Below, in pieces: positions 1 to 43,452 of a DNA stretch of 43,452 nt; positions within the stretch are counted from its first letter, which is position 1, and every line of letters starts with the position of its first letter. The notes under the pieces are model-generated. The model had not been told where the DNA came from. It was given only the letters and a program-made list of their open reading frames with translations, and ran no database searches. Location of the stretch: IMG/VR virus record IMGVR_UViG_3300037557_000126, positions 1 to 43,452 of that record. One strand, given 5' to 3'. The translations under genes and the position numbers were made by a program. The stretch is from a virus.

Positions 1-2189
1 GTGTCATTGACATTTATTTCTGATGTGTCTATGTCAATGTAACCGCCCGGTGCGTAAATCTTGTGTCCTGCCCCTATCGAGTTGATTATGGCATCGTATA
101 CGTATTCGCTGCCTGATACTAACGTATCTGAAGATGGCACGGTCTTCTCAACCATGAGCAAAGGTTGCACATCACCGCTCATACTCGCACCAGTCAAGTC
201 AATGGCATTGTAGTGAATCTCTACGAACGGTGCAAGAGTAGGAGTTAGTTGTGTAAGCCTTGGTACGTGTAGTATGGCAACCCTGCTCTCCTTCGACGGT
301 TTGACATGGTACTTGCGTATGTCGCTACCGATGTGTGTCTGCGTTTCATCTGGGTCGTATACTTGAAAAGGAGGTACTGGACCCTTCAATGCAAATGGCA
401 TATAATTAAAATTTGGTCCACCAATAGCAATTAGTTTTCTTTTACCAGCAGGCGGACTACTAGTTCCATTGTATGAATTGAAGGCTACTGTTACAGTGCT
501 AGTATCAACAACATTTACAACTTCGGCACCTGCAAACTCACGATAGATATCTACAACGCTATTCACTGAAATTTGCTTATCGATACCCGTCTGCATACCA
601 TCATAGATAATATCAATAATATCAGCAGAGCCATCTGCCCTTTGGTCTATGAGTTCCTGTGACGCTTTTGGTAACATTCTCAGATACGAGTGACCTATTA
701 CATGATTATTGACATGTCTACCACTATGCCCAATTTGATACAAGGAATCCACTGCGGTAGGCCAAGTAACTGCAAACGGGTTATTGCTATCTGATGTAGT
801 CGTGGCCATAGTAGAGGAGTAGACAAAACCGTGATTCTCAAACTCACTCTCATCTATCACCATCTGTCCTGTTCTGTCTATAATCTGAGATGTGTAATGC
901 GGAGGCTGATACGGGTTACCAGTAGCAGAATCAAGCAGTATATCAGAACTGACAACTACGAAGTGATTATCTACACCTGAACTTCTACTATGGAGAGCAG
1001 GTATCATACCGTTAGTAGAAGAAGCAAAATTAAGATGTATGCTGGATACAAGTAAGTTACCCGTATCCACGTTCATGCTGTGTAGCCTGACTCTCTCAGG
1101 TGGTTTACTATTGGGTGCCTTGGTATCAGGGTCGACACCGTCAGGATTGATGAGTAAGTTGTATGGAGTGTGTGAGATATAGTGAGTGGCGAGAGAGCCA
1201 GATTGGTAATCCAAAACCTTGTAATCGCCGCTAGAGTAATGCTTGCTTCCTGTGGCAGATTTAGAGAAAACATAGTTACTAGACACAGTAGATAGACCAG
1301 TGAGTTTCTTCGCTAGAGTCTTAGCATCAGCACTAGACATGCTAATTTGTGAGACTGTGACGCTAACTCCATCTATTTGGGTGCTATTATTTGCTATAGT
1401 CGAAAATGTGTATACCCCCTCTATGGGTGCAATTGGCTCCTCAAATCTGTATAACAACAATGTATTGCTATCTGGTAATGGGCCACTACCATCAATCATA
1501 GACATCTTAAATGCCCCATTGATGTGTATACCTTCCATAACACCACGGAACTGTCCTCCTTTCCCGCCGATAAACATCTGCTTAGACGAGTTTCTCAAAG
1601 TTAGACCCTTACCCTTTGTGGATTGCGATGCAACTAATGCCCCATTGATGTATAGTTCTACAGCCGTTGGTCTCACTGCCGCAACTACATGAATCAAGGG
1701 TCTATGATTCCTGTTCAAATCAGTGGCATCGTCGCTTCCAGAAACAAATCTATTGTAGGAGTCTTGCACACCTTGATACTCTATGTGTGGATAAACTGTT
1801 CCTTCATATCTGTTCGTCGCCTCATTAGCAGTTGTCAAAATAACTGATGTATCTCCGCTCGCCCCCGTTAAGTGCACTTTGAAAATCGCTGGACCGGGGG
1901 TATCTATATTTCCAATTGAAAGTGAAAATTGCCCCTCCTTTTCTATAATTGTCCCGCCACAATCGGGCATAACCCATGCCTCTACAGTCAAGTAGCCATT
2001 GTATATACCAGATGTTGCACCTTGATTTCTATACGATGTGGGTGCATCTTCAGATAAGATGCTTCTGACATCATACGTCTCTTGTGTGGTCTTCTCTCCT
2101 AGTGTAGAAAACGCCCCTTCGGGGACTACTATGCTATCCGTAATACCGTTGAAGAACATGGCATGGTTCTTACGGCTAATTACTGTCAT
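1..2189 (-). CDS. Tail fibre/adhesin with LamG-like domain (3' end outside window)
   Basis: Open minus-strand frame from an ATG at 2189 to the window edge (about 729 codons, C-terminus missing). A GGGGATG ribosome site lies just upstream, and the start is 12 bases after the stop of the preceding tail gene. The N-terminal 190 or so residues look like a laminin-G/concanavalin-A-like jelly roll: FNGITDSIVVP near the start, then LTVEAWVMPD, GGTIIEKEG, HVVAAVRPTAVELYINGA and MFIGGKGGQFRG, the usual order of strands in LamG_3 domains of phage fibres. The rest is beta-rich without a recognised domain. As the last tail gene seen, after tape measure and distal tail protein, it probably sits at the tail tip and binds surface glycans of the host. 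The domain call is good; the binding target is inference. Confidence 0.72.
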   Translation of the reverse strand, partial: MTVISRKNHAMFFNGITDSIVVPEGAFSTLGEKTTQETYDVRSILSEDAPTSYRNQGATSGIYNGYLTVEAWVMPDCGGTIIEKEGQFSLSIGNIDTPGPAIFKVHLTGASGDTSVILTTANEATNRYEGTVYPHIEYQGVQDSYNRFVSGSDDATDLNRNHRPLIHVVAAVRPTAVELYINGALVASQSTKGKGLTLRNSSKQMFIGGKGGQFRGVMEGIHINGAFKMSMIDGSGPLPDSNTLLLYRFEEPIAPIEGVYTFSTIANNSTQIDGVSVTVSQISMSSADAKTLAKKLTGLSTVSSNYVFSKSATGSKHYSSGDYKVLDYQSGSLATHYISHTPYNLLINPDGVDPDTKAPNSKPPERVRLHSMNVDTGNLLVSSIHLNFASSTNGMIPALHSRSSGVDNHFVVVSSDILLDSATGNPYQPPHYTSQIIDRTGQMVIDESEFENHGFVYSSTMATTTSDSNNPFAVTWPTAVDSLYQIGHSGRHVNNHVIGHSYLRMLPKASQELIDQRADGSADIIDIIYDGMQTGIDKQISVNSVVDIYREFAGAEVVNVVDTSTVTVAFNSYNGTSSPPAGKRKLIAIGGPNFNYMPFALKGPVPPFQVYDPDETQTHIGSDIRKYHVKPSKESRVAILHVPRLTQLTPTLAPFVEIHYNAIDLTGASMSGDVQPLLMVEKTVPSSDTLVSGSEYVYDAIINSIGAGHKIYAPGGYIDIDTSEINVND

Positions 2190-2201
2190 CGCATCCCCTC
2201 A

Positions 2202-3383
2202 TCAAGATAGTATCATGTTATCTATTGGTGCGAATATCATATTGAATGAATATACAGACTCACCGGCATCGTATGTAATGTCGAGTTTTTGAACTGAGCC
2301 TTGTATTCCTTGTGTCTCATCTGCCAAATCCATCTCTACACTTGCTGGATGGTCGTTACCCTCTGAAGTCTTTTCCTTACCCTTATGGTCGTTACCAGTA
2401 GGCATGAAGAAGTTTCTTGCAACGTATTCTTCTCCATCTTCGGCTTTGATGGTAGAATTGTAAGGAATTTGAATACCAACGATATAGTCTCTATGCTCAG
2501 AATTTACTGTTCTCTTAATTGCCCTGCCCCTACGAGTGTAGCCTTTCGTTCTTTTCTCGTTCGTTCTACTGCTATTGTTTATGATTCCATAGAGGTCTTG
2601 CACTTTATCACCCGCAGATTTTTTGTATTTATCAACACCTCCGGCAAATTTACTTATTGTTGGGTCTAGAAAGTAAGCACCATCATTACTTACTAGATTG
2701 AAATCAGGACTACCAAGACCTACATACTGTCCAGCACCCGTTGTAGTCATTGAGATATTTACTAAAGTATTAGCATCAACTACAGCACCGGTATCTAGGG
2801 TTTTCTTGCCACCATTAGTTGGCACTGTTGCACTCAATTTGGTCGAAAGTTGAGCGTTGATATATGCTGCAACAGCGGTGGCGATTTGTTCAGGAGTGCC
2901 GTCACTGGTATTGACTAAAATTGTAGGAGTGCTTCCAGCACCTCCATTAGATGAATATGCTGTCCCCCCAGCGCTATTCGTATTTGTAAAAGAAATAGTA
3001 TACCACGCACTCTTGGTAGTCGCTGCATAAGGTTGTAATCTGAGTTCCACACCAAGTAAATATGCTAAGTTGTTGGAGGTTGCCCATTTTCCGGCAATTG
3101 TAGTGTGTGTGTCTATGAAATGCGTATACGGAATGTAATGGCCGAAATCTATAGTAGCACTATTTACTGCTGCTGCGATACCTGTACGGTCATCTGCTAT
3201 GATACCTTGAATGTTAATCATGGCCTTGTTTATGTTCCAATCCATTCCTATTCTTCTGCTGCCAGTCCAAGGTAATGCGGCACCACCCACCTTTCGTGTG
3301 GTGCTTAGCACCATATTTGTAGCATCTAACTCTATCAGATTGCCGTTTTCTTGTACTAGTCTAATGGGAACGCCCTTGGCCAT
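2202..3383 (-). CDS. Probable distal tail/baseplate protein
   Basis: 393 residues, starting with ATG in a TAATG overlap with the tape measure stop and preceded by GGGAGGTATAGTTA, a strong ribosome site. I do not recognise a family by sequence. The N-terminus (VPIRLVQENGNLIELDATN) is typical of distal tail or baseplate hub proteins, and the central 120-220 region is Thr/Ser/Asn-rich beta structure that looks like an inserted decoration domain. The basic stretch RTNEKRTKGYTRRGRAIKR near residue 275-293 is unusual. Position directly between tape measure and the LamG fibre is the main reason for the call. It could also be a second tail tube paralogue. Confidence 0.42.
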   Translation of the reverse strand: MAKGVPIRLVQENGNLIELDATNMVLSTTRKVGGAALPWTGSRRIGMDWNINKAMINIQGIIADDRTGIAAAVNSATIDFGHYIPYTHFIDTHTTIAGKWATSNNLAYLLGVELRLQPYAATTKSAWYTISFTNTNSAGGTAYSSNGGAGSTPTILVNTSDGTPEQIATAVAAYINAQLSTKLSATVPTNGGKKTLDTGAVVDANTLVNISMTTTGAGQYVGLGSPDFNLVSNDGAYFLDPTISKFAGGVDKYKKSAGDKVQDLYGIINNSSRTNEKRTKGYTRRGRAIKRTVNSEHRDYIVGIQIPYNSTIKAEDGEEYVARNFFMPTGNDHKGKEKTSEGNDHPASVEMDLADETQGIQGSVQKLDITYDAGESVYSFNMIFAPIDNMILS

Positions 3384-4369
3384 TAACTATACCTCCCACG
3401 TAATCTTCCCCCACCAGAACTACGCGAGAGTTCTTGTTGTATAAAACCGCCAATCTCTCTAGCCATTGCTCTTTTGTCAGTGGCATCAGTCATGCCACTG
3501 AGATTGAAAGTCATATAGAATGTGTTAGTAACACCACCGCTAACGGCTGTGCCTACTGAGGTAGTGCTTCCACCTCCACCACCTCCGGGAAGTAGGTGGT
3601 CTGCAATCGACTTGCCAAAATCGAATACGCCTTTCAAAGCGCCTCCTATCGCGTCAAATATCTTACCTAATGTGTTATCATATACAGTCTGCATTACACC
3701 TGTAATTGTATCCCAAGCATTACTAATCGTATCAAATACACTTTGCGCAGCGCCACTGAGTTTTTCCCATACCTTACCCCAAGCATTACCGAGTTTATCA
3801 AATATCTTACCTAGCGTGTTATCGTATACGTTTTGCATAATTCCAGTAACTCTATCCCAAGCACCACTAATCATGTCGAATACATTTAAAGCGGCGCTTT
3901 TGAGTTTGTCCCAGACCTTACCGAGAGTAGCATCGTATATTGTGCCCAAACCTCCCATTACTACTCTCCAAAGTGTTTGCAGCCCCTCAAATGCCTTACT
4001 TCCAGCATTTTTGAGTCCGTCCCACAGTTTTCCAAAAGTTGAATCCCATATGGCCTTGACATTACCTAGGGCTTTGCCCCATTGACCAGTAAAGAGGTTG
4101 AACCAGAACATCATCCCTTCCTTCATCAAGTCCCATATTGGCATAACCACCCCATTCCATATTTCTAGGATAGCACTGGTTAGTGGTTCAAATGCCTCTT
4201 TTATGAAATCAAAAGCATCGCTTGCTTTTTCCTTAGCAAAAGCAAATGCTTTACCTAAAGCAGCACCTATGCTTGATGCCACACTTCCTAGAGAACTCAT
4301 TGCACCACTGATGCCGCTTAGCGCTGAACTCATACTGGCAAGTTGATTGAGAACTATGCCTATACCCAT
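3383..4369 (-). CDS. Tape measure protein, unusually short, built from repeats
   Basis: 328 residues, ATG in a TAATG overlap with the upstream chaperone gene, ribosome site GGAGGAATTC. Hydrophobic and Gly/Ala-rich N-terminus, amphipathic helical middle and a six-glycine linker (about 262-267) before a beta-like C-terminus: the composition of phage tape measures. Four copies of a module with consensus (I/V)(Y/W)D.T.GK.(W/F)D occur at residues 107, 144, 181 and 229, spaced 37, 37 and 48 residues; the last two share VYDNTLGKIFD exactly. In known phages this protein sets tail length and may form a membrane channel during DNA entry. Its length is far below that of typical long-tailed phages, so a short tail is expected. 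Position after the two overlapping chaperone frames supports the call. Confidence 0.75.
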   Translation of the reverse strand: MGIGIVLNQLASMSSALSGISGAMSSLGSVASSIGAALGKAFAFAKEKASDAFDFIKEAFEPLTSAILEIWNGVVMPIWDLMKEGMMFWFNLFTGQWGKALGNVKAIWDSTFGKLWDGLKNAGSKAFEGLQTLWRVVMGGLGTIYDATLGKVWDKLKSAALNVFDMISGAWDRVTGIMQNVYDNTLGKIFDKLGNAWGKVWEKLSGAAQSVFDTISNAWDTITGVMQTVYDNTLGKIFDAIGGALKGVFDFGKSIADHLLPGGGGGGSTTSVGTAVSGGVTNTFYMTFNLSGMTDATDKRAMAREIGGFIQQELSRSSGGGRLRGRYS

Positions 4370-4638
4370 TAGAATTCCTCCATCTCAAGGAACGTGTAGT
4401 CGAACTCCACTGTGTCATCACTTTCTGTTGTTTGCTTCTTTCTTTCACGCCTCTCTTCTTCATCGATTGCTAGAGCCCATGATAGGGATTGTTTGAAGAT
4501 TGGCGCGCTCATATGGTATACCTCATGTAATGATATGCTGTAGTGTTTCGCTACGAGATAGGCGAACAGTTGCATCTGCATTTCCAAATCTTCGGATGAT
4601 TTTATCTTCCGCTTCTTTAGGAACTGCCGAACTTTCAA
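4369..4638 (-). CDS. Tail assembly chaperone, downstream (T) frame
   Basis: 89 codons from a TTG that overlaps the stop of the previous gene as TTGA; there is no ATG at this point. The frame is also open upstream of the TTG back to the slippery site (FYEGEQLKVRQF), so it is better read as a C-terminal extension made by -1 frameshifting from the 4635-4997 gene, as gpG/gpGT of lambda and its many analogues. The protein is helical and charged with an acidic end (DDTVEFDYTFLEMEEF), which fits a chaperone that coats the tape measure encoded immediately downstream. Independent initiation at TTG cannot be excluded. Confidence 0.6.
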   Translation of the reverse strand: MKVRQFLKKRKIKSSEDLEMQMQLFAYLVAKHYSISLHEVYHMSAPIFKQSLSWALAIDEEERRERKKQTTESDDTVEFDYTFLEMEEF

Positions 4639-4997
4639 CTGTTCGCCTTCGTAAAACCCCCTTGCATCGCCTCCGCCAGTTCATCTGGTTTTGGTAATAG
4701 AGATGCTATTTGCTGACCGACATATGCGTTCAGATTCATCATCTCATCGACTGTTAAATCGGGATTAGTTTTTACAACCCATTCGGAAAAGGCGTAACGC
4801 CAATATCCATCTAGGTTCAGAGATACACTATCCCCATCCATTGAAAACATACTTTGCGCTGCTTTCTGAACGTCAAAAAATGTGATTTCTCGTACCCAAA
4901 CCTCCATTTTCAGGTCTGGGTTATCTCTATCTGCACTAATCTCGTGCCTTTGTTCATTCTTCCTCGTTATCAGGTTGTTCTTGTCCACTATCGTCAT
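4635..4997 (-). CDS. Tail assembly chaperone, upstream (G) frame
   Basis: 120 residues. The ATG at 4997 lies inside the end of the SAP-protein gene (44-base overlap); an alternative ATG is codon 31 (MEVWVREITF). Sequence is a small mixed alpha/beta protein with a helical second half (DLTVDEMMNLNAYVGQQIA) and no recognised family by motif. Identification rests on order and architecture: tail tube gene, accessory gene, two overlapping small frames linked by a slippery site, tape measure. Ribosomes that do not slip end at ANS-stop, giving the short, more abundant form; slipping gives a fusion of roughly 115 plus 95 residues. Confidence 0.6.
   Translation of the reverse strand: MTIVDKNNLITRKNEQRHEISADRDNPDLKMEVWVREITFFDVQKAAQSMFSMDGDSVSLNLDGYWRYAFSEWVVKTNPDLTVDEMMNLNAYVGQQIASLLPKPDELAEAMQGGFTKANS
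4653..4659 (-). promoter_or_regulatory. Predicted -1 ribosomal frameshift slippery site (GGGTTTT)
   Basis: On the minus strand the zero-frame codons CAA GGG GGT TTT ACG contain G GGT TTT, the X XXY YYZ slippery pattern, 15 bases before the TGA stop at 4635-4637. A -1 slip enters the frame of the downstream 89-codon ORF without a stop. Location just before a tape measure gene is where such shifts are conserved in tailed phages. No pseudoknot was worked out. Confidence 0.65.
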
Positions 4998-5712
4998 GTT
5001 GCGTCACGTCCTTGGATGCAGCCTCTTGCGAGGGGGCAACCACCTTTTCGTCCGCAGCCTCTTGCGAGGGGGCATCTGAGTCGGCTTGCGTAGGTTGTTC
5101 TACAATACCCATGTCATCGCGCCTTAGCCTTAACACTACCTCAGATTTGGTGCCCCTGATAGTAATACTTCTTTCTCTACACAATTTTTGCAATTCACGA
5201 ACAGTATACGAATTGTAATCCATTTCGCCACCAAATGGATTATCCTTCTCGTCTATTACTGTCTCCTCGACAGCAATCTCTTCAATAATTTCTTCCTCTG
5301 CTGTTTCTTCTGTTGACTCTTCAACTTCCTCTTCGATAGTGATTCCTTCGTCTTGTTCATCCAATTCAATTTCATTTTCAACTTCCTCTTCTGTTTGTCT
5401 TAATGGGGGACTATCATCATCAAAAAATTCTTCAATTGCGTCAGTGACATCCTCTACCTTGTCTTTCAACACATCAAATGCAGCGTCTACCCATGATGGG
5501 GTTTCCTCTACCACCGCCTCTACATGCCCATGCTTCACTTTCTCAGTAACTATGTCATCTACAGAACTTCTGATTGACTGATTAACTAGCCCGTCGTACC
5601 ACTCTTGCTTGTATGTCGTAATCCCATTCTGTGTCAACAACCAGTCAACATAACTCGTGTGGGGGTTCCTGCTGTAGAACTGGACTCTCTTGACTGGGCT
5701 TGGTTGTAGCAT
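4954..5712 (-). CDS. Acidic protein with SAP-like DNA-binding motif
   Basis: 252 residues, ATG preceded by GAGTGATACA, six bases after the tail tube stop. Three parts: an N-terminal globular segment (1-100) with VDWLLTQNGITTYKQEWYDG; a Glu-rich segment (about 107-157); and a SAP-like helix-extended loop-helix at about 168-200 (YTVRELQKLCRERSITIRG, then KSEVVLRL), the motif used for DNA binding in many nuclear and phage proteins. The C-terminus is low-complexity with an imperfect repeat of PSQEAA, reflecting a 21-base direct repeat in the DNA. The N-terminal part resembles neck or tail-completion proteins only by position. Function unknown; a DNA-contacting tail or neck component is possible. 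Confidence 0.5.
   Translation of the reverse strand: MLQPSPVKRVQFYSRNPHTSYVDWLLTQNGITTYKQEWYDGLVNQSIRSSVDDIVTEKVKHGHVEAVVEETPSWVDAAFDVLKDKVEDVTDAIEEFFDDDSPPLRQTEEEVENEIELDEQDEGITIEEEVEESTEETAEEEIIEEIAVEETVIDEKDNPFGGEMDYNSYTVRELQKLCRERSITIRGTKSEVVLRLRRDDMGIVEQPTQADSDAPSQEAADEKVVAPSQEAASKDVTQHDDSGQEQPDNEEE
5018..5074. repeat. 21-base direct repeat inside the SAP-protein gene
   Basis: An identical 21-base unit beginning GCAGCCTCTTGCG occurs at 5018-5038 and 5054-5074. It encodes the repeated APSQEAA peptide in the disordered C-terminus and is probably a slippage duplication. Confidence 0.85.
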
Positions 5713-5720
5713 TGTATCAC

Positions 5721-7826
5721 TCAGGCGTGTATGACGGTATCGACTGCGATGACCTTCACTGCCTTTGGTAGAATCTTCAATGTGGCTCGCAATGGCCCTT
5801 TATCCTCAGGTATGGGTAGCGGAGCCTCCACAATGTAGTAGTCATCAATAAGTATGTCTATGCTCTCTGTTGTACCGCTAGAGGCGACCTTGTTGAATGA
5901 GAGACGTATCATGTCTGCATCTATTTGGTCGGCCTCATCTGTATCATCGAAGTTCTCGACTGACCTACGCATGTTGTGGTAGAATAGAGGGTCGTCTACA
6001 ATTATCTCCATCTCCAAATCATATTCGGTCTTCCCCTCTACTGCTAGAGTTGGGTTGCGTGTGCCTGCAAATGGTACTTGGTCGGTAGCGCTATTTGCAA
6101 TGTTTGCAGCACTGATAGTATAGTACTGCTCTACACCAGTCTTACCATTCAATGTGAATGACACTACCTGACCTAGTTGAGTACCAAGCATGGATATGTT
6201 TCCGTTGTAGAACATGAAAGGCTTTTGCGTGCCCTTCTCTATACCAGATTGCTTCCTCTTGACTTCCGTGTTAGCGGTATCCTCAAACAATCTGTGAGTA
6301 TTGTATCTGTCTCCGGGATTAGTAGATTCTAGTCTACCTGTATCGGTGTAACAGAGTGCTGAATCAAAGTTTACAGTCATACGCAGTGCTGCATCAGTGT
6401 CTGCTGTTAGGCTGTAATCCTTCACCTTACATCCACGGAAGACTCGTGTTAGTTGCTTGGAATCGCCAGTTCCACCGTCAAATGTGCCAGCATTACTGTC
6501 TGTGTCTCGCCTTCTCACACTGACTTCCATTGCGAAGGAAGGCACTGTTGTGCGTGAGAAAAATAGATGACTTACAGAGTTTGATAGCGCCCCAGTAGTC
6601 TTGTTTCTGTGTGGACTACCATTGCTTGAATCTGTTTGGTATCTACCAAAGTAAACTCGTGTGTTGTCATCATAGCCATAGTGCAGCGGGTCATCCAACC
6701 ATACTTTTGCTGTGCCGCCCGACATACTTATCGCCACTATCCTTCTTGCTTCTTCCTTAATGGCTTTATCAATTATGTTTGTAGCATTTTTATTCGGCCA
6801 AGCGTCGGCGTCAGCATCACCACCAACACCAGTATCACGGTAAGTCTGAACATCTACTCTGTTTGTGACATTTGAACCACCAGTCGATAAAAGGTTTCCA
6901 TCGAAAAAGATGTAATCGCCTATCTTCAAATCAGCACCACTACCACCATCATGTGGTATTCTTGGATTTGTGCTGCTAGCGCTTGCACTATCGAATACGA
7001 TATAGGAAGTCCCAGCCTCTGTTGCTCCATTTAATTGGTAAGTGCCACTAGCATGTCCTGCTTGACGAACGCTATCTGCATTGACAACTTCTTGTCCTAG
7101 ACAGTAATAGAACCAGCGACCATTGTGTATGTTGCACTCAAATGAACCGCCAGTATTAGTGAATCTGCCGGGAACTTGAACTGCAACGTCACGACCTAGC
7201 CCAACAACATGGTATCTCTTGAGGTCAACTTTGGTCTCTGGTAGAGAGACAGTGCTTACCAGTCCAACGAATTGGTCAGTCATCACACTCTCAGCAGAAG
7301 CGTTTGCGGCATCATCATGAGCCATATCTACATCTATTGCTGGTGTTGTGAATGGTAGAATTGTCATTACATCTCCAGACTCGGAGTCTTTGTCTATTAT
7401 ACTATGGTTTGTATTCAATGCAGGTGTTATTGTAATCTCAGTCTTGCCATCGTTATCATTACCGGCATCATTAGCAACTTCTTGCTTGATGATTGTAAAC
7501 ATTCTACCGCTATTGCCGTAGTCATCACTCTGTAACCAATTTGTGCTACCTGCTGCGATAGAGAAAATTACCTTACTACCTACTAGCATACCATTTGGAT
7601 ACTCCAATATATTACTATTTACAGGGCTATTAGCAGCGCCTCCACTCAACACGATTACGCTTGTGTCTTTTACTAAATCACGATGCGGTGCATTTGCAGC
7701 ATTAGCCCCAGTCTCAAATGAAGCAGTGAACTTGAATGAGCCTGCATAACCATGCTCTAGCCGTATTGCTGCTTCGTGCCCGAAGGTCACTTCGGACAAA
7801 TCTCCACGATAAACTGTTGACGGCAT
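5721..7826 (-). CDS. Probable major tail tube protein, large form
   Basis: 701 residues starting at ATG after GAGGTGAGAGAGAGCC. Almost entirely beta, rich in Asp/Asn/Thr/Ser/Gly, no membrane segment. N-terminus MPSTVYRGDLSEVTFGHEAA and later LKRYHVVGLGRDVAVQVPG and SFECNIHNGRWFYYCLGQEV are like tail tube proteins of large archaeal and bacterial phages, in which extra Ig-like or decorating domains enlarge the subunit. It lies between the tail-terminator candidate and the chaperone/tape measure group, exactly where the tube gene is expected. Tube proteins are usually 150-500 residues, so this one must carry insertions, probably at about 80-180 and 260-440. Assignment to tube rather than sheath is by lack of a second copy-like gene and is not certain. 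Confidence 0.55.
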   Translation of the reverse strand: MPSTVYRGDLSEVTFGHEAAIRLEHGYAGSFKFTASFETGANAANAPHRDLVKDTSVIVLSGGAANSPVNSNILEYPNGMLVGSKVIFSIAAGSTNWLQSDDYGNSGRMFTIIKQEVANDAGNDNDGKTEITITPALNTNHSIIDKDSESGDVMTILPFTTPAIDVDMAHDDAANASAESVMTDQFVGLVSTVSLPETKVDLKRYHVVGLGRDVAVQVPGRFTNTGGSFECNIHNGRWFYYCLGQEVVNADSVRQAGHASGTYQLNGATEAGTSYIVFDSASASSTNPRIPHDGGSGADLKIGDYIFFDGNLLSTGGSNVTNRVDVQTYRDTGVGGDADADAWPNKNATNIIDKAIKEEARRIVAISMSGGTAKVWLDDPLHYGYDDNTRVYFGRYQTDSSNGSPHRNKTTGALSNSVSHLFFSRTTVPSFAMEVSVRRRDTDSNAGTFDGGTGDSKQLTRVFRGCKVKDYSLTADTDAALRMTVNFDSALCYTDTGRLESTNPGDRYNTHRLFEDTANTEVKRKQSGIEKGTQKPFMFYNGNISMLGTQLGQVVSFTLNGKTGVEQYYTISAANIANSATDQVPFAGTRNPTLAVEGKTEYDLEMEIIVDDPLFYHNMRRSVENFDDTDEADQIDADMIRLSFNKVASSGTTESIDILIDDYYIVEAPLPIPEDKGPLRATLKILPKAVKVIAVDTVIHA

Positions 7827-7840
7827 GGCTCTCTCTCACC

Positions 7841-8290
7841 TCATGGGATTAGTTCCGCAAAGATAACTACTTCTATCTGAAAGGTCATTCTAAACAATTT
7901 TTTGCTCCTATCTGACAAATCCGTCCTCGTTTTATAGACTAACCTGTCGAAGTTAGTACCATCTCCTTTTCTTTGGAGGTGGATACAGCGCCTCAATTCG
8001 TTTTCCATTAGTTTCAATTGTTCACGACTGCGTGCGGTTCGCATGTCTACCGTGATATTGATTCTAGTTGTGACAAAATCGTAAAGCAACTCAGGGAGTT
8101 CTTCGTTGTGTGCAGTCTCAAATACCATGACATAATCTGTTCTATCTAGGTCTAAACGCTTCCCTCTCTCTGGAGTAACATCTGCAATATCAATGACAAC
8201 AGGCTTGTAATTGTTCGTATTTGCCCTATTCCAATTATCCTTGAGAACATCAATTACGACATCCAAACCCTCTTTGAACGTTGCTACCAT
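7841..8290 (-). CDS. Probable tail terminator/completion protein
   Basis: 149 residues, ATG three bases after the previous stop. Mixed alpha/beta with pattern VYKTRTDLSDRSKKLFRMTFQIEV, in which a long strand pair near the C-terminus follows a basic helix (SREQLKLMENELRRCIHL). This size and secondary-structure order, and a place between connector proteins and the tail tube, fit the tail terminator family (lambda gpU or SPP1 gp17 type) that caps the tail and docks it to the head. No signature residue proves it. A head-closure protein is the alternative. Confidence 0.42.
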   Translation of the reverse strand: MVATFKEGLDVVIDVLKDNWNRANTNNYKPVVIDIADVTPERGKRLDLDRTDYVMVFETAHNEELPELLYDFVTTRINITVDMRTARSREQLKLMENELRRCIHLQRKGDGTNFDRLVYKTRTDLSDRSKKLFRMTFQIEVVIFAELIP

Positions 8291-8292
8291 GA

Positions 8293-8616
8293 TTAGAACT
8301 CCATGAACTCCTTCTTCTTTTTCTCACGAGCATAGGTATCATGGTCTACGACTATCTTACCACCCTCGTTTCTAAGTTTCTTCTGCATTAGAATTGGAGA
8401 TTCGGTCATCATTCGTATGTCAACCCTCTGCTTAACTGCCGCTTCTTGCTCAAGGCTCAAATTGTCCCCCTCTAGTCCTCTTTCGCTTCGCTCCACTGAT
8501 TCTCTGTAGTCGCTATCTCCCTCTTTGACTGCTTGCTGCAATTCCTCTTGGGCAGCGCCCTTGCTAAGTTCAGCATCTAATTCCTTCTTCCATTCAGCGA
8601 AGATGATTCTTTCCAT
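8293..8616 (-). CDS. Small helical neck-region protein
   Basis: 107 residues from ATG at 8616, four bases after the stop of the adaptor gene; a longer frame from 8655 would overlap that gene by 35 bases and is less likely. Almost wholly helical and highly charged (KKELDAELSKGAAQEELQQA), ending KKKKEFMEF. No family recognised. Its place between the head-tail adaptor and the terminator suggests a head-completion or scaffolding role, but nothing in the sequence shows it. Confidence 0.4.
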   Translation of the reverse strand: MERIIFAEWKKELDAELSKGAAQEELQQAVKEGDSDYRESVERSERGLEGDNLSLEQEAAVKQRVDIRMMTESPILMQKKLRNEGGKIVVDHDTYAREKKKKEFMEF

Positions 8617-8620
8617 TTCC

Positions 8621-10429
8621 TTATTCAAATGCAACAACCTCCACGTATCTTCCAAACATTCTCTCTATATCTGCTCTATACAACTGTATTTTTGCTGACA
8701 GGTCTACGTTCTGAGTTCCCTCTGGAATAAGTACACTTCTATCATCGCTCATCAGTAGGTCAATTGCCACCATTTTAGTGCAGATGTCCTCTATCCCCTT
8801 GTCCACGTATCTCTCTCCGTAGATGTATGAAACCTTGATTGCATTCCACTCAAAGAATGGATATGAGTTGTTGAAGTATATGATGCCCATCTCGTGGTCA
8901 AGCCACCAATCTCGTAATCTGCCCTTATCCCCACTGGAACTACCGCCTTGCAAGTCTATTTTGAATTGGTGTTGGGTGATTTTACCACTGATTTCATTCA
9001 GATGAGAGCCGACTACTATCGTGCATCCGGTGAATGAGGTAGCCGTCTTGCCCGTATAGGAGAATACCTTCCCATTGGCTGCGAGTGCCACACCTGCATC
9101 TGCCCAAGAGCCATCCGATACTGATGTTACCGTGAAGGTGGCCGTACCACTCCCACCGGGTATGGTGATTGAGTCGCCAGCCGCATAGTTCTCACCGGGA
9201 GAGTTGATGACTATCGATGATACCACACCAGCACTGACGGTGGTATTCACGGTAAGACCGCTTCCGCTACCTCCGCTCACCGTCACATTGTTCGTAGCGC
9301 TGTACCCAGTACCACCACTTAGACTACCGAACCCAACTACGCTATTGGTGCCGAGCGTGGATGTCACGTTGATGGTTGTTCCATCAAGAGTACCGAACGT
9401 GGCTTGGGAACTTGATGTCTGTCCAATGTCTATGTTGCTGTCTGTAGTGACTATGCTACAAGTCTCACCACCCTTGGTATCCCTCATGCTGGTAATCTTC
9501 ACTATACCAGTTCCATAGTCGGAGTTGGCACTCGCTAGGAACTCGTTATGGACTCCTACATTGGAGGTGTTGCCCTCTAGGGTGAAGGCTGGAGCAAATT
9601 CAATTGCTGTTTTACCTACTCTGTCTTCCTTGTTAATCAGGTCAGCAAGATTCTGAGCAGAAGTGGCTTTATCGAAATCTGCACGCCAATTCGTAGTACC
9701 AGTGCCAATTGTCAACAAAGATGCGCTGCCATTGCCGGGCGAAACGACGATAGAACCACTCAGTGCACGCACTCCGTCTGGCAGTGTAATACGCGCCTCT
9801 GCTGCACCTATCTCTCGATAATCATCGCCTTGCCATAACTCCAATCGAAGTATCTGCTGAACGTTTCTGAAGAGAAGTGGAGAAGTGCCGACGTAGTCAG
9901 TATAGTATCGACGACGATATGGCTTGTAGGTGTCAAAGTTGATGTATTCTGCATTGACTAGATATGGCCTCCAAGCATTGTGAGTCTTGTTATCTATATG
10001 GTCTTGCATACGGAAGATAATCTCCTCGACCTTACTCTTTGTGATGCCTCGTGTTCTCCCATTAGAGAAAGAGGCTTGATTCTGAACATATGTGTTATCT
10101 GCTGTTTGATAATCTGCGGCAGTGACGTTGCCGCTGAATGCTAATTTAACTCCATTGATTGATGTTGTTATCGCGGTAATCGTTCGTTCAAACCCCAGTG
10201 GGTCTGCGTCTGAATAGACTAGTATTGAATCCCCTATTGAGAATCCGATATTCCTGTATTCAGCACCTGTGACGTATACCGCATCCACATCACTGTCGTA
10301 AGATGCTGCTATTGCATCTTGTGGCCCTATATCCAATAAGTCAGCAACTTTCTGTGCTGTAGTATAAACAGCCGCTGTCGGGTCAAGGGGTCTTGTCTCT
10401 CCCTCACCCGGACTGAATACTTGTGGCAT
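8621..10429 (-). CDS. Head-tail adaptor with inserted beta-rich domains
   Basis: 602 residues. Helical segments at the ends (TKSKVEEIIFRMQDHIDN at about 134-151, and IEDICTKMVAIDLLMSDD to IQLYRADIERMFGRYVEV at 540-600) look like the two halves of a gp6-type head-tail adaptor. They are split by a beta-rich region (about 200-490). Within this, GFGSLSGGTGYSATNNVTVSG and later GENYAAGDSITIPGGSG belong to the G.GY/GD.(V/I)T(V/I) repeats common in structural proteins of marine phages. The insert reads richer in G+C than its flanks, suggesting later acquisition. The insertion probably protrudes from the neck as a collar or whisker. Start: ATG in an overlap with the upstream zinc-protein stop. Confidence 0.5.
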   Translation of the reverse strand: MPQVFSPGEGETRPLDPTAAVYTTAQKVADLLDIGPQDAIAASYDSDVDAVYVTGAEYRNIGFSIGDSILVYSDADPLGFERTITAITTSINGVKLAFSGNVTAADYQTADNTYVQNQASFSNGRTRGITKSKVEEIIFRMQDHIDNKTHNAWRPYLVNAEYINFDTYKPYRRRYYTDYVGTSPLLFRNVQQILRLELWQGDDYREIGAAEARITLPDGVRALSGSIVVSPGNGSASLLTIGTGTTNWRADFDKATSAQNLADLINKEDRVGKTAIEFAPAFTLEGNTSNVGVHNEFLASANSDYGTGIVKITSMRDTKGGETCSIVTTDSNIDIGQTSSSQATFGTLDGTTINVTSTLGTNSVVGFGSLSGGTGYSATNNVTVSGGSGSGLTVNTTVSAGVVSSIVINSPGENYAAGDSITIPGGSGTATFTVTSVSDGSWADAGVALAANGKVFSYTGKTATSFTGCTIVVGSHLNEISGKITQHQFKIDLQGGSSSGDKGRLRDWWLDHEMGIIYFNNSYPFFEWNAIKVSYIYGERYVDKGIEDICTKMVAIDLLMSDDRSVLIPEGTQNVDLSAKIQLYRADIERMFGRYVEVVAFE

Positions 10430-10725
10430 TAGAACCTCGCCTCCTCATTACGACTACCAAGGTTGTACTCCATAGGTCTATCGCATGAGCCGCAAGTGGC
10501 TCTCCACAGAAAGTGAAGCATGCCGCAGTGCTTGCATCGAGTGCCAGCACCAATATCGAGGACATCTGCTACTTCGCTATTTCTAGTACGCTGCTTCTTG
10601 GTGACGCCCGTCAATGGAGCGTCTGTGTTTACTTGAACTTCGTATTTGGTATCTACACGAACGCCTTGTTTTGCTGCTCTACTGATGTCGTCAATATCGA
10701 GAGACTGTAATTGAAACTCCGACAT
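10429..10725 (-). CDS. Small zinc-ribbon protein
   Basis: 98 residues. A four-cysteine zinc ribbon is clear at C64, C67, C78 and C81 (CKHCGMLHFLWRATCGSCDRP). The N-terminal half is helical/extended without known features. Located between small capsid-region genes and the head-tail adaptor; the stop overlaps the adaptor ATG. Possibly a structural clamp at the capsid vertex or a DNA-contacting protein; the zinc site is seen, the role is not. Confidence 0.55.
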   Translation of the reverse strand: MSEFQLQSLDIDDISRAAKQGVRVDTKYEVQVNTDAPLTGVTKKQRTRNSEVADVLDIGAGTRCKHCGMLHFLWRATCGSCDRPMEYNLGSRNEEARF

Positions 10726-10744
10726 TCACACACACCACCTTCTA

Positions 10745-10939
10745 TCATGCTTTCTGATACACTACTAAGTAGACGTTCCCTAGAACAATAATTGGTTCTA
10801 CTGAAACTATCTTTGCACTGTTATAGCCAGTCAATGCTTCGATATCCGTAGTCATTGATGTGCTCAAAGCACCGTCATTACCTGCTCCCGAAAATGATTT
10901 CGGGCTGTAAGGACCAATTACTTGAACTGCTTTAACCAT
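10745..10939 (-). CDS. Small beta protein, capsid region, unknown
   Basis: 64 residues, ATG, in operon with the genes on both sides. Short strands and a hydrophobic C-terminus (VEPIIVLGNVYLVVYQKA), no signal peptide. Similar-looking small proteins follow the capsid gene in many environmental phages; a minor decoration role is possible but not shown. Confidence 0.45.
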   Translation of the reverse strand: MVKAVQVIGPYSPKSFSGAGNDGALSTSMTTDIEALTGYNSAKIVSVEPIIVLGNVYLVVYQKA

Positions 10940-10955
10940 CTAGGTCACCGCCTAA

Positions 10956-11234
10956 TCAGCGCTTTCCTAGTGCCCACCAAGAACCAGTATTACTGGCTAC
11001 GCAATCTACTACCAATGTTCCGGGTGCAGCGTCTGCGACGACTGCGAATGCTCCGTCTACGCCTCCACCAGTGACGTCACCAAAGGTGTCGCCCATTACT
11101 CCGCATGCAAGTATCTCCGAAAGACCCGTTACTATCGAGCCTGTGGCTACGCTTGCTGCGTTCCAATCTCCGGTTACCATCAATAGGTCACCCATTGCGT
11201 GTGTTCTGCTGTCTTGTGTACTGCTAAATGCCAT
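10956..11234 (-). CDS. Small capsid-region protein, possible decoration protein
   Basis: 92 residues, Gly/Ala/Val-rich beta protein (NAASVATGSIVTGLSEILAC ... GTLVVDCVASNTGSWWALGK), of a type often found beside the capsid gene of marine phages. The start is supported by GGAGTGATGAAAA directly before ATGGC, the same leader as the 131-residue protein at 12089 and nearly that of the major capsid gene, suggesting high expression. Decoration or cement function is inference. Confidence 0.5.
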   Translation of the reverse strand: MAFSSTQDSRTHAMGDLLMVTGDWNAASVATGSIVTGLSEILACGVMGDTFGDVTGGGVDGAFAVVADAAPGTLVVDCVASNTGSWWALGKR

Positions 11235-11240
11235 TTTTCA

Positions 11241-11684
11241 TCACTCCATTATTTCGTTATCATCTTCGGCTACTGCTGCTTCTTCCACTACTGGTTCTTC
11301 CACTACTGGTTCTTCCACTACTGGTTCTTCAACAATCGCCTCCTCGACTACTGTCTCTTCCACTGGGGCTGGGTTCAAAACACCTTCGACCATACCTAGT
11401 AGAGTGGTCTTCGTTTTGTATCCTCCGGGCACAGTTGCTCCTTGGCCTATGAGCCAAGATTGAATTCGTGCCTTCGTCCATCCCTCATCTGGAATACCAT
11501 CGCCTCCAAGGTCAACACCGTCATCTCCTTCTATGCGAAAATCGCTCGCAGGCTTTAGGGTGTATCTGTATTCATTCAACACAGTCTGTGACATCTCTAC
11601 CTGACGGCCTCTCAGCCAGTCAGGGTAGCCGGGGATTCTACCGCTTTTGCTGTAGAATTTCCCGTTGTAAGTTACAGTGGGCAC
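11241..11684 (-). CDS. Capsid-region protein with HeH/SAP-like motif and Glu-Val tail
   Basis: 147 residues. After a short N-terminal segment (YPDWLRGRQVEMSQTVLNEY), residues about 66-103 (DEGWTKARIQSWLIGQGATV ... KTKTTLLGMVEGVL) resemble the helix-extended loop-helix of HeH/SAP domains. Residues 107-140 are repeats of VVEEP encoded by three exact 15-base tandem copies. The arrangement, small DNA-binding-like motif plus acidic low-complexity arm, is also seen in the SAP protein at 4954-5712. The stop overlaps the ribosome site of the next gene. Role unknown; the acidic arm could be surface-exposed on the capsid. Confidence 0.5.
   Translation of the reverse strand: MPTVTYNGKFYSKSGRIPGYPDWLRGRQVEMSQTVLNEYRYTLKPASDFRIEGDDGVDLGGDGIPDEGWTKARIQSWLIGQGATVPGGYKTKTTLLGMVEGVLNPAPVEETVVEEAIVEEPVVEEPVVEEPVVEEAAVAEDDNEIME
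11281..11325. repeat. Three tandem 15-base repeats (TCTTCCACTACTGGT)
   Basis: Three perfect consecutive copies within the 3' part of the 11241-11684 gene, encoding repeated EEPVV on the minus strand. Copy number probably varies by slippage. Confidence 0.9.
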
Positions 11685-11693
11685 TTACCCACC

Positions 11694-12089
11694 TCAATTA
11701 TACAGTATCATGACTGTTGTAACGTTTGACGAGCCGCTTGCGTATTGTAGTGTTGCTGTTAGACCTGAAAAGATACATCCTGTAAGTACAGGTGTTGTTT
11801 CTGCTGGTGTTGCTGTAACGCTCAAAATTGCTGATGCTCCGCCGCCTAGGATGATTGTTTCACCGTCTTGTCCACCTGTCACATTGATTAGTGCCAACTT
11901 TGGCGCTGGGTCGTATCCATTTGCTCCACTGGTGTTTACAGCACTGAATGTGCCGGGTCCGCCACCGGGGTATGTTGTGTCTGCTGCTCCGTCTAGCCAT
12001 TCAGTAGTGTCGTGTGAACCCGCTCTGAGTTCCCATGCTCCTACTAGTGCTGCTGTCGCTGTTCCGCTTAGTGTTAGTGTTTCTGCCAT
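11694..12089 (-). CDS. Probable capsid decoration protein
   Basis: 131 residues, first gene after the major capsid gene, with leader GGAGTGATGAAAA before ATGGC. All-beta, Gly/Ala/Thr-rich, no membrane segment or signal. A trimeric or monomeric decoration (cement) protein is usual at this place, and the shared strong leader with the capsid gene suggests it is needed in large amounts. No family signature recognised; a head fibre is the alternative. Confidence 0.5.
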   Translation of the reverse strand: MAETLTLSGTATAALVGAWELRAGSHDTTEWLDGAADTTYPGGGPGTFSAVNTSGANGYDPAPKLALINVTGGQDGETIILGGGASAILSVTATPAETTPVLTGCIFSGLTATLQYASGSSNVTTVMILYN

Positions 12090-12098
12090 TTTTCATCA

Positions 12099-12102
12099 CT
12101 CC
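12099..12102 (-). promoter_or_regulatory. Strong ribosome site GGAG in a conserved leader
   Basis: Minus-strand GGAGTGATGAAAA-ATGGC before the 131-residue gene. Near-identical leaders precede the 92-residue gene (GGAG at 11244-11247) and the major capsid gene (GGAGATGATGAAAA, GGAG at 13312-13315). Confidence 0.75.
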
Positions 12103-12125
12103 ATTTCATTTCCCTGCTAAGAACC

Positions 12126-13301
12126 TCACTTGAGGTCTCGCACACTCCCCTGAGCACCAAAGAAAGTGGTCCATATCTCACCCATGGTGCGGTATAGACC
12201 TTCTTGGCCCAATCTGTTAATGGCGAACGGGTCGCCAGTCTCAATACCAGACTCAAAGTATTGGGTTGGTATTGCAGTGCTAAAGTGCAGGTAATCTGTG
12301 TCTAGGTAGTACATTCGGCTGATGCTGTCGCCGACCATGTTCTTGGTTGGGATAATTGGGACACCGTTGTAGGTAGCCACAATGAATCCGGCTTCAACAC
12401 CGGGAACACCCTTCACACCGTTGTAGGTTGGTGTGACCCTCTTCTCTTCCATGAACCTCTGTTGGGACTGTAGCAGTTGCTGAATCCTCATTAGAGTGTC
12501 GTATCCAGTTAGGATAACCTTAGGGTTACCACCACGAATCCAGAGTTTCTGGAACATCTCGTCCATGATATCTAGTGTTAGAACTCTGTCAGTCTGAGTT
12601 CCGCCAACTGCGTTGACGCTCATCTCAGCGCTTGCCCAAGAGTTTCCAGCGCCAGACCTGCTGATGCTGTAGATGTCTAGGTCGCCGTTTGCGTCGATTG
12701 CGCTACCGTCTGTGCTTAGTCCAGCCTTGCTATCTGCACCTGTTGCGTATCCAGCAGTAACTCGGTCTAGTGACTCAAAGTTGTTTCCTGCTACTGTACT
12801 GACATCAGTACAAAGCATCTTGTTGACCATCTCAGCGTGGTGCTTACCCATCTCTTCCTTCATGACTGAACGAATGTCTCCCATTCCGTCATCCTTGTCT
12901 GCTAGGAAGATAGCGGTCTCGGACATATCGAACGTGTGTGCGATTGTCTTAGGCTTTGCAGCAATGTGCTGGAAAGTCGGCTTGACCGTCTCAGGCAGTG
13001 TTGCGTTCTCTGCAACTCCACCGTGTAGCACTCCGTCGTTGTTGGGGCGTCCAGTGATTACTCTCCATCCAGACCTGTCCCACGGCTTCTTTGGTAGGAT
13101 ACTGAAAGCGTTGAACTCTTGGTTCAGTTGCGACCAGACTTTCCTGCCGTAAATTGCTTGGTATGTTCCACCAGTGGTTGACAGCATTGGGCTGTCAGCC
13201 TTGAGCAACTCGCTACCGGAGTAGGAGTAACCCATTGCGTTTCCTGCGCCATAGTAGTAGCGCTCCATGTCAGTTATTGTTCGTACGTAGTTTCGTGCCA
13301 T
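12126..13301 (-). CDS. Major capsid protein, HK97 fold
   Basis: 391 residues, ATG preceded by GGAGATGATGAAAA. It directly follows the protease-scaffold gene, which is the universal order in HK97-type viruses, and the length is typical after allowing for an N-terminal arm. Features expected of this fold: an N-terminal arm with a long helix region; an E-loop-like segment (GVLHGGVAENATLPETV, about 94-110) followed by a strand pair (IAAKPKTIAHTFDMSETAIF); a helix-rich P-domain segment (MKEEMGKHHAEMVNKMLC); and an A-domain core with KVILTGYDTLMRIQQLL. The low-complexity ends of the putative internal proteins contrast with this well-ordered sequence. It should be the most abundant virion protein. 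Confident by context, good by sequence. Confidence 0.85.
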   Translation of the reverse strand: MARNYVRTITDMERYYYGAGNAMGYSYSGSELLKADSPMLSTTGGTYQAIYGRKVWSQLNQEFNAFSILPKKPWDRSGWRVITGRPNNDGVLHGGVAENATLPETVKPTFQHIAAKPKTIAHTFDMSETAIFLADKDDGMGDIRSVMKEEMGKHHAEMVNKMLCTDVSTVAGNNFESLDRVTAGYATGADSKAGLSTDGSAIDANGDLDIYSISRSGAGNSWASAEMSVNAVGGTQTDRVLTLDIMDEMFQKLWIRGGNPKVILTGYDTLMRIQQLLQSQQRFMEEKRVTPTYNGVKGVPGVEAGFIVATYNGVPIIPTKNMVGDSISRMYYLDTDYLHFSTAIPTQYFESGIETGDPFAINRLGQEGLYRTMGEIWTTFFGAQGSVRDLK

Positions 13302-13339
13302 TTTTCATCATCTCCGTTTTCTATTTATTTCTATTAGTC

Positions 13340-14713
13340 TCACGCCTCAAAGGTCTTTGATGCCAAGTGATGAACCTCATCCCATGACATCTGAGCCAAA
13401 TCCTCCGTTGAAGGGACTACCACTGATGTGGGGTCGTCTGCTTTTGCGAGTGTCTCACCAACTTCTGCTGGTGCTCCAATATCGTCAATTCGTGAGGTTA
13501 GTGCCTCGATTGACTTCTGTATGTTTGCTAGAGGTGCGCGAGCATCAAAGGAAAGAACTTCTTCCTTAGTTACTGCTGCATCTCTCTCGGACTCGTATCT
13601 GCTAGCGAATGACTTTTCCAAGTCTGCGCGCAGAGCCGCTTCGTTTGCTGCTGCCTTGTAGACCTCGTATGCGGCCTCAACATCAGCGTCTGAAAGAGTG
13701 GCTGGGTCAATGAAGTCAGACTTCTTGACTGAGCCAGTGGTCTTTCCAAGAGCACCAGTAGATGGCTTGCCGCCCTCCTGTGCTCGACCCTTAACTTGTC
13801 CAGTTCGCTGTAAGTCATTAGCCGCCAGTTCCTCAGGCGTAGAGCCTAGGTTGGCTTTCTCAAGGTCATCGAAGTGTGCCCTTGCAGCGCTCGTATCTAC
13901 TCCGCCGCTCTTTAGGGTGTCTTCCATCCAGTTGAGGTAGTTGGAGGTAATAACGTCTGAGTATTCATCTGCTTTCTCTACGCTTTCTTCAGGTGCTGCT
14001 TCTGCAACAACTTCGGACTTCTCCTTCTTGTCCTCATCTTTCTCGTCCTTGTCTTTCAGGAAAGCAGGCTTTTCACCCTTCTCCATATCGTCAAGGCGAC
14101 CTTCTAGGCGCGATAGAACATCGCCTAGTTGTTTCATCATTTCATTGTCGTTTTCTGTCTCTGTCACTTTACTCACTTCCGTGTTATTTACTTCTTGTTT
14201 TAGTATACTGAATGTTGCTTCGGGGTTGATGCCTTTTTCACAAATCGTTATTTCATGAAGTTCCAGTTTGCTTATTTCTTGGTAGTCGCCTCTTTTTGGG
14301 TCTGATTTTCTAACCCTTTTGAACGCTTGACCACCGATACTGAATCCTCTGAGAACGCCTTTTCTAATCTCTGCTGAGACTTCCTTGGCTTTCTCGATGT
14401 CGCTACGGAGTTGTACTACTACAAACATCCCGACATCATCGACTTCGCTTTTCCACAACCTCCCTTCACTATCTGTATAATTCGGTACCACGTCGCCTAC
14501 TTGTATATTGGAGTGCGCTAGTTGGACGTTTCTGTAAGATGGGTTTTCCATGAACTTACGAAATGCGTCCTTCAATGCCTCCTTTGTTATTACGTCGCCT
14601 TGCTTGTCTACAACTTCCACACTGGCATAGCCTGCGACAATGAGGTCGTTCCCGCCCTTGAGGACGGAGATGGGGTCATCGCCACTTCTGAATAGTTGTT
14701 TACTACCGAGCAC
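13340..14713 (-). CDS. Prohead protease fused to scaffold domain
   Basis: 457 residues. Residues 1-170 are a herpesvirus/HK97-type serine protease: H67 (VQLAHSN), S125 (VLRGFSIGG) and H153 (LELHEITICEKGINPEA) form the expected His-Ser-His triad. Residues about 180-440 are helical, acidic/basic low-complexity scaffold (EDKKEKSEVVAEAAPEES, ADVEAAYEVYKAAANEAALR), so the protein shapes the prohead, then cleaves itself and other internal proteins. The C-terminus MSWDEVHHLA recurs in two other proteins of this virus (20693 and 25833), a likely capsid-binding peptide. The N-terminus contains DPISVLKGG, similar to the recurring EPMDIAFQLLK peptide. The gene sits 38 bases ahead of the major capsid gene. 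Confidence 0.88.
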   Translation of the reverse strand: MLGSKQLFRSGDDPISVLKGGNDLIVAGYASVEVVDKQGDVITKEALKDAFRKFMENPSYRNVQLAHSNIQVGDVVPNYTDSEGRLWKSEVDDVGMFVVVQLRSDIEKAKEVSAEIRKGVLRGFSIGGQAFKRVRKSDPKRGDYQEISKLELHEITICEKGINPEATFSILKQEVNNTEVSKVTETENDNEMMKQLGDVLSRLEGRLDDMEKGEKPAFLKDKDEKDEDKKEKSEVVAEAAPEESVEKADEYSDVITSNYLNWMEDTLKSGGVDTSAARAHFDDLEKANLGSTPEELAANDLQRTGQVKGRAQEGGKPSTGALGKTTGSVKKSDFIDPATLSDADVEAAYEVYKAAANEAALRADLEKSFASRYESERDAAVTKEEVLSFDARAPLANIQKSIEALTSRIDDIGAPAEVGETLAKADDPTSVVVPSTEDLAQMSWDEVHHLASKTFEA

Positions 14714-14773
14714 ACTATCAGCAAGGACGTATTGCTTTACTACTTCAATGCTCCGAGACTATCCATCAAGGCT

Positions 14774-17700
14774 TTATTCTTCATAATCGATAGACTGCGC
14801 GGCTGTTTCTTTCTTCTTCTTCTTTCTGCCCGGATAATCCTCTGCTTTCTCCGAATCCTCTGTAGGGCGGTCTTTCATGTCCCAATCAGGCAAAGACTGC
14901 TCTGCTACAAGCCTAGTTGGTCCTCTTGGACTCTCGACTCCTCCACCCACATCTATACCGAGTCCCCTACCAGCCATGTTACTATGCCCTTTCTCCAACA
15001 CTTCTAATGCTCTTTCAATCAATGCAACCGTCTTGTATAGTTCCTTAGGCTTCATTATCAGATTCTTATCCTTCTTTGGTTTGAGTATGCCAGCACTCTC
15101 TTCCTCTATCCTTTCCTCATCTATCTCAGGCTCTATCTGTGTCTCTTCCTTGTGTAGGTATGCGAATCCACTTTTCCAATATGGCTCAAGGCTCTTTGCC
15201 AACCGTATGGAATAATCAGAGTTAGTTACTTGCCCTATTGCCGCCACTGGAGATGCTGGCACGCCATCAATTATGTCATATTTTACGATGTCCTCAGGAA
15301 GGTGTATGATGAAGCGACTATCATCAATCTCCATTGTAAATGGTATGTGGTAGTCTATCTCTGCCTTTGCCAGCATTACCCACTTTGGGTGCTTTTCTTC
15401 TCCCTTCATGTATGTGGACTTTGCATCTCTTAGAAGTATCATGTCGGATTCCTTACTCAGTTCTTTCACTGCATCCTTCAATCCAACATCGTCGGTGACT
15501 CTGATGTCTGATGGGCTAGGTATGTGAACTGGGTCGTAACTATCGAATTGTCCTCTGAGTATCTTGAGACGTTCCCTTGTAGTGAGTTCAGTTATCTCAT
15601 CATCGTCATACAGCAGTATATCATTGACGTAGAATATGCCATTCGATAATACTCCATCTATTACGTAGTCCTTCTTACATATGGATTTGAATGCCGCGCG
15701 CATATCGTCTCCAGTAGACTGCTTTTCTCCGCTTTCATTATTCATGGTAATACGATTGCTCTTCTTGATTACCTTACATCTAACTCCTTCTTTGTGTGCA
15801 GATACGACCCACTCTCCTGTAAAACCACGAAGTTGAGTCAAGTCCTCTATGTCAAAAATCCTATGTAGCGGCTCTATCAGCGGGACTTCCTTCGGTAATT
15901 CTGCCTTTCCAACGATTTTCCACCCCTCTCCTTGTTCTCGGTCTTCGTACGATGATTGACCAAAAGCATCTATTGAGGTTAATGCAGACGTTTGTGGCAA
16001 CGGAATGCTGTTATCGTATATCGATTGTACGTGCTCAGATTGGTGAGTATCTTGCAAAGCGGCAGACAACATACTTCTAGGCATTGTATTGTAATGCGCT
16101 GTCTGAGGATGCTGTCCGTACACTGGTTCACCATTGGCATCCCATTCTATTCCAAACTCACCCTGCATGGGGTATCCCCAGTCCATGTTACCTCCGTTAA
16201 TTACATCCAATGCCGCTATACCGTCTCTGTTCCCTAGCGATTTAATTGGAGCATCCCCCTTGAAACTCAATTTATTGGTTGTGACGGTAGGCGCTCTCGC
16301 CCTCAGTTCCTCTGGTGCTATAGCCGTATCATACGAAAGAATCTGACTGGCGATATCCTTGACTCTACCATGTGTTTCTTCTATGGTTTTGGGCTTTGCC
16401 GGATGTAATAGTGTTCTTCCGTCTCTTGAATCGAATCCGGGGTTGGCTGCCCTCTTGCTCTTCTTAGCCGCAGGCGGCCTATGCAAGTCCAAACCGTAGG
16501 ATGACAACTTGTTAGGTGAGCCATGAACGAAATTACCCATCCAATCGATTGCATTATGACCATCTAGCCTCTTATCGAAATTGCTTTTCTTCTCTTCGTA
16601 TTCCTTATTCGGGCGATTCCTCGCTTTGTCTCTCGATGGCCCCCAAGTCCTTTTGTCGTTCTCCAAGGCCGTATCCAAATGACCATGAATGTCATCTCTT
16701 CCAATTAAGTCACTGAACATATCAGGGTTATTTGTATTCCAAGGTATACCTAGTCCTGCCAACTTACCAACAGATAATCCCACAACGTCACCACCTAATG
16801 TACTCAGCCAGTGTTTGACGTATTCTCTATGTGCGCCACGAGAGTCATCAGGTAATCCTAGTATAGTCATGGCTCTCTTCACTTCGGTATTAGGACCAAT
16901 AGTGTGCGCATCACGGAACTTGGCAGATGAATTCATTATTGTAGCCAAATTGAAATGAGCATCTGATGATACTTCTTCCTCGATTCCTCTGTCTACATGG
17001 AAACCACGAGATGACAACCCATGTGAGTCATTCACGTGCAATCCCTTCTGAGCAGCGCCGAGTGCTACATGGAGATTAGTAAGGGACATGGGGTTATTTG
17101 GATGAAATGCATTTGGATTCTCCTTTTCTATCATTGGCCTTATCTTGGTTCTGAATAATTGCACAGCGGCTCTTTCATCTCCTATTTTGGCGCTGTTAAT
17201 CTTCTCGTACTGACCCGCTCCTTTGAACGCCTGTATATCCTTCTCAGAGGCTGCTCTGCTCTCCTCGTTCAACTTATCGATTTGGGCGGTTATTTCCTTT
17301 CTCTCTTGTTTAGTCTCCGCTCGGTCGAGCAGGTCGTATTGTTCTTGTAACTCTTCTTGGAATCCAAACAAATCCCGCCTTTTCCCTTTCTTATCTGGAG
17401 GACTTTGCTGCGCCCACATCTTGTCCTTTGGCTTTCTAACATTGGGCATCTCTGATATTAACGAATCATAATCTATAGACTCTGGAATTATCTGCATACC
17501 TCTGTTAATGAAATCTTTGTAACTGTATGGTCTCTCTATTGGGGCATTAGGTGGATTCAACCTACCATTGAGTAATCCCATCTTCCAAGAGTGCGCTGCG
17601 TTTCGCTTTACAGATGTGTCTCCTCTCGACACTACTCTGGAGTCTTTGTTGGTTTCACCGTAATTTGTTCTAGTATATTGATTGTCAAACATGAAGCCAG

Positions 17701-20200
17701 CACCACCGAAGTCGAATGCTGTCTTGTCTTTCACTGTTAGCCCCTTGGGTGTGCCACTTCTAAGTAGTCTAGTAACTGCGGGACTTCTTGAGAAGTTATG
17801 CATATCACTCGCATTCTTGATGTTCCTACCCTTACTTCTCTTGCCTATATTGGCCATGCTAGTATCTGTCTTTGCCATTACGCCTTGAGCAGTGTGATGG
17901 GATTGCACTCCTGTTGGAAGGAAATGTGGCAGCATTTGCGATGTCAGACCGACAGTCCCACTTGCGCTGTCTATACTCCCATCTTTATTCTTGACACCTA
18001 GTATGGAACTACTTGCCCCTAAATTCATCTTCACTTTCTTCTCTCCACCAGCCCCATCCGGTATAGAAATGTTAGTCCATTTATCATCCTCACCGAGATG
18101 GTCGTGAACGAGTTCGTTGTGGGTCGTCTTCTGCTTACCCAGACCGCCTCGATGTGTGAAAGGTAATGCGAAAGGATGTTGTAATCCGCGTAATTCCCCA
18201 TCTTCCTCATAGTAATGAGCGTGCTCTTCCTCAGGTATGTCCTCCTTATGTGGGGTATTGATGTTTGTTCTATGTGCATTTGATGCGTTTCTTATCGATT
18301 TGGAATCGGTTGTCATAGCGCTGCTATTAGCGACATTTTGCATCACAGATTGCATTATGTCCTTTGGTAATAGGGCTTCTTTGCGATTTTTGAATATCGA
18401 AGATGGGCCTTCATAGTTGTAGTTCTTGTCCCATCCCACGAGTTTCATCAGTCCCTCTGGTGTAAGTTGAACGTCACTGTTCTCGCTGACTTTACCCTTC
18501 AACGCTTCTTTGAGGTCTGCACCAGCATTCAACTTCTTCTCTATATCAGCGATATCCCTGCTTTCAAATGGAAAGAGATTCTTTTTTTGCTCCCTTTCAT
18601 TATCCGTATCGGTATCTGAACCATGATGTAATAGATGGTCTTCATCATGTAAACCCTCTATTCCTTCTCTCAATTCATCGAATGCTGTATTATCGAACAT
18701 CTGCTTCTTGTTGTCATTATCATCCCATTCATATGGTTCACCATCATGTACCATACCGTCTTTCAAATAAGTCTGCTTCAAGGCTCGTGATGCTATACCT
18801 GCCATTCCGCTTATCTTGGTATCATCAGCGCTTTCGGGATTGGCATGACCATTAGGGCCGGGATGTATCGTGGAGCGGGAGAACCAATCGTCCTCGACTC
18901 CGTTCCTGTGCATGAAGTTCTTCTTGATGCGAGACATGAACATCCTCTGACCATCTGGTAGTTGCACGCTCTGGTGCTCAGGGTCATCAGTCCCATGCTC
19001 GTGTATGTGATTGATTACAGCGCTCCTCTCCTCAGGATTCAGGAACTCAAGCCCGTAGTTGTAAGTCTCCCAACCCATACCATGTCCGTGGTTGGTAGTT
19101 ATCTCGTTACGTTTTATGAGGTCTGACTTTGCCTCTTCCTCATCCGCTAGATTTGGGTTTTCCATGAGATGAGCCAGTATCTCTTTCTTCGTAGGCTCTT
19201 GTGCATTGAGATTCCTAGTTACAGGCATTATATCATGAGAGTCTAGTTTCCCCATCCTCTCATCGAAGTGCATCCTCTCCAAGTCCACGCCTTCCTTCTC
19301 CAGTTCAGCGGCTCTCTTATGTCCGATTTCATCCGCTACCCATCTCTTGTAGTCACGAAGTCTCATTGAGTGCTGGTGCTTGGTATCGCTCTCGTGACCG
19401 TCATCACCACCACCCACGAATGGGTATGTTCTGCCACCTCCACCTTTTGCAGCACCAGAATATATACCATGCGTTTGGTCTCTTTCCTTCTCCGACCAAT
19501 GTTTTTTGTGAGCATCCTCAATACCCATTGACCTCTCTGCGTAGGATTCTCCTCCATCCTTATCGAAGTAGAAGTTCTTGAGAGTATTCTCCCACTCTGG
19601 CATATTGGTGTCCGAACGCCTTCTTCTGATTGGGTGATGTGTTTCGCCGAAGGGGTCTATATCTCTGTAGTGGTCTGTATCTAACCTACTGGTGTCATTA
19701 CCATCGTGTATGAGACTATGACCCATAACAGTTGGCCACAGCGCATGCCTGATTTCCGGCGGTATTCGGTTCTTCTCCAAATAATGCTCTACGGGCTCTC
19801 CGTCTTCCCTTGGTTTGTATAGCGAGTGCCCATGCTTGTCATTGTCCTCTTTGGTAAAATGTCTCTTTACTCTGTGTTCCCAAGGATGAGGTGTTCCTAA
19901 TTCTGTCAATAGTGCTGGGCGATAATGGCCCATAGGGTTGCCGCCCTTAACTCCCTCCGAGAATGACAATTCCTGAAATGACGGGGATGTCTTCAAGAGG
20001 AATTGGCTATAGGATAAACAAATCAAGTCATCCTGAGTTAAATCATACTCTATGTTATGATTGTGCAGATTTATCGTAGAAAGGAGAAAGTCTCCTGCCT
20101 CTTGGCTTGCATCAGAGTTGTCGATGATGGCTTTCAGCAATTCTTCACGATGTCGAATGTATACATCCACACCATCTTCTTGCATATCATCACCGCTCAT
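14774..20200 (-). CDS. Giant virion-type protein with ATP-dependent DNA-ligase-like domain
   Basis: 1,808 residues from ATG at 20200, or about 1,803 from the ATG at 20185, which has the better ribosome site (GGTGAT). Residues 1-1430 are His/Asn/Asp/Gly-rich and largely unrecognisable, with a coiled coil near 940-990. Residues about 1445-1690 resemble the nucleotidyltransferase plus OB fold of DNA ligases: motif I AHKEGVRCKV with candidate adenylated K1470; motif III-like YVIDGVLSNG with FYVNDILLYDDD after it; motif IV-like DMILLRDAKSTYMKGE; motif V-like PKWVMLAK; and the OB-like AIGQVTNSDYSIRLAKSL. The DGE glutamate and first lysine of motif V are changed, so activity is doubtful. It ends in a lysine run. 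Position between portal-associated genes and protease suggests an internal head protein, possibly ejected with DNA. The ligase relation is moderate; the rest is unknown. Confidence 0.62.
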   Translation of the reverse strand: MSGDDMQEDGVDVYIRHREELLKAIIDNSDASQEAGDFLLSTINLHNHNIEYDLTQDDLICLSYSQFLLKTSPSFQELSFSEGVKGGNPMGHYRPALLTELGTPHPWEHRVKRHFTKEDNDKHGHSLYKPREDGEPVEHYLEKNRIPPEIRHALWPTVMGHSLIHDGNDTSRLDTDHYRDIDPFGETHHPIRRRRSDTNMPEWENTLKNFYFDKDGGESYAERSMGIEDAHKKHWSEKERDQTHGIYSGAAKGGGGRTYPFVGGGDDGHESDTKHQHSMRLRDYKRWVADEIGHKRAAELEKEGVDLERMHFDERMGKLDSHDIMPVTRNLNAQEPTKKEILAHLMENPNLADEEEAKSDLIKRNEITTNHGHGMGWETYNYGLEFLNPEERSAVINHIHEHGTDDPEHQSVQLPDGQRMFMSRIKKNFMHRNGVEDDWFSRSTIHPGPNGHANPESADDTKISGMAGIASRALKQTYLKDGMVHDGEPYEWDDNDNKKQMFDNTAFDELREGIEGLHDEDHLLHHGSDTDTDNEREQKKNLFPFESRDIADIEKKLNAGADLKEALKGKVSENSDVQLTPEGLMKLVGWDKNYNYEGPSSIFKNRKEALLPKDIMQSVMQNVANSSAMTTDSKSIRNASNAHRTNINTPHKEDIPEEEHAHYYEEDGELRGLQHPFALPFTHRGGLGKQKTTHNELVHDHLGEDDKWTNISIPDGAGGEKKVKMNLGASSSILGVKNKDGSIDSASGTVGLTSQMLPHFLPTGVQSHHTAQGVMAKTDTSMANIGKRSKGRNIKNASDMHNFSRSPAVTRLLRSGTPKGLTVKDKTAFDFGGAGFMFDNQYTRTNYGETNKDSRVVSRGDTSVKRNAAHSWKMGLLNGRLNPPNAPIERPYSYKDFINRGMQIIPESIDYDSLISEMPNVRKPKDKMWAQQSPPDKKGKRRDLFGFQEELQEQYDLLDRAETKQERKEITAQIDKLNEESRAASEKDIQAFKGAGQYEKINSAKIGDERAAVQLFRTKIRPMIEKENPNAFHPNNPMSLTNLHVALGAAQKGLHVNDSHGLSSRGFHVDRGIEEEVSSDAHFNLATIMNSSAKFRDAHTIGPNTEVKRAMTILGLPDDSRGAHREYVKHWLSTLGGDVVGLSVGKLAGLGIPWNTNNPDMFSDLIGRDDIHGHLDTALENDKRTWGPSRDKARNRPNKEYEEKKSNFDKRLDGHNAIDWMGNFVHGSPNKLSSYGLDLHRPPAAKKSKRAANPGFDSRDGRTLLHPAKPKTIEETHGRVKDIASQILSYDTAIAPEELRARAPTVTTNKLSFKGDAPIKSLGNRDGIAALDVINGGNMDWGYPMQGEFGIEWDANGEPVYGQHPQTAHYNTMPRSMLSAALQDTHQSEHVQSIYDNSIPLPQTSALTSIDAFGQSSYEDREQGEGWKIVGKAELPKEVPLIEPLHRIFDIEDLTQLRGFTGEWVVSAHKEGVRCKVIKKSNRITMNNESGEKQSTGDDMRAAFKSICKKDYVIDGVLSNGIFYVNDILLYDDDEITELTTRERLKILRGQFDSYDPVHIPSPSDIRVTDDVGLKDAVKELSKESDMILLRDAKSTYMKGEEKHPKWVMLAKAEIDYHIPFTMEIDDSRFIIHLPEDIVKYDIIDGVPASPVAAIGQVTNSDYSIRLAKSLEPYWKSGFAYLHKEETQIEPEIDEERIEEESAGILKPKKDKNLIMKPKELYKTVALIERALEVLEKGHSNMAGRGLGIDVGGGVESPRGPTRLVAEQSLPDWDMKDRPTEDSEKAEDYPGRKKKKKETAAQSIDYEE

Positions 20201-20358
20201 CCCCTAGTTGGCGTCATGTCGAGATTATACCGTTTATAGTAGGGGCACTCGACAAGAGGTAACTGGGGAACTTGTTTACAACTCTCGTGAACTGATGCGT
20301 TACACATCTTGCACGGACTCATATCCGCAACGGCTTTTCTAACTACGCCGATTTTCAC
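20197..20358 (-). CDS. 53-residue four-cysteine protein
   Basis: Short frame from GTG at 20358, filling the only gap in this part of the operon; its TGA overlaps the ATG of the giant gene. C16, C19, C27 and C38 (SPCKMCNASVHESC ... VECPYYKRYN) form a plausible zinc site. The N-terminus MKIGVVRKA resembles the M.(I/V)L(I/V)RK leaders of the 466- and 243-residue proteins. Function unknown; coding nature is supported by overlap and cysteine pattern only. Confidence 0.5.
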   Translation of the reverse strand: MKIGVVRKAVADMSPCKMCNASVHESCKQVPQLPLVECPYYKRYNLDMTPTRG

Positions 20359-20360
20359 TA

Positions 20361-20693
20361 CTATCCCTCGACTAGCCTGTTCACGGTGTCGTCGTGGGTG
20401 TTTTTCATCGGTATCGAGTCGAGATTTACGTTTTCGGACTTCGCACCCTTGTTAGCGACATCCTCGGAATCTAGGAGACTCTGGTTAGTGTTGTAGAAAG
20501 CATTGTATGTTTGTCCACCAGTTTCAATGTGGAAAGTCGAATCATCTGCTGTAGTTCCAAAGGACTGAGCCTTGTGATGTTCGCCTTTCTCTATTTTAGC
20601 CTCTTCAAGAGCGCTTAGTCTCTTTTCCACATCATGGGCTTTCCTTAGTAGTTCGTATGCCTCTGCGGAGGCCGCTTCATATCTTGGCTTCAT
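20361..20693 (-). CDS. Small coiled-coil head protein, unknown
   Basis: 110 residues, ATG overlapping the previous stop by one base. The first 45 residues form a predicted coiled coil (AYELLRKAHDVEKRLSALEE); the rest is polar and disordered. Member of a trio of small proteins between portal and the giant gene. May be a scaffold-like or portal-associated protein; nothing diagnostic. Confidence 0.5.
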   Translation of the reverse strand: MKPRYEAASAEAYELLRKAHDVEKRLSALEEAKIEKGEHHKAQSFGTTADDSTFHIETGGQTYNAFYNTNQSLLDSEDVANKGAKSENVNLDSIPMKNTHDDTVNRLVEG

Positions 20694-21034
20694 TAATACA
20701 TCTCCTTAACTTCTCTGTGTTGGTCTGCCATATCGTGTATTTCATCCCAAGTCATCTCATGAATCTCAGTGTTACTAAACTTATCGGGGTCAGACCTGCT
20801 CCCACCATCTTCTTTCTTGATAGTTTGAACGTCTGCTCTGAACGCATCTACTTCAACATCTTCTGAATACGGTGTTGAATACGGCACAAATCCTGCTTTC
20901 TTCAAAATAAATTGGGGGTTCTCCATTACTCTCCTAAGAGATGCATTCTCCGCTTTGAGAATCTGAACCTCATTATCCATACTCTCCATCTTAGAAATGA
21001 GAGTGTTCATGAGTTTCTCAGTGCCTTCTTCCAT
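20693..21034 (-). CDS. Small coiled-coil protein with MTWDE C-terminal peptide
   Basis: 113 residues. Residues 1-40 are a leucine-heptad coiled coil (LISKMESMDNEVQILKAENA). The C-terminus EMTWDEIHDMADQ matches the end of the protease-scaffold protein (QMSWDEVHHLASK) and the MSWDE in the 243-residue protein. This looks like a shared docking peptide, perhaps for the capsid or portal, and suggests a scaffold-like protein removed or retained at maturation. Confidence 0.55.
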   Translation of the reverse strand: MEEGTEKLMNTLISKMESMDNEVQILKAENASLRRVMENPQFILKKAGFVPYSTPYSEDVEVDAFRADVQTIKKEDGGSRSDPDKFSNTEIHEMTWDEIHDMADQHREVKEMY

Positions 21035-21043
21035 AGTATCGCC

Positions 21044-21403
21044 TCAGACTTTTCTTCCGAAAGTGCCACGAGCCTTCTTCATTCCGGGGTTTGTCCTTGC
21101 AGACATTATTGTACCAGCCAGTTGTCTGTCTCTCATAGATGGGTCGAAGTTGGCGCCAGTTTCGTTGTACTTGATGACTGGACTCTGTTGCTGCCATCCG
21201 TTCTCTGGAGTAACAACAGATGTCTCTGCTTTCTTGATGTATTGCAAGTCTTCCTCTAGGGTGGTTGCATACTTCATTATTTCAACAAGATGTTCTCTCG
21301 CATTCTCTGCATTACCATCTTCGATAGCCTTGTTCAGTGCCTCATTATGGGCGTTCATTTTCCTCGCCATTGGGTGCATTTTGATTAAGTCCATGGTCTT
21401 CAC
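21044..21403 (-). CDS. Small helical protein downstream of the portal gene
   Basis: 119 residues: helical N-terminal half (EALNKAIEDGNAENAREHLV ... TTLEEDLQYIKK), then a basic tail (MSARTNPGMKKARGTFGRK). First gene after the portal, same operon, ten bases before the coiled-coil gene. No family recognised. The basic tail could contact DNA or the acidic capsid interior. Confidence 0.5.
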   Translation of the reverse strand: MKTMDLIKMHPMARKMNAHNEALNKAIEDGNAENAREHLVEIMKYATTLEEDLQYIKKAETSVVTPENGWQQQSPVIKYNETGANFDPSMRDRQLAGTIMSARTNPGMKKARGTFGRKV

Positions 21404-21434
21404 TGCCTGTTCGGAGTATACCTTACTTCTTTAA

Positions 21435-23156
21435 TCATGCGCCTCTAGGCCGTCTTGCGTTCATTAATGCGCGACTATTGTCCTGTGCTTGGGAATTAGG
21501 TGGCCCACGCTGTTGAACAGAAGATACTGGAGAGCCAATTCCGAAAGATGTTCGTCTGTCTGGTGCTGCTGGGCTTCTTGGCGTTCGTATACCTTGCCCC
21601 TCTCCTCCGGGTTGTGATGGGGGCATAAGACCGGGCGGAACTGCACCCATTTGCTCGGCCATTGGCCCGCCGCTTCCGGGAGACATTCCTGCTGGAGGTT
21701 GCATACCGGGAGGCATGGGCGCAGCACCATCTTGTTGTGGATTCATCTGTCGATAGGTGAATCGTATATCCCTATCACCCTCTTCCATGAGTTCTGGCTT
21801 GTATCCGAGCATCATCATCCTCTGTGCGAGATTGACTTCCATCTCATCTCTACGTAGTCTAGTTATCTCGTCTTCTTCCTCATTTGGATAAAGAGTAATC
21901 TTCCAATCTGTAACTTCCATCTGCTTTAGCATTCTAGGGAATAACACTTGAGTGTATACCTTCTGACCGAACTCCACGGCTCTGTTGGTCACCAATATCT
22001 GCATACCTTCGTTATTTAGTCCACCGGATTTACCGCTGTCTATCATGAATATGCTACTAACACCATAAAATGCAGCAATCCTATTTCTCATCTCATCTCT
22101 AACTGGAATATATTGCATTTCCTCAAGCGTATCCATGAACTTAACCCAATTTACGCCGCCTCTTCCAGTAGCCGACTCTATGCCCACCTTGGGGATATAA
22201 TGCGGGTCGCGTTCCATTTTCTCATCAACAGACTTCCAGAACGACTTCATTGACTCAAGGTTATCCGTAGTGACAGATATAATTCCCTTGGGAGAGCGCC
22301 TCTTTTGGTATGCTGTATACATGTAATTATCCATTGCTGTCAGAGTCATAGCCTGTCGCCACATGGTGTTGACTGGACTCTTACCATACAATTTGGATGG
22401 ATTGTATTTGCTAATATGCAAAACTTCCCCTTCCAAATAATACTGCGTTTTACCGCTCCCAGCCATGTTAGCGTAATGGGCTTCCTGCATGTTATTACCA
22501 CACACTTCGCAAGTATCGTCCTGACCGGGATAGGAGATTTGGTCACGATGTAGTGGACACACTTTGTATCTTCCACCACGCACCCCTCTCTTATCTGAGA
22601 TGATGCGCATAAAGATGGGGTCTCCACGTATGACTTCCTTTACCCTGTAGAACTTAATATCTGATGTTTCTGGCTCTACAAAGTATTCCTTTATCATAAT
22701 TAAAAACGCATCATCTACCACATTCAAATCACGCTCTACCTCGTTGAGAACGTGCATAAAGTCCTGCTCCATGGAATTCTGTTGGTCTAATAACCACTTT
22801 GGATACATCAATTGATTGACGTCTGGTGCTCTAGTTTCACCACCACATAAATTGCATTGCTCTACCTCGTGACTAAATTCCTCTCGGCATTGAGTGCACT
22901 TATGCTGAAATTTCTTTTCCCAATAATATCCTCTTCTGAATATCTCTTGAGATAATTTTGATATAACAGTCCTAAGAATCAGATTCTCCTGTGATACGGC
23001 ATATAACGCTGGAATCGTAATTCCCTGTGCTAGAACTGGCTCTTGTATACCCGTAGTGTATAGGGGCATTTGTGGTTCTGGCGTTGTCCTGCGCCTGAAT
23101 GGTGCTGCTATGGTAGACAAAAATCTCCCTATTGCACCTTGTTCTTCATCTGCCAT
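21435..23156 (-). CDS. Portal protein with two zinc-ribbon insertions
   Basis: 573 residues from ATG at 23156, which overlaps the upstream TAA (TAATG) and has GGAGGCGATATA before it; the longer frame from 23174 is less likely. The core has portal landmarks: an N-terminal wing, VLHISKYNPSKLYGKSPV, a long alpha region YMYTAYQKRRSPKGIISV, VRDEMRNRIAAFYGVSSIFM and a helical stem/crown, then a Pro/Gly/Met-rich tail of about 110 residues. Two metal sites are inserted: C87, C90, C101, C104 and C200, H203, C216, C219. It forms the dodecameric ring through which DNA enters and leaves and on which terminase docks. Its place downstream of terminase and upstream of protease and capsid genes is canonical. 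The zinc sites are unusual for portals. Confidence 0.85.
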   Translation of the reverse strand: MADEEQGAIGRFLSTIAAPFRRRTTPEPQMPLYTTGIQEPVLAQGITIPALYAVSQENLILRTVISKLSQEIFRRGYYWEKKFQHKCTQCREEFSHEVEQCNLCGGETRAPDVNQLMYPKWLLDQQNSMEQDFMHVLNEVERDLNVVDDAFLIMIKEYFVEPETSDIKFYRVKEVIRGDPIFMRIISDKRGVRGGRYKVCPLHRDQISYPGQDDTCEVCGNNMQEAHYANMAGSGKTQYYLEGEVLHISKYNPSKLYGKSPVNTMWRQAMTLTAMDNYMYTAYQKRRSPKGIISVTTDNLESMKSFWKSVDEKMERDPHYIPKVGIESATGRGGVNWVKFMDTLEEMQYIPVRDEMRNRIAAFYGVSSIFMIDSGKSGGLNNEGMQILVTNRAVEFGQKVYTQVLFPRMLKQMEVTDWKITLYPNEEEDEITRLRRDEMEVNLAQRMMMLGYKPELMEEGDRDIRFTYRQMNPQQDGAAPMPPGMQPPAGMSPGSGGPMAEQMGAVPPGLMPPSQPGGEGQGIRTPRSPAAPDRRTSFGIGSPVSSVQQRGPPNSQAQDNSRALMNARRPRGA

Positions 23157-24328
23157 TATATCGCCTCCGTCCACTTAGTTACGTCTTCCGCCTCTACGCC
23201 CCACTCATCTAGGAGAGCATTGGACTTTTTGGTGTCATCGCTCCAGTTATGGAATTTAACTACCTTCTTTAGTTCTTCTTTCCTTAAACCATCAGTTTCT
23301 TCTATGAATGCTAGAACTGCTTTCGCTTGCGTCTTCTTCATCTCCAAGAAAGGTAGTATGCCCTTCAGTAACTTGCTGATATCTGCCTTTGAGTAAAACT
23401 GTAGCCTATGTTGGCTTCTCTGATTGTCACTGTATACCTTCTGGTCTAGTTGTAGAATACCGCAATCAAGTGTTTTCTGCAATTGCTCACAGTGAATCTT
23501 ACCTCTTGTTCCTGTCGCTATGAAACCTGCTCTAGGTTCTCCACGTTTAGTTATGGTGATGTAACCGTCAGCATCAAGGAACCCAGCGGCATACGCCCAT
23601 GGGTCTTTGATTATCAAACCAGTCTTGTCCATTTTCACAAAAGTTCCCCTTGTGGCGCCATTGATAACATCTACTTCCTCTCCATAAATAGACAGTAGTT
23701 TACTGAGTTTAGTGGATGTCATACTCTTGTGTAAGACTTTCCTATCCCATAAGTTCTCAAAGATTGTTCTACCACTCATAGAACCTTTGTCTTGTAACAA
23801 TTCAGCGCTCTTGGCAAGCGCCTCTTGTTCCTTGTCTGTAAGTTTCTGAGTCTGATTGAGGGTCATTTTCCATATTTTGCGCGCATCTCTCCTTGTATCC
23901 ATGGCATTTACCCACGCTTTGCGCTCTTCATCTCCCCAGACATCATCGTAATCATCTAGGGCTTTTAGTGCATCGTCAGCCTTTTCCCATTGTAAGCATG
24001 CTCTTTGCAAACTCGTGCTCCGACTATCTCCAAATTTTCGTAGAGACCTCATATCGCGGTCACTTACCCCTATGCTTCTTATGGTATCTGAATGCTTCAA
24101 ACACCAATCGTGCATATTGAACGTTGCTTCCACTTCCATCGCCTTTAGCATTCTGACTTCTTCGATTGCAGAGTCTATGAAATCCTTGTCGGCTTTGTTG
24201 TGCCTTCTGGCTTTCTTTAATCTCTTCACTAAATTAGCAGCAGAATACCCAAGATTGGTTTCAAACCAACCTTCTCCGTTACTTGGAAACGTGTTCATCA
24301 TCTCACGTCCACAATGTAGTATTTTCAT
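23156..24328 (-). CDS. LAGLIDADG homing-endonuclease-like protein between terminase and portal
   Basis: 390 residues. Residues 1-220 are helical and unrecognised (ANLVKRLKKARRHNKADKDF, then KIWKMTLNQTQKLTDKEQEA). Residues about 243-345 form a single-motif LAGLIDADG domain: AAGFLDADGYITI at 247-259 with the acidic D253/D255 pair, GTRGKIHCEQLQKTL, and the C-terminal pattern QLDQKVYSDNQRSQHRLQF with KADISKLLKGILPFLEMKK. Single-motif members act as homodimers that nick or cut DNA at long sites. The gene is stand-alone and tightly packed: its TAA overlaps the portal ATG. It could be a mobile endonuclease, or a domesticated nuclease helping packaging. The N-terminal half is much longer than in ordinary family members. 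Confidence 0.75.
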   Translation of the reverse strand: MKILHCGREMMNTFPSNGEGWFETNLGYSAANLVKRLKKARRHNKADKDFIDSAIEEVRMLKAMEVEATFNMHDWCLKHSDTIRSIGVSDRDMRSLRKFGDSRSTSLQRACLQWEKADDALKALDDYDDVWGDEERKAWVNAMDTRRDARKIWKMTLNQTQKLTDKEQEALAKSAELLQDKGSMSGRTIFENLWDRKVLHKSMTSTKLSKLLSIYGEEVDVINGATRGTFVKMDKTGLIIKDPWAYAAGFLDADGYITITKRGEPRAGFIATGTRGKIHCEQLQKTLDCGILQLDQKVYSDNQRSQHRLQFYSKADISKLLKGILPFLEMKKTQAKAVLAFIEETDGLRKEELKKVVKFHNWSDDTKKSNALLDEWGVEAEDVTKWTEAI

Positions 24329-24361
24329 TCTTTGAATCCATTTCTGTTGTATTTATCTTAC

Positions 24362-25822
24362 TCATGGTATCATCCAATCCTTATTGCTCTCTCCCTTGAA
24401 CCAACTATCAAATCCGGGCATATAATCGTCTAATAGGATTACGCTACCCTTGAACTCCTTAGATGCCCAATTTGCTAGGGCGATGCTCATCGCCAAGTCG
24501 TCATGGGCTCCCACGCTCTCTAACTTCCCACTCTTCTGCATACCGAAGCGATTCAACTCAGTCTCCAACTGATGAGTATATTTCTTACTTCTCTCGTCTC
24601 CATATGGAGTTTTGATGTGGCCTTGTTCAAATGCAAGAAGAAGAGACATAAACAGTGATTCCTTACGTGTGCGCGTAGTCATAAAAACTCTAATTGGCAT
24701 GTCTGCCCGTAACTCCCTCATTTCTTGCTCAAGCATTCTCTGGAAGTTGTTACCCTCAAGTTCAATAAGTTCAGGCTGAAACTTACTGTTGAGCATAACC
24801 ATCATTCTTTTCTGGGCCATTGATGACATACCTCGCTCATGAACAACATGCACAATTTCCTTCCTATCTTGTTCATCTGGTTTTATTCTCATTACGGTCA
24901 TAGCAGTAAAATCAGCATTTTTATCAGATGCTATTGCGGGGTCATGCCCTATGAAGTGCTGTCCGAAAACTCCGTTGGGCTCTCCCTCCTCGTCGTAATT
25001 CGTATCTGCTCTATCGATAAGAACTAGATTAGTGTCTCTCGCTTTTTCCAACAAAGGCATAGGAAACATACTTGCAACATCGTGAATTGGCTCACATAGA
25101 TACTCACGAGTAAATTGTATAGCGGGCATAGACATCCGCCTTTGCTCAAGAGAATCCATATCCCACCTTTCAGGCCACAATGCTATCCCTTCAGCATCGA
25201 TAGCAGGATAGGTCTCTACTCTGAATGTCTCCTTCTGCTCTAGTTCAGCATACAGGTCATTGTAACTGAATGGTGTTCCTACCATCATTAATTTACTGCT
25301 GTGGTGAAGAACAGGTAAGAGAACACCATAGAACCAGTCTGCTGTCTTTGCTAATTCAGTAGTAGTTGTTCCCCATAGAATATCATCGCATACTACAATA
25401 TCAGGGTGGAATCCACGTGTTGCTCCACCAACCGACTTTGCCATCATACGACTACCATTTGAAAACTCAAAGTATGATTTTGCCCATGGTTTACCTTGTG
25501 GTTTCAAATGTCGGAGTATATCATTTTCCTCTATCAAATTACGAATAAATCTCATGTGCTCAAGAGTCTGCTCCAACGAATGCGAAAATACCATGACGTG
25601 TTTACCGGGATTAAATGCGGCTAGCCATAGCGCATATGTCATGAAGAAGACGGATTTACCATGGTCACGAGAAGCCTTTACGCAGTAGTATTGAGATTCC
25701 TCAAGACCCTCCTTCCAAGACTCATGATGATGATTGTATAGAAAGCCAAGTGTATCTACGAAGAAATACTTGAATGACTTTTTACACATCTCTCTGTCAA
25801 TGTTCAAGATGAACTCATCCAT
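24362..25822 (-). CDS. terL: Large terminase subunit (packaging ATPase-nuclease)
   Basis: 486 residues, ATG after the end of the 243-residue gene. N-terminal ATPase: a deviant Walker A KASRDHGKSVFF (G55-K56-S57), Walker B IVVCDD (142-147) and the coupling segment MMVGTPFSYNDL. C-terminal RNase-H-like nuclease: FIGHDPAIASDKNADFTA (first Asp), LIELEGNNFQ (second acidic) and VGAHDDLAMSIALANWA (last Asp pair). Full usual length with no truncation. It drives DNA into the prohead through the portal, encoded 1.2 kb downstream, and cuts the concatemer. Small terminase candidate is at 30803-31486. Confidence 0.93.
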   Translation of the reverse strand: MDEFILNIDREMCKKSFKYFFVDTLGFLYNHHHESWKEGLEESQYYCVKASRDHGKSVFFMTYALWLAAFNPGKHVMVFSHSLEQTLEHMRFIRNLIEENDILRHLKPQGKPWAKSYFEFSNGSRMMAKSVGGATRGFHPDIVVCDDILWGTTTTELAKTADWFYGVLLPVLHHSSKLMMVGTPFSYNDLYAELEQKETFRVETYPAIDAEGIALWPERWDMDSLEQRRMSMPAIQFTREYLCEPIHDVASMFPMPLLEKARDTNLVLIDRADTNYDEEGEPNGVFGQHFIGHDPAIASDKNADFTAMTVMRIKPDEQDRKEIVHVVHERGMSSMAQKRMMVMLNSKFQPELIELEGNNFQRMLEQEMRELRADMPIRVFMTTRTRKESLFMSLLLAFEQGHIKTPYGDERSKKYTHQLETELNRFGMQKSGKLESVGAHDDLAMSIALANWASKEFKGSVILLDDYMPGFDSWFKGESNKDWMIP

Positions 25823-25832
25823 TTGCTCAGTA

Positions 25833-26564
25833 TTATCCAGTGTCCCACCTCCTTAGTGAACCCATGAATGGCGGCTCTTGCTGACGGTCTCTTAGCGTCT
25901 GCATAAATGGTGGCTCCTCTGCCCCATATCCTTCATCCCATGACATTTCTGTCATTTGCTCATGTCTTCCTGTGTGAGGATTGTATTGCATATCTATGGT
26001 ATTATGCCCTGCGTCTCCGGCAGTGAGTTGACGTATAGGTGTGTTTGAACTATCTAAGTGAGTGGGCTCTGCTACTTGTGTAGTATTATCATGCGCCGCC
26101 CCCATCCCTTTACCTGCTCTGACTCCTACACGTGCACCAAGAGTTGTTGAATACGGTTGCGCAGTTCGTCCTCCAGTGTAAGCAGCAGTACCTATGTTTG
26201 CCATTCCACTCAAGTCAAGTGGTTCACCGCTAGAAGTCCAATTATATAGTGCGCTAAGGCCGCCTAGTCCAGCACCAGCAGCCATACCTGCTCTGCCTAA
26301 TCCTCTAGCCCATTTCTCAGCATGCTTACCCTGTTCGGCAGTGGCAGTGCCATCATCCATATACCGATTCATTGCTCCGGGTGATATTTGCGTTACATTA
26401 CCCTCTTTATCGGGTTCGCTAAACCTACCATAAACCGCTTCCTCAGGGGCTACCCATTGGGGTAAATTGTACATGATGTTTCCAAGACCGCCTCCAGATT
26501 GGCCGCCGCCCATCAGCACGCTAGGAGTTCCGCCCTCCTGTTTCCTAACGAGAACCTTGCTCAT
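25833..26564 (-). CDS. Gly-rich virion-associated protein with shared leader and MSWDE peptide
   Basis: 243 residues, ATG overlapping the previous stop as ATGA, ribosome site GGAGGGAGACT. N-terminus MSKVLVRKQEGG matches that of the 466-residue protein (MTKILIRKSSDG). A Gly/Ala segment (LGRAGMAAGAGLGGLSALYN, about 90-110) could be a membrane-active or flexible stretch. The C-terminal part contains EMSWDEGYG, then an imperfect repeat EPPFMQTL / EPPFMGSL. Probably an internal or scaffold-associated head protein; function unknown. Confidence 0.5.
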   Translation of the reverse strand: MSKVLVRKQEGGTPSVLMGGGQSGGGLGNIMYNLPQWVAPEEAVYGRFSEPDKEGNVTQISPGAMNRYMDDGTATAEQGKHAEKWARGLGRAGMAAGAGLGGLSALYNWTSSGEPLDLSGMANIGTAAYTGGRTAQPYSTTLGARVGVRAGKGMGAAHDNTTQVAEPTHLDSSNTPIRQLTAGDAGHNTIDMQYNPHTGRHEQMTEMSWDEGYGAEEPPFMQTLRDRQQEPPFMGSLRRWDTG

Positions 26565-29008
26565 AGTCTCCCTCCGAATACTACCTTCACGACCTTGACC
26601 ACGGTATCATTATATCCGTATGTCTTGGTTATCCTCTCCCAGTCTCCTTGGCTATGTAGTATAGTTCGCACATCAAGAGGGGAGATTTCCATCATCTTGG
26701 CTACATGCTGAACATCGTATATCGAATCTGAGTTGAATGTCTGGTTAGGGACGTGCTTCATCACTTGCCCGTCTAATCGCGCTTCCTCTATCTGCAATAA
26801 CTCCACTATTCTACCTACGTTATCTGCTTTGGTGAATCTTGGGTCTGTGATGAATGTCTGATATGGGTCTCCTACATTCTGTTGGAACTCCCTTAACCTC
26901 TGCTCTTGCGCTGCTTCCGGCGTTCCCAATCCAGTTCTACCCCATTCGGATATACTCTGCCCCGGCGATGGGGCGCCTGTCGGCAACCCACCCTCAGGTA
27001 ATCTACGATGCTGCGTATAGACATCCCTGACCTCAGACATTGGCGCAGTTCCAAATCTGGCTCTCATCTGCTGGTTAGGGGTGAGTCCGGGCGTATTGGG
27101 GTCAACTTGTAACGGAGATGGCCTAACTGCGACTTGTGATTGGGGTGGAGGGGCTTGAGTTGCAGCCGCGCCCCTCCTTGAATCTGGCATAGGGTGACCT
27201 GCATCACCAGTAGGTGGTCCCCGAAGAGTGGTTGGTGGAGGAGGCGCTGCCTCTGCTGTGGGAGTAATAGGCTGAAGAACTTCTGAATATGGTATATGGT
27301 CGGGAACTCCGAGCATGCTCCTGTCTTCTGCCGTCCCACCTTGTATGATGTGGCTGATTATCGGCTGTATCTCCGCAAGTTCCTCCTGTGTCGGGAGTTC
27401 CTTGTGCTCGTGACCACCTGCTATAGTGTTGACTCTGAAAATTGAATCAAGCATTTCTTTTACTTCTGGTGCTGCATCTCTCATCTCTGGTGTATCATGT
27501 AGATTTATTCCGGCAGCAAGCAATTCCTCAGGTGACATATCATCTTCTGCATGATTATATCCTAGAGATGCCGCTAGGACTGCATTGCTCCAGTTATCCT
27601 TTGCTCTAGCGTGATGTGCAACTTTAGTGGTATGTTGATGTCCTGTGAAGTTATCCACTCTAGCAGAATGAGACATCATCATATCGAGTCCTCTACCTTC
27701 TTCTGCGTCATCACCATATCTCTGCCCATACGCATGTAGTAGTTTACCAACAGTATTAGGTCTCCCTTTCTGATTGCCTTCCTCATCAAACTTAGGCATT
27801 CTGTTTTCACCATATACTGCTTGGAATGCTGGATATTGAGATAAATGCCTAGCCAAATCTGCCATTGGCCCTTGCCACTCCATTATCGGCTCGCCGTTCT
27901 TCTTCCTCTTTCCAGTATCAACAAGTTTGGGAGGTACAAGTGATGCAGCGAGTGGAATGCCATTTGGTCCAAGAGTCTGCGCTGCGTATCTTTTTGCACC
28001 CTCAGAATCGACAATTGTATTGTTCATTCTACCTTCAGGGTCGTGTCCCATGGCTCTCATCATCTGAAAAACGAAACTATCAACAGTCTGCTTCCTCGGT
28101 TGTGGCCCACGCCGCGCTCCCGGTGCATGGTCTGATTGAGGTAGATAGTAGACTTTGGGCATATGGTGAGCGACTCCCCAAGATGTAATGTCCCTAAATG
28201 CCCTATTATCGGGTATCCTATCACCCCAGAGTTTGCTCATTTCATTTTCAACGCCACCATCGGCCTCTAATTTTCCAGAGCCAACTGCTTGTGCGCCAAA
28301 CATCATCCCTCCCTGCCCATCAGGAACTAGGTGCAACCTATGCGGCTTGACATATGGCTTCTTTACCCAACTGTGCTTTCTCGGATTAGGATGTCCTGCT
28401 TCTGACATCGCCTGCTCAAGTTGCGTGTTGAATGGGACTGCGTAGGATTCCAAGTATGTTCCATACTTGTGGTCTGCACCATGACCATTCGTGTAAGTGG
28501 TGATTAGTCCATTTTCGTTATGATTGCTTCTGACTGCGTGGTCTTGTTCGACTAAAGGTGAAAGATTAATTTTCCTCCAATCGACAGCGTCCGCATTAGG
28601 TAGATGATTCTTGGAATCGTGCTGCTGATTATGTAATTCTATTGCCTTCTGTACTATCTCCTTGCCTGAGATATTTATGCCGTGCTCCAGCATCGAACTA
28701 CCTACGGCTCGGATGACACCATCAATGCCGTGCATGTGGTGACCACCACCATCATCTTCGTAGAATTGCTCACCGTGTCTACCCTTCTGCCACTTTCCGG
28801 GATATCCTGCTCCTACACCGGGTATGCCGCTTTCTGCCTCCCCATGTCCTCCAGTATGAGCGAATGCAGGAAGGTCAAGCCCATTCGGGTCTGGATTTAT
28901 GGAGTCCGCTGGCGGGTATCGAGTCTTGTGCATGGCGCCGCCAAACTGAACGTAGTTTGCATCGCCCTTCATCAATAGGACTGCTTTGAGTATCATCGAA
29001 GTGTTCAT
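26561..29008 (-). CDS. Large His/Gly/Pro-rich internal-protein candidate
   Basis: 815 residues, ATG in an ATGA overlap. Starts MNTSMILKAVLLMKGDANYV, a short hydrophobic-basic leader like those of neighbouring proteins. The first 550 residues are His/Asn/Gly-rich in the same style as the 1,808-residue protein (HTGGHGEAESGIPGVGAGY, HHMHGIDGVIRAVGSSMLEH). Residues about 590-660 are Pro/Thr-rich and disordered. The last 60 residues hold a possible helix-turn-helix (YDVQHVAKMMEISPLDVRTI). I recognise no family. Location just upstream of terminase-side genes and the shared composition suggest a DNA-associated head protein, perhaps cleaved by the prohead protease. Confidence 0.5.
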   Translation of the reverse strand: MNTSMILKAVLLMKGDANYVQFGGAMHKTRYPPADSINPDPNGLDLPAFAHTGGHGEAESGIPGVGAGYPGKWQKGRHGEQFYEDDGGGHHMHGIDGVIRAVGSSMLEHGINISGKEIVQKAIELHNQQHDSKNHLPNADAVDWRKINLSPLVEQDHAVRSNHNENGLITTYTNGHGADHKYGTYLESYAVPFNTQLEQAMSEAGHPNPRKHSWVKKPYVKPHRLHLVPDGQGGMMFGAQAVGSGKLEADGGVENEMSKLWGDRIPDNRAFRDITSWGVAHHMPKVYYLPQSDHAPGARRGPQPRKQTVDSFVFQMMRAMGHDPEGRMNNTIVDSEGAKRYAAQTLGPNGIPLAASLVPPKLVDTGKRKKNGEPIMEWQGPMADLARHLSQYPAFQAVYGENRMPKFDEEGNQKGRPNTVGKLLHAYGQRYGDDAEEGRGLDMMMSHSARVDNFTGHQHTTKVAHHARAKDNWSNAVLAASLGYNHAEDDMSPEELLAAGINLHDTPEMRDAAPEVKEMLDSIFRVNTIAGGHEHKELPTQEELAEIQPIISHIIQGGTAEDRSMLGVPDHIPYSEVLQPITPTAEAAPPPPTTLRGPPTGDAGHPMPDSRRGAAATQAPPPQSQVAVRPSPLQVDPNTPGLTPNQQMRARFGTAPMSEVRDVYTQHRRLPEGGLPTGAPSPGQSISEWGRTGLGTPEAAQEQRLREFQQNVGDPYQTFITDPRFTKADNVGRIVELLQIEEARLDGQVMKHVPNQTFNSDSIYDVQHVAKMMEISPLDVRTILHSQGDWERITKTYGYNDTVVKVVKVVFGGRL

Positions 29009-30405
29009 GGTGTCCGCCCGCCTCTACTAGTTAGATGGTCAAGGGGATTGATTCCGAATGTACGAGGCTCGTTATTTGCGTCCTCAGTTGCGCCCTCAGG
29101 TCTTGTGGTTTCCTTAGTGGGCGCATTGTTGTGTCTAGGTAAGTTACTTCCTGCACCAGAAGTATCGCCGGTGCCCTTACCTTTCTTCTTCGACTCTTTC
29201 CTTTTTAGTGCTCTGCGAGCGTCATTAACTAGTTGTCGCAATTCGGCAATGTCATAGTATGATAGTCCCCTCTTCTGCAAATCGCTACCTACACCCACTT
29301 TGCTGGTCATAACCATGGATGGGCCGCCTTGCACTGTAGCAGATGGCATTCTGCTTGGAACGTATTGCGGTCCTCCTACCATGCTTTGGTTGGAGTATCC
29401 GCTTCTTGCTTGTGGCAGTGGTGGCGCTCCGGGAATAGGAGGTGCCCTAGGCATAGATGGTGCACGTGGCATTTGAGGAGGAACTAGAGGTGGTGCCCTA
29501 ACTTGTCGCAGTGGAGGTGCTCTCATTCCAGCGGCTTGGCCGGGTAGAAGACTCTGTAGTATTCCACCACCAGTCTTTCCAGACCTGTATGAGCGTGCCC
29601 CATATCTCGATGGAGTTGCTGCAACTGTCCTAACGTTACCCAATCGCTTTCTTGCTTCAGATTGACCTAGATATTGTCTGTATCTCCTAGGGTCTTTTGA
29701 CATGGGTTGCTTGGTCTTCACACCACGGTGTGACATCTCGACAGCCAGATGCGCTCTGCTTAATCCGGTTTTCTTGCCACCTTTGATGCCACGCATTCTG
29801 GCCTTTGCCCTGCGTGATGTGGCGCTTCCGGGTGTCATACCTCCGGGTGGCCTCTTAAACTCGCCAGTGGAAGGTCTCCACTTCTTACTTCTCTCCTTGT
29901 GGTCTTTGGCTGCCTTCTTGCCTTTCTTCTTCTTTGGTTTCTTACCGATGAAACCCTGTCGCTCATCTCTCTTCAATAACTGGAATGCAATATCCATTGG
30001 TTCTCCCATAGCAAAAGCATGCCCACCAGCGAATCCCGGACCTCGTGCTTGAGTCGCTAAACTAGTTAGAGCACCCATGTTACCATGAGTTCCAGTCATC
30101 AAGGACGGTTCCAATTCGTTATCGAACTTAGTTGGCTCTAAATCCTCGTCCTTTTCATTAATACTGTCTACAGTGATGGGTATATGAGGTAGTTTCTTCA
30201 TCTCTTTTGCTCTTTCTTCTCTTGCACTACGCTTTTTCTCGGTGCGCTCATCTCGATGCTTGGTATCTTCATGACCTGTTCCTGTGCTCTCGTCTTCATT
30301 ATTAGCACGAAACATCGTAGATGATTCGCTTCTAGGATTGTATATACGAGTATCACGAAGACTCATAATACCGTCACTAGATTTACGAATGAGTATCTTG
30401 GTCAA
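29005..30405 (-). CDS. Basic, proline-rich protein carrying the EPMDIAFQLLK peptide
   Basis: 466 codons from TTG at 30405 (TTGA overlap), with GGGGTGG five bases before it; no better start exists. Leader MTKILIRKSSDG. EPMDIAFQLLK is at 29971-30003, immediately followed by a very basic region (KKPKKKKGKKAAKDHKERSK, RRAKARMRGIKGGKKTG, DPRRYRQYLGQSEARKRLG) and then a repeated RAPP/MPRAP segment. The charge suggests DNA condensation or neutralisation inside the head. The peptide recurs in two other genes at 35417-37778. Family unknown. Confidence 0.5.
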   Translation of the reverse strand: MTKILIRKSSDGIMSLRDTRIYNPRSESSTMFRANNEDESTGTGHEDTKHRDERTEKKRSAREERAKEMKKLPHIPITVDSINEKDEDLEPTKFDNELEPSLMTGTHGNMGALTSLATQARGPGFAGGHAFAMGEPMDIAFQLLKRDERQGFIGKKPKKKKGKKAAKDHKERSKKWRPSTGEFKRPPGGMTPGSATSRRAKARMRGIKGGKKTGLSRAHLAVEMSHRGVKTKQPMSKDPRRYRQYLGQSEARKRLGNVRTVAATPSRYGARSYRSGKTGGGILQSLLPGQAAGMRAPPLRQVRAPPLVPPQMPRAPSMPRAPPIPGAPPLPQARSGYSNQSMVGGPQYVPSRMPSATVQGGPSMVMTSKVGVGSDLQKRGLSYYDIAELRQLVNDARRALKRKESKKKGKGTGDTSGAGSNLPRHNNAPTKETTRPEGATEDANNEPRTFGINPLDHLTSRGGRTP

Positions 30406-30806
30406 TGTTCCACCCCTGAATACTCACAAGCCACAGTCAAAACCAATTTACCTAAATTCTCATAGAAATCCTTGATAGTGGACGGTTGCTTAAACTTCGC
30501 TGCCATATCATCGCAATGAACTATGAATATGTAACATGAATTTCTTATTCCATCCCTTAGAGGAAATACCTCCTCAGGCTCATCGGTTTGTTCTAGAGTT
30601 TGCATAGCATGAATAATGCCCATTAGACTATTTTCCGTAATTAACGTCTTATTGTAATGTCGATGTGCATACTTAGAGAATGTATCACATACATGTAAAC
30701 AGTAATCGAAAAATACCGGATGATAAACCTCGTCCATGTCTCCTCCTATACAGAATGCTCTATATCCGGGATGGTTGACCTGCATTAAATCAGACATAGG
30801 TATCAT
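30402..30806 (-). CDS. Helical protein of unknown function
   Basis: 134 residues, ATG overlapping the stop of the zinc/HTH gene. Mostly helical with several Cys and His (FFDYCLHVCDTFSKYAHRHY), no clear metal pattern, no membrane segment. Tight coupling to the putative small terminase gene suggests a packaging role, but sequence alone does not show it. Confidence 0.45.
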   Translation of the reverse strand: MIPMSDLMQVNHPGYRAFCIGGDMDEVYHPVFFDYCLHVCDTFSKYAHRHYNKTLITENSLMGIIHAMQTLEQTDEPEEVFPLRDGIRNSCYIFIVHCDDMAAKFKQPSTIKDFYENLGKLVLTVACEYSGVEH

Positions 30807-31486
30807 ACTAATTCCTCGACTTCTGCTTGTAACTTACTCTTGATTCGCTTCCAACTCTCTGGGCTTTCCTTTGCGAGTTCGACTTGCAATATATTGATGG
30901 TTTGATTGACTTGCGTGCCTTCCCCCATAGACCCCCACTGGTCTTGCACCTTGGTCAGGTCTTTGATTGATTCTCGTACTTCCTTATGCAAGGAAACTGC
31001 TTTTCTAACAAAGCCATCTTCATGAACATCTCCCTCGTCCATCAATTCTGTGAGTTTTCCATTCAACCTTTCTACATTTGTTCTAAGGACACTAATCTCA
31101 TTTCCGACTGTAATTGCAACTTCAGCCGCCGCCGAGCGTTGAACCAATGGCTGAAAGTGGTGCTTCATGTGATGATACACAGTGCTCTCCTTGATTCCTA
31201 ACTCTTCTGCTATGGCATCTGATTGAGAACCATCAGAGAAAAATCTATCTTCGTATTCGCTTCTTGATTCGCTAGTGCAAATTATGCAAGAAGGATTAGC
31301 AGCCATGTGGTATTGCCCCATGTGATTCCTGAAATGACGGTCTGCTGTATTGGCTCTCCAACTCATGTCTTTGTCTATCTGAATGCACGACATTTCACCG
31401 TTGGTTAGAGCCTCTTCAAGGGTGTTTCGTTCCTCGGCCTGACAAAACGCGCAGGAGCGTTTCATAACTGGCTGCCGCTCAACCAT
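30803..31486 (-). CDS. Zinc/HTH protein, candidate small terminase
   Basis: 227 residues. Two tandem copies of a C..C - about 35 residues - His cluster unit: C12/C15 with H51, H55, H60, and C67/C70 with H105-H110. The second copy contains a recognisable helix-turn-helix (SDAIAEELGIKESTVYHHMK, about 89-108). The C-terminal 110 residues are a coiled coil suited to ring or oligomer formation (NEISVLRTNVERLNGKLTEL ... RIKSKLQAEVEELV). HTH plus oligomerisation coil, upstream of the large terminase, is the architecture of small terminase subunits that recognise viral DNA, though five kilobases separate the two. A transcription factor is the alternative. Confidence 0.5.
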   Translation of the reverse strand: MVERQPVMKRSCAFCQAEERNTLEEALTNGEMSCIQIDKDMSWRANTADRHFRNHMGQYHMAANPSCIICTSESRSEYEDRFFSDGSQSDAIAEELGIKESTVYHHMKHHFQPLVQRSAAAEVAITVGNEISVLRTNVERLNGKLTELMDEGDVHEDGFVRKAVSLHKEVRESIKDLTKVQDQWGSMGEGTQVNQTINILQVELAKESPESWKRIKSKLQAEVEELV

Positions 31487-31518
31487 GCCTAATCCGAATA
31501 CGGTGGACTTAATCAGCG

Positions 31519-31788
31519 TTACTTAGAATACACTCGTGTAATACGCTGATATATCTGAGTCAACAATATAAACGAGACAAAAATACCCATCATGTAAATG
31601 GACATTTCCATCTGGTTTATCTCATTATTCTTGAATACGAGTATCCCTAAGAAAACTAATATGGCACTGATGAGTTGAATCATCACCATATCTACGACAA
31701 CTTGCCTCTTAGGAGCAAGCATGTGCATACTCATATCTGCAAATTGTCTTGGAACTAAACCACTCATGGAATTAGACCCGCCCATCAT
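31519..31788 (-). CDS. Small two-helix membrane protein
   Basis: 89 residues, ATG in a TAATG overlap. Two membrane segments: VVVDMVMIQLISAILVFLGI (about 30-49) and SIYMMGIFVSFILLTQIY (about 63-80), joined by a short polar turn (FKNNEINQMEM), and a basic C-terminus. Hairpin topology and size would suit a holin, but the linked genes (GTPase, other membrane proteins) point to a membrane complex instead. Last gene of the group begun at 35297. Confidence 0.55.
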   Translation of the reverse strand: MMGGSNSMSGLVPRQFADMSMHMLAPKRQVVVDMVMIQLISAILVFLGILVFKNNEINQMEMSIYMMGIFVSFILLTQIYQRITRVYSK

Positions 31789-32468
31789 TATGCTCTACCT
31801 CCAAACATCAGGTTTCTCATAAACGAACCGCCCGCCTCGGCAGCACCAGTTACTAAACCGGGGTCGGCCATTGCATTGGCTAGTTGTGCTTGTAACATAC
31901 TGTTTCCAGCATTCTGCATTGTTTGCATCTTAATTTGGTCTGCTTGTCCAATAATTTGTCCAAGTTGTGCATTTAGTGCAGTCACCAGCGCCATTATGTT
32001 CTCGGCACTCATAGTCTGTAATTCTGGTGGAAGTGCAGTAGTATCCAAAGAGAATACACCATTTTCCTCATCGAAGGTGTAAGTTGCGTTCTTCATCACA
32101 TTGAGTAAGGAGAAAGTAGTAATGCTATTTATTATATCGAGGATAGAGCCAAAGAGAGGAGATGCTAGAAATCTCTCTACCGAATACTGCTGGTCTAACA
32201 TCGTCATTAGAATCTCCGTATCACTGGGCGGCATAATTGCTTGCGGATTGTAAGGGTCTTGTCCTGTAAATCCAGCAAACATAGCGCCTGCCGCACTTGG
32301 TTGTCCTTGTTGTGGTGGAAACCAATTCTGGGCAGCCTGTGGTGAACTATACCCTGTATGTGCAACTTGAGACGAACCGTAGCCCGCGTATCCGTTTGTT
32401 AGTGGTGCTCCAGACTGGCTCAAATTGAGGCTCAGTCCATTATTTGTTTGTGGTTGTCCGAATGTCAT
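31788..32468 (-). CDS. Gln/Gly-rich protein of the GTPase operon
   Basis: 226 residues, TAATG overlap with the zinc gene and ribosome site GGAGGCGCAATA. N-terminal 75 residues are Gln/Asn/Gly/Tyr-rich and disordered (GYGSSQVAHTGYSSPQAAQN); the middle has hydrophobic segments (SPLFGSILDIINSITTFSLL) that could be amphipathic or membrane-touching; the C-terminal half is helical, Ala/Met/Gln-rich. No family recognised. Composition is similar to the 317-residue neighbour, with which it may assemble. Confidence 0.5.
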   Translation of the reverse strand: MTFGQPQTNNGLSLNLSQSGAPLTNGYAGYGSSQVAHTGYSSPQAAQNWFPPQQGQPSAAGAMFAGFTGQDPYNPQAIMPPSDTEILMTMLDQQYSVERFLASPLFGSILDIINSITTFSLLNVMKNATYTFDEENGVFSLDTTALPPELQTMSAENIMALVTALNAQLGQIIGQADQIKMQTMQNAGNSMLQAQLANAMADPGLVTGAAEAGGSFMRNLMFGGRA

Positions 32469-33421
32469 TATTGCGCCTCCTGCATTAACTCTGGTGGTAG
32501 CGGACTAGGTTGTATGTTTTGAGCCTGTTGATTGAGAACATCTTGGAAGGCCTGTGTTGGAGTTGCCATTTCAAGGAGTTCTTGTTGGAACATCCTCATA
32601 TCAAATGTGATTGTAGTGATGTCGTTTTCTCCTGTGGTTGGATTAGTATAGTGCTGCATATTGATGCCCTTGCTCTTTCGTGAATCTGCTGAAATCTCAG
32701 CAAAGAAAGGCTCATATTTAGTAATCAAAGGATGTGAAGGTGCTTGATTCTGACCTGTTACAGTGGATATAGGCACAGTCACTATGCTGACACCCTTCTT
32801 AATTTTATCACGAAATCTACTAGGTCTGAGTTCTGCCTCGCGCTCTTCTTCCTCCTCCCATTTACAAAGCAGGTGGTATAGGTGCAAGTGTTCGGGGCAA
32901 TATGTGGCTCTGAGTTTCCTACCGCTAGTTACTCCTTCTCTGGCTATGAATGCCTCAGGTTCTCCCGTAACTGGATTCTGCCAATACATATCCCAGAGAC
33001 TCTTACCAGTCTCATCATCAGTTATACGAGAATAGAGATTGTCGTATTGAATTAGTTCCATTACATTACACCCATCTACACAACATACCGCTGTATCCTT
33101 ATTGTATCGATAATTACTCCATCCCCATCGCCTTGGGTCTAGTATCGACCTCTTTGTTGGCTTCAGAAGTTTGTATGCTTGCCTAATATCTTGCCTTCTT
33201 GCCTTTACTGGATTGGCGTGTCTCGATGGATAGAAATTTACCTTTGGAACTTCTATGTTTTTCTCCGCCGCCATCTTCTGCATTTGTTGCTGCGCCGCTG
33301 CTTGTTCCATTAACATCGCATGTGTAAAGCCGGGATTCCCTTGTTGCGAGAGAGCCATCAATGTGGCATCATTCACTTGTGCAAGATTTTGATTGGGCTG
33401 TTGCCAGTAATTCATCACCAT
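32468..33421 (-). CDS. Zinc-site protein of the GTPase operon
   Basis: 317 residues, ATG after GGAGTGATACA. Gln/Met-rich helical N-terminus (AAAQQQMQKMAAEKN), then a compact cysteine/histidine region: C113, C114, C118 (AVCCVDGCN) and C175, H178, H180, C186 (YCPEHLHLYHLLC), likely one metal site, followed by a Glu run and a basic stretch (RPSRFRDKIKKG). The end is Gln/Pro-rich. Not recognised. Translation is probably coupled to the AbrB-like gene five bases upstream. A structural or adaptor protein for the membrane group is a guess. Confidence 0.5.
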   Translation of the reverse strand: MVMNYWQQPNQNLAQVNDATLMALSQQGNPGFTHAMLMEQAAAQQQMQKMAAEKNIEVPKVNFYPSRHANPVKARRQDIRQAYKLLKPTKRSILDPRRWGWSNYRYNKDTAVCCVDGCNVMELIQYDNLYSRITDDETGKSLWDMYWQNPVTGEPEAFIAREGVTSGRKLRATYCPEHLHLYHLLCKWEEEEEREAELRPSRFRDKIKKGVSIVTVPISTVTGQNQAPSHPLITKYEPFFAEISADSRKSKGINMQHYTNPTTGENDITTITFDMRMFQQELLEMATPTQAFQDVLNQQAQNIQPSPLPPELMQEAQ

Positions 33422-33425
33422 TGTA

Positions 33426-33602
33426 TCACTCCTGAGGGGTCACTGAAATAGACATTGCGTCATTTTCGACCTTTAACGACCACTCTATCCTGTCTCCTGC
33501 ATTCAAATTGAACTGTTCTATTATCCACATTGGCACAGTAGTTCTCAAGGAATTACTACCCCCTGTGGAAACCAATGCAGTGGTCGAACTACCTCTCGTC
33601 AT
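33426..33602 (-). CDS. AbrB/SpoVT-like DNA-binding domain protein
   Basis: 58 residues from ATG at 33602, preceded by GGAG; a TTG at 33656 overlapping the GTPase stop would add 18 residues. The sequence GSNSLRTTVPMWIIEQFNLN then AGDRIEWSLKVENDA is the swapped-hairpin AbrB pattern, with the SLRTTVP strand-loop and GDRIEW turn found in many archaeal regulators and antitoxins. It dimerises to bind DNA in known families. Here it lies inside the membrane/GTPase operon and may autoregulate it; the repeat-bearing region at 35298-35416 is a candidate target. No toxin gene is visible beside it. Confidence 0.75.
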   Translation of the reverse strand: MTRGSSTTALVSTGGSNSLRTTVPMWIIEQFNLNAGDRIEWSLKVENDAMSISVTPQE

Positions 33603-33645
33603 GTATCTCCGACTCCTATCTACTTCAAAAAGGTCACTTACGAGG

Positions 33646-34356
33646 TCAATAATCAATCATACTTAGTAAAGCGGGTTCTACATTCCATCCTATGCGCGTA
33701 GCCATAAAATCACGCTTGGTAGGTATACCTGCTTTTTGAAGCCTAATCAGGTCATCACGAAAGGGGTCAAATATCATATGTTCGCCTATTCTTCCTTGTT
33801 GCCATAATGTTGCAGCCTTGCTATCGAAGTAACGGTCTGCTTTGTTGGCAACTAGTAGAATTAAACGAGGGGCGTATTTCTTGCCTTTTCGCCAACTCTT
33901 CCAATTTCTATACCTGTATTGCCTATTGATTACCGAATCCACTAAAAATTTGAAACCGCCTATCTGGTCTACTGCTCCTTCTTTGAAAGCACGGTCATCA
34001 AACATGTATACAACATACTCACATTGTCTAGCGACCATGTCGTCTATCCATAAATTCCAGAATCGCTCCTCACCACCTATATCAGCGGAATGAACTACTC
34101 TTCTTTCGCCTTCCCAACGGAGTCTCTTCCTTGTTGGTTTAGGTAGGATATATCTCGTTATCATTTTGAAATGCTTAGTTCTCTCATCGAGAGGTATATC
34201 CTCCATCTCTCCCGGCGTAGTCATATATTGGTCAAGTGTGGTTTTTCCTACCATGGATGCGCCATATATTCCTACTCTTCTAGGTTTCCAATTATTGTAT
34301 AATTGTTTACCCCATAGGGCAACGCCCACCAATACGCTTCCGCCGCCAACAGCCAT
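33646..34356 (-). CDS. Arf-like small GTPase with N-terminal hydrophobic segment
   Basis: 236 residues. G1 P-loop GASMVGKTT (32-40), G3 DIGGEERFW (92-100; the D.GG form is typical of Arf/Sar/SR-beta and G-alpha proteins, unlike the DTAGQ of Ras), G4 NKAD (171-174) after the strand RLILLVA. Residues 3-20 (VGGGSVLVGVALWGKQL) form a hydrophobic membrane-anchor-like helix, also Arf- or SR-beta-like. A basic insertion lies at about 146-160 (RQYRYRNWKSWRKGKK). G5 is not obvious. GTP binding is well supported. It sits between a one-helix membrane protein and the AbrB-like gene, so it probably works at the membrane, perhaps in remodelling or recruiting virion parts. Viral Arf-like GTPases are rare. 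Confidence 0.82.
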   Translation of the reverse strand: MAVGGGSVLVGVALWGKQLYNNWKPRRVGIYGASMVGKTTLDQYMTTPGEMEDIPLDERTKHFKMITRYILPKPTRKRLRWEGERRVVHSADIGGEERFWNLWIDDMVARQCEYVVYMFDDRAFKEGAVDQIGGFKFLVDSVINRQYRYRNWKSWRKGKKYAPRLILLVANKADRYFDSKAATLWQQGRIGEHMIFDPFRDDLIRLQKAGIPTKRDFMATRIGWNVEPALLSMIDY

Positions 34357-34362
34357 ACCGCA

Positions 34363-34650
34363 TCAACTGAACTTTCCAGTCAGCCAAACGCCAAAATCTG
34401 CTATTTGTTGATAAAACCATTCGACTGTTAATTCCCATAGATTCCAATCGGTGTTTGCTTCCATTGCGGACACTGACAAAGCAGCGGCAATAGACAAAAG
34501 TATTGTTCTAACCCACCCTATGCCCCACTCATATGTGTTATCTACCGTATTTGCTAGATGCATTGCCCGTAGAGTTTCCTCTACAGAATCATCTTGGACG
34601 TTCCGAAATATGCGCATTGGAGAAGGAATGAGTTGACCGGGGAGTACCAT
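34363..34650 (-). CDS. Small one-helix membrane protein
   Basis: 95 residues, ATG after GTAGGGATATC, seven bases before the GTPase start. One membrane segment (WVRTILLSIAAALSVSAM, about 47-64) and an amphipathic, aromatic C-terminal helix (LWELTVEWFYQQIADFGVWL). The tryptophan-rich end suggests interface binding. Likely partner of the GTPase next to it; function unknown. Confidence 0.55.
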   Translation of the reverse strand: MVLPGQLIPSPMRIFRNVQDDSVEETLRAMHLANTVDNTYEWGIGWVRTILLSIAAALSVSAMEANTDWNLWELTVEWFYQQIADFGVWLTGKFS

Positions 34651-34664
34651 CTGATATCCCTACG

Positions 34665-35297
34665 CTAGGGTTTGTATCTTAAATCTGGTGTCCCATCTTT
34701 CTTCATTCGCTGCTGTGTTTGCGCCTGCTCTCTCATTACATCATCTGCCAAAGCGTTTAATCCAAGATTTAGAGGTGTATTGTTATCAGCCTGATGAACT
34801 GGGATGCCGGGATTGAATGTATTGTGATAGTCCCCTTGAACGCCTGCGCCGACATTACCGCCATTGTAGCCGGGTGAAATCCTATCAGGGTTTTCTTGCA
34901 ACATCCGCAGTTCGTTCTCTAATTGCATTTCTTGAACTCTTAGTTCCAAGTCCGCTCTTCTCTGCTCAAACCCATATTGCTGTTGCCTGAATGCGTCTTG
35001 TCTGGTTCTTTGCATTTCAGCAATCTGCACCTTCTCCTTCATTCCCTGCTCAAAGAACATCTTGAACAAGTAATATGCTATGGTTTGCACTGCCAGTGCT
35101 CCCATCGCATACGTCATACCGTTTATTGTGGAATCGGCCTCAGAACCGCCGGGTAACCATAATCCTGCACTGAATACCCCAACTGCAACCCCCACCAAAG
35201 CAGATTGGGACAGTATCAGCCCTGTCATCTTCATCTCATCTGTGTCGCTCATCTCTGTGACCTCGTGCTTGTCCACTAAGGAGGTCATCTTAAGCAT
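34665..35297 (-). CDS. Membrane protein with coiled coil, first gene of GTPase operon
   Basis: 210 residues, ATG at 35297 with no ribosome site, so a leaderless or short-leader transcript is likely. Two membrane segments (ILSQSALVGVAVGVFSAGLW about 28-47, TYAMGALAVQTIAYYLFKMF about 62-81), then a charged coiled coil (about 85-136: RRADLELRVQEMQLENELRM) and a Pro/Asn-rich disordered end. The topology places the coil on one side of the membrane as an assembly scaffold. Lead gene after the 119-bp noncoding region. Confidence 0.6.
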   Translation of the reverse strand: MLKMTSLVDKHEVTEMSDTDEMKMTGLILSQSALVGVAVGVFSAGLWLPGGSEADSTINGMTYAMGALAVQTIAYYLFKMFFEQGMKEKVQIAEMQRTRQDAFRQQQYGFEQRRADLELRVQEMQLENELRMLQENPDRISPGYNGGNVGAGVQGDYHNTFNPGIPVHQADNNTPLNLGLNALADDVMREQAQTQQRMKKDGTPDLRYKP

Positions 35298-35416
35298 TAC
35301 TGGAATCCAATTTGTCTAATGTCTAGTCTATACAGTTAGAAATATGAATAATTTAGTATTATGTCTATACGATACACTGGAATCATTGGACTTAGTTACC
35401 TTTGTCGAAGGGAGGT
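35298..35416 (-). promoter_or_regulatory. Promoter/operator region before the GTPase operon
   Basis: 119 noncoding bases, AT-rich. On the plus strand TTGTCTAATGTCT..TCTATAC lies at 35312-35333 and a further ATGTCTATAC at 35361-35370; the 22-base element recurs at 42191-42212 with only the two spacer bases changed. GATTCCAGT also occurs twice in the minus-strand direction. TATA-like candidates on the minus strand are TGTATAG and ATACTAAAT. A separately regulated promoter for 35297-31519 is inferred. Confidence 0.55.
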
Positions 35417-36940
35417 TCATCTCACCTTCACTCTCCGAAGCGTTCCCTTACCCTTGAAGTGCCTCGCTCGATTAGCATGAGGGCTTTCCAACGTTAGTTT
35501 GCCGCCTTGTGTATGGCTAACATCAGCACCGCCCTTACCGTATATACCACGCTTCCTACGCTCTGCGTTTAACTGCTCACGGTACTTAACGCGCCTAGGC
35601 GTCTTTTGATACTCGCTGTCATATCTCTTTTTGTTGGCCCAAGCCTCCGGTGACTTGCGCTCCTTGAGCAACTGGAAGACTATCTCTATCGGCTCGCTTT
35701 TGTTTGAGTAATACTCATTATACATCTTATCATAGTCATTATCATCGGTTTCCCCTTCCACCGCTTCAAGATGCTCTTGAGTTTCATATTGACGACCAGT
35801 TGCCCCAAGTAATACTTTCCTTCTTTTATCTCTAGCATTCAATGTTATTCTAGGGTCTCTGGGGCTATACTCTCTACTCCATTCGGAAGGGTCACTCGTA
35901 TTATCTGCTAGATTCTGCTCGGCAATTCTTCTGATACCAATCAATTTAGGGTTGGGAAGGTGTTGCACTGTCGCATACTTGAGCAACTGGAATGCTATGT
36001 CCATTGGTTCTGCTCTGTATAACTCAGCATCAGGCACATCCTCTAGTTTCTTTCCCGTTCTTGATGGGCCAAAAGGCACCCTACGGTCACTCCAACGAGT
36101 CGGTCCATCGAATATAGGGTGCTTCCCTCTTGGTATTCCCATCCTGCGAGCAGTGTCCATATAGTGCTCGTTCCTCTCCCCCGGCACATTCTCACGCATA
36201 GGAACTTCTACCAATGCTTCCGGTGGTATGTCTTTGTCGTGTTCTAAGAACATCTCTGCGAGTTTTTCCCTTGCTACGTCACTATCTCTCCGATGTGCTG
36301 TCCCATACTTGTTTGGGTCTCCTCTCAGTGCAACCACTTTCTTCGGCACCATCGTAGAACCTGCGGCTCTGTCGAAATTTTGTTCTGTCGGATGACTCCA
36401 CCAAGAACCCTCCGTGCCTTCTTGCACATCCATGAAATTCTTTACACCATTCTTGTACCAATAATGAGCGCCAGTCTCAGGGTCTCGATGTAACCAACCA
36501 TCCTTGTCTGGATAAATGTCATCCCTACTAGTCGGTGGCCTATCCTTCCACCCCGGTGGTGCAGGCTTACCATGAGGCGCTTCCACAGTGGGCGCATTAA
36601 AATCTACATCAGGTTGTTTACCCGGCAATCCTAGAAATCTATCAGGAGCGCCTTCAAACGAAGTCTGATAATCTCCTTGAGGCACAGGACTACCAGCACG
36701 ATAATCCCCCATATAGCGAATTGCTGATATGGGGTCTACACCCTCCCACCCAGTCGTCTCGTCTAATGATGTGTCATGTTGAGGTAGGATGTTCTGGCGA
36801 GAGTTAGCCATTGTCAGTCTTTTCTTTGAATCATTAATTTCTGGGCCATCGTATGCAACGCCTCCGGGCCCATATGGATTATCCACTGACGACCAAGAGT
36901 CGTATCCGCCTACTGATTTATTCACCAAAATATATGACAC
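35417..36940 (-). CDS. Disordered virion-type protein with two EPMDIAFQLLK-type peptides
   Basis: About 507 residues from GTG at 36940, two bases after the upstream stop; this start gives the leader (V)SYILVNKSVGG that matches MTKILIRKSSDG and MSKVLVRKQEGG of two other proteins. A longer frame from 36988 would overlap by 47 bases. Hydrophilic, Asp/Pro/Arg/Tyr-rich. EPMDIAFQLLK is encoded at 35978-36010 and EPIEIVFQLLK at 35663-35695, each followed by a basic stretch. C-terminus strongly basic (GIYGKGGADVSHTQGG ... RRVKVR). Suggests a DNA-associated internal protein with repeated sorting or cleavage peptides; function unproven. Confidence 0.5.
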   Translation of the reverse strand: MSYILVNKSVGGYDSWSSVDNPYGPGGVAYDGPEINDSKKRLTMANSRQNILPQHDTSLDETTGWEGVDPISAIRYMGDYRAGSPVPQGDYQTSFEGAPDRFLGLPGKQPDVDFNAPTVEAPHGKPAPPGWKDRPPTSRDDIYPDKDGWLHRDPETGAHYWYKNGVKNFMDVQEGTEGSWWSHPTEQNFDRAAGSTMVPKKVVALRGDPNKYGTAHRRDSDVAREKLAEMFLEHDKDIPPEALVEVPMRENVPGERNEHYMDTARRMGIPRGKHPIFDGPTRWSDRRVPFGPSRTGKKLEDVPDAELYRAEPMDIAFQLLKYATVQHLPNPKLIGIRRIAEQNLADNTSDPSEWSREYSPRDPRITLNARDKRRKVLLGATGRQYETQEHLEAVEGETDDNDYDKMYNEYYSNKSEPIEIVFQLLKERKSPEAWANKKRYDSEYQKTPRRVKYREQLNAERRKRGIYGKGGADVSHTQGGKLTLESPHANRARHFKGKGTLRRVKVR

Positions 36941-36941
36941 A

Positions 36942-37778
36942 CTACTGGCCACCTCGTAGTGCTCTCCTTGCTTCATCGTTTTGAGCATTGATTCTCGCTA
37001 TTGCTTCAGGAGTCCATGAAGGGTCAATGTTAGGCGGTAAAGGTTGGACGTTCGGGTCATCTCTTTTAGGAAAGGCAAACGGACTACCATCTCGTGCTTT
37101 AGCAGAATCCTTGAGTAATTGGAATGCAATATCCATTGGCTCACCAGTGCGAACTTTTCTTCCCATACCGATACTACTTGCTCGACCACCGTAAGTACCA
37201 AATTTCTCATTTTCAAACCTATCGTAAACAGGTTCACCTGATACATCCAATTTCTCTCTAGGGTTATCTATCCCCTCATTCATAATTTGTTGCCTCTCTT
37301 GGTCTTGCTGATATGCTAAATTACTCACATTGTTATCTCGTAATTCTTCTTCAGTAAAATTTCTACTACCGGGAGACGTATCGCCGTAGACCTCTTGCTC
37401 ATCCTCATCACGATATATTTGATGACGTCGCGGCCAATCGAAATCAGGGTCTCCTCGTTCAGCCATTTCCATATCATAATCCCGATTTCTCTTATCAGCA
37501 CCGCCATAACCTTCAGTTAATTGCCAATCTAAAGGATTCATCGGCGGTCCACTCAAATGTCCGCCACGATTTAGTGATTTAGGTGCTAGCGTTCTTCTAT
37601 CTGCTGCCTGCATATCTTTAGTATTGAGGCGAGGATGAGGGCTCTCCTTCATCACGTCATGTGGCTGTGCACCAGCGGCGGCGCCGTATTTCTTCTTGTC
37701 ATCCTTCTTTGAAGGCTTGACGCCAATCATGATTGCGATGCCGGGTTTTCCAGTGCCTGAACGAGGGTCGAACTTCAT
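36942..37778 (-). CDS. Disordered virion-type protein with EPMDIAFQLLK peptide
   Basis: 278 residues from ATG at 37778, which overlaps the previous stop as ATGA and has GGTGGTGGCGA before it (a longer frame from 37811 is less likely). Asp/Arg/Gly/Pro-rich, no membrane segment. EPMDIAFQLLK is encoded at 37110-37142, preceded by GRKVRT and followed by a basic/Pro-rich tail. Middle of the three-gene disordered set; same style as the 466-residue protein. Family unknown. Confidence 0.5.
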   Translation of the reverse strand: MKFDPRSGTGKPGIAIMIGVKPSKKDDKKKYGAAAGAQPHDVMKESPHPRLNTKDMQAADRRTLAPKSLNRGGHLSGPPMNPLDWQLTEGYGGADKRNRDYDMEMAERGDPDFDWPRRHQIYRDEDEQEVYGDTSPGSRNFTEEELRDNNVSNLAYQQDQERQQIMNEGIDNPREKLDVSGEPVYDRFENEKFGTYGGRASSIGMGRKVRTGEPMDIAFQLLKDSAKARDGSPFAFPKRDDPNVQPLPPNIDPSWTPEAIARINAQNDEARRALRGGQ

Positions 37779-38545
37779 TCGCCACCACCATTCCTGAATG
37801 AGTTGAACCAATCAGGATGGTTGTCCTTGTAATAGTTCATTACATCGGCGTCTTCATGATGGTCGTCTATATGTTGACGAAGTTTAGAAGCCTTGTCTTT
37901 CTTCTTGCGCGCTTCTCCACGTGTCTTACGCTTCTGATTGAGTGCTTCCTCCATGTATGATGGAAGGTCGTGCATCATTGCGGTTTGCTCATTACCATTC
38001 ATTTTCGTAACAGCAGCCCTCCTACCTAATTCAGTATCGCTTAGTAAATCTTGTCTCCACTGAGGGTAATCTCGTCCGAAATTGCGGACTTCCTCGTCAG
38101 TCGGATGGTCTTTTTGATAAGCGGAAGTTTGTGGCGCACTCGTCATCCTCTTGTTATCTGGATTATGATATGCTTCCCATTGGTCTGTGGGGTCGTCTAC
38201 ACTACCATAGGGCAAGGTTGGTGCATTACGCTCTGGGTGTCCCTCCAATACACCCTCTCGTTCTATACTTGCTGGGTACCCACGACCAATATGTCTGTTA
38301 GGTTGCCAAACATCGAGATTCAAGTTAGGTAATTCACGCCGCGAGGCTGCTTGTCTTTCCATCATTCCATAGATAGCAGGATGTATAGTGCCCTCTCCGG
38401 TTTGTCTTTCACCGACGTCAATACCACCATCAGCGGTATGGTCGTAAGTCTTCTCTGCCAAATTTTCTCTTGGGTAAGCAGACGAAAACATCTGATGTTC
38501 AGGTAGTGCTTTCAGGACCGAAAAGGCTGCATCTATTGGTGTCAT
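37775..38545 (-). CDS. First gene of the late operon, disordered protein with related N-terminal peptide
   Basis: 256 residues, ATG preceded by GGGGAGACGAA. The N-terminus MTPIDAAFSVLKALPE is a variant of the EPMDIAFQLLK peptide, here at the very start. The rest is polar with a lysine/arginine-rich segment (KRKTRGEARKKKDKASKLRQ) and acidic/His pieces near the end. It is the first minus-strand gene after the strand switch, so its upstream region should hold a late promoter. Function unknown. Confidence 0.5.
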   Translation of the reverse strand: MTPIDAAFSVLKALPEHQMFSSAYPRENLAEKTYDHTADGGIDVGERQTGEGTIHPAIYGMMERQAASRRELPNLNLDVWQPNRHIGRGYPASIEREGVLEGHPERNAPTLPYGSVDDPTDQWEAYHNPDNKRMTSAPQTSAYQKDHPTDEEVRNFGRDYPQWRQDLLSDTELGRRAAVTKMNGNEQTAMMHDLPSYMEEALNQKRKTRGEARKKKDKASKLRQHIDDHHEDADVMNYYKDNHPDWFNSFRNGGGE

Positions 38546-38621
38546 TTCGTCTCCCCTCGCGTCACTAACGCTCTCCCGACTAGTGCGATACGTCTAATAT
38601 GTTGCGCTTAATGCGCTATAT
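38546..38621. promoter_or_regulatory. Divergent intergenic region at the strand switch
   Basis: 76 bases between the minus-strand operon start at 38545 and the plus-strand gene at 38622. Contains the inverted GCGC-TTAAT-GCGC at about 38604-38616 and AT-rich TAATATG and CTATATG, usable as TATA elements in either direction. Divergent promoters are inferred from gene orientation. Confidence 0.45.
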
Positions 38622-39524
38622 GTGTCAGCATCTTCTTCGCAGGGTCAAGTTGCTATCTCTTCTTCTTTCTACCTCCCTGCAACGCAAACGGTGGGAGCAG
38701 ATGTTGGCACACATGTTCTAATCATTAAATCGCTAAGTGCAAATGCACCCGGACTAATGAAAGGAAAATGGGGAACTGCACTAAACGTGGCTTCCTTGCT
38801 TGCTGCTCCTTTCACAGGAGGGGGTTCATTGGCCGCTAACGCCGCATTAAGAGGCGGTGCAGTTGCGGTTCAAGGTGGTAGAGCGGCTTTAGCAGGAAAA
38901 AAGGCAGCGCAAGCAGGGAAAGGTTTGTCGGCTGCAAGAGGAACACAACAAGCCGCTTTAGCGAATAAGCCACCTAAAGTGGCGGTGAGAAGAGGTAGCG
39001 GTGCAACTACGCAAGCAGCAAGAAGAAAAACCGATGCGGCTGTAAGAAGCGGTCAACAAGCCCAAATACCCGGTATGGAAACAGTAGACCCTACTGATGT
39101 GGGAGGAGGTAGACCTCAAGGTTTTGAGGCCGTTAACGAAAGAGCGCTAGAAGCACCTCAATCGTCCGTTGAAATGCCTCAAGATATGTCCCAAGAGACA
39201 CTTAGCGTAGGCGACCAACAAGGCACATTCCCTGCGAGACAACAATTAGAAACTGCTGAAGCGCACAAAGATAAAATGGACGCACAACACGGAAAAATGA
39301 AAGTTGACTACGATAAGGAGTGGAACAGCCAAACTGGACCAATGGCAATGGCGTCAACAGGGGCAGTAGGTGTGAGTCAAGTGCAAGGTAGAAACCAAGC
39401 CAATCAAGCCAAGCAACAGGCTGAGATGGAAAGAGTACAGAACATAGCCGAAGATGGCAGAGCCAATGCCACCACTGGCAAGTCTAACAGCACTACAGGC
39501 GGTAAGGTTGCGGTAGCGGCATGA
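38622..39524 (+). CDS. Ala/Gln-rich protein with one hydrophobic segment, unknown
   Basis: 300 residues from GTG, the first possible start after an in-frame stop; the next ATG is at 38757, so the start is uncertain. Has Ala/Gly-rich hydrophobic stretch ALNVASLLAAPFTGGGSLAA (about 53-72), then basic Ala-rich repeats (QGGRAALAGKKAAQAGKG), and an acidic/Gln-rich disordered C-terminal half. Only plus-strand gene in this part, ending in ATGA overlap with a 40-residue membrane peptide. No family recognised. May be a virion protein (membrane-active or internal) or an early factor. Confidence 0.5.
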   Translation: MSASSSQGQVAISSSFYLPATQTVGADVGTHVLIIKSLSANAPGLMKGKWGTALNVASLLAAPFTGGGSLAANAALRGGAVAVQGGRAALAGKKAAQAGKGLSAARGTQQAALANKPPKVAVRRGSGATTQAARRKTDAAVRSGQQAQIPGMETVDPTDVGGGRPQGFEAVNERALEAPQSSVEMPQDMSQETLSVGDQQGTFPARQQLETAEAHKDKMDAQHGKMKVDYDKEWNSQTGPMAMASTGAVGVSQVQGRNQANQAKQQAEMERVQNIAEDGRANATTGKSNSTTGGKVAVAA

Positions 39525-39643
39525 TTCATATGTCGGCAAAAATGTTAGTAAAATCATTACTCGGCGAACTATTACTCAAATCGTTACTGGCAATCTCGCT
39601 AGTGATACTGGTTATAATCGAAGTGTATCAAGTCATACATTGA
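39521..39643 (+). CDS. 40-residue single-pass membrane peptide
   Basis: ATG overlaps the preceding TGA (ATGA), and 11 bases overlap the 3' end of the HMG-CoA-lyase-like gene on the other strand. Sequence has a basic N-terminus and one membrane helix (SLLAISLVILVIIEVYQVIH). Size and topology would suit a small lysis-related or regulatory membrane peptide. Supported only by overlap and hydrophobicity. Confidence 0.42.
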   Translation: MIHMSAKMLVKSLLGELLLKSLLAISLVILVIIEVYQVIH

Positions 39644-40472
39644 TTTTACTCTCAACATATTTGCTAAGCGAGCCTATGTCTTCTATGGTTACGCCACAAT
39701 CAAGATTTTCCTTCTCTCCCCACATTACTAACTCCTCCGTAGCCAAGTTGCCCCCTGAGCCGAGTATGAAAGGACATCCACCCATACCGCCTATACTGCT
39801 ATCGAACTGCGTAATACCACAGTCAAATCCCGCACTAAGGTTATCGAACATGCGATTCTTGCGCGGCCCGTGATGTAAATGAAGCGCCAGATTCGCCTGC
39901 ACGTCAATTTTATTTATCGTATCTGCAATCAACATTGGATTAGCCTTACCCACTGTATCACACAACACAATCGTAGAACCTAGGCTATCCGCCCAATTTA
40001 TCGCCTTCTGCATTGCCTCGTTTGGGATATCGCCTATCATGGGACATCCAAATGCCGTGGATAAGTAGACTCTAACATCCTGCTTAGGTATTCCCTGTAA
40101 TGCAGTGCAGTAGTTGGTGAATATCGAGGACAGCGTTCTACCAAAGTTATTGACATTGAAGTAGTCAGATGGCGAAAAGAACACATTAAATTTGTTTACA
40201 CCCACCTTTTTGGCCCTCTCAACTCCTATTTTGTTGGGAACGAGCATTCCTAGATTGTGATTATCGCGTAAATATGAGATTTGTCTGTAAACAGCAGCAC
40301 TATCTGCCATATTTGGCACTTTATCGGGGTTTACCATAGCCCCTACCTCGATATCTCTGATTCCTGCTTTGGATATTCTTTCTATCATCTCGACCTTGTG
40401 ACGAGTAGGTGTTATTGTGTCTGCACTTTGTAATCCGTCTCTTGGGCCTACCTCATAAACGGAGAAATCCAT
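39633..40472 (-). CDS. HMG-CoA lyase-like enzyme (DRE-TIM family)
   Basis: 279 residues, close to the usual 300. HMG-CoA lyase landmarks are all in order: EVGPRDGLQ (R11, metal D12) in the first strand; STAFGCP (138-144); LCDTVGKANP (170-179); metal ligands H198 and H200 (LALHLHHGPRKN); and the signature SSIGGMGGCPFILGSGGN with catalytic-type C233, then LATEELV. The residue after the second His is H rather than the usual D of HCHDTYG. Family members cleave HMG-CoA to acetyl-CoA and acetoacetate; the related citramalate/isopropylmalate synthases share the fold, but the GGCPF cysteine loop favours the lyase. Sole minus-strand gene among plus-strand genes, so probably a cargo gene. Archaea make membrane isoprenoids from HMG-CoA, so an effect on that pool is possible. 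Confidence 0.83.
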   Translation of the reverse strand: MDFSVYEVGPRDGLQSADTITPTRHKVEMIERISKAGIRDIEVGAMVNPDKVPNMADSAAVYRQISYLRDNHNLGMLVPNKIGVERAKKVGVNKFNVFFSPSDYFNVNNFGRTLSSIFTNYCTALQGIPKQDVRVYLSTAFGCPMIGDIPNEAMQKAINWADSLGSTIVLCDTVGKANPMLIADTINKIDVQANLALHLHHGPRKNRMFDNLSAGFDCGITQFDSSIGGMGGCPFILGSGGNLATEELVMWGEKENLDCGVTIEDIGSLSKYVESKINV

Positions 40473-40479
40473 GTTCGCC

Positions 40480-40496
40480 AGACAAAGCCTTTCGTT
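40480..40496 (-). promoter_or_regulatory. 17-base element shared with 42171-42187
   Basis: Minus-strand AACGAAAGGCTTTGTCT lies seven bases before the ATG of the lyase-like gene. The identical 17 bases occur on the plus strand at 42171-42187. Possible operator or leader element; function unknown. Confidence 0.55.
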
Positions 40497-40604
40497 ATCT
40501 GTATTACGCTCCGTAGAAAAATTGATTTGTAAAAAATTATTTTTAGAGGGTGGTATGAATACCGTTTTTGAAAAAATTGTGCAGCGCTGTGTGTGGTCAT
40601 AAGA

Positions 40605-40949
40605 GCGTAGCGTAAACGGCGTAGCGTTATTCCTCCGGCTAAGGGGCGGCGTAGCGTAAACCTAAACGCTGCACTGCGAGCCTGTGGTCGGCTACGCTAA
40701 GCGTAGCCTCGTGTGTGTATCAGAGCAGCGTAGCCATTTAGGTAGCGTAGCGTAAAGGCGAGGGCTATACGCAAGCGCATATGCGGGGGTGTCCTCAAGC
40801 AGGGCGTGCTAGCCAAGCAAACCACTCACCTGCGCCACTACACTTCAAATCCCGTTGTGTCCGATTGGATTCCCCCACCCATACGGTTGGTGCATTTGCA
40901 GTGCATCCTTCTTTACTATGGCGTAGCACTTATGGGCGTAGCGTATACG
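40605..40949. repeat. Cluster of GCGTAGCG-type repeats (noncoding)
   Basis: Copies of GCGTAG or GCGTAGCGTA, mostly preceded by GG, at about 40605, 40618, 40648, 40702 (right arm of a palindrome, 40690-40708), 40728, 40743, 40921 and 40935. The noncoding stretch runs from 40473 to 40972 and holds no convincing gene. GCATATGC at 40777-40784 is another palindrome. Iteron-like spacing is irregular. An origin, partition site or protein-binding array is possible. Confidence 0.7.
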
Positions 40950-40968
40950 TGCTTACGTTCTTCAATCA

Positions 40969-40979
40969 TGACTATATAA
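40969..40979 (+). promoter_or_regulatory. TATA-box promoter (TGACTATATAA)
   Basis: TATATAA at 40973-40979 puts a start of transcription near 41000, just before GGAGG at 41001-41005 and the ATG at 41014. The neighbouring bases TGACTATAT.AAC.AATGAATG recur at 42378, so this is a promoter class. Confidence 0.65.
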
Positions 40980-41013
40980 CCAATGAATGTATAGAGGGTT
41001 GGAGGAAAGTAGC

Positions 41014-41751
41014 ATGACAAGCACAGCACAGACACCGCAAGCACAAACAATGACTGAGCGTATTCAAGCAATCTTGAATGCGCTTGTGGCAATAGCCACA
41101 GGTAAGTCGGCCAACCTAATGGCCGACATCTCAGGGGCATACCCTGAGCCGCACGGAACGGGTGACGACCCCGTAAAGGTCACACCCGCAAAGGCACGAG
41201 CCGCACTAGCCCGCTACATCAAGGGCGCAAGTAGCACGAGCAAGTTCTGCAACCACCTGACGAAGGGCATGATAGGTAGTGCATCACTCTTGAGTGACAC
41301 CTACACCATCGGCGCAGGCAAGAACAAGGGCACTCAAGTGCCTGCTCTAGCATACGGACTAGTCCGTATACGCCGTGAGGACAAGAGAACCGCAAGGCAG
41401 GTCGCAAGGGCAGAGGCTCTCGTGGTAGCACAGAATAGCGGCGGAGTGTTCTTCGCAACAGGAGTGCAGGACAAGGAAGGCGTAGGCATCCCCTACCCTA
41501 ACGAGACCAAAGCACGCAAGGCATGGTGCAGAGAGAACTTCGGCTCTGACTGGTGGGCAACCGACAAGAGCCAGCGCCTACAAGCAGCCGTCATCACTCA
41601 AGGCACATACGTGGCCACTGAGACGGTCGAGGTCATCAACACCGCAACCGTGACCACACAAGACGAGGCGCTCATTGCGGCGGCTCACTCACTAGGAAGC
41701 AAGGCGACCACAGTTAAGGGCGCTCGCAAGTTCCTAGCAAACCTAACCTGA
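41014..41751 (+). CDS. Conserved-looking basic protein, unknown (first gene of plus block)
   Basis: 245 residues from ATG at 41014, which has GGAGG eight bases before it; the frame open from 40987 lacks a site. Ala/Thr/Lys-rich, no membrane segment. Globular core includes GLVRIRREDKRTARQVARAE and KARKAWCRENFGSDWWATDK (about 155-174), the latter an aromatic motif that looks like a binding surface. Codon and base use are more G/C-rich than the AT-rich flanks and the minus-strand block, suggesting a different history. Ends 130 bases before a strong terminator. Could be a DNA-binding early protein; no family recognised. Confidence 0.6.
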   Translation: MTSTAQTPQAQTMTERIQAILNALVAIATGKSANLMADISGAYPEPHGTGDDPVKVTPAKARAALARYIKGASSTSKFCNHLTKGMIGSASLLSDTYTIGAGKNKGTQVPALAYGLVRIRREDKRTARQVARAEALVVAQNSGGVFFATGVQDKEGVGIPYPNETKARKAWCRENFGSDWWATDKSQRLQAAVITQGTYVATETVEVINTATVTTQDEALIAAAHSLGSKATTVKGARKFLANLT

Positions 41752-41853
41752 ATAGGATTACGTAAGCACCTGAGCACGTGTTAAAACGGCTCACACATAC
41801 GGACACAGCCTTCACCCTCACGAAGGGAAGAGACCACTCCCCACTCTGGGTGC

Positions 41854-41875
41854 GGTGTGGGTTGTGTCCCACACC
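41854..41875 (+). other. Hairpin: GGTGTGGG / CCCACACC
   Basis: Perfect 8-bp stem (41854-41861 with 41868-41875) and a six-base loop, directly upstream of the terminator hairpin. Part of a series of four hairpins from 41854 to 42038 in a noncoding segment. Confidence 0.7.
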
Positions 41876-41881
41876 CCTTAC

Positions 41882-41915
41882 CCTCGCCCCGCACTCGTGG
41901 GGCGGGGGCTTTTTT
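41882..41915 (+). terminator. GC-rich hairpin with T6 run
   Basis: GCCCCGC-ACTC-GTGGGGC (41886-41903, one G-T pair) followed by GGGGGC and six T at 41910-41915. A factor-independent-style terminator for the 41014-41751 gene; T-runs also end archaeal transcripts. Confidence 0.75.
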
Positions 41916-41930
41916 GATTTTCAAACCGGA

Positions 41931-41996
41931 GGTTGGGGCATGACGCTATGCCCTCTTTCGTTTCACGCTAGGTGGGCGCGTCACCTTGCCCCAACC
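41931..41996 (+). other. Long three-part stem-loop in noncoding DNA
   Basis: GGTTGGGGCA (41931) pairs with TGCCCCAACC (41987), TGACGC (41941) with GCGTCA, and GCCC with GGGC, giving 20 pairs with bulges TAT and CCT around a 20-base loop. No convincing gene crosses it. May be a structured RNA or a replication/packaging element. Confidence 0.65.
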
Positions 41997-42022
41997 ATAC
42001 GGATGGGAAATAAATCTCTAGC

Positions 42023-42038
42023 CTAGCGAGAGCGCTAG
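42023..42038 (+). other. Hairpin CTAGCG-AGAG-CGCTAG
   Basis: Perfect 6-bp stem with an AGAG tetraloop, the fourth hairpin of the series beginning at 41854. Together with the T-run this noncoding segment (41752-42410) holds no gene that I can support; the 82-codon frame at 41778-42026 runs straight through the hairpins and looks spurious. Confidence 0.6.
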
Positions 42039-42170
42039 CCACTCAGTCAGCCTTGACTTAAGCAGGTGTGCTGATTGTGGTGGCGTTCTCTTTCACCCGT
42101 CTGAATCTGCACAGCCTGTGGATTATGCTCATGTGCGTATACACGCATGAGGACAGTGAACATTCACATA

Positions 42171-42187
42171 AACGAAAGGCTTTGTCT
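42171..42187 (+). promoter_or_regulatory. 17-base element AACGAAAGGCTTTGTCT
   Basis: Exact copy of the element before the lyase-like gene (40480-40496, opposite strand). Followed closely by the TTGTCTAATGTCT element. Confidence 0.55.
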
Positions 42188-42190
42188 TAG

Positions 42191-42281
42191 TTGTCTAATG
42201 TCTTATCTATACTACTAGATAGATACTATACTAGATGAGAGAGCATCTAAGATTGGACAAGTATAATGTCTTGACAAGACA
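42191..42281 (+). promoter_or_regulatory. Operator-like repeat region
   Basis: TTGTCTAATGTCT..TCTATAC at 42191-42212 repeats the element of 35312-35333. It is followed by CTATACTA and TAGAT repeats (42207-42237) and the inverted repeat TGTCTTG-A-CAAGACA at 42267-42281. The TGTCT core recurs throughout, suggesting a site series for one regulator. Confidence 0.55.
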
Positions 42282-42377
42282 ATAGAATAGTTGGACACAA
42301 TAAAGCAGTGCAACGATTTCACCCAGACAAACACCCACCTTCGTGCTGACATGCTAGTGAACTGATGATTGAAACCT

Positions 42378-42386
42378 TGACTATAT
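42378..42386 (+). promoter_or_regulatory. TATA-like promoter (TGACTATAT)
   Basis: Matches the 40969 promoter, including the following AAC.AATGAATG. Position fits transcription starting at the ATG of 42411, about 27 bases downstream, that is a leaderless mRNA. Confidence 0.55.
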
Positions 42387-42410
42387 CAACAATGAATGAA
42401 TACTAGACTA

Positions 42411-42680
42411 ATGAAAACTAACACTGAATCAACAACAAACACAGTGAGTGTGAACACATCACCAACTGCACACATTAAACAAGACATACACATAACACCT
42501 AAAGTCATAGCATCATCACTCATGTTTGAGTGTATGGAATGCGGCACGACATTAGACCTCGACTACTTAGGTGGGCACTTGGACATGGGTGGCAAGGAGT
42601 ATCACCAACTGGATGCTTGCGATTGCGATGGCGAATGGAGTGAACGCATACTCATGACGATTAAGTGGGTGAAAGCATGA
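42411..42680 (+). CDS. Small cysteine-rich protein, likely zinc-binding
   Basis: 89 residues from ATG at 42411, chosen because it lies at the expected distance from the TATA box (an ATG at 42396 is too close). N-terminal 35 residues are Thr/Asn/Ser-rich and disordered; the C-terminal half has FECMECGTTLD ... HQLDACDCDGEW, a four-cysteine metal site. First of five small overlapping plus-strand genes, as in early regions. Role unknown. Confidence 0.55.
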   Translation: MKTNTESTTNTVSVNTSPTAHIKQDIHITPKVIASSLMFECMECGTTLDLDYLGGHLDMGGKEYHQLDACDCDGEWSERILMTIKWVKA

Positions 42681-42853
42681 GTTGTAGCAACCACTCCCTT
42701 ACAGATAGTCTGTGTGTATACGAGGAGTGGGTGCGTGAGTTTGCACCTGATGTCTACAAGATGCTGCAAGTGAACGAAGGTGATGATGAGTCCGTAAAAT
42801 ATCTACCTGAAAACCACTACTTTATTTCACCCGTAGAAGGTGAAGAGGAATGA
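42677..42853 (+). CDS. Small acidic protein, unknown
   Basis: 58 residues; ATG overlaps the previous TGA as ATGA. Acidic (EEWVREFAPDVYKMLQVNEG, ends EGEEE), no motif. In the small-gene chain. Confidence 0.5.
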   Translation: MSCSNHSLTDSLCVYEEWVREFAPDVYKMLQVNEGDDESVKYLPENHYFISPVEGEEE

Positions 42854-43026
42854 GCAGCGACTACGACGGACACGACCAAGCATACCAAGACTTGCTCGAT
42901 GAGAATGAGAAACTACGCGCTGAGATAAAGAACATAGCCACACTCATATATTTGCAAGCACCCCTGAAGGCACAGGATAAATGGCTTGCAGATGTGATAC
43001 AAAGGACAACGGAGGAAGAAGAATGA
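42850..43026 (+). CDS. Small helical protein, unknown
   Basis: 58 residues, ATG overlapping the previous TGA, AGAGG just before it. Coiled-coil-like helix (YQDLLDENEKLRAEIKNIAT). Its own TGA overlaps the next ATG. Real by gene chain and helix pattern; function unknown. Confidence 0.5.
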   Translation: MSSDYDGHDQAYQDLLDENEKLRAEIKNIATLIYLQAPLKAQDKWLADVIQRTTEEEE

Positions 43027-43361
43027 ATAATGAAACAAGAACGAATGAAGAAATGAATGTGCCTAAGACATGGGCAATAGATGTGTATGCTATGTGGCGT
43101 ATGCTTGACCACGACGAGTGGCTTGCCGATACGGTTGCCGATACCATACAAGACATTGATGAGGTGCTTACTGCAAGACAACTCATCAATGCGTTGTTTG
43201 AAAGGAATCGGAAGTTAGCCGAGATGACTCTCGACTATATGTCTGACCTATATGCCGGTGCATCAGGCTGTTGGGAAGATGATGGAAAGGATAACAACAT
43301 GATACTGCTTTCTTGGGATGCTTACAACGAACTATACCCTGAAGACAAGGCGTTGAATTGA
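43023..43361 (+). CDS. Small acidic helical protein, unknown
   Basis: 112 residues; ATG overlaps the previous TGA (ATGA) after GGAGGAAGAAGA. Helical with acidic patches (AVDVYAMWRMLD-like start, ADTVADTIQDIDEVLTARQL); no recognised fold. Short acidic helical proteins of this kind in early phage clusters often act by binding host factors, but nothing shows that here. Confidence 0.5.
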   Translation: MNNETRTNEEMNVPKTWAIDVYAMWRMLDHDEWLADTVADTIQDIDEVLTARQLINALFERNRKLAEMTLDYMSDLYAGASGCWEDDGKDNNMILLSWDAYNELYPEDKALN

Positions 43362-43452
43362 ATGAATTGGTTTGAAGCACAGACACTAATGGAAACAGCA
43401 AGAGACAAGACGAAAGGTAAGCCGATAGCAAACAACACACGATTGTGGGAGA
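43362..43452 (+). CDS. Truncated small protein (3' end outside window)
   Basis: ATG directly after the previous TGA; 30 residues visible (MNWFEAQTLMETARDKTKGK, then PIANNTRLW). The piece resembles small hypothetical phage proteins with a K(P/I)xANNTRL segment, known only from memory of such sequences. Function unknown. Confidence 0.45.
   Translation, partial: MNWFEAQTLMETARDKTKGKPIANNTRLWE

Follow-up and report, generated by a model that had tools for sequence, protein, structure and literature searches.

Why would a tailed virus of marine archaea carry, among its late genes, an Arf-like small GTPase encoded next to several predicted membrane proteins? The question is raised by a linear virus fragment of 43,452 bp (IMGVR_UViG_3300037557_000126, the whole of which is called the window here) that, judging from its gene content, derives from a magrovirus-like tailed virus. 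The window contains the Magrovirales markers, namely the major capsid protein (MCP), protease, portal, TerL and an HMGL-like gene, the HMG-CoA lyase gene being a reported magrovirus marker (PMC10160649, PMC10768690). Furthermore, a viral family B DNA polymerase, whose position falls outside the window fragment, is encoded by 8 of 8 long relatives.

The late gene block and its surroundings

Seven tightly spaced ORFs, each with a plausible start, occupy positions 31519-35297 on the minus strand (Table 1), and the intergenic gaps or overlaps of only a few bases suggest that the genes may be translationally coupled. A preliminary description of this DNA had presented the region as a seven-gene operon; its ORFs and coordinates stand, with the amendment that the AbrB gene is optional, which leaves six core genes, five of which are recognised in a second virus group. 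The putative TerS gene is the next gene downstream of the block in all loci and is followed in the window by TerL, portal, protease and an SU10-type MCP, and the 3′ end of a 523-aa ORF lies upstream of the gap before g1, at 35417. PADLOC detected no defence family.

Table 1. Features of the GTPase block and adjoining genes in the window
Feature	Coordinates	Strand	Basis or remark
g1, 210 aa	34665..35297	-	membrane protein by hydropathy
g2, 95 aa	34363..34650	-	one hydrophobic helix by hydropathy
Arf-like small GTPase, 236 aa	33646..34356	-	motifs, AlphaFold2 model, profile matches
g4, AbrB/MazE-type DNA-binding-like, 76 aa from TTG	33426..33656	-	PF04014; accessory
g5, 317 aa, Cys/His probable zinc protein	32468..33421	-	A3 alignment
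g6, 226 aa, Gln/Gly-rich N-terminus, C-terminal half more ordered	31788..32468	-	
g7, 89 aa, two transmembrane segments	31519..31788	-	hydropathy
AT-rich gap 5′ of g1, putative promoter/operator	35298..35416	.	119 nt
Putative TerS, HTH, 227 aa	30803..31486	-	HTH_20 4.5e-5, under cut-off
TerL	24362..25822	-	PF17289/PF03237

With respect to the gap upstream of g1, the preliminary description had assigned the block a promoter region of its own; the AT-rich gap is present and is a putative promoter/operator, and in the window its inverted repeat does not exceed shuffles. In 42 of 144 relatives, no inverted repeat of the locus is stronger than the one in this gap, as judged by rank within the locus given that the mononucleotide-shuffle control is a weak one. 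This AT-rich repeat spans about 80 bp with arms of up to 37 bp (e.g., L104, L036, L120), and the palindrome is retained across clades despite differing sequence, raising the question of whether it might function as a promoter operator or as a replication origin.

The AbrB-like assignment of g4 is substantiated by two relatives that score 25.1 and 25.8 bits against PF04014 (cut-off 24.7), the window protein itself scoring 20.8 bits, and its start, judged by alignment, is more likely to be the ATG at 33602, giving a predicted product of 58 aa, than the TTG at 33656. The gene is found in about 100 of the 181 loci, about 45% being without it, and it was not found in the second virus group. Accordingly, the AbrB gene is accessory, not the fixed member that it had been taken for, and the remaining six genes form the core.

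Four large, probably disordered proteins that flank the block contain a peptide close to EPMDIAFQLLK (29005-30405; 35417-36988, twice; 36942-37811; 37775-38545), possibly a capsid-targeting or docking motif. The protease/scaffold protein and a small protein of the window (13340-14713 and 20693-21034) share the C-terminal sequence M(S/T)WDE(V/I)H, and comparable ends, MDWSDIHKM, occur in the second virus group. Immediately before the protease and the MCP, 14774-20200 encodes a late protein of very large size in which a weak DNA-ligase-like domain (PF01068) is recognised; it has a second-group counterpart at the equivalent place (L203, 3169-5691). The ORF at 23156-24328, between TerL and portal, resembles by eye a LAGLIDADG homing endonuclease, with no Pfam match at 0.01.

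The GTPase and its partner proteins

The motifs read in the window protein by the preliminary description, GASMVGKTT (G1), DIGGEER (G3) and NKAD (G4), are exactly as claimed and occupy residues 32-40, 92-96 (DIGGE) and 171-174, respectively, with an N-terminal helix at residues 4-23, the G2 threonine at position 60 and G5 at 218-221. Residues K38, T39, T60, D92, G95, N171, K172 and D174 are invariant across 26 diverse members, and G1, the G2 threonine, DxGG, NKxD and G5 are kept among 148 distinct proteins of the first virus group and 67 of the second; the erosion of the motifs in relatives that the preliminary description had named as counting against its proposal is therefore not what is found. 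In the first group, G3 reads DxGG in 141 of the 148 proteins and DIAG in the other 7, and the residue that follows is Gln (101 proteins), Glu (39) or Asp (7); it is Glu in the window protein and in all 66 second-group proteins that were read. Given this substitution of Glu for Gln after DxGG, GTP hydrolysis by the viral GTPase may differ from that of Arf.

The N-terminus had been described as hydrophobic. The helix is indeed predicted, but it is only mildly hydrophobic and contains no transmembrane segment by hydropathy; its hydrophobic moment is 0.27-0.35 compared to 0.27 for Arf1, and it is a candidate membrane-binding helix. The AlphaFold2 model (mean pLDDT 75) displays a Ras fold with this helix appended, the helix being modelled with low to fair pLDDT and the region between P-loop and switch I poorly predicted. 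In structural comparisons, all 1000 chains compared gave Z scores of at least 8, in agreement with a Ras-like fold, and the best were Arl8b (16.0), Arf1 (15.4), Arl1 (15.4) and Asgard ArfR (15.1 and 14.9); scores within 1 of each other count as tied, and Rab5 falls about 2 below the top Arf-family chains. The earlier classification as a D.GG-type GTPase is supported, and the predicted fold is Arf-like.

At the sequence level the relationship is remote. A look-up of the window GTPase in the PDB and in phage records retrieved no relative, and a profile built from both virus groups gave weak PDB matches to Rab33B, an Asgard Arf, SR-beta and Arl8 and, all below cut-off, Pfam matches to Roc, MMR_HSR1, Ras, SRPRB and Arf. 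The weak SRPRB matches involve 6 of 18 members (best 0.0022), and the cut-off of PF00025 is not reached, with matches in 2 of 18 members (best E 0.02) and none for the window protein. The best cellular matches, from a comparison that covered 227 Asgard genomes only, include Arf-like proteins with the signature D(M/L)GGQ..FW.LW, at E values down to 3e-10. Taken together, the fold, the profile matches and the Asgard matches indicate that the viral GTPases form a small-GTPase family of their own, Arf-like in character, that belongs to no curated family.

Among the partners, g1 shows a hydrophobic segment at residues 24-42, a weaker second one near 65-85 and a charged/coiled, disordered tail, with one or two transmembrane segments among relatives; g2 has a hydrophobic helix at 44-62 and about one transmembrane segment among relatives; and g7 has segments at 34-52 and 62-80, two being predicted in 129 of 141 relatives. 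By the same hydropathy analysis, g5 has no transmembrane segment and g6 usually none. No significant match was obtained for g1 in Pfam or PHROG. The pattern CxxxC ... GRxxRxTYCPEH characterizes g5, both motifs being present in 148 of 149 first-group and 56 of 68 second-group proteins, and the Cys knuckle together with GRxxRxTYCPEH reads as a putative structural zinc site. The predicted fold of g5 had no match in the PDB (best Z 3.6) and so corresponds to no nameable fold; identification of g5 as an ArfGAP or as OapC was considered and rejected, both Pfam and fold support being absent.

Conservation and linkage in two virus groups

Relatives of the GTPase are numerous in IMG/VR, at least 212 with one set of patterns and 421 with another. 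In 181 fetched loci, the order g1, g2, GTPase, g5, g6, g7, TerS is preserved on one strand, with g1 present in 177, g2 in 178 and g7 in all 181; the few loci without g1 or g2 include contigs that begin inside the block. Two samples avoid selection on the GTPase itself: in loci chosen via g5, the GTPase adjoins in 77 of 80, the other three being cut at the contig end and starting at g5, and among contigs chosen via TerL alone that reach far enough upstream, it is present in 42 of 42. Unlinked genes, which the preliminary description had named as counting against its proposal, were never found, and the linkage that it had proposed between the GTPase, the membrane proteins and the zinc protein holds with no exception seen. 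For each gene, dN lies below dS by a factor of roughly 5 to 50 (dN/dS roughly 0.02-0.2), which points to purifying selection on every gene of the block. The GTPase block is apparently a universal core component of these marine-archaeal tailed viruses.

More remote homologues of the GTPase surfaced in a search of a contaminated MAG with profile A1 and led to a second virus group with 188 matches, as common as the first. This group has a lower G+C content (33-40%), and its PolB match is split over two separate frames; PolB in two pieces has been reported for the Aoguangviridae (PMC10768690); by these features the second group looks like Aoguangviridae-like magroviruses. The gene order is MCP, three small genes, g1, g2, GTPase, g5, g6, a large ORF and the neck adaptor, so that the five module genes recognised are g1-g2-GTPase-g5-g6; the predicted products are a g1 with two transmembrane segments, a g2 with one, a GTPase of 222 aa, a g5 of 222 aa and a g6 of 212 aa. 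Profile comparison with hhalign gave probabilities between the groups of 99.9% for the GTPase and 94.7% for g5, by which both are judged to be homologous, and of 53% for g6 (E 1e-4), which is probably homologous as well; between-group homology of g1 and g2 is not supported by profile comparison, the likeness being one of place and topology only. The block is located upstream of the terminase genes in the first group and between capsid and neck genes in the second, and this occurrence at two different late-gene places is the strongest sign that it constitutes one functional unit, the presence of the homologous module elsewhere in the genome of a sister group implying that the block travels as a unit.

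One second-group contig (IMGVR_UViG_3300021958_000021; 184,733 bp; L308 and L349) contains two GTPase copies about 90 kb apart, a spacing of about one genome length, and is likely a head-to-tail or chimaeric assembly. A scan of genome collections found only three MAG contigs with the viral GTPase, all apparently mis-binned virus. Apparently mis-binned magrovirus contigs occur in bacterial and Asgard MAGs (L102, L103, L104, L191, L192), and a Maricaulis MAG contains three of them, from two virus groups.

Possible functions and relation to known systems

What, then, might the block do? Because it repeats the combination seen in the archaeal ArvABC system, a GTPase with an N-terminal helix and a zinc protein, we infer a GTP-controlled membrane assembly. 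When an Arf protein exchanges its nucleotide, its N-terminal helix is released and can engage the membrane. By analogy, the viral GTPase in its GTP state would embed its helix in the archaeal membrane from the inside and there gather g1, g2 and g7 along with the soluble partners g5 and g6; g5 would be the likeliest regulator (GAP-like) or effector, given the parallels with ArvC and Arf-GAPs, and the AbrB-type protein could serve as an optional operon regulator. The assembled complex would then deform or open the membrane where virions assemble or leave. That the block is a conserved late (morphogenesis-region) magrovirus module built around such a virus-encoded switch is the interpretation we favor, at a little short of an even chance, the counter-points being the mild hydrophobicity of the N-helix, the Glu after DxGG and the lack of a recognisable GAP fold in g5. 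Its stronger form, under which these core genes would amount to a dedicated Arf-type membrane-deforming machine for assembly or for non-lytic or staged release, we regard as a tentative and rather unlikely extension. To our knowledge, membrane shaping of this type is known for no tailed virus.

The computed results also fit roles in the virion or in manipulation of the host, without separating these from membrane remodelling, and the terminase, capsid and neck neighbourhood fits a virion component equally. The products could form a membrane-active internal complex associated with the head or neck that is co-packaged with the DNA and ejected during entry, with the GTPase belonging to the packaged or assembly machinery. 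In the group of the window the block abuts TerS, and in the second group it is flanked by decoration-like genes and the neck adaptor; moreover, HVTV-1 of the Druskaviridae, in which the order of head and neck genes is related to that of the viruses described here, encodes gp124, a protein with one transmembrane segment, at the corresponding position, between the MCP and neck genes. However, the complete genome of HVTV-1 is without the GTPase despite its homologous head and neck genes, which implies that neither head nor neck as such requires the block, and a GTP switch would be unusual in a structural protein; we consider a virion-borne complex doubtful.

A less probable alternative, prompted by the resemblance of the viral GTPase to cellular switches and by the vesicle-forming activity of a small GTPase in euryarchaea (PMC10927574), is that it imitates a host small GTPase, or competes with one, in division, vesiculation or protein targeting, reprogramming the envelope rather than releasing virions; this fits poorly with a late-gene position and with co-inheritance with structural genes in both groups. 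Least probable, and in our estimate improbable outright, is a lysis cassette with g7 or g1 as a holin-like pore former and the GTPase merely as a timer: g7 is small with two transmembrane segments and g1 has a weak match to a holin PHROG, but the latter (E 0.22) is not significant, no endolysin-like gene was recognised in the block with Pfam or PHROG, and six co-conserved genes exceed the needs of such a cassette.

Should the favored interpretation of a membrane-remodelling module hold, magroviruses, which are widespread viruses of abundant ocean archaea, would bring their own machinery for the host membrane, and the block would offer a compact system in which GTPase-driven membrane work outside eukaryotes could be tested, as well as a first concrete lead on virion assembly at, or exit through, the archaeal membrane in viruses of the uncultured Poseidoniales.

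We found no prior description of the GTPase block in magroviruses, in keeping with the earlier statement that no described tailed virus has this set: none of the papers searched connects magroviruses with a GTPase, and the magrovirus and archaeal tailed-virus papers surveyed name none, a survey to which Philosof 2017, Zhou 2023 and Prabhu 2025 are external, and a bare 'GTPase' could conceivably stand in an earlier gene table.

Several cellular and viral systems invite comparison. The viral GTPase shares with Arf/Arl and Asgard ArfR proteins the GKTT P-loop, DxGG at G3, a predicted N-terminal helix, NKxD and the predicted fold, but it differs from Arf/Arl in an identity of only about 15%, a longer G1-G3 stretch, the frequent Glu for the catalytic Gln and the absence of the Gly2 used for myristoylation. 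The SRP receptor beta subunit is likewise a membrane-anchored Arf-like GTPase, to which the weak Pfam and PDB profile matches point, but its partner SR-alpha is not seen in the viruses and the neighbouring genes differ. The Rab/Ras GTPases of giant viruses are also virus-encoded members of the Ras superfamily, but they belong to viruses of eukaryotes and are annotated as Rab, Ran or Ras types, and we know of no membrane module linked to them.

The closest parallel in gene content is ArvABC (OapABC; Mills et al. 2024, PMC10927574), a euryarchaeal operon in which a GTPase bearing an amphipathic N-helix is encoded together with a zinc protein, much as the viral block pairs a GTPase that has a predicted N-terminal helix with a probable zinc protein. 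Vesicle formation in Haloferax volcanii is driven by ArvA, the small GTPase, and loss of the zinc-ribbon protein ArvC, proposed to be a GAP, results in more vesicles (PMC10927574). Nevertheless, the viral block has three extra membrane proteins and a late-gene location, and ArvA-type proteins read D(M/L/T)PG at G3 and group in a fully supported clade of their own (sampled by Asgard ArvA-type proteins only) in a GTPase tree whose backbone is unsupported and whose cellular rows were partly picked via the viral profile. Furthermore, the ArvC model PF09845 detected nothing in the window record and the ArvB model PF09846 nothing in 8 long relatives, the H. volcanii and M. acetivorans controls being positive. 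The missing ArvC and ArvB matches and the separate ArvA clade imply that the viral set is not itself ArvABC; with membrane vesiculation as the function of the archaeal operon, to which the viral block is likened from its genes alone, ArvABC is its nearest functional analogue.
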